From Erpobdella octoculata (Eukaryota > Annelida > Clitellata > Hirudinida > Erpobdellidae): 64,000 bases of DNA. Positions 1-64,000 of the stretch are shown one piece after another. The stretch spans positions 28,404,117 to 28,468,116 of the forward strand of contig OZ022238.1 of NCBI GenBank assembly GCA_963978895.1. The letters run 5' to 3'. Made by a program: the position numbers and the translations under genes. Each line of letters begins with the position of its first letter. Within the stretch, counting starts at the first letter, position 1. The notes beneath the pieces were generated by a model that saw only the letters and a program-made list of their open reading frames with translations, ran no database searches and was not told the origin of the DNA.

Positions 1-50
1 TCCATCCACCCATCCATCCATCCACCCATCCATCCATCCACCCATCCATC
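1..50. repeat. (ATCC)n-type microsatellite
   Basis: The window opens in a tetranucleotide repeat alternating ATCC and ACCC units. It is cut by the window edge, so its true length is unknown. Confidence 0.9.
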
Positions 51-239
51 ATGACAGCAATTGGGCGTCTTATAATAATTATATAAAAAGTTGGTGATGA
101 ACGTTTGATGAACGTTTATTGTTTGATGAATGTCTATATTTACAATAATTTACAAAATGAATGCCAGCTGATCAAACAAGGAAACATTTCTTAATGTTAT
201 GTTTCACAGAAAATATTTAAAAACATCTCATGACTAGCT

Positions 240-447
240 CAATCATTATCATCACCATCATCATCGTCATCATCACGATCATCATCATCATCATCATCAC
301 CATCATCATCACCAGCATCGTTACTACCATCATCGCCATCATCATCATCATCATCAACATCATCACCATCATCATCACCATCCTTATCACCATCATCATC
401 ACCATCTACGTCACCATCGCCATCACCATCGTCATCATCACCAGACA
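240..447. repeat. (ATC)n trinucleotide repeat
   Basis: About 200 bases of ATC/ACC triplets with scattered substitutions. All frames across it are open on both strands (Asp-rich on one, Ile/Thr-rich on the other), which is a property of the repeat and not evidence of coding. Confidence 0.9.
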
Positions 448-764
448 TTCTACTTAAAATAAGGCAGAACAACTTAAACAAATCTACTAAAGTATATACA
501 AATTGTTTAGTATCAGTTTGAACTTACAAAATAGAACATAAAAATGTTGCAATGCAGCATATGCAATAACAATAAATACAAGAAAATTCTAAAATAACAA
601 CACATACAATACAATAAATAATTAAAAATATACAAGTGAACCGTAAAAAAATGGTTTTTTAAATATCCTTTATAATTTTGCTGGTCTACTAAAAAAGTTT
701 TACAAATATGTTTGATAATAACATAGTCATTTCATAAAATATGAAAACATTGATTAGTCTAAAT
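448..764. other. AT-rich stretch without recognisable feature
   Basis: No coding, RNA or repeat signal seen between the trinucleotide repeat and the hAT terminus at 765. Confidence 0.5.
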
Positions 765-1680
765 CAGTGGTTCTCAACCTTTTTGGCACCAAGGCACACT
801 TGAGGTCTTTGGAAAATCAGACGGCACAATAAGGGCGCCGACTAATAAAACAGGGAAAAGCCGCCAACGTATTTGGTAGCGTTTGATATTAAATAGAACC
901 TGTTTTTGGCCTATTATTGGTGCATTTGAAACTTGAAAAACACTGTAAAATTTAACAATGAATCAGCTTTTTTATTGTTAAGACGACATTTTAAATTTTT
1001 GAGACTTGTATAAATAAAAATGTCAATGTGACATCTGAGATTGATGGACTCTGCAAATTTCTTCAATTCTTGGACGAATTCCAGATAAACAAACTCTTAT
1101 TTCTTCTTCAACACACTTCTCTCTCTTGCTGCATTTAATATTTGTAAGAGTTGAAAATCCAATTTCACACAAATATGCTGTTGAGAACTGCACAAGGATA
1201 TGCAAAGCCCTCTTTGCAATATTTATTTATCTTTTTCTGTCGTTATCCAGAAGACGTCCAGAAACATTTCAGCATGTTTTAGTTTCAATGTTCAATCAGA
1301 GCTCAACTCGGCAAGTTCTTCTTCCTCTTTTAGGGATAAATCTTGTGTTGCCTGCAATTTGAACAAATGGGCTTCTCAGCCAATCATATTTTTCTGATGA
1401 CAGTGAAGGAAAGTAATGATTAATCCTTTCTCCAAGAGTGGTGATGTGATCATATATCAATGGTGTCAATTAATTGCTAAATTTTCCCAGAACAAGAGGA
1501 AACATTTTAAAATAACCGCTAGTAACTCTAGATTTTCATATTTTAATTTTGCGTTGCAAAGCTACAAGTTTATCTGTTGAACTTAGGAGATTTTCATGAC
1601 GACCTTGCAGACCGGAGTTAACAACGTTCAAATGTTGAAATATATCTGCCAGATATGCTGGCTTAGCACATCAGAATTCA
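765..1680 (-). pseudogene. hAT transposon remnant (ZBED5/FAM200-like transposase, C-terminal part)
   Basis: The left edge at 765 reads CAGTGGTTCTCAACCTTTTT, which is like the terminal inverted repeats of hAT elements. Minus-strand translation at 1205-1023 gives a block with FSTAYLCEIGFSTLTNIK followed by a KR-rich stretch and LSGIRPRIEEIC, the C-terminal dimerisation region of ZBED5-like hAT transposases. Upstream on the same strand, in shifted frames, are KYDWLRSPFVQ (about 1390-1370) and IFQHLNVVNSGLQGRHENLL (about 1650-1590), in the expected order. Several frameshifts and stops show the copy is dead. The opposite terminus was not found, so the right boundary is approximate. Confidence 0.8.
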
Positions 1681-1690
1681 TTATTAAGAC

Positions 1691-1770
1691 AATCTCTAAA
1701 TACTTAATATGTGAAGTATGTGAGGATTGAAAATATAAGAAACTTTCGAATCAATATGGAATAAGCAAAT
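1691..1770. repeat. Dispersed repeat fragment (also at about 7345-7575)
   Basis: The block containing CTAAATACTTAATATGTGAA and AGTATGTGAGGATTGAAAAT, followed by an AATCAATATG motif, recurs at about 7345-7480 (twice, in tandem) and partly at 7545-7575. The family is not recognised. Confidence 0.6.
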
Positions 1771-1788
1771 TCCTATCATAAAAGCGCA

Positions 1789-1800
<12 letters not shown>
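1771..1800 (+). mobile_element. Helitron 5' terminus fragment (family Y type)
   Basis: The string TCCTATCATAAAAGCGCAAT followed by ATATGTATGT closely matches the start of the autonomous Helitron at 55579 (TCCCTACTATAAAAGCGC, then AATGATGTATGT). Only the terminal 30 bases are present before the sequence becomes a pure (ATGT)n array, which suggests that the array grew out of the ATGTATGT at the element's 5' end. Confidence 0.55.
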
Positions 1801-1821
<21 letters not shown>

Positions 1822-1921
1822 TGTATGTATGTATGTATGTATGTATGTATGTATGTATGTATGTATGTATGTATGTATGTATGTATGTATGTATGTATGT
1901 ATGTATGTATGTATGTATGTA
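1793..1921. repeat. (ATGT)n microsatellite
   Basis: About 32 nearly perfect ATGT units. It adjoins the 3' terminus of Helitron X1 (CTAG at 1922) without spacer. Confidence 0.95.
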
Positions 1922-3218
1922 CTAGCAGTGCCCGTAGCGGCTTCGCTCGCATGAAATTACAGAATTTGAACCGTGCAGACATAGTAGACTACTGCACGGA
2001 TCAATTTTTTAGGTCTCGGCTCGGCCCGTCGACAACTTGGCCCTGCCCGTCTCAAAAACCGAAATTCCTAGCCCGGCATGGCCCGTCTAATATGGGCCCG
2101 GCCCGTTTTTACAGGCCTAGAATTTCTATATACTTGATGAAAAACTTCGGCTCGTCCCACTTTATCTTCAGGTTTAGCCCGGCGCGTCTGAACATCTTAA
2201 AATCACTAAAATGTCTATATACATGGTTAAAAATGTCGGCCCGTCCCACCTTGATTTAAGGTTTGGGCAGGGCCGTATGAAGACCCTAAAAAAACGGCTT
2301 GACCCGTCCGTCCGGTGATAAACTGAACTCATCTACTTTTAACCGGCACAAAACCTCAAAATACTAATTTTCACATCTGTAGCACTTACAGTTTTTGAGT
2401 AACAGTTATTTTAAAATCAAATAACCCTTTTCCACTTCACATTTGAGGTCCTGGAAACCAAATTTTCAAAAAATATTGAAACACGTATATCATTATTTTT
2501 AGAGTAGAAACCAAATACTAATTTTTACTCCTGAAGCATCTACAGTTTTCGAGTAGCAGTTACATTAAAACCCAAATAACCTTATTTTCCACCCCACATT
2601 TGAGGTCCTGGAAACCAAATTTTAAAAATTGGTGAAACACGTATATCTTTATTTTTAGAATAGAAACTAAATACTAATTTTTACATCTGTGGTATTTACA
2701 GTTTTTGAGTAGCAGTTACTTTAAAAAACAAATAACCCTATTTTCCACCCTACATTTGAAGTCCTGGAAGCCAAATTTTCAAAAAATGCTAAAACACGTA
2801 TTTCATTATTTTTGGAGTAGAAACTAAATACTAATTTTTACTCCTGTACCAATCACTGTTTTTGAGTAGCAGCTACTTTAAAAACCAAATAACCCAATTT
2901 TCCAACCCACATTTGAGGTCCGGGAAACCGAATTTTCAAAAAATGGTGAAACACGTATCTTTTTATTTTTCAAGAAGAATCCATATACCAAATTTCAAAA
3001 TCTCCTCATTTTTAGTTTTCGAGATATACATTGTTTTAGAAAAACGTTTGTTTTCCAGTTTCTTCCCCTCAGGAGCCAAATTTTCAAAAATCCTTTCTTA
3101 GTGGATGCTTACGCAATAAAAGTAATATAAGTTCCAAATTTCACGTTACTAGGATGAGGCGTTTGAGCTCGGCGTTGATTATCAGTCAGTCAGTCAGGAC
3201 ATGTTCTTTTATATATAT
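1922..3218 (-). mobile_element. Non-autonomous Helitron X, copy 1
   Basis: On the minus strand the element begins in TATATATATAAAAGAACATG plus a GACTGACTGA-type block and ends with a GC-rich hairpin region and CTAG followed by T, the termini expected of Helitrons. On the plus strand the left edge reads CTAGCAGTGCCCGTAGCGG. The interior has no coding capacity. It holds a GC-rich segment with many GGCCCG motifs, then about four tandem units of about 156 bp (GAGTARCAG motif at about 2396, 2553, 2708 and 2864). The leading TC of its 5' end is missing because copy X2 abuts it. The left flank is (ATGT)n. Classification rests on terminal structure; no transposition proteins are present. Confidence 0.75.
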
Positions 3219-3219
3219 A

Positions 3220-4696
3220 CTAGCAGTGCCCGTAGCGGCTTCGCTCGCATGAAATTAGAAAATTTGAACCGTGCATCCATAGGTGTCGGCTCAGTCCGTC
3301 AACAACTTGGCCCAGCCCGTTTCAAAACCAAAATTCCTGGCCCGGCACGGCCCGTCTAATTTGGGCCCGGCCCGTTTTTACAGGCCTAGAAATTCTATAT
3401 ACTTGATGAAAAACTTCGGCCCGTCCCACAAACTTCAGGTTTGGCCCGGCCCGTCTGAAGACCCTAAAATCACTAAAATGTCTATATGCTTAGTGAAAAA
3501 CCTCGGCCCATACCACCTTGATTTAAGGTTTAGCCTGGCCCGTAAGAAGACCCTAAAATAACGGCTTGGCCCGACCGGTGATAAACTGTACTTTTAACCG
3601 GCACAAAACCTCAAAATACTAAGTTTTACATCTGTAATGCTTGCAGTTGTTGAGTAGCAGTTATTTTAAAATCAAATAACCCTTATTTTGACCCCACATT
3701 TGAAGTCATGGAAACCAAAGTTTTAAAAAATGGTGAAAAACTTATATCGTTATTTTTTGAGGCGCTGGTGGCAGAGCGGTAGAGCGTTCGCCTGTCAATC
3801 GTTAGGTCGGCAGTTCAAACCTCGCCGGCGTCACCAGCGTAACTCCCTTAAGCAAGGAGTTCACTCGCATTTGCTTAAGGGCTAGGAGCCTATAAATAGC
3901 TGCCTTTGCAAGTACCCTCCCTCTCTCGCCTTGAGCAAGACTTGTCTTGATAAGGCGTATGCTAAATCTCAATAAAAAAATACTAAATACTAATGTTTTT
4001 ACATCCGTAGCATTCACAGTTTTTGAGTAGCAGCTACTTTAAAAACCAAGTAATGTCCACCCCACATTTAAGGTCCGGAAAACCAAATTTGTAAAAAAAT
4101 GGTAAAACACGTATATCTTTATTTTTAGAATAGAAACTAAATACTAATTTTTACATCTGTGGTATTTACAGTTTTTAAGTACCAGTTACTTTAAATAACA
4201 AATAACCCTATTTTCCACCCTACATTTGAAGTCCTGGAAACTAAATTTTCAAAAAATGCTAAAAACACGTATTTCATTATTTTTGGAGTAGAAACCAAAT
4301 ACTAATTTTTACTATTGTAGCATTCACAGTTTCTGAGTAGCAGCTACTTTAAAAACCAAATAACCCAATTTTCCAACCCACATTTGAGGTCCGGGAAACC
4401 GAATTATCAAAAAATGGTGAAACACGTATCTTTTTATTTTTCAAGAAGAATCCATATACCAAATTTCAAAATCTCCTCATTTTGGATTTCGAGATATACA
4501 TTATTTTAGAAAAAAGTTTGTTTTCCAGTTTCTTCCCCTCAGGAGCAAAATTTTCAAAAATCCTTTCTTAGTGGATGCTTACGCAATAAAAGTAATATAA
4601 GTTCCAAATTTCACATTCCTAGGATGAGGCGTTTGAGCTCGGCGTTGATTATCAGTCAGTCAGTCAGTCAGGACATGTTCTTTTATATATATATAG

Positions 4697-4697
<1 letters not shown>
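3220..4697 (-). mobile_element. Non-autonomous Helitron X, copy 2
   Basis: Same family as X1 and directly adjoining it. The 3' terminus is CTAG at 3220-3223 with the same hairpin, and the 5' end is TC (plus-strand GA at 4696-4697) preceded on the minus strand by A. A tRNA-derived SINE is inserted in its internal tandem repeats at about 3761-3980. The right flank is (ATGT)n. Confidence 0.78.
3761..3980 (+). repeat. tRNA-derived SINE, copy 1 (nested in Helitron X2)
   Basis: The first 75 bases resemble a tRNA: an A-box-like TGGCAGAGCGGT at 3769-3780, a CCTGTCA anticodon-loop-like stretch (GTC, Asp-like) and a B-box-like AGTTCAAACCTC near 3812. A body of about 140 bases follows, containing CCTATAAATAGCTGCCTTTG, and a tail with AATAAAAAAA. 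A second copy with the same head and body is at 51975-52138 on the other strand. This is a RNA polymerase III-type SINE, not a working tRNA gene: the body and tail are shared between copies and the insertion interrupts a Helitron repeat unit. Confidence 0.8.
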
Positions 4698-4727
<30 letters not shown>

Positions 4728-4797
4728 TGTATGTATGTATGTATGTATGTATGTATGTATGTATGTATGTATGTATGTATGCATGCATGTATGTATG
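4698..4797. repeat. (ATGT)n microsatellite
   Basis: About 25 units directly bordering the 5' terminus of Helitron X2, with a few ATGC variants at the right end. Confidence 0.95.

Positions 4798-5317
<520 letters not shown>

Positions 5318-5384
<67 letters not shown>
5318..5384. repeat. (TA)n microsatellite
   Basis: About 33 TA units. Confidence 0.95.
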
Positions 5385-5386
<2 letters not shown>

Positions 5387-5499
5387 TTGAGACATGCTCT
5401 AAGAAATACAACTCGCCATTTCGCAGAAACAACTTTTCGAGCCAAATTCTTGACTGTTCGGTATAAAACTCGCTGTTCGAGACTACAAAATATATATAA

Positions 5500-5784
<285 letters not shown>

Positions 5785-5839
5785 GTATAAATATATAGGG
5801 TGAGCCTATCTTTTACGATGGCTCTGTTTCCGTAAGGCA

Positions 5840-6075
5840 CGTAGTATACCTAGAAACATAGAATGATGAACTATTCGCGACAGACAATATTAATAAGGAA
5901 TTGATTGAAAAAAAATTATTTAGAAAATAAAAAATTTCTAAATTTCTAAAAATTTACAAAATTTAATTTTTTTCTAAAAAACTTGAAATAAGTTTCATTT
6001 ATTTAGTTTCGGTACATCTATTTGTCTAAATTTAGACTCTAAATAAAGCGCTACCGATAGTATTTAGTTTGCATT
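5840..6075 (-). repeat. Dispersed repeat W, copy 1
   Basis: The reverse complement of this stretch matches 32570-32800. Both contain GTCTAAATTTAGACAAATAG, then ATGTACCGAAACTAAA, AATGAAACTTATTTCAAGTT, and an end with TAGTTCATCATTCTATGTT. At 32570 the repeat lies in the 3' part of a hAT-like element, so this may be a fragment of that family. Nothing coding is seen. Confidence 0.65.
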
Positions 6076-6690
6076 ATGCGGTAGTTTATCGAATTAATTA
6101 AATGAATTTACTTGCCGATGAAAAGAAAAATTAAAATTATTTTTTCAAGTAATTTAAAACCTTCTAGCGCACCAATAGAACGACATTTTTAGGCAATTCA
6201 ATAGTGAAAGTGGAAAAACCAATGGAGATAGAAATAGATTGCAGATCACCTGAGATTGACTCCTCTGCTGATTTCTTCAATCCATTTACTTTAACAAAAG
6301 ACTCTAAATCGTTTCTTCGTATACAGAGCGATAGTTCGTTTATCTCCTATATACCTATTCAATATATACCTATATGAACTCTGTAAGTTTTAACGGGCAC
6401 AAAACCTCATAGCTTAAAAACTAATTTAAAAAAAAAGAAACACGTATTTTATTATGTGAAAAACCCTTAATACTGAATTTTAATGCAAAACTTAATGGCA
6501 TATCGCTGTTCAAGAAATCGCTCCACCTCCCCGTGTTACAATTCGAAAACAGACCTCACGCGGGAGCTCGTAATTTGGCGATCGGCTGCATGTGAAGTGC
6601 AGACCCCACGCAACATTTACCGAAAATCTGACCGCGCTCCCATGGGTAGTCGCATCACAATAAAATCATGCTTATCACTTTCATAACGAA
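6076..6690. other. Unassigned, with a decayed Helitron X-like stretch
   Basis: Around 6390-6480 the motifs GGCACAAAACCTCA and GAAACACGTAT recall the interior of family X, but no termini are visible. The rest has no recognisable feature. Confidence 0.35.
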
Positions 6691-6692
6691 CC

Positions 6693-6693
<1 letters not shown>

Positions 6694-6756
<63 letters not shown>
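6694..6756. repeat. (TA)n microsatellite
   Basis: About 31 TA units. Confidence 0.95.
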
Positions 6757-6758
<2 letters not shown>

Positions 6759-6939
6759 TTTGACAGTATCTCGGTACTAAATTTTCTTGTAAACATGCTC
6801 GATTAAACTCTACGGCCCATATTCTGTTGAAACGTTTTAATGCATTTCATTGTATTTTAATGTAGTTTAGGCGGTTATAACATTTATTCTATTACTTTTT
6901 CTTTAAGATTGTAAAATTTAATATAGGGGTTCCTTGTGT

Positions 6940-7345
6940 GTTTGTCTTTATGCATTGCTACACCATTCATCCTTGAAAGTCAATAGAGGAAAGTTTCTGT
7001 GAAAGAAAAATTGAGATCGGTCACAAAATGAGCGAAAGCGGGAGAGCGGGTGGAAACGTGAACGGGAGAGCGAGCGGGAGCGGAAAACTAGAAAATGAGC
7101 GAGAGCGGAAACTGTAAAATAAGCGGGAATTGGAAAGCAAGCGTGAACGGAAAAGCGACCGGGAGCGAAAAAGCGAGCGGGAAAGGTAAAGCAACCGGGA
7201 ACGGGAGAGCAAGCGAGACGGGGAAAGCGACCGGGAACGGGAGAGCAAACGGGAACGAGAAAGCAACCGGGAGCGGGAGACCGAGCGGGGAAGGAAACGA
7301 GAGCGAGAGAGAAAAACGATAGAAAACCTTTAAAAACGCCGAAGT
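6940..7345 (+). mobile_element. Helitron Z fragment, plus orientation, 3' terminus lost
   Basis: Starts with TTTATGCATTGCTACACCAT, as in the 5' part of the complete Z copy at 46171-46826 read on its minus strand. It continues into a purine-rich stretch of GAGCGGGAGCGG-type repeats and ends near AAAACCTTTAAAAACGCCG, where the terminal CCGGGCAACGCCGGG hairpin and CTAG of other Z copies are missing. The purine-rich stretch yields spurious Ser/Arg-rich frames on the other strand. Confidence 0.65.
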
Positions 7346-7900
7346 ACCTTAATATATCAAGTATGTGAGGATTGAAAATTTATTAAACTTCAGACCACAG
7401 TCTTCTAAATACTTATTATGTGAAGTATGTGAGAATTAAAAATTTGGGGAACTCTTGAATCAATATGAAATAAACAAATTTTTTATTAAAAATTTGAAAA
7501 TTTGAAAATTAAAGGACGCGTTTTTAAATAAACGAAAAATATAAGCTAATTTTGAATCAATATGAAATAAACAATTTTTTTATTATACATTTTTAAATTA
7601 AAAAATTAAATATAACTTTCTTTAAATAAACTAAAAAATGTATGGTTTATGTTTTTTATATAAAATCTTTTTTTTAATTTGTAAAGGTTTAATTAATTTT
7701 ATTCTATCATTCACTCAACGTTTGTCCAATCAATTTGAAAAATTAGAAAAAATAGAATGTAAAGGCCGCAGCGACAAATAAACCCACTAAACTTCATCTG
7801 GATTGGATAACCGGAAGTTGATTTTTTAGGTAGCAAAGGGTTCCAACGTTTGGCTCAAGCAAGCAAAAACAAGGTGAAGTTACTATGAAGGATTTAGAAA
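7346..7900. other. AT-rich spacer with degenerate direct repeats
   Basis: Contains two to three copies of the block also seen at 1691-1770, and otherwise AT-rich sequence with no gene signal. Confidence 0.5.
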
Positions 7901-7903
7901 TGA

Positions 7904-8101
7904 TTGCAAAATCGTTGTTTCTATGTTAAACAAATAACTTGTTTAATAATGGTTCAAATAGAACAAAAATCGTCAAACAATACAATGCAATACAATGTTA
8001 CTAACAGGACGTATATTCTTGAAGTTGATGGAACTCAAGAGGACTCAGTTTATCCCAGTGAAACAGTGTCATTTTCTCCTAAGCCAGTCAAGTCATCTTA
8101 A
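7904..8101 (+). other. Short open frame of unknown significance
   Basis: A 65-codon frame of mixed composition ending TAA. I do not recognise the product, and there is no splice or promoter evidence. It could be an exon or transposase scrap; chance is equally likely. Confidence 0.15.
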
Positions 8102-8317
8102 ATAAAAAAGCATTTTTAATAAAAACTTAAAACATGTATGTTCATAAAAGAAAGAGATGAGCATACAAAAAACAGGCGATGCAGATAAACGTGATTTTGA
8201 GTGGTAGATTTTATGTTTTTTACATGTAAAACTATATATGGGCAAAAAGAAGTAGAAAAAGAGAGAGATCGAGCGGGAGAGCAAGGGAGAGAGCAAGTTG
8301 ATGTGAGAGCGAAAAAG

Positions 8318-9056
<739 letters not shown>

Positions 9057-9287
9057 TAATGCACCTTATGGAAAAACAAAAAACATTGTGTATCAGAAAG
9101 CTTTGCAATAAAATGACTGTATGTGTTTGTTGTATTTCTTTTAATTAAAAATCAAAAGTATCTGCATAAATGTTTCAATAGATGCAAAGATGCCCGGGCA
9201 AACGAGCGGTTAAGGAAACGGGAGCCAGAGAGAAAAACGATAAAAAAACCTTTAAATTCCCCGGGCAACGCCGGGTAACCCAGCTAG
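9057..9287 (+). pseudogene. Helitron helicase C-terminus scrap with 3' terminal hairpin
   Basis: The frame from about 9061 reads APYGKTKNIVYQKALQ and stops at TAA, the same end as the helicase remnant at 29985-30275. The downstream sequence TCTGCATAAATGTTTCAATA is also shared. A Z-like purine-rich tail and the Helitron 3' end follow: CCCGGGCAACGCCGGGTAAC, then CAG and CTAG at 9284-9287, followed by T. Everything upstream in the helicase is missing, so this is a deletion derivative. Confidence 0.65.
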
Positions 9288-9288
9288 T

Positions 9289-9454
9289 ATTTATATATAT
9301 ATAAATGAATGTTTGTATATACGTATATATGTATATATGTATATATATATATATATATATATGTCCTTTATGCATATATATATGTATGTGCGTATGTATG
9401 TGTGTATGTATGTATGTGTATGTGCATGTATGTGTGTCTGTGTTTATGTATGTA
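9289..9454 (+). mobile_element. Helitron Z 5' fragment running into (ATGT)n
   Basis: ATAAATGAATGTTTGTATAT, then a (TA)n, then GTCCTTTATGCAT match the 5' part of the Z copy at 46171-46826. The following TATGTATGTGCGTATGTATG signature also occurs at the start of the microsatellite inside that copy. Helitron X3 is inserted at the end of this array. Confidence 0.6.
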
Positions 9455-10892
9455 CTAGCAGTGCCCGTTGCGGCTTCGCTCGCATGAAATTAGAGAGTTT
9501 GAACCGTGCATCCATAGTAGAGATCAATTTTTTAGGTCTCGGCTCGGCCCGTCGACAACTTAGCCCAGCCCGTTTTAAAAACCCAAACTCCTTGCCCGGC
9601 ACAGCCCGTCTGAATTAGGCCCGGCCCATTCTTACAGGCTTAGAAGTTCTATATACTTGATGAAAAACTTCGTCCCGTCCCACCTTGACTTCAGGTTTGG
9701 CCCGGCCCAACTGAAGACCCTAAAATCACTAAAATATCTATATACTTGGTGAAAAACCTCGGCCCGTTCCACTTTGATTTAAGGTTTGGCCTGACCCGTG
9801 TGAAGACTCTAAAATAACGGCTTGGCCCGGCCGGTGATAAACTGAACTTAGCTACTTTTAACCGGCACAAAACTTCAAAATACTAATTTTTACATTTGTA
9901 GCACTTACAGTTTTTGAGTAGCAGTTATTTTGAAATCAAATAACCCTTTTTTCCACCCCACATTTGATGTCCTGGAAACCAAATTTTTAAAAAAATGTTG
10001 AAACACTTATATCATAATTTTTTGAGTAAATACTAAATACTAATTTTGACATCTGTAGCATTCACAGTTTTTGAGTAGCAGTTACTTTAAAAACCAAAGA
10101 AACTTTTTTCCACCCCACATTTGAGGTCCTGAAAACCAAAATTTCAAAAAATGGTGAAACACATATATCCTTATTTTTAGAGTAGAAACTAAATACTAAT
10201 TTTTACTTTTGTAGCATTAACAGTTTTTGAGTAGAAGCTACTTTAAAAACCAAATAACCCAATTTTCCAACCCACATTTGAGGTCCGGGAAACCAAATTT
10301 GTATAAAATGGTGAAACACGTATATCTTTATTTTTAGAAAAGAAACTAAATAATAATTTTTACATCTGTGGTATTTACTGTTTTTGAGTAGCAGTTACTA
10401 TAAAAGACAATTAGCCTTATTTTCCACCCCACATTTGAAGTCCTGGAAACCAAATTTTCAAAAAATGCTAAAACACGTATTTCATTATTTTTGGAGTAGA
10501 AACTAAATACTAATTTTTACTCCTGTAGCATTAACAGTTTTTGAGTAGAAGCTACTTTAAAAACCAAATAACCCAATTTTCCAACCCACATTTGAGGTCC
10601 GGGAAACCGAATTTTCAAAAAATGGTGAAACACGTATCTTTTTATTTTTCAAAAAGAATCTATATACCAAATTTCAGAAAAAAATTTTAGAAAAAATTTT
10701 TAGAAAAAAGTTTGTTTTCCAGTTTTTTCCCCTCAGGAGCAAAATTTTCAAAAATCCTTTCTTAGCGGATGTTTACGCTATAAAAGTAATATAAGTTCCA
10801 AATTTCACGTTCCTAGGATGAGGCGTTTGAGCTCGGCGTTGATTATGAGTCAGTCATCTGTCAGTCAGGACATGTTCTTTTATATATATAGA
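9455..10892 (-). mobile_element. Non-autonomous Helitron X, copy 3
   Basis: The 3' end is CTAG at 9455-9458 with the GCGGCTTCGC hairpin, and the 5' end is TC (plus-strand GA at 10891-10892) preceded by A on the minus strand. The interior has the GGCCCG-rich segment and several units of about 156 bp marked by GAAACACGTAT and GAGTAGCAG. It is flanked on both sides by (ATGT)n. It is about 140 bp longer than X1, close to one internal unit. Confidence 0.78.
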
Positions 10893-11088
10893 TGTATGTA
10901 TGTATGTATGTATGTATGTATGCATGTATGTATGTATGTATGTATGTATGTATGTATGTATTTATGTATGTATGTATGTATGTATGTATGTATGTATGTA
11001 TGTATGTATGTATGTATGTATGTATGTAGGTATGTATGTATGTATGTTTGTATGTATGTATGTATGTATGTATGTATGTATGTATGTG
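10893..11088. repeat. (ATGT)n microsatellite
   Basis: About 49 units with single-base variants. It separates Helitron X3 from the 3' end of LINE A. Confidence 0.95.
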
Positions 11089-12788
11089 TGCTATATCTCT
11101 TTGCGAGCTTTCGTCGCCGAAGGTCTTCAGAAGAAGAACCTCTCATTTTTAGCGTTTCGGCCCTTAAACTTCTTGACGCTTTTAAGAAAGGTGGGCCCGC
11201 GTCCGTTGATCAGGCGGACGCCCTTCGGCGAGAAAAATTTCCAAATTCCTAACTTGAAACACGAAAATTCAAAGTTCAGCAGAAAACTGTTCGAAACAAA
11301 ACTTGAAATCGCTGGAACGATTATCGCTCAATGTAAACAAGGCTAAACCATTTCATGTGCATCTTGTGGCGCTTTCTTTTTTCTATTAGCGAAAATCCAA
11401 AAAGATGCAGCTTCAGCTGTCTGGGAGATCTCCTTGATGGCTCGAGTTTTTTCTCGGTTTGAAAAACCAAGAGCTTTCAGCAGTTTTAACATTGAGCTGC
11501 TAACCAACCCTCGAACGCCAACCTCGATTGCAAAAATTTCAGTCCTGAATCCTTTGGCATTCAAACCACATGCTAAATCCCTATATCTCTCCTCTTTGAA
11601 AATATTGCTAGATTCCATGTTTCTTTCCCATGGCACAGAGAGCTCAATCAGGAGCATTGTCTTGGCCAAGTCAGAATATATAATTATATCCGGCTTTAAA
11701 CCGCTAGATCTCACAGCTTCTGGAAATTTTCTTTCGCCATCCAAATCAGCCGAAACCGACCAATCGTCGGCAGCACCCATCACACATTCAAAGTCTCATG
11801 TAGATCTGAACCTGTGGAACTTCAGATTGCCTTCTCTCAAAAAGTAGATTTTCCTTTTCTGCTATATTCCTCTTGTTTTTGCTTTCTTACACGCTTCTTT
11901 GACGAAGTCAAGCAATTTTCGGAGTACTTGGTTATGCCGCCAAGTGTACCTCCCGTGTGAAAGTGAAAACGAACAACAAGAAAGAACGTGAATGAGAGTC
12001 TCCGATTGCCCACATAACATGCACGAATCATCGTCTTTCAACTTCCATCTTCGAAGATTGCTGGATGACGGCAGTTGATCATAAACAGATCTAATCAAGA
12101 AAGACAAACGTAGTGGTGTGTATTGCTGAACGCTGAACAGCATTTTTCCATGTCGTCCAATCTCCTTGTTGAGATAACTGAACAAACTTAATCATTCTCT
12201 GGGACTCGATAGCTTTCTTTCTTTCTTTCCTGAATGACCAGACTTGTTCGTTCACTGGTGCTGGCTTTTGACCACCAAATTCGATGGGTCGACCCGAGAC
12301 CCCGTTTGTCCTGTTGAACTGCCCCAACTCTTTCTGTCCAACGTAAAGAGGCTTCAGCTTCTGCGATCTCCTTTCTGGCTACCCATTTCTTTCCGGATTT
12401 TACAAGAGGTCCCATCTCCACAATTCTTTGATCCGAAGAGTTATCCAGCATTAGTTGCGTACGGATCTTGTTTATCTTAAACTCCTCAACCAAAGACTTC
12501 AGTGGCAACCTCAGTTTGGCAGTCTTGCTGTACAAAGCTACCGAAGTAAATCCCGGAGGCAGACCCAACCATTTCCTTGTAAATTTATTCATCCTCCTTT
12601 CTAGCTTTTCCACCAATGGTAAGCTCATCTCATACATTGATAGAGGCCACAGCAATCTCGGTAATAGAACAAACTGAAGCAACCACAATTTGAACCTGCT
12701 CTGGAGTGGGGCCGCATCAATTTTCTTCATATCTTCAAATGCCGATCGGAGAACTTCAGAACACCGTCCAGTGTCGTTAAGCGAATCG
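11089..12788 (-). pseudogene. REL-type LINE copy A, 3' half (thumb, CCHC knuckle, restriction-like endonuclease)
   Basis: On the minus strand this continues the LINE interrupted by the Gypsy element. The part up to about 12190 is still in the chimeric frame (APLQSRFKLWLLQF, RKWLGLPPGFTSVAL). Frameshifts follow. The 12185-11862 segment carries a CCHC knuckle, CMLCGQSETLIHVLSCC, and RYTWRHN. The 11783-11343 segment carries the endonuclease with KPDIIIYSDLAKTMLLIELS, then VPWERN and EERYRDL. The 3' UTR (about 11340-11089) shares CGTTTCGG and GGTCTTCAGAAG-like blocks with copies B and C and ends at (ATGT)n. Confidence 0.85.
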
Positions 12789-15700
12789 TCTCCAATTTTG
12801 TACTTGTGTTGTATTTGGAAAGATTCTTTGTTTGTTCTTTGATTTCGTTTATCCTGCATCTCTCGAACAAGGCAAGGAGGACATGGCAAAAGAGAATCTA
12901 ATTTGCTTCTGATTTGTCGTCCATTCAAGAGTTCACTTGGGGAAAATCCAGATTCCAAGGGCGTTCTCCGATATTGCAAAAGAAAATCTTGCAAAGCTCT
13001 TCGGAGAGGATGTGCAGACTTCGTGAGTGATTTTTTAAAAGTTTGTATCAATCGCTCAGCTGCCCCGTTGGTTGCAGGATGATAAGGAGCTCCAGAAAGA
13101 TGAATGATGCCTCTTTCTTTGCACCAATTCTGAAATTCTTCAGAAGTAAAGGTTGGAGCATTATCAGTCACCAAAGTGTGTGGGAAACCAAAATGTGCGA
13201 AATCTTCATCCAAAAACTGAGTTGTTGTTTTTGCTGTTATGGAACTTGTCGGATGTATACACGGGTATTTCGAATAGGCATCTACTATAACCAGCCAATT
13301 GGTTCCAAAAAAATTTATGGCGTGATCTAGATGCACTCTGTCCCAAGGCTTTTCAGGAATCATCCACGGGTGATTCATCATCTTTGGTGGCTTGTTTTGC
13401 TGTTCAGCACAAGAACTACATGAACGACTTAAATTTTCAATATCGTTGTCAATTCGAGGCCAATAAACTATAGTTCTTGCTAAACGCTTCATTCTTTGCA
13501 TTTCGAAATGTCCTGTATGTAATAATTCTAAAATCTTGCCGCGTAATTTCTTTGGTATCACGATTCTTGCTCCAAAGAGTAGACAACCACTTTCTGTTGA
13601 AAGAGAATCAGAAAGTTTCTCATACAGTTTTAATTCCGGTTGCATGATTCTGTGAGGCCAGCCGTCTCTCACAAATCGTATCACTGTAGAGATAACAGGA
13701 TCTTTACTTGACTCTTTTGATAACAGTCTGGAATCGGACATTTTTTGGCTGATTGTGTTAATAACGCAAACTGTTGAAACATCTGCATCTTCTTCTGTCG
13801 AGTCAAATTCTTCGTCTTCGCACGCTGGTAGGCGACTGAGAGCGTCTGCATTTCCGTGTTCTCCGGTTTTTCGATATTCAATTGAGTAGTTGTACTGGCT
13901 CAATGTCAGGGCCCATCTTGCTAGACGATTTGCTGCCAGGACCGGAGTTCTTTTTGACGGACCAAACAATGCGAGGAGTGGTTTATGATCTGTCACCAGG
14001 ATGAATCTACGCCCGTACAAGAATTGATGAAATTTCTGCAGACCAAAAATGATAGAAAGTGCTTCTTTTTGAATCTGGCTGTAGCGTCGTTGTGTGTCTG
14101 TCAATGTTTTAGACACGTTGTAAAGAGGACGTTCAGAACCATCGTCATATCTGTGGAACAGCACTGCTCCAATTCCTACTTCCGACGCATCGCATGACAT
14201 TCCTAAGGGAGCCGTAGGATCGAAATGAGCTAGACTAACTTCATTCGTAAGAATATCTTTAAGATGTTGGAACACTGCATTTTCCTTGACGCCCCATTGC
14301 CATGGTGTGTTTCTCTTTGTGAGACGAGTTAACGGTTCGGTTAAAGTCGAAAGGTTCTTGATGAACTTTCCGTAGAACTGTACCGATCCCAGAAACGATC
14401 GCAGAAAAGAAACGTTTGTTGGCGGTGGCATCTTCGTCACTGCATCTACATGTTTTCCTTTTTCTATGCCGTTTCTGGTGAGTCGATGTCCCAAGTATTC
14501 CACTGACGGTTGAGCAAAAACGCATTTCCTTTGATTGCACTTTAAACCTCTTTCTTGTAAACGTTGAAGAAGATTCCGTAGGTTTCTCAGATGCTCGTCA
14601 GCTGTGGTTCCACTCACTAGAATGTCATCTAAGTACACCGCTACTCCTGGTAGATCACACGTTAATTTGTCCATTATTTCTTGAAAATAACCTGGAGCTG
14701 AAGTGATGCCAAAAGGTAGACGTGTTTGTAGAAGTACACCTTTGTGCGTGCTCAACGCTAGTCTTCTTTGACTTTCTGGTGCCAGTTTAATCTGGAGGTA
14801 TGCATCTGCGAGATCGATCTTACTGAAGCAAAAGCTTCCTCCTAATTTTCTCATCAGATCTTCTGGAAGTGGCATTGGGTAACGATGTGTTTCAAGTTGA
14901 GAGTTGATCGTTACCGAGTAGTCTCCACAGATTCTTAGTCCTGCCTTTTTCTGATTCGGTTGAATCCGTTTTCTGACTGGAACTACCGGGGTTCCATAAT
15001 GATTGAACTGAGCTGGAATCCATATACCTTTTCTAATTCCTGCATCATAGACACTGTTCAATTCTTCCAGGATAGCAAACGGTACTGTCCGGGGCTTGCA
15101 GAAAATCGGTTCCGAATCTGGTTTGAACTTTATTTCTAGTTCGACATCTTTAAGACATCCCAGTTGTGAATCGAACAATTCGCTGTATTCAGAGCACAAA
15201 AGTTGACATTCATTTTGAAGGTGGTTTTCTGTTGTTTCCGTTATAAGTTGAACGGAACTGAAGTTCTTTGACAGCAATGCGGTGACGTCAATCTTCATAT
15301 CACGTATCGCCTCAAATCCCAGTAGGTTGAGATCATGTGTTTTTGTGACATTGAACCACACTCTTCTTTGGATGTCTGAGTTTTTCAATTTTACTTCTGT
15401 TTCAAATGTGCCCATTGTTGGGATGTCATTTCCCGTTGCTGAACAATATCTTTTATCATTCAGCTGCAACTTCGGTTTCCCCAGTTTGATCCATGCAGCT
15501 CGTGAACAAAAGTTGTCTCTGGAACCACTATCGATGAGAAAACTGAAGGGTTGACTGTTGAGAGTCAACTGTTGCAACAAAGGATTTCGTCCTTTCATGG
15601 TGAACACGTGTTCTTTCACGAATTCATCTTTTGCAAATACACACTGAACTTGTCTTTTCTTTTTTAGACAAACAGCTTGCAGATGTCCTTTCTTTTGACA

Positions 15701-16585
15701 GAAATTGCATATGTAGTTTGCAAAACGACATTCTTTAAAAGTGTGGTTGTTCTTACCGCAACGTCGACACTTTTCTTTAGGAACATTTGGCGTTTTATCA
15801 GTTGCGTGCTGCTGATGATATTCCGTATGTTTCTTCTGCTTTCTTCGATCAACTTTGAATACCTGAGACGTTCTCTCAGGTGATGGGGCTTTTTCGCAAA
15901 CGGTTTCTTTTGCAACTTGAGCTGCATCTTCGGTTTCGCATGCTATCTCTATTGCTCTTGCAAAAGATAACTCATCGTCATTTATGCGGAACAGAGCTCG
16001 GAGGACTGCTTCATTGTTGACGGAACAGATAAATCTGGTCCTCATTGCTTCGTCTTGTGGATTCTCGATAGAAGCAAAATCACAAGTTGTCGCTGCTTGA
16101 CGAATTCTTGCCGCCAACTGGTTGATGGTTTCACCTGGTTCTCGTTTCATTGCGGTCCAGAATTTGTACCTTTCTCGGACGACAAACTTTGATGGGTTAA
16201 ACTGATTTCCCATAAACATTTCGATTTCTTGTATCGTTAAGTCATTCGCTTTCTTTGGCGGTGTTTGCTGACTTGCTAACGTATCAAGAAACTTGTATGT
16301 TGACGAAGTTTGATTAGTCAAGAAAACTTGAGGTATTTTTCGACCAGGAACCGAATGAGCACCAGTGAAAGTTTCAAACCTTGCCCAGTAATCTTTCCAT
16401 AATTCTTTCAAAGGGTCGAAAGCTTCGAAACTGGGAATATTTGTTGCCGATGGTTGTAAACTCAAAATCAACCTCTCCATTTGTTTTATGTGTTCTGCTC
16501 GTTCTTTTTCGCGAAGTCTTTCTTGTTCTGAGCGATATCTCTCTTGCTCAGCGAACAATTTAATTAATTTATCAACTTCAGACAT
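12188..16585 (-). CDS. Gypsy gag-pol fused in frame to REL-LINE C-terminal segment (1465 codons)
   Basis: One uninterrupted frame. It starts with ATG at 16585, 15 bases after the 5' LTR. In order: gag; two CCHC knuckles at about residues 270-310 (CRRCGKNNHTFKEC and CNFCQKKGHLQAVC); aspartic protease with LIDSGS near 350; reverse transcriptase with YLDD near 652; RNase H with CDASEVGIGA and TDHKPLL; integrase with an HHCC region near 1030 and the DDE triad at about 1083, 1140 and 1175 (LDHA, TDNAPTF, NGAAERL). This is the K02A2.6-like Gypsy layout known from many metazoans. At about residue 1266, after KYKIGD, the frame passes without a break into LINE A sequence (SLND onward). The integrase C-terminus is therefore missing. 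The gag-to-integrase core shows no stop or frameshift, suggesting a fairly young insertion. Whether the fusion is expressed is unknown. Confidence 0.9.
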   Translation of the reverse strand: MSEVDKLIKLFAEQERYRSEQERLREKERAEHIKQMERLILSLQPSATNIPSFEAFDPLKELWKDYWARFETFTGAHSVPGRKIPQVFLTNQTSSTYKFLDTLASQQTPPKKANDLTIQEIEMFMGNQFNPSKFVVRERYKFWTAMKREPGETINQLAARIRQAATTCDFASIENPQDEAMRTRFICSVNNEAVLRALFRINDDELSFARAIEIACETEDAAQVAKETVCEKAPSPERTSQVFKVDRRKQKKHTEYHQQHATDKTPNVPKEKCRRCGKNNHTFKECRFANYICNFCQKKGHLQAVCLKKKRQVQCVFAKDEFVKEHVFTMKGRNPLLQQLTLNSQPFSFLIDSGSRDNFCSRAAWIKLGKPKLQLNDKRYCSATGNDIPTMGTFETEVKLKNSDIQRRVWFNVTKTHDLNLLGFEAIRDMKIDVTALLSKNFSSVQLITETTENHLQNECQLLCSEYSELFDSQLGCLKDVELEIKFKPDSEPIFCKPRTVPFAILEELNSVYDAGIRKGIWIPAQFNHYGTPVVPVRKRIQPNQKKAGLRICGDYSVTINSQLETHRYPMPLPEDLMRKLGGSFCFSKIDLADAYLQIKLAPESQRRLALSTHKGVLLQTRLPFGITSAPGYFQEIMDKLTCDLPGVAVYLDDILVSGTTADEHLRNLRNLLQRLQERGLKCNQRKCVFAQPSVEYLGHRLTRNGIEKGKHVDAVTKMPPPTNVSFLRSFLGSVQFYGKFIKNLSTLTEPLTRLTKRNTPWQWGVKENAVFQHLKDILTNEVSLAHFDPTAPLGMSCDASEVGIGAVLFHRYDDGSERPLYNVSKTLTDTQRRYSQIQKEALSIIFGLQKFHQFLYGRRFILVTDHKPLLALFGPSKRTPVLAANRLARWALTLSQYNYSIEYRKTGEHGNADALSRLPACEDEEFDSTEEDADVSTVCVINTISQKMSDSRLLSKESSKDPVISTVIRFVRDGWPHRIMQPELKLYEKLSDSLSTESGCLLFGARIVIPKKLRGKILELLHTGHFEMQRMKRLARTIVYWPRIDNDIENLSRSCSSCAEQQNKPPKMMNHPWMIPEKPWDRVHLDHAINFFGTNWLVIVDAYSKYPCIHPTSSITAKTTTQFLDEDFAHFGFPHTLVTDNAPTFTSEEFQNWCKERGIIHLSGAPYHPATNGAAERLIQTFKKSLTKSAHPLRRALQDFLLQYRRTPLESGFSPSELLNGRQIRSKLDSLLPCPPCLVREMQDKRNQRTNKESFQIQHKYKIGDDSLNDTGRCSEVLRSAFEDMKKIDAAPLQSRFKLWLLQFVLLPRLLWPLSMYEMSLPLVEKLERRMNKFTRKWLGLPPGFTSVALYSKTAKLRLPLKSLVEEFKINKIRTQLMLDNSSDQRIVEMGPLVKSGKKWVARKEIAEAEASLRWTERVGAVQQDKRGLGSTHRIWWSKASTSERTSLVIQERKKESYRVPEND

Positions 16586-16590
16586 GTCGA

Positions 16591-16600
16591 CTGCGCCAAT
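16591..16600 (-). promoter_or_regulatory. Putative primer-binding site start of the Gypsy element
   Basis: Immediately after the 5' LTR the minus strand reads ATTGGCGCAGTCGAC before the ATG. A TGGCGC-type start is usual for a tRNA primer-binding site. The tRNA was not identified. Confidence 0.4.
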
Positions 16601-16771
16601 TGTTGTGTCTTTCAGAAAACTTTATTCTTTCTAAACACAATATAAATAACAAGAAACATGTAATATTAATACCGCGCAACTCGCAAAACACTAAACAGAA
16701 CTTTCTCGCAACAACTCGGTAGCTAGCTAGGAAGGCGCACCTGACTACACCTGGAGTGTCTCGTCACAACA
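16601..16771 (-). repeat. Gypsy 5' LTR (171 bp)
   Basis: On the minus strand it starts TGTTGTGACGAG and ends AAAGACACAACA, giving TGTTGTG/CACAACA terminal inverted repeats. It contains AATAAAG near its 3' end. It is short for a Gypsy LTR. No second copy is found at the other end of the element. Confidence 0.75.
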
Positions 16772-17654
16772 CCACCCTCCCAGGCTCTTAACCAATTCTT
16801 CTCTCAATGTTGGGATCCTGTTGCCAGCAACTGAAAACGTCACGTTGTCGTCGATCTTGCCTCGTCGCAGAGATAAGTTTCTTGACTTGGTTGCCTTGAA
16901 ACTCATGCCGCACCATGATAGCAGCCCGCTGAATGCGTCAAGAGCTCGTCGCATTGAGATACATTTGTTTAGAACCACAGTTGTATCATCCATGAAGGCC
17001 TTCACCGATGGCATCAAGATACCTTTCTCACTTCCGCCAAGTGAGAACCCACTGCATTCAGAAGCAGCTGCATCGCTAATACGAAGAGAATGGGTAAAAT
17101 TGAGCAACCCATTGCTATACCAACTTCTAACTGGAACCATTCTGTTGAACATGAGGACGTTGACAACCTCAATTTGAAATGTCCGAAATACTGTTGCAAC
17201 ATTTCTATCACAAAATTTGGAACATGATGCGATCTGAGAGTTTTCCACAACATTTGGTGACGAACAGCTCCATAAGCATTGGCAAAGTCTAACCAGACAA
17301 TGTGCAAACTGAGACGATTATCTTTACCTCTTTTCAATGCTTCCCAGATCACGACGAATGTTCGATGCATTCTGGTACTCCTGGCACTCCTCCCTTCTGA
17401 ACAGACCTGTCGATGTAATTGTTTTGAATTACATAGCTTGTCAGTCTCCGAGCAAGGACAGCAAAAAATATCTTTCTCTCGACGTTTAACAATGAAATTG
17501 GGCGAAACTGATGTATTACCTTCGAGTCTTTTTTTTTCGGAATAAAAATACCTTCTGCTCTTTGCCATTCGCTTTCAATTCTTCTTCTTTCCCAAGAGCC
17601 CACGAGTAGAGAATGCAATAATCTCAATACTTCTGGGCATTTTTTGTAGACGAG

Positions 17655-17656
<2 letters not shown>
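16772..17656 (-). pseudogene. REL-type LINE copy A, 5' part (reverse transcriptase), 5'-truncated
   Basis: Minus-strand frames from 17655 read [47 protein letters not shown] and AFMDDTTVVLNK, the fingers and palm of the reverse transcriptase, in two frames joined by a shift near 17030-17180. The 5' end is cut exactly at (ATGT)n, upstream of which the zinc finger and N-terminus are missing. It ends at the Gypsy 5' LTR. Confidence 0.85.
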
Positions 17657-17685
<29 letters not shown>

Positions 17686-17710
17686 TGTATGTATGTATGT
17701 ATGTATGTGT
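17657..17710. repeat. (ATGT)n microsatellite between LINE A and LINE B
   Basis: About 13 units. It borders the truncated 5' end of A and the 3' end of B. Confidence 0.95.
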
Positions 17711-18037
17711 GTGTGTTCACTCCTGAAGAGCTTTTCTGTGGAGGTCATCAGAAGAAAACCCCCCCTCGAGCAAACGTTTCGGCTCTTTAATTTCTTGACG
17801 TTCTAAGGGGGGCGAGCCACGTTCGACGGACGAACGTCCTCCGGCAGAAAATGTTTCTGTTCTTTTCCGACATCGAATTTCTATCATTCCTTGCATCGTG
17901 GCAGATATTTGTCATGCAAATAAACTCGCGACTTTAGAGAAATTCAGACTATTCAAGTGAGAAAACCTTCGACGACATAACGGCTTCGCTTTCGTAGCGG
18001 TACTTAATATCGCCACGTAAACAAAGACGAAGCAATT

Positions 18038-21000
18038 CTATTCTTGCGGAGCGGAGAGAGCGGCTTCTAAATTTGGAAAATCTTCTTTTTTCTCTCTTTG
18101 AGACCAAATCCAGAATGAAGCCGATTCTGCTGCTTCAGAAATCTGTTTAATTGCACGGGTCCGCTCTCTGTTAGACATTCCCAGGGCCCGCAGCAACTTT
18201 AGCAAAGATTTACCAACCAAACCGCGTGCTCCGACTTCAACAGCAAAAAGCTCAGCTCTTGAGCCATTTGCTTCCAAATCCAACATCAATTCTCTGTATC
18301 TTTCTAATTTCATGATGTTACTGGCCTCCATGTTGCTTTCCCAAGGCACTGTCAACTCGATGAGAAGAAATGTCTTGGCCAGACTCGAAAAAACAACTAT
18401 GTCTGGCCTTTTTCCACTTTCCTTTATTGAAACTGGGAAGCACTTTTCCGTTTTCAGATCGGCAGAGACCCTCCAGTCGTTCGCCGCATGGAAAACATTC
18501 TCTCCTTCCGTGAGGGTTCTTTTTGGGCGATTTAGCTGCGGCAATCCCTCTCTCAAAAAATAAATCCTCCTCCTAGGTTTCACCTCCATTGAGTTGGCTT
18601 TTCGGCAGGCCTCTTTTACAAATCCCAGCAGCTTTTGGAGAACAAGGTTGTGGCGCCACGTGTATCTACCATGAGAAAGGGAATAGGAGCAGGAGGAAAG
18701 AATATGAATCAATGACTGCGACTGACCGCAGAGCTGACACTCATCGTTCTCAATTAATTTCCATTTCTTTAAATTGCTGGCTGTTGGCAGCTGATCATAC
18801 ATCGATCTAATGAGGAACGATAGCCGCACTGGAGCATAGCGCCATATATCTTCCCATGACAGAGACCGCTGAACTGTCTCCTCCCATCTGGTCCAGTCGC
18901 CTTGCTGTGACAATTGTGCGCTCTTCACAACTCTCTCGCTTTCTATCGCTTGCTTTCTGTCCTGAACAATCAAGTCTGATCTTTCCTGAGCGTTTGCCTT
19001 GGACCACCAGAGATGGTGGTTCCATCCAACACCATGCCGCCCCAACTGAACTGCTCCGGTCCTTTCAGTCCACTGGAGAGAAACCGTGGCATTCTCTATT
19101 TCAACCCTAGCATTCCATTTGGTTCCTGAGATTAGAGTTGGTTTTACCTCAGCGACTCTCTGATCCGTTGAATTATCGAGCATCATCTGAGTTCTCAGTT
19201 TGCTGATCTTGAAATCTTCAACAAAAGACCGCAATGGAAGTCTCAGCTTGGCTGTTTTGCCGTAGAAAGCCACAGACGTCAATCCCGGAGGCAGACCCAA
19301 CCATTGACGTGTAAAACGAGCTATCTTTCTTTCTAGTTTCTCCACAACTTGCAGACCAATTTCATAGACTGTCAAAGGCCAAAGCAGTCTTGGCACTAAA
19401 ACAAATTGCAAAATCCACACTTTGAACCTGCTCTGAAGCGGAGCAGCATTAATGCTTTCCATGGAGACAGTTGCCATACGGAGAATAGAAGCACCCTGAT
19501 CAACGTCATTCAGGGATTTACAATACCATCTCCCGAGACTTTTCACTGGTTCGTCGCTCACTGTTGGAATCTTGTTACCATCAACAGAGAAAACGGTGTA
19601 TTCATCAATTTTACCGCGACGCAGGGAGAGACTTCTCGATTTAGATGCTTTAAAACTCATTCCGCACCATTTGAGTAGATCGCTGAAGACATCAAGTGTC
19701 CGTCTCATTGAAATACACTTATTCAAACTAATTGTCGTGTCGTCCATGAAAGCTCTCAGAGGTGGCATGAAAATACCTCGGCCGACATAAACATCTTCTA
19801 CCCTTGCACCAACTGAATTCAGAAGTAGTTGCATTGCTAGCACGAATAATATGGGAGAAATAGAGCACCCCATGGCTATACCGACCTGAAGACGAAACCA
19901 ATCGGTTGAACACGTCTTTGTCGATAATCTCAGGTGAAAATCTTGAAAATACTGTCGTAGAATATCCATAACGAACTTTGGAACATGGTGCATCGTCAAA
20001 GCTCTCCAAATCAGCTGGTGACGAACCGCTCCATAAGCATTTGCAAGATCAAGCCAAACGACGTGCAAACTGAGTCGATTCTGTTTTGCTCTTTTTATAG
20101 ACTCCCAGATCATGGTAGAATGTTCGATGCAACCAGGAACACCAGGGATTCCTCCTTTCTGAATTGACTTGTCTATGTAGTCGTTTTGTGTTAGATAGCT
20201 CGTCAACCTCTTGGCAAGCACAGCAAAAAATATTTTTCCTTCAACATTGAGAAGAGAAATTGGTCTGAACTGATTGATGTCGACTGAAACTTTCTCCTTT
20301 GGTATAAAAATGCCTTCAGCTTTTTGCCACTCTTTATCAACAGACCCGGAAGTCCAAGCAAACTTGAGCAATGAGTGTAAAACTTTCAACACACCCGGAC
20401 ATTTTTTATACACCAGGTATGGTACACCATTTGGGCCTGGAGCAGATCTATTTCTTGTTTTTCGGAGGAATTGGGATATGTCAAAAATTGAAATTACTCC
20501 CTCGTTGAAAGCAACCTTTGGAAGAGGAATCTCGGGAAGATCTGATCTTTCAGCTAGTTCTTTGTCGCCCAAGGGGTCAATGAAAGCAGCTCGGAAGTGA
20601 TGATCAAGCTGCTCTTTACTGACTTGCAGAGTACCTGACTTTGGTGGATCGAGCAAGCTTTTACCATAACGGAATGGATCTCTGACAAACTGGAATCTTG
20701 CCTTCCTTTGTTCTCTTTTCTTTACCCGCAAACGTTCTGCTCGCAAGAGTGCACTCAATCGCTGCCTCAAGTCATGTCGTAATGCTGAGAGCCCTGGTTT
20801 CTCGTTGTCTGGAGCTCTCCTCCATTGTTGACGAAGTCGTTTTTTTTCCTTTTTGAGTCTAGCAATCTCTCGTTGTCGCCTTGAAATATGAGTTTTTTCG
20901 CCTCTGTCCATGAGAACTTTTTCCTTGGAACCGAACATCTCTAAACACTTGTTGTAAATGGTGTCAGTTAGATTGTTCACTTGAAACATTGGAAGTTCTT

Positions 21001-21523
21001 TCATCTGCACTTTGAGAAGCTTGGAAAGTATCTCGTCGAGCTTCGACCAATCCGCTTTGTGAGCAGCAGCGGGGAAGTTAATTCTAGCCCGAGGTTGCCT
21101 ATTCTCGTCGCTATCAGGATCGTGGAACCTGTCGGGGCTGTGGTTGGCATCCGGCCCGACTTGGCCCGGCGTTTTACCTGAAGCAATGCTTGCTTCAGTA
21201 CGATGATCCTGTACAGCTTTAAGCAGGCAACCCATTTTCGTACGGTGAACCTTCATACCGCGGCTTGTTGCAAAACCTCTACCGCACACACACTCATGAA
21301 GTGTTCCCCCATTAGGGTCCGTTGGAAGAGCAAGTTCGATGGCCGAAGGTCCTATTGTGAGCTCATCATACTCCCCCTCCTTTCGGTTGGAGCTCTGGGG
21401 GCATAAATTCGATTTCGTTGTCGCAGCTAGATGAACGGTGTTTTTTGTATCCCGGCTAAGCTGGGCCAGGATACCCGTAATACTCGTCTTTCCGAGTTGC
21501 CACCTGTCTTTCCACGGTGTCAC
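18038..21523 (-). CDS. REL-LINE copy B polyprotein: zinc finger, reverse transcriptase, restriction-like endonuclease
   Basis: An intact frame of 1161 codons. A CCHC-type zinc finger lies at about residues 78-100 (CVCGRGF ... HRTKMGC), probably for DNA binding. A basic stretch (about 200-270) precedes the RT, with INQFRPISLLNVEGK, VVWLDLANAYGAVRHQ, GIAMGCSISPILF and the catalytic FMDD near 593. The thumb region carries RQWLGLPPGLTSVA. A CCHC knuckle, CQLCGQSQSLIHILSSC, is near 928. The endonuclease near 1038 has RPDIVVFSSLAKTFLLIEL and VPWESNMEAS, a PD-(D/E)XK arrangement. The frame begins at GTG in the 5' repeats and has no ATG before the zinc finger. True initiation is unknown, as in several R2-like elements. 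Known REL LINEs nick a defined target and prime reverse transcription there. Confidence 0.9.
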   Translation of the reverse strand: MTPWKDRWQLGKTSITGILAQLSRDTKNTVHLAATTKSNLCPQSSNRKEGEYDELTIGPSAIELALPTDPNGGTLHECVCGRGFATSRGMKVHRTKMGCLLKAVQDHRTEASIASGKTPGQVGPDANHSPDRFHDPDSDENRQPRARINFPAAAHKADWSKLDEILSKLLKVQMKELPMFQVNNLTDTIYNKCLEMFGSKEKVLMDRGEKTHISRRQREIARLKKEKKRLRQQWRRAPDNEKPGLSALRHDLRQRLSALLRAERLRVKKREQRKARFQFVRDPFRYGKSLLDPPKSGTLQVSKEQLDHHFRAAFIDPLGDKELAERSDLPEIPLPKVAFNEGVISIFDISQFLRKTRNRSAPGPNGVPYLVYKKCPGVLKVLHSLLKFAWTSGSVDKEWQKAEGIFIPKEKVSVDINQFRPISLLNVEGKIFFAVLAKRLTSYLTQNDYIDKSIQKGGIPGVPGCIEHSTMIWESIKRAKQNRLSLHVVWLDLANAYGAVRHQLIWRALTMHHVPKFVMDILRQYFQDFHLRLSTKTCSTDWFRLQVGIAMGCSISPILFVLAMQLLLNSVGARVEDVYVGRGIFMPPLRAFMDDTTISLNKCISMRRTLDVFSDLLKWCGMSFKASKSRSLSLRRGKIDEYTVFSVDGNKIPTVSDEPVKSLGRWYCKSLNDVDQGASILRMATVSMESINAAPLQSRFKVWILQFVLVPRLLWPLTVYEIGLQVVEKLERKIARFTRQWLGLPPGLTSVAFYGKTAKLRLPLRSFVEDFKISKLRTQMMLDNSTDQRVAEVKPTLISGTKWNARVEIENATVSLQWTERTGAVQLGRHGVGWNHHLWWSKANAQERSDLIVQDRKQAIESERVVKSAQLSQQGDWTRWEETVQRSLSWEDIWRYAPVRLSFLIRSMYDQLPTASNLKKWKLIENDECQLCGQSQSLIHILSSCSYSLSHGRYTWRHNLVLQKLLGFVKEACRKANSMEVKPRRRIYFLREGLPQLNRPKRTLTEGENVFHAANDWRVSADLKTEKCFPVSIKESGKRPDIVVFSSLAKTFLLIELTVPWESNMEASNIMKLERYRELMLDLEANGSRAELFAVEVGARGLVGKSLLKLLRALGMSNRERTRAIKQISEAAESASFWIWSQREKKEDFPNLEAALSAPQE

Positions 21524-21600
21524 CGGTCTTTCCCAGTTGCCACAAGGTCTTTCCCGAGAGTCACCCGGTCTTTCCCGGGGGTCAAATGGCTAACGCCTCA
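21487..21600 (-). repeat. Imperfect 20-27 bp tandem repeats in the 5' region of LINE B
   Basis: About five units of the type GGTCTTTCCCRGTTGCCAC, some alternating with GTCACCC. They overlap the presumed 5' UTR and first codons of LINE B and are not present in the 5'-truncated copies A and C. Confidence 0.7.
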
Positions 21601-21620
21601 AAAATGTGTGTTCACTCCTG

Positions 21621-21668
21621 AATGTATGTATGTATGTATGTATGTATGTATGTATGTATGTATGTATG
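21621..21668. repeat. (ATGT)n microsatellite between LINE B and LINE C
   Basis: About 12 perfect units between the 5' end of B and the 3' end of C. Confidence 0.95.
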
Positions 21669-24600
21669 TGAAAACTCTTCTTCGAGCAAGTTCGTCAGAG
21701 GAAGACCCTCCCAGCGTTTCGGCTCTTTTCCTGACGCTACCACGGGAGGGCGGGCCACGACCGTTGATGAGACGGCCGCCCCCTGACGAAATTTGTGTAT
21801 CACATGCCGTTTCCGACCAGAACCAGATAACCGGCGAATCTTCAAAGTACCAGAACCAAGAAGTCATTTTGAAACCGTCAAGCAACTGTAACAAGATGAG
21901 AAACTGTGTTTCAAACGACGGAACCTGAGCATGTAGTAACTGTAGTATCCACCAAACCGCCAGATTCTAAGACCAAAAGAAACATTCACCTCCGGAACTT
22001 CGAGCCATGCCACCACTTTCACCAAACGAGAAACACCACAAACCATAATGGCAGGAAACATTGTTTCGATTATTTTCAACCGAAACTTTCGCCGGCAGCC
22101 ATAACGCGACTTCGTCCCTGAACTTGTAAACAAAAGAGGAGCTAACACTGTTGTGCGGAAGCCAGAAGTTGCTGTTTAAATTTATTATCTCCTTTTTCAT
22201 TCCTTTGCATCCATATCCAAAAAGAAGCTGTTTCTGCTCTTTCAGCTATTTTCTTGATAGCTTGAGTTTTTTTCCGACCCAACATTCCGAGAGCCACAAG
22301 CGATTTGACGAGTGAGCGACCGGCTAAACCCCTGGCACCTACTTCAACTGGAAAAATCTCGACTCTATACCCCGCACGCTCCAAATCTTGGGCATGGATT
22401 CTGTAATGTTCTTCTTTCAAGATATTTGAGGCTTCCATGTTGCTTTCCCATGGCACTGTTAGTTCGATGAACAGCAACGTATTGGCCAAACTGGAAAAAA
22501 TGACAATGTCCGTTCTCAATCCGCTGCTGCGAACCAATTCCGGAAAGCAGTTTTCATCTTTTAAGTCTGCTGATATCCTCCAGTCATTTGCCACATCAAG
22601 AAACGATTCTCTTCTCGTACTTGCTTTTCTGCGGCCCAAGTGCTGCAAGCCTTCTCTCAAGAAATAAACTTTTCTTCTGGGGCACAACTGCATCGAATTG
22701 GCTAGTCTGCAGTTTTCCTTGATAATGCCCAGTATCTTTCTTAGAACCTCATTGTGGCGCCACGTGTATCTTCCCTTTGCCAAAGCATACGGACAACATG
22801 AGAGAATATGAATCAGAGTTTCTGTTTTCTCAGACAGCTTGCAGGCTTCATTTTCAAGCTTTCCCCACTTCACTAAGTTTGAAGCTGTCGGCAGTTGATC
22901 ATACATCGCTTTAATCACGAAAGATAGGCGGATGGGCGAGTAACGCCACAGATAATTCCATGTCATCGAATGTTGAACTGTCGCCTCCCATCTAGTCCAA
23001 TCGTCCTGTTGCGACATCTGAGCACCTAACTGCACTCTTTCCAACTCCATTGCTCGCCTTCTGTCTTGAATAATCAGGTTTGTCCTTTCCTGCGACGAGG
23101 CCTTAGCCACCACACATGATGGAACCAACCCAGATCGAGCCGTCCCGGTTGCACTGCTCCGAGCTTTTCAAACCATTGCAAAGATTCCTCGGCTTCACGG
23201 ATGTCCCTCCCTGCAGTCCAGCCTTTTCCCGACCCAACTGATGCGCCCACATTCCCGATACATTGGTCTGAAGAGTTGTCCAGCATCAACTGTGTCCGTA
23301 TCTTGCTAATCTTGTACTCTTCTACTAGGGACTTGAATGGAAGAGCTAACTTAGCTGTCTTACTATATAGAGCTAAAGTTAATAACGCCGGTGGAAGTCC
23401 TAGCCATTTCCGAATACACCAGCTCATTTTCTTTTCCATTCACTCCACGTGAGATAAACATATCTCATAAATTGTTAATGGCCATAGGAACCTCGGTATC
23501 AAAACAAACTGTACCAGCCATACCTTGAACTTTCCCTGCAGCTCGGTTGAATTGATTTTCCTCAGGTCCTCAACCAAGCCCTGCAGAACGATGCTGCTCT
23601 GATTCACATCATTCATGGAGACGTTGTACCATCTTCCCAAGCTTTTCAGAGGCTCTTGCTGGATTGTTAGGATTTCCCAACCAGCCACCGAGAATGAGAC
23701 AAAACCATCAATCTCTCCATGTCGCAAAGAAAGGCTTCTCGATTTGGTTGGCTTGAACTTCATTCCACACCAGGACAACAAGTCGTTGAAATTTTGAAGA
23801 ATACGGCGCATTTCGCCGCAGTGATTCAAGATAAGAGTAGTGTCGTCCATGAAGGCTTTTATCGATGGCATGAAAATTTCTTTTCCCTGGTAAACATCCT
23901 GAACCCGAGATGCAATCGAACCGAGCAATAACTGCATAGCCAGAACAAATAGGATGGGAGAAATTGAACACCCCATAGCAATTCCGACCCGCAAGTTGAA
24001 CCACTCTGTGGAGCACGTCGATGTTGACAGACGTAGCCTAAAACGGCGAAAATACTGTTGCAGAACATCGATGAGGAATTCTGGAACATTGTGCCTTTTG
24101 AGTGTCTTCCAGAGCAATTGATGGCGAACAGTCCCGTACGCATTTGCTAAATCAAGCCAGACCACATGCAGGCTGAGTTGGTTTTGTCTTGCTCTTTTGA
24201 TGGCCTCCCAAATCATGGATGAGTGCTCGATACATCCCGGTACTCCGGGGACTCCTCCTTTCTGCACGGATCTGTCAATGTACTCATTACGAATTGCAAA
24301 ATCCGTGAGCCTTTTGGCCAGAACAGCGAAAAATATTTTTCCCTCCACGTTCGAAAGTGAGATTGGTCGGAATTGGTTGATATTGACCGAATCTTCTTCT
24401 TTGGGGATGAAAACTCCCTCCGCCTTCTGCCATTCCCTATCTACGCATCTAGATCGCCATGCAATTTTTAAACGGTTGTAGAGCAGCTTTTGCACGCCTG
24501 GACATCTCTTGTATAACAAATATGGAATGCCGTTGGGACCTGGGGCAGATTTGTTCCTCGTTTTTTTAGAAACCGAGATACTTCATTCATCTTTATCTCT

Positions 24601-25472
24601 CCACCGTCGAAAGCCACTTTCGGCAACTGTACTTTGGGAAAATCGGTTCTTTCCGGCAGCTCTGAATCGCCAAGAGGATCTTTGAACGCCAAACGGAAGT
24701 GATCATCTAATTCTTGTTTTGTCGCTCGAAGAGTGCCAGATTTTGGTGGATCCAGCAAACTTTTCCCGAAGCAAAATGGATTTTCCATGAATTTGCATCT
24801 GGCTTTCTTTTGCTCACTTTTCTTTTTCCGGAGTCTTTCTGCAGCCCTGAGAGCCCGGAGCCGATTGTTTACATCCCGCCACAGTTCAGACAGACCAACT
24901 TTTTCGACCCCCTCTGCGATTCTCCATTGCCGCCTGAGTTTCTTTCGCTCCTTCTTTAATATTTCAATTTCTCTCTGCCGTCTGGATACTGCTGCATGCG
25001 TGTGAACCGGGTTTTTCTGGACCACACCAAATGAATCAAAAGATTTTTTGTAGATAATTTCTGAGAAGGTTTTCATATCGAGTTGTGGCTTCTCCCTCAA
25101 CTGGGCTTTGAGTAATCTCGTCAACTCCAAGTCTAATGTTGACCAAGCTGAAGTGTCAATTGCTTTCGGAAATTTAATTCTTGTCTTGGGTTCTGAATTT
25201 ACATCTGCTTCTGAATCGGAGACTTTGTCGGGGCTGTGGTTAGCTTCCGGCCCGGCGTAGTCAGACGTGTTACCTGCCTCCCTGGTTGAAGCAGAGCGTT
25301 GATTGATAGCAGTGTGACAACCCATTTTAGTTTTATGAACATTCATTCCGCGAATTGACCTAAATCTTCTTCCACAAACACATTCAATTCCTCCGTCGAA
25401 AGCAATCTGTGGAATATGGATGGGTTCTGGAACATCTTGAGCCGACGAATCTGAGCCCGCACTGAGAGATAA
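21669..25472 (-). pseudogene. REL-type LINE copy C (decayed, slightly 5'-truncated)
   Basis: Frames on the minus strand: 25346-24468 (zinc finger CVCGRRF ... HKTKMGCH, basic region); 24519-23440 (RT with INQFRPISLSNVEGK, GIAMGCSISPILF and FMDD near 23850); 23439-23074 (thumb); 23128-22142 (endonuclease with FIELTVPWESNMEAS). A frameshift at a T run near 24565, an in-frame TGA at 23440 and another shift near 23105 break it. The knuckle has lost a cysteine (ACKLSEK in place of C-x2-C), and RPD is RTD. The 3' UTR at about 22141-21669 has the family CGTTTCGGCTC block. The 5' end stops at (ATGT)n just before the zinc finger. Confidence 0.87.
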
Positions 25473-25632
25473 TGTATGTATGTATGTATGTATGTATGTA
25501 TGTATGTGTGTGTGTGTATGTATGTATGTATGTATGTATGTATGTATGTATGTATGTATGTATGTATGTATGTATGTATGTATGTGTGTGTTTGTGTGTG
25601 TTTGTGTGTGTGTGTTTGTGTGTGTGTGTGAT
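25473..25632. repeat. (ATGT)n / (GTTT,GT)n compound microsatellite
   Basis: About 25 ATGT units with GTGTGTGT interruptions, turning into TTTGTGTGTG repeats at the right. It is the right-hand end of the chain of LINE copies. Confidence 0.95.
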
Positions 25633-25656
25633 CATTTGTGAGTCTGCCTTTCTGTG

Positions 25657-25659
<3 letters not shown>

Positions 25660-25711
<52 letters not shown>

Positions 25712-25718
25712 ATTTATG

Positions 25719-25769
<51 letters not shown>

Positions 25770-25784
25770 GTATATATATTTATG

Positions 25785-25861
<77 letters not shown>
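25660..25861. repeat. (TA)n microsatellite
   Basis: Long TA array with TATTTATGTA interruptions that repeat with a period of about 65 bases. Confidence 0.95.
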
Positions 25862-25865
<4 letters not shown>

Positions 25866-26012
25866 ACGATATCACCAAAATGTATACCGTGCTCAATAGA
25901 ATGGTTTTGCAGTTTATAGGAAAATTAATTAATGAAGCATAATAAATCCTATTAATCTCTATCAATGGGAAACTGATCGTAAAATGATCTATTTTACATG
26001 ATTACCCCCTTC
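25862..26012 (-). repeat. LTR-like repeat, copy 1
   Basis: The plus strand begins TGTTACGATATCACC and continues with GCTCAATAGAATGGTTTTGC, shared with 63404-63600. On the minus strand it is preceded by AAGAAGGGGG, a plausible polypurine tract, and ends CGATATCGTAACA, as expected of a 3' LTR. The LTR start is not exactly placed. Confidence 0.55.
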
Positions 26013-27217
26013 TTAATTCTGTTCGTCCCGAACAGCATAGTCGCTTTTGAGAAATGCGACTAGGCCACAAACACAAAATACCTTGATCTTTACTCGTGGC
26101 TTTGACCGCAATTCGCAAACAACATGGTCAAGTCTCTTGACCGTTTGATGCAGTTTCTTCCAGTCCTCCTTTGGCTCACCAACAGAATCTTTCTTTGGCT
26201 CATCGTCGCCATTTCTGCACGGTTCATCACAGCCTTTATTGGATGCCTCGTCCTGAACATCTTTGCACGGTTTATCGGAATTGTCTGCTTTTTCTTCTTC
26301 TTTCACATCTTTTAGATCTTTCTCAAGAAACTCTTCAAAAGGTTTTTCGAAAACACGTTCCAGAATCCCTCCATCAAACCGTTATTTGATTTTACAATGA
26401 CTCTTAGTCTATCTGATTTAGAATCCTCTGTGGATTTATCTGATTTAGAACCCTCGGTACCGTTCTCTGTTCTTGGCTCATCTTTTTCAGAGTTTTTGCT
26501 TGCTGCATTGCTATTGTTGTTTTGGAGAAGTTCATCGCCGTTTGTTTTCTTCCAAGCTACAATCGAACGTTTTCTTTCCACATTCCAACTCGGCTCTTTC
26601 GTTGGTGTCAACTTCCGTATTGTCCAGCGGATCTTTCTTCAAATTATCGCCATCGTCTCTCAAATCAGTGTCTTCTTTTTTTGTCAAGTTAACTTTGACG
26701 TATTTCTCCATTGGAGTTTTGTCTGTTTCTAAATCCTCGGTTGCGTCATCCGAGTCAGATTCGTCACTAAAATCTGACCCTGAATATTCGGTGCCGTCGT
26801 CTGTTATGGAGGCTTCCGTTTCAGAACCGTCGCTGTATGGGAAAGAGCCATAGTTGTTATTGCCATTATTATAATCATCATCGTCACTTTCATCCTCATC
26901 GTTTTGCATTTCGTTTTCAACATTCTTCTCATCTTCTTTAGTTATGTTTTCGACGTCCAAAGCGACTGTATCACTGTCACCATCTTTGCATGGTTCACCT
27001 TGAGCATCTTTGCAAGGTTCCTTATCATGACCGTCTTTGACAGGCATGACCCATCATCATCATGACCCACCTGACGTGTGCAGTCTGTACGGCCGTCATC
27101 CGTCACATGCTCTGAGACACAGCTGGTGGACTCCAGTTCAAATTGGGTTTCGCCGCAGCAACCCACATCACCAGCAACCCGCTGGTCCAGAACCGTGTCC
27201 ACCACTGCCTCAGCCAA
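26013..27217 (-). pseudogene. Acidic, repeat-containing ORF of an LTR element (function unknown)
   Basis: Three to four overlapping minus-strand frames (27217-26942, 27047-26532, 26611-26312, 26306-26013) join by shifts into one acidic reading of about 390 residues. It has Asp/Glu/Ser runs and a repeated EPCKDG/KPCKDV motif at both ends (around 27040-26990 and 26280-26210), suggesting internal duplication. The last segment ends KSDYAVRDEQN just before the polypurine-like tract and LTR. The start ([12 protein letters not shown]) resembles the frame at 34789-34571. I do not recognise a domain; a gag or accessory ORF of the LTR element is the best guess. Confidence 0.4.
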
Positions 27218-27279
27218 CCCTGCGACCTAACTCTCAACAGTTGTACCGGCTGCTGCTACTTTGTTTTCGTGGCCAAAAA

Positions 27280-27499
<220 letters not shown>

Positions 27500-27639
27500 A
27501 AGGCAAATGTGTAAAGTCTGATTACTCCGCACGCCAAAACCAATGAAGGGGTTTGCACAAAATTTGACATAGTAAACATTTACCACCTTTACAATGTGTT
27601 GATAAAAAACAAAAAAAAATTTGTATGTTTTTAGAAAAT

Positions 27640-28183
27640 TAATCGTCCAAGTCCAACGACAAAAATGAACAGGTTACACCAGCAATTCAACATGATCAAA
27701 ATCAAGTTCTTTTATGTCCACCTGAGACCATCCTTGAGCAGGTTGATATATCTACTGATACTAGAGAAGCAGGTCCATCAAATATAAGTGTGACGCCCCT
27801 GAGCATTCGTCCATTACCGATGGCTCCGGCTCGTCAAGAGAAGCGCCTGGGCTGTCGAAAAAAACTATCGTCTTCAGATCTTACCAGCACTCCAGTCAAA
27901 GAAGCTGTTAGAGTGCAGCAGTGTGAACGTAAGGTTAAGAAGCTAAAAATGTCAAATAAAAGTGTCGGTCAAAAGAGTCCGTCAGCTAAAAAACTAAAAA
28001 ATCAAAGCCGGCCAGAGCTAACTGTGTCAAAAACAAACCAGCAAAGGAAATTTGTCTGTTGTGTGGAGAGTTTGGATGCGATGGTGAGGAATGGTTTAGA
28101 TGTCGTGTGTGTGCTTTATGGGCACATAAAAAATGTACAGCTGCAACCATAGCTAAGGACTATATTTGTGATTTTTGTTTATA
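27640..28183 (+). pseudogene. pogo/Jerky-type transposase, C-terminal tail with zinc-binding module
   Basis: The frame from about 27650 gives GPSNISVTPLSIRPLPMAPA, then a Lys/Arg-rich linker. This resembles the tail of DDE_1-type (pogo, Jerky) transposases. After a shift near 28043 the frame reads CLLCGEFGCDGEEWFRC, RVCALWAHKKCT and YICDFCL, ending TAA at 28183. This is the PHD-like cysteine/histidine module that ends many of these proteins. The helix-turn-helix and DDE core are missing. Confidence 0.7.
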
Positions 28184-28369
28184 ATTTTTTACAGTCATTC
28201 AAATTTTTGCACTTTGTTGACATTTGTGCACTTTGTTGACATTTTTGTTTAAATAAATTTCATAAAACTTGTTTAATGTGATTAATTTGAGTTGTGAAAA
28301 AAGAACATAGATGCAGTTTGTTATATCAATTTATTCAGTAGAATTGGTTTGATGTATCTGTTAAGCAGA

Positions 28370-28660
28370 ACGCCAAATTAAAAGGTGGTCCATTCAGTAC
28401 GCTGGGTGGTCCATTCATTACTACTACGAAGTGCTGAATGGACCACCTAAGTTTTAGAGATAGGTGTACAAAAACCGTTTTTTTAGTAATAACCTGAAAC
28501 GTAGAATTTATTAAATTATTAACTACTGGTTTCTACATATATCAACCTTGAATTGTGCTTTGAAATTTTTCTGATATCTGTAAAAACCAATTTATTGCGC
28601 ATTTTTAAGCGCATTTCATGAAATAGTGGTCCATTCAGTACGAGTCTCCCCTATCTATTA
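28370..28660. repeat. Inverted GGTGGTCCATTCAGTAC motifs near the pogo remnant
   Basis: GGTGGTCCATTCAGTACGC at about 28385 and TGCTGAATGGACCACCTAAG at about 28434 can form a hairpin. GTGGTCCATTCAGTACGAG followed by TCTCCCCTA is at about 28627. They may be terminal or subterminal repeats of the DNA transposon whose transposase tail precedes them. Confidence 0.5.
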
Positions 28661-28904
28661 AATTGTTTCATTCGTTCGTTCGTTGCGTGTCAGATTACGT
28701 TATAAAGTTATAACTAACTATTACCAAGCCGGTAAGCGCCGGTAGCCGGGGCAATAAGCGGTAAAAGTGCTATTGTTCCGTCGGTTTTGATTAATTAATA
28801 AAGATGTGCATAATTCCTAAACTCTAAAGGTTTAGAGCTGGGGTTTAATTTTAGTACGGGACTGCCGGTACGGTAGCCATTTTAAAGATATCAACCACGA
28901 CGAA
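28661..28904. other. Unassigned spacer
   Basis: Short GCCGG-rich stretch (GCCGGTAAGCGCCGGTAGCC at about 28730) in AT-rich sequence. No feature assigned. Confidence 0.4.
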
Positions 28905-29395
28905 CCGCCGAGGCAATAGCAGCTACCGCCAGATTATTATTATCGCTCTAACGTCTAACATATTATTTTGTGATTCACAGACTTAAAAAAAATGAAAAAT
29001 GTATTGTTTGTATCTCTCGTTCAAAAGTAAGTGGTAAAGCTTTACGTTTTTTGTTTTCAACGTGATTACGTTATCATTTCAGAGAGGAGATACAGAATCT
29101 ATATATATGAAATTTGACATAGTAAACATTTGCCATCACGACGAACCGCCGGGGCAATAGCAGCGACAGTCAGATTATCAATATCGCTCTAACCTCTAAC
29201 TGTTAGAGTCTAACAGATATTTGAGATATTATTTTGTGCTTTACAGACTTAAAAAAAAAGAACAATTTATTGTTTGTATCTCTCATTCAAAAGTAAGTGG
29301 CGAAGCTTAACGTTTTTTGTTTCATTCGTCGCATTGCACATGATTTCGTTATCAAACTATCATTTCAGAGAAGAGCTCCAAAATTAATTATCTAA
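28905..29395. repeat. Two direct copies of a repeat of about 200 bp, with a Helitron-like 5' end between
   Basis: Copy 1 begins CACGACGAACCGCCGAGGCA at about 28896 and copy 2 CACGACGAACCGCCGGGGCA at about 29137. Both continue through ATCGCTCTAAC, ACAGACTTAAAAAAA, TTGTTTGTATCTCTC and TTCAAAAGTAAGTGG. Just before copy 2, ATCTATATATATGAAATTTG resembles a Helitron 5' terminus (A then TC). A related segment is at 8859-9000. Confidence 0.6.
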
Positions 29396-29402
29396 TTCAT
29401 GA

Positions 29403-29892
<490 letters not shown>

Positions 29893-29959
29893 GATCTTAT
29901 AGATTATGCAATAGTACCCGATTAACTATCAAAGTGCTGACCAACAACCTCATCGAAGC

Positions 29960-30275
29960 AACCATCTTGACTTGCTGTGCCTAAGGTGAAAATGTTTTCA
30001 TTCCCAAGATACCGCTCATTCCGAGTGATTTGCCATTCACTTCCAAGCGTCTGTAGTTTCCTGTGCGTCTGGCCTTTACCATGTCCATCAACAAAGCTCA
30101 AGGCCAATTGTTGAAAATGGCCGGCATTAACTTGGTAACCTCTTGGTCAGCTCACATGGTCAGCTGTATGTGACATTTTCCCGTGTTGGAAGCCCGAACA
30201 ATTTGTACATATATGAACCGTATGGAAAAACAAAAAAAACATTGTGTATCAAAAAGCTTTGCAATAAAATGAGTA
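29960..30275 (+). pseudogene. Helitron PIF1-type helicase, C-terminal remnant
   Basis: The frame reads ENVFIPKIPLIPSDLPF, then FPVRLAFTMSINKAQGQLL, MAGINLV and, after a shift, HGQLYVTFSRVGSPNNLYIY. These are the last conserved helicase motifs (VRLAFAMTINKAQGQ and HGQLYVA-SR types) of Helitron RepHel proteins. A TAG lies between KRL and FPVR, and the stretch around SHMVSCM is shifted. The end (PYGKTKK ... CIKKLCNK) is a frameshifted version of that at 9057-9111. The family differs from the Helitron at 55579. Confidence 0.8.
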
Positions 30276-30719
30276 TGTGTTTGTATTTAAAGATCAAAAG
30301 TATCTGCATAAAAGTTTCAATAGATGCAAAGATGACCGTAGAATAACTGCGGAGTCGCGCCCCGATGCGATGTATTTGGCCCAGACCTGGCGCTTGACTC
30401 TGGTTGCCTTTATAACTCCGGGTGTTACCAAAGGTTCTTTTTTCTGGACAAATGGAGTTGTTGTAGATGGGTATATTGAATATTCAAATAAACAACGTAA
30501 CTGCGCAAAACATTTATTTTAAAAATATCTGGTAAAAAGGTTATATTTGAAAAGTAAAAGTTTTAAAATAGCATCAAGGGTGCCAGTATCTGGGCACTCT
30601 TGATACTATGTACTGTCATCCTTGATACTATCATGGCTAGATGCAAATTTGGAAAGGGTTAAAACATCACAAACACTGCATTGTTGTTTTAGATATAACA
30701 TTCATAGAAACAGTGAAAA
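30276..30719. other. Unassigned, with short GATACTATC repeats
   Basis: At 30573-30645 AGCATCAAGGGTGCCAG, CACTCTTGATACTATG and CATCCTTGATACTATCATGG form a degenerate local repeat. Otherwise no feature. Confidence 0.4.
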
Positions 30720-30849
30720 AATACTCTTTACCTTTAAAAGTTAATTATATCGAAAAAGTCGAAATCACAACTCAAAAAACAGGATAATGAAGGAATTGAT
30801 ATTTTCAATAGACTGGTGCCATGCTCAATTCGATTTAAGATATAAGTAA
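30720..30849. repeat. Direct duplication of about 130 bp, left copy
   Basis: From ACTCTTTACCTTTAAAAG to GATATAAGTAA this stretch is identical, by eye, to about 32992-33120. The two copies flank a hAT-like insertion. Comparing the junctions indicates an older tandem duplication into whose first unit the element inserted. Confidence 0.85.
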
Positions 30850-31470
30850 TAAGCATCTGCGTCCCGATATCGTTATCTCGAATTCAATCGAGATTTAAAA
30901 ACGATACGGGATTCCCGTATCACCATTGAAACGATACAGCCTGCGGAAGAAGTCTCGTATCGATATTAATTGGCGATACTTAAAATTTCATTCTCGATTA
31001 AAATCCCGAAAAATATCGGGATTTTTTTAAAATATTTTCCAATAAATAACGAAAGTCATACATATTTAATTAACGATTGTCACAACTGTGAATATTTGCA
31101 ATTGATTCATCAACATTGATTAATTAATCTACCTATTGACAGAAGTTTATAACTATTATCATCCCCACTTTAAATTCGGTTTTCCAGACAGCCTGTAGCC
31201 CCATTATTTACTATTTTTAGTCTGGAAACCGGCAGCAAAAAAGCCACGCTCTTCTTAGGCTGCTAGTCGAGCTCTGCATACTACTGATATTACAAGCCCT
31301 ACAAGGCAATCGTACTCGCTGACATCGATGACTATTATTATTAATGAGAATAATGAGTAATGTAATAGTAATGATCATTCTATGTTTATGTTTTGGTTTA
31401 GTCTGTTTGATAAACTTATTTTTTCAAATTTGTTACATAGAATTGGAATGATTATTTTAGTGTTTAATTC

Positions 31471-32510
31471 TGCACCCTCTGCCCTTGACGCGGGTGTTCC
31501 CCAAGGCTCTGTCCTGGGACCTCTTCTATTCACAACATACACCACACCCATCTGCGCCATCATCGAACAATCAAACGTCTCTTTCCACCAATACGCTGAC
31601 GACACCTGTCTTTTCACCGCTCTCTCTTGTGACGACTCACCAAACATGATCCAAACTCTTACACTCTGCACACACAAAATTCAACAGTGGCACCGCTTAA
31701 ACTTTTTACAGTTAAACCCTACCAAGTCTGAAGTAATCATCCTTGGCTCATCACAGCAACTCACCAAATTTAAAGAATTAACCTCAATAGACATCGCTGG
31801 AGCCACCCTTCCTATATCTTCACACGTTAAACTGCTAGGCGTCACCCTTGACAGCCACCTACGCTTCGACCGTCACATATCTTCGACTATAAAGGCCTGC
31901 AACTATCATATACAGGCCCTGAAACACATACGCCCCCTACTCTCTACTGAGACTGCTACCACCCTTGCACGCAGCCTAGTCACATCTAGACTGGACTACT
32001 GCAACTCTCTGCTCTACGGAACATCATCGACTCGCTTAAATAAACTTCAACGTGTTCAGAATCAACTCGCCAAAGTCACCACAAACTCATCCACTGTCAC
32101 TTCCTCCTCTTCTCATCTCCGCAAACTTCACTGGCTTCCAATAGAATATAGAATTATTTTCAAGATATCACTGCTAACCTACAAAATTCTCAGCACTAAT
32201 AACCCACCTTACTTAAATAAACTCATCACCATTAGGACCAACAATAGACAACTCCGTTCTTCCAACTCTCTCTTACTTTACCAACCGGTTAGCCACTCAA
32301 AACTCACCAATAGATCATTCAGCTACAGCTCCCCAGCCATCTGGAATTCACTGCCGCCATCAATCACATCATCACCATGTCTGACGTCGTTCAAAAAACA
32401 TTTAAAGACTCATCTGTTCTCGAAGGCTTTCGGACAAGATCCCGCGCGCCTCTGACGCTCCGCTACTGGCGCTTTACAAATTGACTATTATTATTATTAT
32501 TATTATAGAG
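31471..32510 (+). pseudogene. CR1/L2-like LINE, 3' fragment of ORF2 (reverse transcriptase)
   Basis: The open frame contains GVPQGSVLGPLLF, QYADDTCLF (the catalytic YADD), RLDYCNSLLYG and a C-terminal SPAIWNSLPPSI with LKTHLF. These are the order and endings of CR1/L2-group LINEs. It stops TGA at about 32455 and the element ends in (ATT)n at about 32483-32507. Everything before the GVPQGS motif is missing; the upstream codons of the frame are not LINE-like. It is nested in the hAT-like element. Confidence 0.85.
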
Positions 32511-32569
32511 GCACTTTCTCGTGTTTGTCATTATTATCATGCCGCGTCACTAAATAAAGTAAATAAATA

Positions 32570-32800
32570 CTTTCTATCGGCGGTAGCATTTTATTTAGAG
32601 TCTAAATTTAGACAAATAGATGTACCGAAACTAAACAAATGAAACTTATTTCAAGTTGTAAAAAAAAATTAAATTTGGTAAATTTTTATAAATTTTGAAA
32701 TTTTTTAATATTTATATATTTTTTTTCAATGAATTTCTTTAAAGTAGTTAATAATATTGTCTGTCGCGTATAGTTCATCATTCTATGTTATCTCTAGGCA
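32570..32800 (+). repeat. Dispersed repeat W, copy 2
   Basis: Matches the reverse complement of 5840-6075. It lies within the right half of the hAT-like element. Confidence 0.65.
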
Positions 32801-32984
32801 AAATTTCCGCTTCAGTCGAGATCCCGAAATCGTATCGTATCGTATCGATATCGTATCGTTATTGGTCGAAGCGTCTCGTATCGTATCGTTTAATTCGAGG
32901 CAAATTTCAGAAATCGTATCGTATCGTATCGTTCCAAAAAAATAACGGGACGCAGAAGCTTAATAAGTAATGAAAAAACGTTAT

Positions 32985-33121
32985 TGAAAAAATACTCTTT
33001 ACCTTTAAAAGTTAATTATATCGAAAAAGTCGAAATCACAACTCAAAAAACAGGATAATGAAGGAATTGATATTTTCAATAGACTGGTGCCATGCTCAAT
33101 TCGATTTAAGATATAAGTAAT
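32985..33121. repeat. Direct duplication of about 130 bp, right copy
   Basis: Identical by eye to 30720-30849. In this copy AAGTAATGAAAAAACGTTAT occurs on both sides, as expected for an ancestral tandem repeat. Confidence 0.85.
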
Positions 33122-33279
33122 GAAAAAACGTTATAGCATCAAGGGTGCCTGGTCTCCCCTACTACAGTAAATACTTATGTTGTTCAATCTTGTCTATAAT
33201 TTTATTCTATTTTCTAAAATTGGTCTAGCATTACATTACAGCGTCGCGTTTTTATCATAACGAGTTCTGTAGCTATAAC

Positions 33280-34358
33280 CAGGCCCGTAGCCAGGTGGGG
33301 TGCAAAAGAGTACATGCACCCTTTGCAAGAGGAAAGCATACAAGTTTGCACGCTCTGATTCTGTTGACAAAATAACATTTGCCAACTAACCTAACTCTAA
33401 CAGAATTCTACATTGGTTATCACAAGAAGTTTTCTTTTAATTTTCATTTAATGAGTTAGTTATTACTGACCACAACTTGATTGATTTGAACATAAATTTC
33501 ACGTAGAAAAGAATTTAATTCAATTTCACTTAAAAAGGCAGGATGTAAGGGCTATTACTTCATCTTCTTTTGTCAGCGAAATTGTTGTGATGACGAACAT
33601 GCGATTTCCATATAAGGAAGCAATTCCTGTTCTTTACCCACTTTATGCTTTTGCGTTGACATTTAGAGATTCCATAGCCTCCACAGCTATTTGTGAAAAT
33701 AATTGTTTCCACTTATTTGTTTACTGCCATTCTTATTCAAGTCTATGCTTTCACAGCACCTTTCTTACATATATTTGTTGGCATTCGAAAAAGATGTCGC
33801 AAATTCTCATAAAAATGGCTCTTTAGTTTATTTCTGTCGTCTTCAAAGTAACTATAGATTTAGAAATTATTGAAACGATACATTCTAATGCATTTACATG
33901 ACTAGTCATTATTTGCAGGAGTGTAACAAGTCATTATTTGTAGCTCGTAAAGACAGGGTCCTAGATGGTACAAGTAAAAAGAGCACCTTATTACATTAAA
34001 TCTATTAAAAGCCCATGCCTATTTTATAATGATTAAATTTTGAGTGATCAAAAGTAAAGCACAAACATGTTTAATATATTAACTGCTTGAAACGTATTGC
34101 AGTCTTTAGCTTGTAAAAGCATGCTCGCTGCATTGGTACACCAATTAAAAATCATAAGACTTTTTCTTTAAAGTACAAAGTTATTTTTCAGTAAACATCT
34201 CGGGGTCTCTTGTTGCCGGGTCATAGGAGAACGCCGAGTACCGTCTTGTAGTAGAGTTTTGGACCTCAGGGAGGGAATGGTAGCTTATATATAAAAAGTT
34301 CTGCACCCTTTCCAATCAGGAATGCATCCTTTGCTTTAAAATCCTGGTTACGGGCCTG
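33280..34358. mobile_element. hAT-like non-autonomous transposon (1.08 kb) with perfect 8-bp target duplication
   Basis: Terminal inverted repeats CAGGCCCGTAGCCAGG (33280-33295) and, reversed, CAGGCCCGTAACCAGG (34343-34358) match at 15 of 16 positions. Both ends are bordered by GCTATAAC (33272-33279 and 34359-34366). No transposase domain is recognised inside; the short frame at 33587-33826 is not convincing. Confidence 0.85.
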
Positions 34359-34570
34359 GCTATAACGTAAAATAAACTGTTCTTAATTACTCTCAAATTG
34401 TTTATTTAACGTTTAAAATAATGGGTAAAACTATTATTTAAAAATGATATTTTTTTCAAAAATTAGATCGTCATTAAAACTTATAAAAAAAAGTATTTAT
34501 GTAAAAGATAATGACACCTAGGGCGCCGCTACATAAAACATATACAAATTAGCATTCATTTATCGACTAG

Positions 34571-34789
34571 CTAAAAGTGAGACTGAGTAAACCTGAGCAG
34601 ATGTGAGCTAGTTAGTTTCTTGCTCAAGACCAAGAAACTAATACGCTGGTCCAGAATCGTGTCCACCTCTGCCTCAGCCTCAGCCATCTCTGCGATTAGA
34701 CTCTCAACAGCCTTGCGTTCCAGACAACACTCAAGCAAACCACTACCAGTGCTCATAGTCCGAAAATATCTCGCACTGCACGCAAACAA
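34571..34789 (-). other. Repeat-associated open frame with AEAEAEVDTILDQR motif
   Basis: A 72-codon minus-strand frame with MSTGSGLLECCLERKAVESL followed by IAEMAEAEAEVDTILDQR. The nucleotide stretch around it resembles 27179-27250, and part of it (GCTGTTGAGAGT) recurs at about 47720. It is therefore the coding scrap of a dispersed element, perhaps an LTR-element gag. I do not recognise the family. Confidence 0.35.
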
Positions 34790-34868
34790 TTATTTTTTTC
34801 CTTTATTTGTGGAATCCTAAACATCCTTGCCTGGCTCCCGCTTCAAGCTTGCAATCGAGCTTCCTCAA

Positions 34869-37765
34869 ATGTAAAGTCGGTTCCTGAAATGCCTGCTCTG
34901 TCTCCAATAAATCGGCTGCAATTCAGGAATACATTGTTTCTGAAGACTTGGATATTTTCAACGTCGTTGAGACACATCACGAGTCCACCTTCTCACCTTC
35001 TCTCATTGCTTCTACACCATCAACATATAAATCTATTGAAAAAGCACGACCTCTACCTCAGGGCGGCCTCAACATCTATGGCCCTAGAGGTGGGGGCGTC
35101 TGTATCATCTATAAAGACAAATTTAAAGCAACGTCTAAAGACATTGGTGAGTTTTCTATCTTCGAATACCTCGCCACATGCTTCAGACTTCAGCACAACT
35201 TCAATATTCTCGTCCTTTCCATTTACCGCCCGGATCCGAGACGGTCTGCAAAACATTTTTTGCTGAATTTGCTGATTTACTCGCCACAATAGCTAAATTC
35301 AACTGTAAAATTCTAATCCTTGCCGACATCAACCTCCATCTTGACAAGCCAGACCAACCTAACACTAAGCACTTCCACCGACTGCTGTCTTCACACGGTC
35401 TCGAACAATTGGTGCATGAGCGTACTCATGATCTTGGCCACACTCTCGACGTCGTCATTGTCCGTATGCCCGATACACTCATCTCTAATCTTCATACAGC
35501 TCCACCATCTTTATCCGACCACTCAATCATCAAATTCGAACTTAACCATCAACCTCCACCATTAATCTTTGAGACAGCTGAGAGTCGATCTTTTGCTCAA
35601 TTTAACATGTCAGCCTTCCAGGCTGATCTCCTTGCTTTCGAACTCTACCAGCTAACTTTCTCTCAAGAAGTCAAAGCAGCAAATAAACTTTTCTCCCTAT
35701 ACGATTCCACCATGGAGGAATTACTTAATAAACATGCTCCTCTTAGAAAAATAACAAAACGTAAAATAACTGGCTGCTCTTGGTTTGATAGTGAATGCCT
35801 GATCTTTTAACATCATAAAGAAGCAACGTTGGCGATCTCAGATTAAAAGCCAGAGGAGACTCTTTCAATTCAAGTGCTCTAGTTACCTTAAACAGCGCAT
35901 CGAAAACGTTCAAGGTGATGGTCGAACTCTCTGGAAATCACTACATTCGCTCCTCACTCCAACTTCAGAACCTCATCATGAATTTCCCCCGATGATCTAC
36001 TTGACTTTTTTGGAAATAAGATTGTTGACATACGTGACTCGACCAAAAACTTCGACCAGCCCGATTTCGCAATCCTCCTGGTTTTGATGCTTTTGAAAAA
36101 TTGTCTCCTGATGATGTAACTAAACTTCTCGTCGATTCCACAACAAAGCTGTGCGAGCTCGATTCAGCCCCTGTGCATCTACTAAAAACCATGCGCCTCA
36201 CTTTTGCTCCAATTCTTGCAATGTTAATAAACTCCTCACCTTCCCAGACTAATCTGCCTGAACCTCACAAACGTGCCATCATTCGCCCACTACTAAAAAC
36301 ACCTGGCCTTGATCCCTCTGACCCTGCCAACTACCGCCCTATTTCTACCTTATCGTTTGTTTCTAAACTAGTGGAACGAGTCGTCCACCGTCAACTTTCC
36401 AACTATGTTGAGATACATAAACTACTTCCCCCTACTCAATCTGGTTTCAGACGTTATCACTCCACAGAAACAGCTGTGGTTAAAGTTTATAACGACATTG
36501 TCCTTGCCCTTGATTCCAGATTCATAACCGCTCTCTTAATGCTTGACTTTAGAGCTACTTTCGACTGTGTCGATCATGCCATTCTTTTTTCAATCCTTGA
36601 ATTACAGTTTGGTATAACTTCTGCCGCTCTTCAGTGGTTAATCTCTTTTCTTTCTAATCGTTCTCATAATGTTTGTCTTGGTGAGCAAACCTCCAAAAAG
36701 TACGATGTTCCTTTCGGTGTTCCCCAAGGTTCAATCCTTCGACTCCTTCTTTTCATTCTCTACACTTCTTATATTGTCAACATCGCCTCTCGACACGAAG
36801 TTCTTATTCATCTCTATGCTGATGACACCCAGCTATATATTCAACTTGCCACACAAGACATCTGCCTAGCTAAAACAAAGCTTGCCAACTGTTTCGTTGA
36901 AATTCAAAAGTGGTGCTCAGCCATGCGCCTGAAGCTCAATACTTCTAAAACAGAACTCATCTGGTTTGATCGAAGGCCTCAGCCCATATCTATGAGTTCA
37001 GGCTCTATTAATATCGGTGACTGCACGATCTCGTCTTCGAATGTTGTTCGTGATCTCGGAGTGTACCTTGACTCTGGCTTCTCAATGACCCACCATATCT
37101 CCGCCATTACAAGGGCCTGCTACTTCCATCTACGCCGAATCCGTCAAGTGAAGCGCTGCCTTAACGAGCAGTGCATTCGTACCCTAGTCCAGGCTTTTGT
37201 CATCTCAAGAGTAGATTACTGCAACTCAGTGCTGACAGGTCTACCATCATTGTCCTTAAAACCCCTTACTTCTGTACTCCATGCGGCCGCTCGGTTTGTC
37301 AAAGATCTTGGCCCCGAGACCACATCACCCCAACTTTACGTCAACTTCGTTGGCTACCTATCCCTGCTAGAATAAATTTTAAAATACGCCTCTTAATGTT
37401 TAACATATTCACTGGATCTTCTCCCTCCTATCTGTCATCTCTCGTTTCGCCATGCTCGTCGCTCCCTGCAAGGCGGCGTCTTCGTTTTACTGGCAGGGAC
37501 GACTTCGTCTCTGTCCGGTCTCGTCTCCAATTTGGAAACAGAGATTTTGCCATCTCTGGCCCAACTTACTGGAACAGCTTGCCTGTACATATTCGCCAAT
37601 CTAAAGACGCTACTCAATTTAAAGCTAGATTAAAAACTTATCTCTTTGGTAAGTTCTTTGACTAGGAGATATTGTCGAACTGCGCGCTTTTGCGAAAGAC
37701 TTGTTTTTTATAATGGCGCGTTATAAATTTGACATTTTATTGTATTGTATTGTATTGTATTGTAC
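34869..37765 (+). pseudogene. CR1/L2-like LINE ORF2 (AP endonuclease and reverse transcriptase), frameshifted
   Basis: Endonuclease: DLDIFNVVETHHES, GPRGGGVCIIYKD (to 35292), then ADINLHLD, and SLSDHSIIKFEL (to about 35560), in two frames. RT from 36101: NYRPISTLSFVSKLVERVVH, LLMLDFRATFDCVDH, GVPQGSILRLLLF and YADDTQLYI. A shift near 37270 leads to the C-terminal RDFAISGPTYWNSLPV and LKTYLF, ending TAG at 37665. The tail is (TGTAT)n at about 37740-37765. Both catalytic regions are recognisable, but at least three frameshifts (about 35200, 35810-36100, 37270) kill it. Confidence 0.88.
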
Positions 37766-38180
37766 AGTGGATCACTCGTTTCCATCCATTTGTTGGCTGT
37801 TCAGTGGAAGAATCACCGCACCGGCCGCTGCTACACAGTCTTTAGAGCAGACCTGACCACCAAGAGATATTATTTCTCTCGTCTTCTCTTCTGCTGCTTT
37901 GTTTTCTTCTCTCATTTCCGCTATCCGATCTTTCAAAAAATTGTTACTTCTTCATTCGTATCCAACTAGTATTGTTCTGGGTCAAAACCTCATTACAATT
38001 ATTTTATAATCATTTTCCATGTCAACATATTCGTCATTATCATTATCATTACAATGCCAAATGAATTTTTTTGTAAACAGTCACAAGACTGAGAGAAATT
38101 GACCTATTAAAGAACACATAACGTGTACGTCTTACAAAGAAACAGAATTCATAAAACACGTCCCCACGCGTAGAACACAA
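37766..38180. other. Unassigned
   Basis: No recognisable feature after the LINE tail. Confidence 0.4.
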
Positions 38181-38220
38181 TGGCGTAGCTAGTAGTTAGG
38201 GAGGATATTATGCACCTGGG
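38181..38220. mobile_element. Possible hAT terminus
   Basis: CAATGGCGTAGCTAG resembles the ends of many hAT elements. No matching right end or target duplication was found. Confidence 0.3.
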
Positions 38221-38582
38221 ATGATCCTTGAGATTGCCGCCCCCTCGATAAATGTAGGATCGATACTAAACGACGTATACAATGACTTCATGATTGTTTG
38301 TAAATGAACGTAACTAAATTATCCACACTACTTTTGTTTTTCAACTGATAATTTATAATCATGTCAACGGTACCAAAATTAAACATAAATACAAAATCTT
38401 TAAATATAAGTTTTAAAAAAACATTTGATTGCAATTAAGAAATGCTTTGTTTGATTTTAACTGCAACGTTATTTTTTTTATTTTTCTTTATTTAAATCGT
38501 AGATGACATTGTCAAGTAATGTCAAGGTCGTACAGTGAAACCATCGACCACCAAAATGCGATACAAGATAAAGTTCGGTTCA

Positions 38583-38630
38583 AATTGATGCATCTAAAAT
38601 TATGAAATTCTTAATTCAACGCCTTTAAGA
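38583..38630. repeat. 48-bp direct repeat, left copy
   Basis: AATTGATGCATCTAAAATTA followed by TGAAATTCTTAATTCAACGC recurs with one or two differences at 39938-39985. Confidence 0.7.
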
Positions 38631-38899
38631 ATTATAATTATTTTACACTTCAGCAGACCAAATATGCAACCCCTAAAACCACCCTGGTGGACTATTTCCT
38701 CCGTCCTTCTTTGATATGCTACCGATAGAACATGGAACAACGCTATTCTGATTTCAATTTCTCATAAATTCTGACAAATCCTGAAAGACAAAATCCTCAG
38801 GAAGATTTATTGGATATAGGCTTCTCTTTAATGCAAAAACAGGAAACTTTTTCAAATATTTTTCCTGTCTAACACTAAAAAAATCTAAATTTCTTCATT

Positions 38900-39105
38900 T
38901 CAGCATAATTTTATAGGCCAATTCAATTATGCGTAATTTCATGGATCAATCAAATTATGCATAATTTCAACCGATCCAATTATACATAATTTTATCACCA
39001 ATTAAATTATGCATAATTTCTTGAGCCAATCCAGTTATGCATAATTTCATGTGCCAATCCAATCATGCATAATTTCATGTGCCAATCCAATTATGCATAA
39101 TAATA
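38900..39105. repeat. Tandem repeat, period about 33 bp
   Basis: Six to seven diverged units containing AATTATGCATAATTTCAT and CCAATCCA. The core TTATGCATAA is palindromic. Confidence 0.8.
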
Positions 39106-39930
39106 TCAAAAAACTGTTAAATCAGATGTGCATGCAGGTAGTGCGGAACGTTTGAGAAAATATGTTATGACAGCATGCACGCCAGCACTCGCAAACCGTA
39201 TAAAGACACCAGGAAACTATAAGCATATACATACCTAGGTAGTACGTGCATTGTCGAGCATACTCGTGTACCTACATATTCATTACTCATGTACAGAACA
39301 TGCTTTGGTTGTACGTACATAATGATGTGCAGAACATACTTCGATAGTACTAACATACTTCAAAAGTACTTACAAACTTATGCACAGAGCGTAATTCGGT
39401 ACTTCGTCAATACTCATGTGCAGAACAAACAATTACATGAAACATTCGCGTCAAAATGAAGCACTCACGAAGACGTAATTAAGAAGCGATCTTAATGGAT
39501 TCTATCATATCATATTCATCGATGATTAGTGAAATACTACCCTTCATATGATATGCGATAGAAAAAAAATCGGATGTTTAACATTTAGGAGGATATTTAT
39601 AAATAAGAAAACATGCGATTTTATCATCATACAACTAAATAGACGAAGCTCTACACCCACCGATATCTGATGAATACTTCTATAAGATTTATTTTTAAAA
39701 ATAATAGGAACGTAAAATCATTCAACAATTAAATATTTATGGGCGTCTGGAGGTCGGGTGACGCTTTCGTCCGCTCGTCATCAAAATTTCGTAAATGTCG
39801 CATGTAACTGTCTTAATGGATTGCAATTTTTTCGTACTGTGCGAGCAGAGTTATTAATGAATAACAATTATAATATGATATATATTATTACGTGTGGAAG
39901 GCTATTTATGGCTTTGAGACGGTAGTCGTA
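39106..39930. other. Unassigned, with degenerate GTACATAC-type repeats at 39220-39420
   Basis: Short repeats such as ACATACTTCGATAGTAC and ACATACTTCAAAAGTAC recur. No gene signal. Confidence 0.4.
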
Positions 39931-39937
39931 CTTCGAT

Positions 39938-39985
39938 GGAAATTGATGCATCTAAAATTATAAAATTCTTAATTCAACGCCTTAA
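39938..39985. repeat. 48-bp direct repeat, right copy
   Basis: Partner of 38583-38630. Confidence 0.7.
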
Positions 39986-40245
39986 TGAATAATTTGAAAA
40001 ACACTCTTAAATTCTGCAGTCTGCACATTGTATCGTGGAAAATTAAAGAAGAAAGTGAAGTGAAAATGTAAGAAGAATAAAATAACGGATTGTACTGACA
40101 AAACTAACAAGCGTTCAACTATTTCAATCAACAGCAAGAATTTATATCTTGCTTCGAACCTCCCGCTGCTGTGTTTGTGCTCTGAGTGCTTTTCTATCCA
40201 TCCAGGTTTGATCAAATGTCAGAGTCCACTAGCATCTTCCAGCGC

Positions 40246-40302
40246 GCGCACACACACACCCACGCACACACACAAACACACGCATACACACACACACATT
40301 CA
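40246..40302. repeat. (CA)n-rich microsatellite
   Basis: Imperfect CA/CG alternation followed by CACACACA runs. Confidence 0.85.
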
Positions 40303-40639
40303 GAAACGACAGAACGTCTATCAATATCATCGTAGCACTAAGAATAACCATCATAATTTAATAAATACTCCGAAATGTCTGCACGTATAACGTGTTTTTT
40401 TAGCTGGGCTTTTTGTTTGAATTTGCTCACTTGCCAATCTTAAATTTTTTATGACCAGTCTAACTAAATATATTAACTATTCAGCTGATTACTTAACTTG
40501 AACGTTCTGTCAAAATGTTACGTTGGTTATTTCAATTTACTCAGGTAAATTTTGATTAACTTTTTGGTTTATCAAATGTTGCAATAACTGGGAATTCTTC
40601 ATGTTAATTTTTTCTGCTCAGCTGATTAGTTAGACAGCA

Positions 40640-40860
40640 ACTAAATTTGCATTAATTTGTCCCAGTTAATAGGAGCAGCAACTAAATTTGCATTAATTTG
40701 TCCCAGTTAATTTGCATTAATTTGTCCCAGTTAATTTGCATTAATTTGTTCCAGTTAATTTGCATTAATTTGTTCCAGTTAATTTGCATTAATTTGTCCC
40801 AGTTAATAGGAGCAGCAACAAAATTTGCATTAATTTGTTCCAGTTAATAGGAGCAGACAA
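40640..40860. repeat. 24-bp tandem repeat
   Basis: Six to seven units of AATTTGCATTAATTTGTCCC plus AGTT, some extended by AATAGGAGCAGCAAC. Units differ at CC/TT positions. Confidence 0.9.
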
Positions 40861-41925
40861 GGGACGTGACCAAATTCCCAATTTTAAAAACCAAAAAATC
40901 TTTTGGTCGAACTTTCTATAAAGTTGAACTGAATTTTTAATTCCTCGTGTCATCCAAACAAGATCTTTTGAAACAAGTTACAACTACAGAGGAATGGAAC
41001 AAATTACAACAAGAGGTGGAATGGAAGTAAAAGAAGGTATAAATTGTTGAGAATGTAAAGAAAGCTCTGTCTACTTCCTTGATGATTTTAAGTTCTAAAA
41101 CGTTTACATGATGAAGCAACTCTATTTCATCTTTTAAACATTGTAATCAAGCATTAAGAAAACGGGCACTGAGTAGAAGATCTGATATAACAACTTTGGT
41201 TGGAATACACTTATCTGGTTAAATAAATCTAAATAGAGATTTGTTATTACTAATAAGTACATAAATTTCACAATTGTTGCTAAACTGAGCAAAGAACACA
41301 CGTCCAGAGGATTGAGTCTTAAGAAGTAAAAGTTAAAAAACGTTTTAAAAACACACTTTTATATTTTTGTAATTATGCAAATCGATTTCTAAATGCAATA
41401 ATAGTTTTACCATTGTTAATAGTAATACTTTAGTCAACATTTTAGTAAGTTTTTTAAATAGTCATAATTAGTATAATTATTACTTAAAATCAGCAAAGGT
41501 CTGTAGGTTGATGAGATTAAAGGAAGAATTAGAGGTCAAACAACTGTATGTGTGTGTCTGTGGTAAAATGGAAAAATAGTATTACTGGCTGAAAAAAATA
41601 TTTCCATATTTAAATTATTTTATACCAGTAAAATGAGACAGTAAACCTTAACAAAAAATAAATGTTTTTGCAGAACAGTGAGGTGTGGTGTAAAAAGAAC
41701 AAGCAGTAAATTTGAAAGCTTTCAGATTAGGTTGTAGGTCGGTAAAATGTAGGCAAGATAAATAGAGTTACAGTAAGCAATCTATCTTAGAAACTGTAAG
41801 AAATTAAACTAAGTGACTTGGATGGATAAAAGTGAAGATGAATAAAAGCAAAATGAAACACAGGCTGGGATTTATTAAAAATAAAAAAATAATAACCTAA
41901 AATATGTATAAAACAGGAAATTAGA
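40861..41925. other. Unassigned AT-rich region
   Basis: No open frames of interest, repeats or RNA signals recognised. Confidence 0.5.
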
Positions 41926-42161
41926 TTTATGTATGTATACATGTATGCGTGTATTATGCATGTATGTATGAACGTATGTATTTATATGTATGTATGTATT
42001 ATGTATGTATGTATGTATGTATGTATGTATGTATGTATGTATGTATGTATGTATGTATGTATGTATGTATGTATGTATGTATGTATGTATGTATGTATGT
42101 ATGTATGTATGTATGTATGTATGTATGTATGTATGTATGTATGTATGTATGTATGTATGTA
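41926..42161. repeat. (ATGT)n microsatellite
   Basis: About 40 perfect units from about 42001, preceded by imperfect ATGTATGC/ATGTATTT units. It borders the 3' end of Helitron X4. Confidence 0.95.
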
Positions 42162-43757
42162 CTAGCAGTGCCCGTAGCGGCTTCGCTCGCATGAAATTAG
42201 AGAGTTTGAACCGTGCATCCATAGTAGAGATCATTTTTTTAGGTCTCGGCTCGGCCCGTCGACAAATTAGCCCAGCCCGTTTTAAAAACCCAAACTCCTG
42301 GCCCGGCACAGCCCGTCTAAATTAGGCCCGGCCCATTTTTACAGGCCTAGAAGTTCTATATACTTGATGAAAAACTTCGGCCCGTCCCACCTTGACCTCA
42401 GGTTTGGCCCGGCCAAACTGAAGACCCCAAAATCACTAAAATATCTATATACTTGGTGAAAAGCCTCGGCCCGTCCCATTTTGATTTAAGATTTGGCCTG
42501 GCCCGTGTGAAGACTCTAAAATAACGGCTTGGCCCGGCCGATGATAAACTGGACTTAGCTACTTTTAACCGGCACAAAACTTCAAAATACTAATTTTTAC
42601 ATTTGTAGCACTTACAGTTTGTGAGTAGCAGTTGTTTTGAAATCAAATAACCCTTATTTCCACCCCACATTTGAGGTCCTGGAAACCAAATTTTCAAAAA
42701 ATGCTAAAACACGTATTTCATTATTTTTGGAGTAGAAACTAAATACTAATTTTTACTTCTGTAACATTGATAGTTTTTTAATAGCAGCTACTTTAAAAAC
42801 CAAATAACCCAAAATATGATGAAAGACGTATATCTTTTTTTTTTGAGTAGATACTAAGTATTAAATTTTACATCTGTGGCAATTACAGTTGTTGAGTAGC
42901 AGTTACTTTAAAAACCAAATAACCCTATTTTCCACCCCACATTTGAAGTCCTGGAAACCAAATTTTCAAAAAATTGTGAAACCCGTATATCATTATTTTT
43001 AGAGTAGAAACTAAATTCTAATTTTTACTTTTGTAACATTAACAGTTTTTGAGTAGAAGCTACTTTAAAAACCAAATAACCCAATTTTCCAACCCACATT
43101 TGAAGTCCGGGAAACCAAATTTGTAAAAAATGGTGAAACACGTATATCTTTATTTTTAGAAAAGAAACTAAATAATAATTTTTACATCTGTGGTATTTAC
43201 TGTTTTTGAGTAGCAGTTACTATAAAAGACAATTAGCCCTATTTTCCACCCCACATTTGAAGTCCTGGAAACCAAATTTTCAAAAAATGCTAAAACATGT
43301 ATTTCATTATTTTTGGAGTAGAAACTAAATACTAATTTTTACTCCTGTAGCATTAACAGTTTTTGAGTAGAAGCTACTTTAAAAACCAAATAACCCAATT
43401 TTCCAACCCACATTTGAGGTCCGGGAAACCGAATTTTCAAAAAATGGTGAAACACGTATCTTTTTATTTTTCAAAAAGAATCTATATACCAAATTTCAAA
43501 ATCTCCTCATTTTTGGTTTTCGAGATATACATTGTTTTAGAAAAAAGTTTGTTTTTCAGTTTTTTCCCCTCAGGAGCAAAATTTTCAAAAATCCTTTCTT
43601 AGCGGATGTTTACGCTATAAAAGTAATATAAGTTCCAAATTTCACGTTCCTAGGATGAGGCGTTTGAGCTCGGCGTTGATTATCAGTCAGTCATCTGTCA
43701 GTCAGTCAGTCAGTCAGTCAGTCAGTCAGTCAGGACATGTTCTTTTATATATATAGA
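42162..43757 (-). mobile_element. Non-autonomous Helitron X, copy 4
   Basis: 3' end CTAG at 42162-42165 with the CCCGTAGCGGCTTCGCTCGC hairpin region. The 5' end is TC (plus-strand GA at 43756-43757), preceded on the minus strand by A. The subterminal block has many CAGT units (about 43685-43732), more than the other copies. The interior has the GGCCCG segment and the largest number of units of about 156 bp. It is 1596 bp long, about one unit more than X3. It is flanked on both sides by (ATGT)n. Confidence 0.8.
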
Positions 43758-44070
43758 TGTATGTATGTATGTATGTATGTATGTATGTATGTATGTATGT
43801 ATGTATGTATGTATGTATGTATGTATGTATGTATGTATGTATGTATGTATGTTTGTTTGTATGTTTGTATGTTTGTATGTATGTATGTTTGTATGTTTGT
43901 ATGTTTGTATGTTTGTATGTATGTATGTATGTATGTATGTTTGTATGTTTGTACGTATGTACGTATGTACGTATGTACGTATGTACGTATGTACGCATGT
44001 AAGTATGTACGTATGTACGTATGTACGTACGTAAGTACGTACGTATGTACGTATGTATGTATTATTGTAT
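43758..44070. repeat. (ATGT)n grading into (GTTT/ACGT) variants
   Basis: Perfect ATGT units up to about 43850, then ATGTTTGT and, from about 43950, ACGTATGT units. Confidence 0.95.
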
Positions 44071-44500
44071 GTATGTTTGGCAGTTGCAGTGCATCTGCTA
44101 TCACTTTAATTAAATAAATTTTTTGAAAAATTGAAAAAAAGTTTCAAAGTTTAGTGAAAATGATTTTCATATAATTTTAAGACTTCAAAATCACTAAATC
44201 ATGCAAAATATGATTTTATATCAAAATCAAAAACTATATATGTCGTCGAGATTTTAAATCAAAATAAAAAATCACGGTTCATGATTTAAATCATGATTTT
44301 AAATCATTTGATTTCAAATCTTACACAACACTTAGTACATAAATAATAATTTCCGATGTTTTTATGAATGTCAGTATGTAAGCATGTCTTTTAGAAGTTC
44401 GCGTCCCAGCATCCGTCACAAGTTATTTCCGTCATTTTCACAGGTTGTCCCTATCCCCTCTAGTAGTAATAATCGTCACTTCGTCACCCTCGTTTAATCG
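44071..44500. other. Unassigned, with ATGATTTAAATCAT palindromes
   Basis: Around 44210-44320 are inverted ATTTTAAATCA and CATGATTTAAATCATGA motifs, perhaps the end of a small transposon. No boundaries found. Confidence 0.4.
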
Positions 44501-44502
44501 TG

Positions 44503-44567
44503 CAATAGGCGATGTTAGTGATTGATTGATTGATTGAATCTCTGACATCGCCTATTAGCCTATTGCA
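44503..44567. repeat. Inverted repeat (hairpin) with (GATT)n loop
   Basis: CAATAGGCGATGTTAG and, after GATTGATTGATTGATTGAAT, the inverted CTGACATCGCCTATTA. The stem has about 14-16 pairs with small mismatches. It may be a MITE tip or an inverted duplication. Confidence 0.6.
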
Positions 44568-45190
44568 ACGTGTTTGCGAGACTAATTTTCAACACGACAT
44601 TTGATTATTCTAAACATTTTTGGACGTTTTTTACGAGCTGTAAAATACCCATAGATCTAAATATATGTACCCTATAGTTAACACCCTTTATATTAAGTTT
44701 ATATAGTCTCCAAGACCACTTCTCAGACTAGAAGTCTCTTTTTAATTAACTTCATTTCTGTTTTTGTCCTCATTCATTTTCTTCACGGGGTGAAACAACT
44801 ATTTACGCTTGAACGAGTTCTGTGTGAGTTAAAAAAATAGGAAACCCAAAATAAGAACTTTGGGAAACACCGTTAATAAGAGTTTTTAAACATAAAAACC
44901 GATTTGAGAGTACCCAGATATGGAAAAACTAGATAAAAAATAGACTAATAGACTATATTTACAAGTTACTTGCCTGCTACACTGAATGTGCAGGACCTCG
45001 CCAACTCATTTAGTTGAATCAGAAAAAAGCTGAAATGCTGCTGAGTATCTTCGAACGTGTGCCTGATGCATCAAAATTCAAACCAGCGACAGGTAAAGTT
45101 GCGTTGCGTTTACTAACTGATAAAAGAGCCACTAATACTTCTTATACTAATTTCATTTAATTTTGAAGATCTTTAAAGTGGCAAAGTGAT
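44568..45190. other. Unassigned
   Basis: No feature recognised. Confidence 0.4.
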
Positions 45191-45191
45191 G

Positions 45192-45459
45192 TTAGTCGGA
45201 TGATCTAGGCCATGAACAAGTTCGTTTTGAAAAACTTTCTAAATAGTTCAGTCGTGACCTCCAGTGGAAGAGTGTTCCAGAACATTGGGCCAGCGACTGC
45301 AAATCGTTTGTCACTAGCAATTTTGAAACGAGTTGCGGGGATGAGGAAGAAGATGAGGATAATGATCTCAATCTTTTCCGAGCTTGGACGTCGCTCACGC
45401 GTTTGATATCCGAACATAAGTATGGGGAGCCGACTCGAGCAGGAACTCATACACCACAA
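45192..45459 (-). pseudogene. LINE ORF2 C-terminal scrap (CR1-group)
   Basis: The minus-strand frame reads KIASDKRFAVAGPMFWNTLP, then EVTTELFRKFFKTNLF. This is the usual C-terminal end of CR1/L2-type ORF2 (RSFAAAGPRVWNSLP type). The RT is missing. Confidence 0.6.
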
Positions 45460-45460
45460 G

Positions 45461-46013
45461 TGCTATCTTGAAATCTATCCTGCGGTTTGCTTTTAACTAG
45501 TGCAGCCTTGAAAGAAGAGGAGAAATATGGTCGTATTTGCAGGTCCTCACCACTCAGTGAAAATTATCATTTACAGTTAAAAAACTGAAAACCAGTTGGT
45601 GGTCTAATTTTAACAAATTAATATAAAAGTGAAAACATACTTAACAAATGAATTTGTAGACGACCGAGAGTGGCAACAATCAAACTCAATAGTGAATAGA
45701 CAGATGCCAGAGAAAAATAAAATCCGTAATTAATCATAAACGAAATTGCTCACGTATTCTCGCACCCACATATAATATATGATTTTATTTATAAATTAAC
45801 ATTCACATTTGACCGAAAATCTCTCTTAATTCCGTAGATTCAAACAAAGAACTTACTTTCACAAGAAACAAATTACAAGTCTGGAAAAAGTGATTTATAA
45901 TAACGCCAACTAAATCCTTTACGACCGAAACAAATCAAAGTGCTCAACTCGCTGCAAAATCGTCTGGAAGACTATAAGAATCCAAAAGAGCACCGTGCAT
46001 CGTTCGCACTTCG

Positions 46014-46017
<4 letters not shown>
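45461..46017. other. Unassigned
   Basis: No feature recognised. Confidence 0.4.

Positions 46018-46105
<88 letters not shown>
46018..46105. repeat. (TA)n microsatellite
   Basis: About 44 TA units. Confidence 0.96.
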
Positions 46106-46108
<3 letters not shown>

Positions 46109-46170
46109 TGTGTATGTGTGTAGTGTATATACAATAAACATCTATATACGGACAAAATCTTATATTTATA

Positions 46171-46826
46171 CTAGCGGGGGCACCCGGCGTTGCCCGGGGT
46201 TTTTAGAGGTTTACCTAATGCGTTTTTTTTCGCTCCCGTTTCCTTCCCGCTTGCGCTCCCGCTCCCGGTCGTTATCCGTTCCCTGTCGTTTTCCCGCTCA
46301 TTTTTTCGCTCTCAGTTCCCCCCCTAGATCCGATTCTACACACATACATACATACATACATACATACATACATACATACATACATACATACATACATACA
46401 TACATACATACATACATACATACATACATACATACATACATACATACATACATACATACATACATACATACATACATACATACATACATACATACATACA
46501 TACATACATACATACATACATACATACATACATACATACATACATACATACATACATACATACATACATACATACATACACACACACAGACACACATACA
46601 TACATACACACATACATACGCACATACATATATATTTATAGTTCCCGCTCGCTCACCCGCTCCGCTCCGCTCATCTTGTGACGGATTTCAAAATTTTTTT
46701 CTCTATATTTGATTCCCCTTGACTCTCAAGGTTGTGTGAAAATTTCATTACGATCGGATGAATGGTGTAGCAATGCATAAAGGACATATATATATACATA
46801 AAAACATTCATTTTTATTAATATAGA
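46171..46826 (-). mobile_element. Non-autonomous Helitron Z, complete copy
   Basis: On the minus strand it begins A then TCTATATTAATAAAAATG, then GTCCTTTATGCATTGCTAC, and has a purine-rich body (GAGCGGAGCGGAG). An internal (ATGT)n follows, then a second purine-rich block. It ends CCCGGGCAACGCCGGGTGCC, CCC, G and CTAG, followed by T. The terminal hairpin CCCGG...CCGGG and CTAG end are Helitron-like. The 5' terminus was later overlapped by the target duplication of a hAT element at 46834. Confidence 0.75.
46336..46582. repeat. (ACAT)n microsatellite inside Helitron Z
   Basis: About 60 perfect units, the same repeat as (ATGT)n read on the other strand. It lies wholly inside the Z element between its two purine-rich blocks. 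Confidence 0.96.
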
Positions 46827-46833
46827 TATAGAT

Positions 46834-47642
46834 TAGAGAGTGACGGGAATTACGGAAATACCGCGGTAACGGTAATCCCGCGGTAGCGGTAACAGATTTT
46901 TAATTAATACCGCGGTGACGGTTATCAATTTTTCACAAATTAAGTCTGACAAGCCTTTTCATTAAACTGTTTAACCTGAAAACAACCGTTAAACAAATAA
47001 TATTTTGCGCTCATCAAATAAATCAATTTTATTAGTTTAGTAGCTTTGATAATAATGCATATATTTCCATTGTTTATATAAATAGGCGGCGAAAGTTATT
47101 TGTTTTTATATTTAAATCTGTTTCAGCGAGGTGGAATTCTCAGCTCACTATGTTGCAATGGAATCAGTTTTGACAAATATTGAAGACATAACTTCGTCAG
47201 CACGAGAACAAGACAAAAAACTTATTTGATTTAAACGAGAATTCATTGAAAGATTTGATCGCAGTGTTAACAACATTTGATAGTGCTGCAATAGAAGCAA
47301 ATAACTAATGGCAACTCGTGATTTTTGTGTTGATTTATTTGAAAATGAAGAAGGTGCCATCAATGAAGTTAAGAGCTACTGAAACAACCCAGATTGTGAG
47401 GATAACACTTTATTTTATGTATAAGTGTGTGTTAATATGTTTTAACCGTATGAACTATTCTTTCTTTAATAACAAAAATGTTAAAACGATTTTTATGAGA
47501 ATTATTAACCGGATGGGGAGAGAACCAGTAATGATGAAGTGGCTTTGTGGACAAATTTTATGGGAATAGGGTAGGGATGGGAAAATATATGTGCGGATGG
47601 GGTGGGGATGGAGGAGAGTAATTGTCCCTGTGTCACTTTCTA
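46834..47642 (+). mobile_element. hAT element (809 bp, decayed) with perfect 8-bp target duplication
   Basis: The left end is TAGAGAGTGACGGGAATTAC and the right end, reversed, is TAGAAAGTGACACAGGGAC. ATATAGAT flanks both ends (46826-46833 and 47643-47650). The interior at about 47130-47305 has scraps compatible with a hAT transposase (NSLKDLIAVLTTFDSAAIEA). CCGCGGTAACGGTAATCCCG-type GC-rich repeats lie near the left end. It is a deletion derivative with no usable transposase. Confidence 0.85.
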
Positions 47643-47650
47643 ATATAGAT

Positions 47651-48470
47651 ATTAAACTTAATAAATCTAGGATTTTGCCAAAAACGCTAATCTGCTTTAC
47701 CAGAGTGTGGTCTGAATCGTAAGGCTGTTGAGAGTTTGGTCGCAAAAAATTTTGATAATTGTAGAAAAACCATAGTTTCTGCAAAACTTTGTAGATTTAT
47801 TAAAAAGTAGGAAAATGTTGCTAAGTCTTCTGAAAATGTTTGGTAAAGTACCATACGACTATCCCCCGTCATCAACTATTTTAATAAGAACAAAATGAAG
47901 TTTTCGACAAATATTTTAGAAAAATACACTACAACTACCCTCTCCTCTCCTCTCGGTCGTCAGTTGTTTTAGTAAGAAAAAGTTTAGTATTACTAGAATA
48001 AAATTTTGAAACGTGTGTTTTAAACATCTTGCCCCCAAGGTTTTGTAGAAAAAAGTCCTTGATTTCGTCTTCTTGGTTTCTATAGCGCTGTTAATAGGGT
48101 AGCGAATCTGTTAATGATTTTGTCCACTGAAATTCTTTCCAAATAGTTTTTGTGACAAGTGCATATTATCGATATAGCCAGTTTTTTGTGGCAAAAATTT
48201 AATTTTTAAATGCTTTTATTTAACTTCACTTTCTCTCTGTTTGTTTGTTTGCTTGTTTTTGTCTATGGTGATCAAATCTTAGAAACAAAAATTTACCCAC
48301 CTTTCAACCGCCTAGAGCTCTAAAACTTTCAGGAAAGCTTTATTCTGGATGACAATATATGAATTTAATGTTTTCGACATAAATTAGCGCTAAATCAATT
48401 AAAAGTAATCAAATCAAATTAATTTCTGCCATCTAGCGACTGTGATAAGTTGTTTATTTGTTTATGTATA
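47651..48470. other. Mostly unassigned
   Basis: At about 47715-47745 GGCTGTTGAGAGTTTGGTCG resembles part of the 34571-34789 repeat (reverse complement). No other feature. Confidence 0.4.
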
Positions 48471-48471
48471 A

Positions 48472-49014
48472 GCATATATATAGAATAGATATATCGGAGA
48501 TGAGCAGGTTTTGAGTGAGATGCCAAGATGGCCTCCGAAAAAACGATTTAGAGTCTTTTGGATCCATGAATATTCATTATTTGTATTAATCTATTTTTGG
48601 TACGACAGCGGAGACTAAACTCCGGTTTGTAAGAAACAGAAACGTCGATTTCTTATAGCTAAAAGTAGTTGATATGAGCTTTATTTTAATTTAACCCGAT
48701 ATCCGTCATAAAAAATATACAATTCTAATTTACCGATAACACAGGCGACATAAATAGACCATCGAACTAGAGACAACGCAAATAAAATTCAATGTCAACT
48801 GAAATTTTTATAAAAAAAAATTTGTTAATTTTTATAAAGTTAAAAATTTATTTTGTACATAAAATTTTTTTTTTCTATTAAAAAAATACTTGATTAAGTT
48901 ACTATACGGTTGTAACTCTCAGTTCTTCGTTTCCGATCTCCAGTCTACTAGGCTGCCTCGCTAAAAGCCTTCCTAAACAACAGGCGGGCCGATATATCTA
49001 TTCTATATATATGT
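48472..49014. mobile_element. MITE-like element with 25-bp perfect inverted repeats
   Basis: ATATATATAGAATAGATATA then TCGG at about 48473-48497 is repeated inverted at about 48989-49013. The 490-bp interior is non-coding. The ends are TA-rich, so exact termini and target duplication cannot be fixed. A Mariner-type TA target is possible. Confidence 0.6.
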
Positions 49015-49094
49015 GTATAAGTCGAGGTCCAAAATAATTAAACAGTACGGATGTTTATTTATAAGTCGCCATGGGTCCATTATAATTAACACGA

Positions 49095-50817
49095 TTGGTT
49101 TTTTTGTTTGTTTTTTGGTTTGGTTTTTTGGTTTAATTTGTTTATTGGGATAATGATAAGCAAAAAAACAAATCACAAGAAAAAGTACAACAAAATAAAC
49201 ATCACCCAAAATGAGTCTCCCAAGGGAATTACTTCCCATCTAGGGGATATCCTTATAGTAAATAATAAAAATAAGAATAAACCACAAACAAACAGAAAAC
49301 ACAAAATCAATCTCAAGTCTTCAGATTTCATTTCAAGAGTAATATAGATTTAGATTAAGGCTATTCGAGTTGAAAGACAAGCAGAGAAATCAGATCATCA
49401 ATGAACCAAGAGTTGAGAAATAGGTATATAATAATAAGAAAAGTTAAGAATACAGAATTAAGGTAAGAAACAAACAAGCTGAGAAAGAGATATGTGATCA
49501 ATTTGAAAGTAAAATGAAAGATTTCAAACATTTTTTAAACAGTGTTATTGATTTAATTGATTTTAAATGAACTGAAAAGGAGTTATACAACCGAGGTCCC
49601 CGACAGCAAATAGAAAAACTTTTGAAAGTAGTACCACAAAAATCAGATCTATAGTTGATGGATGATCGCAAAGCAAATGTATGGATCTCCGAAGTTTTCT
49701 TGAACATATGAATGAACACATTAGGTAATTCTCCACTATTATATTTGAACATAAAAAGGCAAATTTTAAATTTATTTAATTGATATATGTTTAGAAGATC
49801 ATTCACAAAAAATGTCGGCCCAGTTGGAGCTCGATATGGCAAATGAAAAATGATGCGAACTGCTTTCTTTTGAAGAATGTGTAGTCCTCTTAATCTTGTT
49901 GGATAGTTAGCTGCCCAAACTATATTGCATTATGTAAAATAGGGGTAAATCAATGAATAATACAGTAATTTTAATATTTTTTTGTCAACAAATCCACTAA
50001 TTTTGTAAATGAGACCTATGTTTTTGGAAATTTTCGATTCAATAAAAGAGATATGCTTGGACCAGTTCAAATGTTCATCTATTATAACACCCAAGAATTT
50101 AATGGAAGATACACATCTGATAGGATAACCGTTTATATTAAGAATGTTATCACAATAAGAAGCTTTATGCCTAGTACGAAAAAAAATATAATTAGTTTTA
50201 TCCATGTTTAATGATAGTTTATTAGTTCGGAACCATTCATCAATACTCACGAGTTCATTATTCATAATTGAGATTAAGTCACTCAAGCAATTACCTGAAG
50301 CAAAAATACTCGTGTCATCAGCAAATAATAAAAATTCAACCAATGAAGAAGCCTTCAGTAGATCATTAATGTAAATGATGAAAAGCAAGGGCCCCAAAAT
50401 TGAACCTTGAGGTACACCACATAAAATATCACGAGAAAATGATCTTGAACCCTTAAATTCAACTAACTGTTTTCTGTTTAGTAAATAATCCTTAAACCAG
50501 TCTAACACACAACCTCGAAAACCATAAAAAGACAACTTATCAATTAACAGATTTTGATCAACAGTGTCGAAAGCTTTGGCTAAATCAAGAAATATACCAA
50601 TAGTATATTCACCATGTTCAACTGCTTCTGCAATTTTCGAGTATAACAAAATCAATGGCATAAAAGTTGAGTGACCCTTTCGAAAACCAAACTGTCTGTT
50701 ATTAAGTAAAGAAAATTTCATCAGAAAGTTGTATATTCTAGAGAACATAGCTCTATTGAGCGTAATGGTTGTTTTAGATTCAAAAATTTTAGTTCGTTGA
50801 CTCAGATAAAGAGCCAA
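49095..50817 (-). pseudogene. Jockey/CR1-group LINE, 5'-truncated reverse transcriptase and 3' UTR
   Basis: The minus-strand frame from about 50740 reads FSLLNNRQFGFRKGHST, GIFLDLAKAFDTVDQNLL, GVPQGSILGPLLFIIYINDL and FLLFADDTSIFA (FADD catalytic motif), to 49930. A frameshift leads to 49842-49498 with GPTFFVNDLLNIYQLNKFK, the usual C-terminal region. A 3' UTR of about 400 bases follows, with GGGAAGTAATTCCCTTGGGA and CCCAATAAACAAATT, ending in AACCAAAA-type repeats. The endonuclease and RT start are missing. Confidence 0.85.
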
Positions 50818-51012
50818 ATAAAAGCCTTTTCAAAAAAATTATTTTTCATCTTTACTTGTTCATGACTTTGTTTAATTTATTTGATTGAACAGCGCTATTT
50901 CACTTGTTTTTTCACGCAATATGGCGTTATATTCAACAAACTAAATAAATCGTGAGCAAAACATAATCAAAAAGACACTTTAGTGCAAAATATCTGCGTA
51001 CAAAGGTTTCAG

Positions 51013-51640
51013 CCAGTGGCGGATTTAGGTTTTATGGCGTGGGGGGCAAAGAGGGGCACCACCGAATTTTAAGATATTAATTTTTAGTAGTATTGAGTAC
51101 ATTTGAAAAACTAACTTGTTAAATTTATTCTAATTACCGAACACGTCAAAATTGGATTTAGATGAATGAAAAACATTGTTCAGCTAAGAACAATCTATCA
51201 TCCGTTTTATAACTTTCCTGTTCTTTTCCACTTGGCGACGCTCCTGACTGATCAAACCAGATATCACAGTTCTATCATTTGATATACAATATTTAGCAAG
51301 CAAGTAATGACATGTCGCATTTTGATGTTGTTTATAAGTTTCGTGTTTAACCATTTTTTTCCATACCTTTTTTCCAATTAGTAACTCCCGAATTTGGGTG
51401 GCACCATTCCTTGCTATAATTTCTAGATTTACAATCAGCAAATAACCAACAAGCTTGGCAATACATCTTTTGATTTGTCTGTAAAAACTAGCCAATTTTT
51501 TTCTCCTTTCATACTACCCTTTCCAAAACTTTTTGTGCGCCAAGAAATTTGAAACTTGCGACCAAATTTATCTGTCGGAAATGGAAATGGTTCTTTGATC
51601 CCTGGTTGATATGGTCCAATTTTACACAATGTTCGTATCA
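51013..51640 (-). pseudogene. hAT transposon fragment with TTF-type zinc finger (ZMYM-like)
   Basis: The left edge CAGTGGCGGATTTAGG is typical of hAT termini. Minus-strand frames at 51629-51435 (IGPYQPGIKEPFPFPTD, GRKFQISWRTK, KNWLVFTDKSKDVL) and 51495-51184 (WKKMVKHETYKQHQNAT, then RRQVEKNRKVIKRMIDC) match the TTF domain and following helix of ZMYM-type hAT transposases, in two frames. The catalytic region is missing. Confidence 0.7.
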
Positions 51641-51974
51641 GGTTTGTGTTTAAACTCGTATTAATGTAGAGTCCTGGATTTTCGGAAAATGTGATTGAAG
51701 AAGAAGTTGTTCCTGAATAATATCTGCAGCAAATTGTTCTTCCATTGCTTCAAATTCCGGATCAGTTTGCTTATGTTGCAATCCAGGAGCTGCTGCTGGT
51801 GTGTCAGTCTCGATAGGTTATGTAATGGAATGCGCAGATGGGTGATGATAGTCTGAATCGGATGCTTGCTTTAATTTCCAAAGAAATTTCAACTGATTGA
51901 ACTACTGTTATTTTAGTCATAAATTATGTTAATATAAAAGTTTGACAATGTTTAACGTGGCGTTAATCGTTAAA
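51641..51974. other. Unassigned, possibly the remainder of the hAT fragment
   Basis: No clear coding match; no second terminus found. Confidence 0.35.
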
Positions 51975-52138
51975 TTTCTAAGCCACGAATCACTTTATTC
52001 AGCTTTATCCAACTCACTCGTGGGCCCATTTAGACAGAACAACCAAAGGCAGCCATTTATAGGCGCTTACCCACACCCCTTACAGACGCTGGTAAAGCCG
52101 GCAGGATTCGAACCACCGACTCTCCACAGCCTGTAGAT
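51975..52138 (-). repeat. tRNA-derived SINE, copy 2
   Basis: On the minus strand a perfect B box GGTTCGAATCC lies at about 52105, followed by GCCGGCTTTACCAGCG, and a body with CCTATAAATGGCTGCCTTTG shared with copy 1 (3761-3980). It ends near GAATAAAGTGATTCG. The A-box end is diverged or missing. Confidence 0.75.
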
Positions 52139-52900
52139 AAAACAGTCATTAAATGTAAATTAAAGAACCTCGTGTTCATTTTGAAAAACCACACGTCGTT
52201 CAGTTCATCTTTAATCCATATACTTGAATATATAAATGTAAGTTGTTTTTTATGTTTTCCTTGCCCTTTTTTTGTACCCACGGTTTTTGCCGGGCAAAGC
52301 TACGTCCGCTTGTACCTAGGGATAGAAGCTCCTAACTAAGTTCATAAAAATTTTGAATTCCAAAGAAACAATTCAGTGATTCAATTTAAATGTCCAAAAA
52401 TCTAAATTACTTTTAACTTTTTAGTTTCAGAAATTAATTCAGTTTCAGTTTATTTTTTTTAATTTTGTAAAGCTAGTTTTAGTTCCAGTTCTAAAATTCT
52501 CGCGAATTTTAGTTTCAGTTTCAGTTAACTGAACTGTCACTATTGTCACTGCTATGTGCCATTTTATGAGAATAGACGTAGTTTTTGTAAGTCGTATGAA
52601 ATTGTATTAATAGAGCTGAACAGGAATACAAAAAACTGGGAGGGGGCTCCCGAGCTGTGTTATTGACCAAAACTGATGGGCTTATGTCTTCCCGGCCCTA
52701 TCGCTAGTTACGACGCTGCGGGAAAGAATAAAAGTGTCTGGTTCTTGTACTGCCCATTCCTCGAGAACAAAAAGCTATTATAAATATATGTAAGACAAAC
52801 AGATCAAAAATGTTCCGCTCCGAAGAAAGTTGCCTAATAACGTGTACCCAACAAACCACCGCGCTAATGCACACAATAAGTGCTCTAAATATTATTATGC
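52139..52900. other. Unassigned
   Basis: Short repeats of AGTTTCAGTTT at about 52425-52525. GCTAGTTACGACGCTG near 52701 could be a decayed hAT end. No gene. Confidence 0.4.
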
Positions 52901-52904
52901 ATGA

Positions 52905-53000
52905 ACCGGATAAAAGCTTATACTTCTATTTTATCTAAATAAAAATGATTAGGCATGGACCGGATAAAAGTTTATATTTCTATTTTATTTAAATAATTTT
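52905..53000. repeat. Tandem duplication, unit about 54 bp
   Basis: CATGAACCGGATAAAAGCTT and CATGGACCGGATAAAAGTTT start two adjacent units that continue with ATACTTCTATTTTATCTAAA-like sequence. It lies about 110 bases upstream of the NPC2-like TATA box. Confidence 0.75.
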
Positions 53001-53110
53001 ACTTTATTTTAAAGGACAACACTTTTATATCTACTTTTAGAAAACAATTAACGAACACATGATACGAAAAGTTCCGGTATCGGAAGACCTCATTTTCACG
53101 TATCGCAGTG

Positions 53111-53118
53111 TATAAAAG
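53111..53118 (+). promoter_or_regulatory. TATA box of the NPC2-like gene
   Basis: TATAAAAG lies 81 bases upstream of the ATG at 53192, which would put transcription start at about 53140-53145 with a 5' UTR of about 50 bases. Position and sequence fit a core promoter, but no transcript evidence is available here. Confidence 0.55.
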
Positions 53119-53191
53119 AAGTTGAGTTTTAAGGTTGACAGCGTGTGTGTTTTAGAATTTCAAAGCTACATCAAAATTCTAGGATTTCAGA

Positions 53192-54114
53192 ATGTTTTGG
53201 TGTCTATACGTTTCTTTATTGGCCTACTGTTGTTCCTCTGCACTGGCAATCAAATGGATGTCGTGTGGTACGTTAATTTTGTTTTTTTTGCAGATACAGA
53301 ATTATTTATAAATTTTTAATATTTTTCTAATTTGTTGAGGAAAGTCTGTGTTTTATCCTACATACAGCCATTAAGAGTCTTAAAACACCTGGTGTAAAGG
53401 ACTATAAACTATTAAAAAAATAATATCCCTAGGCAGTGTTGATACACGGAATAATACAATTCAAGGAATAAAATAAATAAATGTTGAAGTGTTAAAAATA
53501 ATTGTTTAATTATTTAATAAGCATCTTAAATTTTAAAAAATCAAAGCGCTGAGCGGAAAATTATCCGTTACTAGCGGGTTACCCGGGCTTGCCTGGGGTT
53601 TTTCTATCGTTTTTCTTCTCGCTCCCGTTTCCTTCCCCGCTTACTCTTTCACTCCCGGTTGCCTTCCCGCTCCTGGTCAGTTTTCCGCTCCCGATCACTT
53701 TCTCGCTCACGCTTGCAAAACCGTCGCATTTAAAGAAGCTGTTTTAGACATGGAGCAGGTTACGCAACTCGTATTATTTTTCAAGTTTTAAATTCCATAA
53801 CTTTCCTAAATTGTCTATTTTTATTTTAAATGTGTTTAATTTTTATTTTCTTTATTCCAACTGTTCACTTCTATCGCTATTTACAAATAGATCTTCACCG
53901 GGAACTACATTCGCTTCGGGAACAGTTTTTATATGTTCTAAAGTGTGATATTTTTTGTTTTTTTAATTATTTATGTTGTATTTAGTCTTTATTTATGTTT
54001 TAAATATCATTTACGTTAAAAAACTGGTAATTTCTCATCGAAATCGGCGATGACGCTATGCTAGAATTTTACCCTCTTACTCAGACATAATGTAAGAGGT
54101 TAATAGTTTTTGAT

Positions 54115-54158
<44 letters not shown>

Positions 54159-57100
54159 ACAGTTGATACATATGTCATTGTTACAAAAATTTCACCACAG
54201 TAAACAGGCATATTTTCTAATTATTTGACATATGTTCGCATACATTATTTATACATATTTGCAATTTAAATTATGTGCTTCAGGTCCTGAAAATGTTGTA
54301 AAGAATGTTGCTGTATCAGGTTGTGAAGGAATTGACATTTGTCCTCTTTACAAAGGACGGAATGTCACTTTTTCTGTTGATTTTGCTCCTGGTAATGTAC
54401 AATCTAATTTTTACTTTGTTTTTGAGTTTTATTGCAATCAATGAAAAACCATTCTCTTTTTCTTGATTTTATATTTGTAAAATATCAGATCATGATTCCC
54501 CCACTGCCAAAGCTGTTGTTCATGGGGTGATCAGAAATATACCTGTTCCTTTTCCATTGGATAATCCTAATGCTTGTGAAAATTGTGGATTGCAGTGTCC
54601 TTTGAAGGCTGGAAGTACATACAGTTACTCAACTTCTATTTTTGTGAAGGATATATATCCTAAGGTTTGTTTACCTCTAACATTTTCTTCTGTTACTTAA
54701 AATACATCTTTATTGTCATTCAATACAGATCATATTATGGTTATATCGATGTTATTGGCAGTAAGTACTCACAGATTCTATTGTCAAACCTAATTTAAAA
54801 ACTAAAAAGATTTTCAAAATCAGTACCAATGAAATACTTTGTAAGCAATTAATTTTATTCTAAGCATTGAAGTAACACATTTTCTCTTAACGTTGTTGGC
54901 AAACTTCCAGAAAATGTTTGTGATTCTAGTAGTAAAAACATTTATTATAAGAATTTTTAAAATTCATCAATCTCTGAATCTCCATCTGATTAGCCTAACA
55001 AGTGATGAAACTCTGAGCTGTTATTGTATTATTGTCTTCATAGATGATTTCTTGACTTGCTTTCATCTTCTGTATTTTGATTGAATCGTAACTCTGTTGC
55101 AATTCATTTGTCATTATTATTTGTAAATTTGTCAGCTTATAAGCAAGTATATACGGTATATAATAATTAATTTTTGTGTTATGGGGGATCCACTAGTGGA
55201 ATAACTTTCCTTATGGACTTCTTTTATATTTCTCAGGTGTTGAGGTATTGCGAAGACATTTAAATGTTGTCATTTAACTTTACTCACCTGTTTGTCACTG
55301 GAATCAAATTTAGGAGTGGAAATTTCAAACACTTCCCAATTTTCAAGATTTCTTAAATTTGCTTATGCTATAAGACAACTCGTGATATGGATGTTTCATA
55401 CATCAATTAAGCAGATAATTGATAACAATAAATGCATTTTTATGGGAAGCTTAACTGCTCTTTTGTTCTCAGATTGACTTATTTTATATACTTCTACAAT
55501 CACTTTTCTATTGTCGGTTTGAGCAGAATTTTGTACTCAATATTTAATTGCTTTCCTTACTAGCTAGAAGTCTGAAACTCCCTACTATAAAAGCGCAATG
55601 ATGTATGTCACCCGATTAGCATCTGCAGGTCTGAAAAAACTCACGTTGATAGATTATGAGACGCTGAACACGGTTTGTTAGGGCACTTTTTTGTTAAATT
55701 GTTTAAATAAAAAGTTATTAGCCGCGAAAGTCTAACGCTTTGCGGATAAATATAGCATCGTTCGTCATCGCTAAATATAGACAAGTAGACAAGTTGAAAA
55801 TAAATAAATCACCAAAGTAGTAGTCGGCGGTTTTTTTATTTATGTAAATTATTAGTAACGACAATTTACTATTTTGCAATTATTATTCCTCTTATTTTAA
55901 TTAATAATATTTCTATTATTGAAAAGTTCGACGTTTTATTATTAACGACATTTTACTATTTTGCAATTATTATTCCTCTTATTTTAATTATTAATAATAT
56001 TATTAATTACGAAAATTAACTAATTTGCTAATATTATTCCTATTATTGGAAAGTTCGACGCTTTGCCGCTATAACGCAATATAAACAAGTTGAAAATAAA
56101 TAAATCACCGAAGTAGTACATCGACGGGTTTTCCCAATATCAGACATTGAATGTTGGTTTTGGCCGTATTTTCGTAATTTCTCCTATAAACAGGTTTAAG
56201 GAAAATAGCCGTTTGATTATAAAAAGTAATGAAAATCGATATGAACGACTTGAAAACAAAAGGTGGCGGTCGTCGCAAATTGACCAATAGAAAAGGAGTT
56301 GGCGGACGACCATCTAAGCGAGTAACGGACGAGAAGAGTTATAATTTAACAAAAGAAATAGATTATAAAAAACGCCGGTTAAACTCTGACACGCCCGTTG
56401 ATGAAGTCAATCTGACGTTGGAAAACGCTGAATCTAGCAATGTAGAAATTTATCTTAAGGAACATTACCCCCGGATGCGCAACGTTGCAATTAATGAAAC
56501 TATAAATTCTTTTTTAATTTTGGATAACGTTTTAATGAAAGAAATGATCGACCCGACCAAGTACATCGACTCGGCCATAGTGAATGTTCGTTCGCTGCAA
56601 ATTATAAAAGAACATCTTGATGGAGCAATTGATACAAATTTATGTCCGATGTCGGCCATTTTCTTCCAAGCAGCAGTTGAGTCAACGAATACTTTTTGAC
56701 GACCCCCTCTTTATCAGATGTCGTCATTATTCCTGTTCTTTATTCCAATCATTACACCTTGGCCATTCAAGAATTTGATCCTATCCTTAAACAAGTCATA
56801 TGCTCCTATTTTGATTCTCTTGACCGGGGACTTCCCAAGCCGGTCAGAGAAAAACTGGACGCAATAGCGAGCTTCTTACACACAGGTTGTCAATGCATCT
56901 ACATTGACAGACCTTCAGCTCGACAGTGTAAATTGTGCAGCCTTTGTTGTGAAAAATATAGAACTATATCTTACTACAGGTGCTGTAAGAAAAACCGAAA
57001 TGAGCGGATTTGAAAAAAGATACGAGTTGTTAACTCACATTGCTGCTACTACAGGATACGTCATACCGTCGTTTGAAAATATATTTAACACACAGAAAGG

Positions 57101-60100
57101 TATGTTACAAAAAAAAGATGACATGAAACTTCGAAGTTGTTTCGCAACACGAAGCACACCGCTTACTGATAGAGAAAGTTGGTCTTTACGGCAAAATGCA
57201 GCAAGAGTTATGATGGGGGTTGAAACTGTTCGTGAAGAAATACGTAAAAATCAGCAAAGTCGCCGTAAAAAAAAGACAGCTGAAGACTGTCGATCAGCAC
57301 AAAGGGGTTATAGAAAAAAAAATAAGCGGGCTCTCTTGGGAATTGTCGACAATGAAATCGATGTTCCGGCGGATCAAACTGTTCAGCATTTCTTGGGACA
57401 AATGAAAGACAATATTTGTGCCGCATGTGGCGCATTTCATTTTTCTCAAGAACCGGTAAAAGAAAGCTCCTATTCGTCGTGCTGCTCCAATGGAAAAATT
57501 GTTCTAATCCAAAGCGAAGAAGTCGACCAAGAGCTGAATGATTTGTTCTATAGACGTCACAAATGGTCAAAAGAGTTTATGAAGGACATCCGTCAGTACA
57601 ACAGGGCACTTTCTTTCGGCAGCATCATCACGACGGAGATCTACAACCATGGTGGGCCGTACGTCTATCGCCAAATGGGAGAATTCAAGCGAGCGTTCAA
57701 CCTTAATGCCGCGCCGTCAAACCTGATTCAGCTACCGTCCTACGGGCAGCTGTACATGATCGAGACTGAAGCAGCGCACGGTATTCGACTGGAAAGAAAC
57801 TCGAACCTGAACGAAGATATACTGAGAACACTAGAACGCACAATGAAAGACAATTGTATAGCCGAAGCCTACATGATGTTAAAAGATCAACTTAAAATTG
57901 AGGAAAAAAAGGCTGCTAAGGAAGGTACAATGCCACCGGCCCTGAAATTGCTGTTTAACGTTAAGCCAGAAGCTCAATCCGGTCACAGAGGACGCTATAA
58001 CATTCCGCAGACCAATGAAGTCGCAGCCGTCTACGTTGAGGGTCCTAACAGCGAGCCACCACCGGCATACATTGTGGTCAACGAAAAAGGCAACAATCGA
58101 TTTCGCATAATGAACCCAATTGATCCGTTGATTGAGGCCTTTCTATATCCTTTGCTAAACAATAGAGGCAAACCTGGATGGAACAAAGATATGAAGAGAA
58201 CGGACGGTCGCCGCTTGACTATGAACGACCACGTATTGTACAGGTTGGCAATCCGAGATGAAAAACGCATGCCCAATCTTCTGCACCAAGCCGGTAAGCT
58301 GTTCCAGGAATGGATTGTGGACAGCTTCTTGCGCGTGGACTACGGACGATTAGAGTACGCTAAGAATTTTGTCAACGAAAAGAATTGCACAACGTCAGGC
58401 ACGCTAGATGAATATTTGAAGCAAAAGGCCAAAGAAATAGGAGCGAAAGTAGGCAAAAAAGTTGTACTTTCGTCAACGTATGTTGGATCGTCACGCTACA
58501 TGTCTCAAGCATACGACGACGCTATGGGAATGGTGCGCGTGTTTGGTAAGCCCGATTTGTTTATCACGATGACATGCAACCCAAAGTGGAAGGAAATCGT
58601 CGACAATCTCAACATCGGCCTAACTGCAACTGATCGACCGGATCTCGTGGCTCGAGTCTTCCGCCTCAAATATCAAGCATTGCTGAACTACATAGTAGAA
58701 AGTCAAATTTTTGGTACCGTCTTGGCTTACGTCGGTACGATCGAGTTTCAAAAACGAGGACTACCTCACGTTCACCTTTTGTTTACGCTATCGGCAACGG
58801 ATAAACTTACCAACGTCGACAAAATCGATAAAGTCATTCGGGCCGAGATTCCCGACCCTGAGGTGGAACCACTCCTACATGCAATTGTTTGTCGCAACAA
58901 TTTGCATCTATGCGTGAAGAAAAACAAAAAAAACGAGATAGTTCGATTCATGCCCTGTTGCTCACCGGCCAATCCAATTTGCAGAAAAAATTTTCCAAAA
59001 AAGTTCCGGATTGAAACGAAGCACGGAGACGGTGGCTATGCCAAATATCGACGACGTAACGAAGGCCGCACATTTACTATTCCTGACGGACAAGTATTGG
59101 ACAACCGTCACGTCGTTTCTTACTGTCCGAAATTGACCGTGAAGTTCAACTGTCACATCAACGTGGAACATGTGGCCGATGTGGACGTGGTCAAATACTT
59201 GCACAAGTACATTTTCAAAGGTCCGGACAGTGCAACGATCGTCCGGGAGTTCTACAACCCCAATAATGCCAACGAAAAGGTTTTGGATTATGACGAAATT
59301 CAATCGCACATCAATTGTCGTTATTTGAGCTCGCCTGAAGCCGCTTGGCGTTTGTTCGGCTATGAAATCGTTTTGAAGAGCCATCACGTCGAGAAACTGG
59401 ATCTTCATCTTCATGGCCAGCAGGTCGTTTTCTATAAAAGTGATGCAACAGATGATGATATCCAAGCGGCAAAAGAAGCTTAAAAATCTAAATTGATGGC
59501 GTTTTTCGATTTAAATCAAGAGATGAGGACTCGTTGGCCCGACAGCCACGCGATGTGCAACTTGCGTTACATGGATGCTCCAAAGTTCTTCACGTGGAAT
59601 TACAAAGAACAGAAATGGGACAAACGAAAGAACTACTATAACACAATTGGGCGGCTCTATGCTGTTTCACCTAGACAGCATGAGCTTTTTCACTTACGAC
59701 TTTTGCTGTTGAACTCACGAGGGCCTACAAGTTTTGTCGACTTGCGCACTCACGAGGGCAATGTTTACTCAACATTTAAAGCTGCTTGCCTGGCAAGAGG
59801 TTTGATTGAAGACGATGAAGAATACCGCAAAGCAATGGAGGAAGCCGCTGGCTAAAAAATGCCGGCTCAGCTTCGCTTTTTCTTTGCTATGCTGTTAGTG
59901 CATTGCGCACCAGCATTTCCTGGAAGATTGTACGGTGAGTTTGCAAAACATCTATCCCATGACTACTGCCGGAAGTTTGGCGATACCATAGGAAACGATG
60001 TCGCATATAGAAAGATTGAAGAAGTTTTGTTCCGAAATGACACCACATTTGAGGATTTTCAAATGTCAGCATCAAAACCTATCGGTATAGAGGAATTGGC

Positions 60101-62215
60101 TATAGTTAATGAAACCGAAGCCGTTCGAACAGATTTGACACTTGAAGAACATGAAGCTTTCGGACGGGACATGTACAACAAGATGAACGTCGATCAGAGG
60201 CACGTTGTAGACACATTGCTGGAAGTGCTTGAGAAGAAAGAGGTCGTCATGAATGCATATTTTATTGATGGCCCTGGCGGGTCTGGCAAAACTTTCGTCT
60301 ACCGAACTCTCTATTCACTGCTCAAAGCGCGTCACAGGACGGTTATGAACATGGCTTACACTGGGATTGCTGCAAATCTCTTGCCGAACGGTCGAACGAT
60401 TCACACGAGCTTCAACATTGGTATTAATGTTGATCAGTTCACGACTTCTGGAATAGAGAAAGGCACCTCCCGTGCCAATTCGATGCTATGCACTGATGTA
60501 TTCATCATTGATGAAGCTTCAATGGTTTCGCTTAACGTGTTGAACATCATTGACCGAACTCTGCGCTTCATTACCGAAGTAGAAGATGTACCGTTCGGCG
60601 GAAAGATTGTTTTGTTTGGAGGCGATTTTCGTCAAACACTTCCAATCAAAGAATATGCCAGCCCTCAACAGCTTTTGGCTATTTCCTTGAAAGGAAGTGA
60701 ACTGTGGTCACAATTCCAGATCTTTACGCTTTCAAAGAACATGCGTGCTGATGATGCAGATTTTGCAGCAGACATTTTAAACATTGGCGAAGGCCTAATG
60801 AATGACACCGAAGATAAAGTTTTTATACCTGAAATGTGTCAATATGACGGCGATTTGATGCAAAAAGTGTTTGCGGATAAGATCACAACGCAAAACATTT
60901 TGTCCATGTGGAAATCTGCCGTGTGTGCGATAACCAACAAAGAAGTCGACGAGCTAAACGAAGTGGCCTTAAATTTGCTTGAGGGCGAAACTCGTACGTA
61001 CCTCAGCTTGGATGAGATATGCGAAGAAGACAACAAAAGACACGAATATGTTGTCGAATTGCTCAACACGCTCAACCCGACTGGACTTCCAAAGCACGAA
61101 TTGCGCTTGAAGAAAAACGCTATGGTTATGTTGGTCAGAAATTTAGACATATCGTCAGGACTGTGCAATGGAACCCGAATGCAAGTGCTAGAGCTGGCAC
61201 CTAACGTACTCAAGTGCGAGATAATCTGTGGAGAAAACTCCGGCAATATAGTGTTTGTGCCTCGAGTGAGAATTGAGTGCCACAAAAACTTGCCGGTTTC
61301 TTTTTACCGGAAGCAGTTCCCAGTTCGCTTGGCCTTTGCCATGACTGTTAACAAGTCGCAAGGACAAACGCTAGATAAAGTCGGATTGAAATTAGACAGC
61401 TGCGAGTGCTTTTCGCATGGGCAGTTGTACGTGGGTATCTCGCGTGTTCGCAACTGGAAAAGTCTGACCGTCAAGCTGAATCCTATTATGAATGGCAGAT
61501 GCACTAACATCGTGTACAAGTCTATTCTGTGATCGTCACTTAAATCGGTTATATTCTTACCACTTCGCAGTTTATCACGTCGAACGTCCACGGTAATCGG
61601 CCACAACGTCTCCTGCACCATTTTGTGAATCTCCTCGCCTATTGAAATCCGTTTCAACAATATAATCTATTGTCTTGCTTTACTGATATGCTTAGTGCAT
61701 ACTTAGGCTTTACATTGAACTATTACTGTAGGCGTTTATTTGTTGTAAATTATTATTATCAACGACAATTTACTATTTTATAAAACGTTTTCATATGCAA
61801 CTGGCTATAATTGTCACACGCTCCACGCTAAGCGAAGCGTGCGTAAAGTTATTACCATAATAGCGCATAGGTGTTGTTTTTGAGCTTAGAGTGCGATTTG
61901 AGTGCGACTAACTTTAATATTAATATGTAAAATATGTAAAAACTCACACGCGCGCGAAGCGTGCGTCAATTGCTGGTTTCAGCATAAACATGAAATGAAT
62001 GTCAGCTCATAATTTAATATTTAATTTTTTATTTCCATGATTTCATTTAAGTGTTAGATAATGAATATGTAAAATTTAATATTCACATGTTTCAGGTTAG
62101 GTTGATCGTCGAGTGGGAACTTCTTGATGAATCAGGAAAAGATATTTTCTGTGTCAAGGTGCCAGCTAACATTGTGGACCATACCCTCAAATTTATACCT
62201 AGTGGACAACTTTGA
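53192..62215 (+). CDS. NPC2: NPC2-like secreted sterol-binding protein (ML domain), four exons
   Basis: Exons 53192-53267, 54284-54391, 54489-54664 and 62096-62215 join in phases 1, 1, 0 with GT/AG introns (donors GTACGT, GTAATG, GTTTGT) to 480 bases, 159 residues plus TGA. Human NPC2 has 151. Exon 1 encodes a signal peptide (MFWCLYVSLLAYCCSSALA) and the first mature cysteine (IKWMSCG). Exon 2 has SGCEGIDICPLYKG and a NVT glycosylation site. Exon 3 has AVVHGVIRNIPVPFPL, CENCGLQCP and GSTYSY. Exon 4 has VRLIVEWELLDESG and IFCVKVPANIV. All six conserved NPC2 cysteines are present, plus one extra in CENC. NPC2 proteins are lysosomal or secreted carriers that bind sterols or other lipids; in NPC1-dependent export they pass cholesterol to NPC1. 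Arthropods and other invertebrates have many paralogues, so orthology to human NPC2 is not claimed. Intron 3 (7431 bases) holds a Helitron. Confidence 0.88.
53571..53735 (-). mobile_element. Helitron Z 3' fragment in NPC2-like intron 1
   Basis: The plus strand reads CTAGCGGGTTACCCGGGCTT, then the pyrimidine-rich TCGCTCCCGTTTCCTTCCCC, matching the 3' terminus of Helitron Z (46171-46826), with the flanking T (plus-strand A at 53570). The rest of the element is missing. It is antisense to the gene. Confidence 0.65.
54118..54157. repeat. (ATT)n microsatellite in intron 1
   Basis: About 13 ATT units. Confidence 0.95.
54665..55578. other. NPC2-like intron 3, part before the Helitron
   Basis: AT-rich intronic sequence starting with donor GTTTGT. 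No conserved features recognised. Confidence 0.6.
56229..56960 (+). pseudogene. Helitron Y N-terminal region with Ulp1-like cysteine protease (two frameshifts)
   Basis: The frame from ATG 56229 gives a basic N-terminus (TKGGGRRKLTNRKG) and a helical region to 56699. A one-base loss in the T run at 56693-56697 moves the protease into the next frame: VVIIPVLYSNHYTLAI with the catalytic His, SYFDSLDRG with the Asp. A one-base gain near 56900 returns to the first frame with QLDSVNCAAFVV, holding the Gln and catalytic Cys. This is the H-D-Q-C order of Ulp1/SENP (C48) proteases. Such domains are known in some animal Helitrons and other DNA transposons, where their role is unclear. Two compensating single-base indels suggest decay of an originally single frame. 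Confidence 0.75.
56904..59483 (+). pseudogene. Helitron Y Rep (HUH nuclease) region
   Basis: An open frame of about 860 codons, beginning within the protease. A Cys/His zinc-finger-like block (CAACGAFHF ... CCSNGK) is at about residues 170-200, then the Helitron-like N domain. The Rep nuclease shows TIEFQKRGLPHVHLLFTL near residue 615 (HUH motif as HVH) and DVVKYLHKYIFKG near 762 (two tyrosines, the Y2 arrangement). The chain is ended by an in-frame TAA at 59481-59483; the same frame continues at once with KSKLMAFFDLNQ. HUH/Y2 Rep proteins nick and join single strands in rolling-circle transposition. All expected catalytic residues are present. Confidence 0.85.
59493..61532 (+). pseudogene. 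Helitron Y PIF1-type helicase region (one further in-frame stop)
   Basis: Same frame as the Rep part. 59493-59855 is the linker (RWPDSHAMCNLRYMDAPKFF, SPRQHELFHLRLLLL), closed by TAA at 59853-59855. Then KMPAQLRFFFAMLL starts the 557-codon helicase: Walker A GPGGSGKT near residue 137 of this part, Walker B VFIIDEASMV, GGDFRQTLPI, and the last motifs FAMTVNKSQGQTLDKVGL and FSHGQLYVGISRVRN, ending TGA at 61532. All superfamily 1B motifs are intact. With the two stops, the element as read here would need readthrough or would yield separate polypeptides. Confidence 0.87.
61948..61976 (+). terminator. Helitron Y 3' terminal hairpin and CTGG end
   Basis: ACGCGCGC, GAA loop, GCGTGCGT form an 8-pair stem. 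CAATTG and CTGG follow. In Helitrons this structure marks the end of transfer; a CTRR end with flanking T fits. Confidence 0.75.
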
Positions 62216-63085
62216 AGGAAAAATTTTTTATCGAAATATTTTTTACTTTTCTTTTGTCACAAAACCTTTTACAGGATAACGTTAAAAGGTGTACTCCACT
62301 TGTTTTGTTTAAATCTTTTTGCACCTATTAGCAAAGCCTTTATGTCAAATACTTAAACATTTTAGTTTCTTTTGTTTGAATTTGAAAGTTAGATTTGTAA
62401 GTATTATCAATTGGCTTGAAAGCCACATGTAAACAAATTCTAAGGAAATAGATAATAATAATAATTCCTATATTGAAAATCTTTATTGAATTAGTGGTGT
62501 TTTCTAAGAAGGACATGAAGTGTTTTCTTATTTCATTTTGATTTGAACTTTATTAAATCTGAAAAAGCTTAATCTGAAAAATATGTATAGTTAAAAATTC
62601 GGAGCATTAATGTGTGTTAAAACTTGTAAAAAAACTCTGCAGTCACAGAATTATAAAAACTCAGCAACATCATGGCACGTTATTGCGGCTTTTTCCTGGT
62701 GGGAGGGTGGCAAAAATAATCGGTTAGTGATACAGCCCAATAAGTACACACAATGAATGAATAATCTGAGCATATTGTCATTTACATATGTTTATGATTT
62801 TATTTATTCAAACAAAAATCTTAAGACTTTATTAAAATTCATAAAAAATAAATATCTTTCCTTCGAACTACCAAAATCATTAATAACTGGCGTTGGTCTC
62901 CACATCAGCTTCTGAGGTATTTTTAAACTAGCTTGTAACAAGCTGCTTGTGCAGCTAAACCTTTGTTCGTTTTCAACTGACGTCACTGCCGATGTCAGGG
63001 TAGATATGGAATATTATGATGGGCAAGATTGAAAGTTGATAAAGTTGTAAGATAGCCCCCGAGTGGCAAATTTTTAGAAAAATCT
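62216..63085. other. 3' flank of the NPC2-like gene, no further gene seen
   Basis: AT-rich. No AATAAA is close to the stop codon, though ATTAAA occurs at about 62552. The polyadenylation site is not assigned. Confidence 0.45.
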
Positions 63086-63140
63086 ATAATATAGTAGCCC
63101 CCGTCACTCACTCACTGATTCTGTCACGCTTACGTAATTA
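63086..63140 (+). mobile_element. Possible Helitron 5' terminus
   Basis: TCTATAATATAGTAGCCCCC followed by GTCACTCACTCACTGATTCT has the layout of Helitron 5' ends (TC, TA-rich, short tandem block). No 3' end was linked to it. GATAGCCCCCGAGT just before may be an older copy. Confidence 0.35.
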
Positions 63141-63218
63141 GTCGTATAGCTACTATATTATCGAAGATATTTCTATTAGTATTCAGTAGTTATTAAATAC
63201 AATTTTTTATCATATATA

Positions 63219-63284
63219 TGATATATATATATATATATATAAATATATATATATCAAATTATATATATATATAAATTATACGCC

Positions 63285-63318
<34 letters not shown>

Positions 63319-63345
63319 TATATTATATTATATATTATATATAAA
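63219..63345. repeat. (TA)n-rich block
   Basis: Several TA runs interrupted by AATTATA and CGCC, partly palindromic. Confidence 0.9.
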
Positions 63346-63403
63346 ATTTTTTTATTATGGTTATATGGATTTTAATAATTGAAAAATAAAGTAATATATA
63401 AAT

Positions 63404-63626
63404 TGTCACGATATCACCAAATCGTATACCGGGCTCAATAGAATGGTTTTGCAGTTTTATTGGAAATTAATAAATGAAGCTTTGTCACGGCTATTTATAC
63501 CTTCAAATCTCTATTAATAAAATAAATCATTAATGTCCCTAATAAATGTAAGATTTATCAATAGGAAGTTGATTATCAAACCAGTGATTTTACGTTATTA
63601 TCCCACTTCTGACACCAGTTGTTGTA
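63404..63626 (-). repeat. LTR-like repeat, copy 2, with adjoining primer-site-like sequence
   Basis: Shares TGTCACGATATCACC, GTATACCG and GCTCAATAGAATGGTTTTGC with 25862-26012, in the same orientation. On the minus strand, just beyond its far end, CTGGTGTCAGAAGTGGGA resembles primer-binding sequences of Gypsy-type elements. Confidence 0.5.
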
Positions 63627-63759
63627 ATATCGATAACTATACTAAGGTTCTTTAGAAATGGTCCAAAATTTATTAGAAGAAATACACACTTAATCAAAAA
63701 CTTGTGTCTTAGTAACTGTAATTAAGACTGGTTGATTGAAGTTATGTAATCGCTCAACT

Positions 63760-63969
63760 CTATTTATTATTATTTTTACCAACCACTGTGGTACATGCCA
63801 CTATGTGATCGATTGGGCCGCATACCGCAATTTCATCACCTTTTGTTATTTGCTTGTCGCATTCTGTCACATTCATAACTCTGACTGGCACGTAGCTACC
63901 TGACTCCGTTCGTACCAGTGTTTTTCCGATCATTAATCCATGTTTGTCAACTCCGTTCAGGGGCTCCAT
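63760..63969 (-). pseudogene. Gypsy pol fragment (protease-RT linker region), cut by window end
   Basis: The minus-strand frame with HGLMIGKTLVRTESGSYVPV, RVMNVTECDKQITKGDEIAV resembles the region between protease and reverse transcriptase in Gypsy polyproteins (types like ARTLV ... VPVRVLN ... KGT). It ends at about 63760 before the LTR-like repeat; the RT is missing downstream. Confidence 0.5.
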
Positions 63970-64000
63970 GAACCCAACAACTCTTAAGTTTTTCTCTATT

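Follow-up and report, generated by a model that had tools for sequence, protein, structure and literature searches.

Nearly all full-length 5′ ends in two of three LINE families in the leech Erpobdella octoculata, and the few seen in the third, adjoin the 3′ end of another unit, not the (ATGT)n microsatellite that is the target common to all three. Both the common target and this head-to-tail joint go beyond the original prediction. We consider it likely, from sequence comparison, that these LINEs with a restriction-like endonuclease (REL) open (ATGT)n and prime reverse transcription there, and that their template is continuous over the unit boundary, which would give head-to-tail inserts. The window, i.e. 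the whole stretch of DNA that was analysed, comprises 64,000 nt of contig OZ022238.1.

Three elements had been placed between (ATGT)n tracts in the window, and their arrangement and the array coordinates (10892–11087, 17656–17716, 21622–21669 and from 25472) proved correct. The first array, (ATGT)49, is the 3′ flank of element A (11088–17655), which is 5′-truncated inside the reverse transcriptase (RT), and is also the right flank of an unrelated repeat, X. The second lies between the 5′ end of A and the 3′ end of element B, and its final bases are GT-rich and common to the end of B. Element B (17709–21604) is a full unit with an open frame of 1183 codons (18041–21589) and is followed by a 17-nt piece of the 3′ end of an upstream B unit (21605–21621), the shortest form of the joint. 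(ATGT)12 separates this piece from element C (21670–25471), which is 5′-truncated with a broken frame and is flanked at its 5′ end by (ATGT)n with GT-rich parts (25472–25632). The arrays are given for the plus strand; A, B and C, together with the 17-nt piece, are all on the minus strand. The common orientation had been predicted correctly, but the three elements are not diverged copies of one another. DNA identity among them is 65–71% in pairwise comparison within the window, yet each closely matches a different database protein: B is 99.4% identical to P0001, C is 94–95% identical to P0003, and A is 93–97% identical to P0002 in five segments and 76% identical in one 45-residue segment. We therefore treat them as separate families, which excludes the tandem segmental duplication that had been considered unlikely as their origin.

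The span of A had been taken as a single LINE copy. This holds for about 2.6 kb, but about 4 kb belongs to a Ty3-like element inserted at ~12791–16762, whose pol frame (12188–16621) is continuous with the frame of A at one end. Long terminal repeats of this element were not found in a short word search. The 5′ UTR of B (window 21480–21580) contains five GGGAAAGACC-like motifs spaced 20–21 nt, and apparent translated traces of such a motif were seen at the N-termini of the related proteins P0013, P0026, P0039 and P0040.

At the 3′ boundary, A, B and C share the register ATGT|G. At the 5′ boundary, B and C again agree in register, and A is shifted. Every 5′ truncation had been thought to lie at the repeat; this was correct outside B, in which the 17 nt of its own 3′ end precede the array. 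A target-site duplication was considered for these 17 nt and rejected, as the piece is part of the 3′-terminal hairpin in all three families and recurs genome-wide in the joint. ATGT-type arrays occupy 2.5% of the window outside the locus, and three independent insertions would fall there by chance with p ~1.6e-5. In a rough comparison based on ORF ends and not element ends, four other transposon ORF groups were 2.9–10.2 kb from the nearest ATGT-type array. The ORF end of a fifth group, the Ty3-like frame, was 0.9 kb from such an array because it is located inside A.

Two further features of the window were noted. Units of repeat X (1921–3218, 3219–4694, 9454–10891 and 42161–43756) begin with ACTAGCAGTGCCCG and end with TTTTATATATATAG, and contain ~157-bp tandem repeats as well as 89-bp repeats in most units. 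Two units abut directly; in the window, X too has its outer ends at ATGT-type repeats, and the right array of unit X3 is the 3′ array of A. A Helitron with Helitron_like_N and PIF1 helicase domains (56868–61532) is located away from ATGT arrays.

RVT_1 and zf-RVT were the only Pfam families found in the B protein at E <= 0.001. Residues C951, C954, H962 and C967, as well as P1062, D1063, E1078 and K1094, were invariant across 69 aligned sequences, and we take them to be the CCHC and PD..E..K endonuclease motifs. As predicted, B is a REL-type LINE, with RT, a C-terminal CCHC and PD..E..K endonuclease part and no N-terminal AP endonuclease. Its AlphaFold model (mean pLDDT 81.4, pTM 0.78) has an R2-like fold; the best PDB matches were R2 proteins (zebra finch, a turtle and silkworm), for which the TM-score was 0.46–0.58 of the query and the rmsd large. 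We conclude that A, B and C each represent a family of R2-like LINEs whose restriction-like endonuclease is C-terminal.

Named relatives of the B protein, at ~35–45% identity, came from lancelets (Branchiostoma), several fishes and molluscs, a distribution that fits the HERO clade as described. These families insert into a microsatellite, a property of some HERO members that by itself is no proof of membership. Insertion into 28S rDNA, the hallmark of R2, was not seen, the flanks being ATGT arrays or the families' own units. A protease domain is mentioned for NeSL and the related Utopia in the available text of PMC4640811; none was found in B with Pfam at E <= 0.001, and not every NeSL or Utopia member need carry one. 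Relatives of the element DNA gave no match in three scans of viral contigs. A 28% match in prokaryote genomes (L001) presumably represents contamination and was not used. In none of 236 proteins was a truncated element joined to a translated microsatellite, a result that is uninformative because the ORFs need a start codon.

The 3′ UTRs of the three families share a predicted fold (17710–17850 in B, 11088–11237 in A and 21669–21800 in C, minus strand) consisting of a closing stem, inner helices and a 3′-terminal CTC..GAG hairpin. RNAalifold yielded a consensus of 27 pairs from the three sequences, and in 7 of these pairs both partners had changed; this consensus is without the hairpin, which the alignment used breaks in C. 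The hairpin strings are present near the 3′ end in A, B and C, and folding predicted the hairpin itself for A and C. In the string-based pairing check, one helix strand of B was placed at the wrong occurrence. Fold energies compared with shuffles gave z values of −3.70 (A), −3.02 (C) and −0.71 (B). The B 3′ UTR takes the shared shape as centroid only; at minimum energy it folds differently, and that fold does not outperform shuffles.

Insertion into (ATGT)n had been predicted from the window, and flanks were tabulated over a sample of the window's own 386 Mb assembly (94 contigs). The 3′ UTR queries were used without the array, and the scored places were the best 40 of 469 candidates for C, the best 40 of 814 for A and the best 40 of 402 for B. 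As only the best candidates were scored, the B places are biased to young copies, and 39 of these 40 were identical to the query over 306 bp. The flank sample consisted of 70 loci (30 A, 30 C and 10 B), including the window's own three; the 10 B loci came from a query containing the array. With 3′ termini that differed from the search strings left out, and any contexts identical over 210 nt merged, a script identified 54 distinct 3′ contexts in the 70 loci. Long (ATGT)n made up 44 of these, short arrays 3 and same-family 5′ ends 6; a single context, L051, was none of these. The predicted target was thus present in 47 of the 54.

Truncated 5′ ends were tallied without alignments below 85% identity and without ends <=80 bp from a locus edge. 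An array was found by script within 40 bp of 23 of the 37 ends, including L029, L050 and L051, in which it is near the end without touching it. The other 14 comprise several internal rearrangements or nested elements, one N, and two that are unexplained (L020 and L057). Every element of the multi-element or multi-family loci was in one orientation, including several families within one array (e.g. L029, L036 and L039). Perfect arrays of at least 8 units preceded by a non-T base numbered 2,740 in 386 Mb, so that arrays make up a small part of the genome; a reversed-repeat control for this count (2,705) was meaningless, as reversing the repeat yields an array of the same type. From these flanks, insertion of the A, B and C families into (ATGT)n is well supported. 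One A-family insertion (L044) lies in a short ATGT run beside a sequence that by eye resembles a tRNA.

A piece of B 3′ end precedes the 5′ end of B not only in the window (17 nt) but also elsewhere in the genome. The exact B 5′ end occurred 99 times and the exact joint 62 times (controls, 0 in each case). The search for the joint demanded an exact match, and inspection of the flanks of all 37 5′ ends without it revealed 34 variant joints, which belong beside the 62, two arrays (L179 and L180) and one other sequence (L177). In total, 96 of 99 B 5′ ends had a further B unit's 3′ end immediately upstream, with a nearly constant joint. At L179 and L180 (ACAT)n lies directly at the 5′ end; as the joint itself ends in ACAT, these two are indistinguishable from truncation a few bases inside the joint. 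All 68 matches to the C 5′ end were preceded by the 3′ end of its own unit, 62 of them letter-identical and 6 with one change; the pattern required 12 free bases and a non-G before the 5′ end, and flanks with G at −13 would have been missed. Among the sampled loci, four of five near-complete C 5′ ends were joints, and the fifth (L015) begins at unit position 22 on an array. All four A-family full 5′ ends recognised by script were joints, three of them from one tandem run, and a fifth read by eye (L049) had the same joint. Rfam contained no ribozyme match to the window at the gathering threshold, and matches to E 1 in 10500–26000 were microRNA models on arrays, with no known ribozyme near the joint.

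The length of the upstream B piece ranged from ~17 nt to whole units. Forty of the 62 exact B joints were fetched with ~500 nt upstream; the other 22 were the window's own, L036, nine with another exact joint one unit upstream, eight beside a 3′ UTR match and three others. The upstream piece ended after 44–409 nt in 14 of the 40, each time at an ATGT/ACAT-type repeat; one ran into N, and 25 reached the fetch edge, with pieces of at least 515 nt. At L036 a piece of ~290 nt is followed by an array. A shorter fetch was used for the 37 5′ ends without an exact joint, in which 13 upstream pieces ended, 12 of them at more or less regular ATGT/ACAT-type sequence as read by eye; at L170 the piece ends at non-array sequence. 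Three B joints (L163, L183 and L189) have a 5′ flank repeat in the opposite orientation. Tandem units were spaced 3894–3896 bp for B (8 loci), 4222–4231 bp for C (4 loci, the longest run having four joints) and 3788–3789 bp for A (3 loci, one of them with four 3′ ends in a row).

The most likely explanation for this pattern is that the enzyme opens an (ATGT)n array, presumably by nicking the repeat, and that the ATGT strand would then prime reverse transcription from the 3′ end of the RNA, as in R2. Priming on this strand fits the constant orientation and the 3′ register in the window. The cDNA would stop at varied points and be joined to the (ACAT)n side; the ends themselves are seen as sequence, and the mechanism is what we infer. 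Copying would also continue past the 5′ end of a unit, through a fixed joint, into a further unit's 3′ end; B and C provide the sequence evidence for this step, and the outcome would be partial, double or longer head-to-tail insertions. The template would be circular RNA or else multimeric RNA produced by read-through of tandem copies, two sources that leave DNA of the same kind. A continuous template is favoured by the scarcity of clean 5′ ends, many of which are predicted by simple linear copying, and by the uniformity of the joint, which jumping with non-templated bases would vary. Judged from the insertions, it is as if truncation treated the unit boundary like any other position. As a narrower and tentative proposal, these LINEs may replicate via circular RNA (or an obligatory multimer), with microsatellite-primed copying around the circle and inserts lacking a true 5′ end.

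Template jumping is somewhat unlikely. Here the enzyme would run to the 5′ end of a linear unit-length RNA and then jump to another RNA molecule at its 3′ end. The R2 reverse transcriptase moves between RNA ends in vitro according to the available portions of PMC12203849 and PMC8857657, and defined RNA ends could give uniform joints. Non-templated nucleotides are reported to be needed for the jump, and these should make the joint variable, yet 62 B joints (beside the 34 variants) and 62 C joints were letter-identical. Run-off ends were also nearly absent (2/99 for B, both ambiguous, and 0/68 for C).

Short upstream pieces, such as the 17 nt of B in the window and those of 44–409 nt elsewhere, would also be left if each RNA started in the tail of its neighbour. 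HeT-A has such a promoter in the 3′ part of its upstream neighbour. A fixed start predicts a single upstream length, however, and the lengths are spread, with 25 of 40 at least 515 nt and others whole units, making this arrangement improbable. Growth of tandem arrays at each locus by unequal crossing-over or duplication after single insertions could account for loci at which four units or joints follow one another. We consider it highly improbable, as the exact joint occurs at 53 separate loci for B and 62 for C, and many joints have partial upstream pieces ending at the array. Least probable of all is that (ATGT)n is merely a tail that belongs to the element and arises in reverse transcription: the array does follow nearly all 3′ ends seen, but it is not confined to the 3′ side as the tail reading demands, since truncated 5′ ends mostly abut (ACAT)n, and some arrays contain several families in one orientation.

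The usual view of LINEs is that a linear unit-length RNA is copied and that copying stops at its 5′ end. At least B and C, and by few cases A, behave as though there were no such end. A different life cycle for R2-like elements would follow if the template is indeed circular or multimeric. The three families are also a clean example of several families with one common microsatellite target.

Among known systems, R2 resembles B in fold, domain order and RT similarity, and has a structured 3′ UTR, as do the A, B and C families; it differs in its target, 28S rDNA as opposed to ATGT repeats. A full copy of Penelope is often preceded by a partial one. Tandem copies of Penelope-like elements are described in the available text of PMC11722881, as are retrozymes, which pass through circular RNA and occur as single and tandem units of varied number. 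The tandem copies of both resemble those found here, but their RT and endonuclease are different or absent, and hammerhead ribozymes occur in these systems, whereas no Rfam ribozyme match was obtained here. Microsatellite targets are reportedly the subject of a paper by Kojima and Fujiwara (2004). According to the portions of the literature available, some HERO families target microsatellites (PMC4640811), and members of the HERO clade have been recorded in sea urchin, lancelet and fish (PMC9004415). HERO thus shares the REL type, the microsatellite target in some families, and the presence of B relatives in lancelet and fishes; the (ATGT)n target and the near-obligatory head-to-tail joint of the A, B and C families did not appear in the portions of those descriptions available (PMC4640811, PMC9004415). 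Togen, a (TG)n-specific fish element in the accessible part of PMC4640811, is likewise a REL-type element in a microsatellite. Its target is a dinucleotide as opposed to ATGT, and that part of the description gives no account of Togen joints. The same source in part mentions one Utopia family that is occasionally tandem in U2 genes (PMC4640811), whereas here the joint is present at nearly every full 5′ end in B and C. Microsatellite-targeting REL-type LINEs were thus already known, and to our knowledge, based on a limited literature search, the near-obligatory joint is new.
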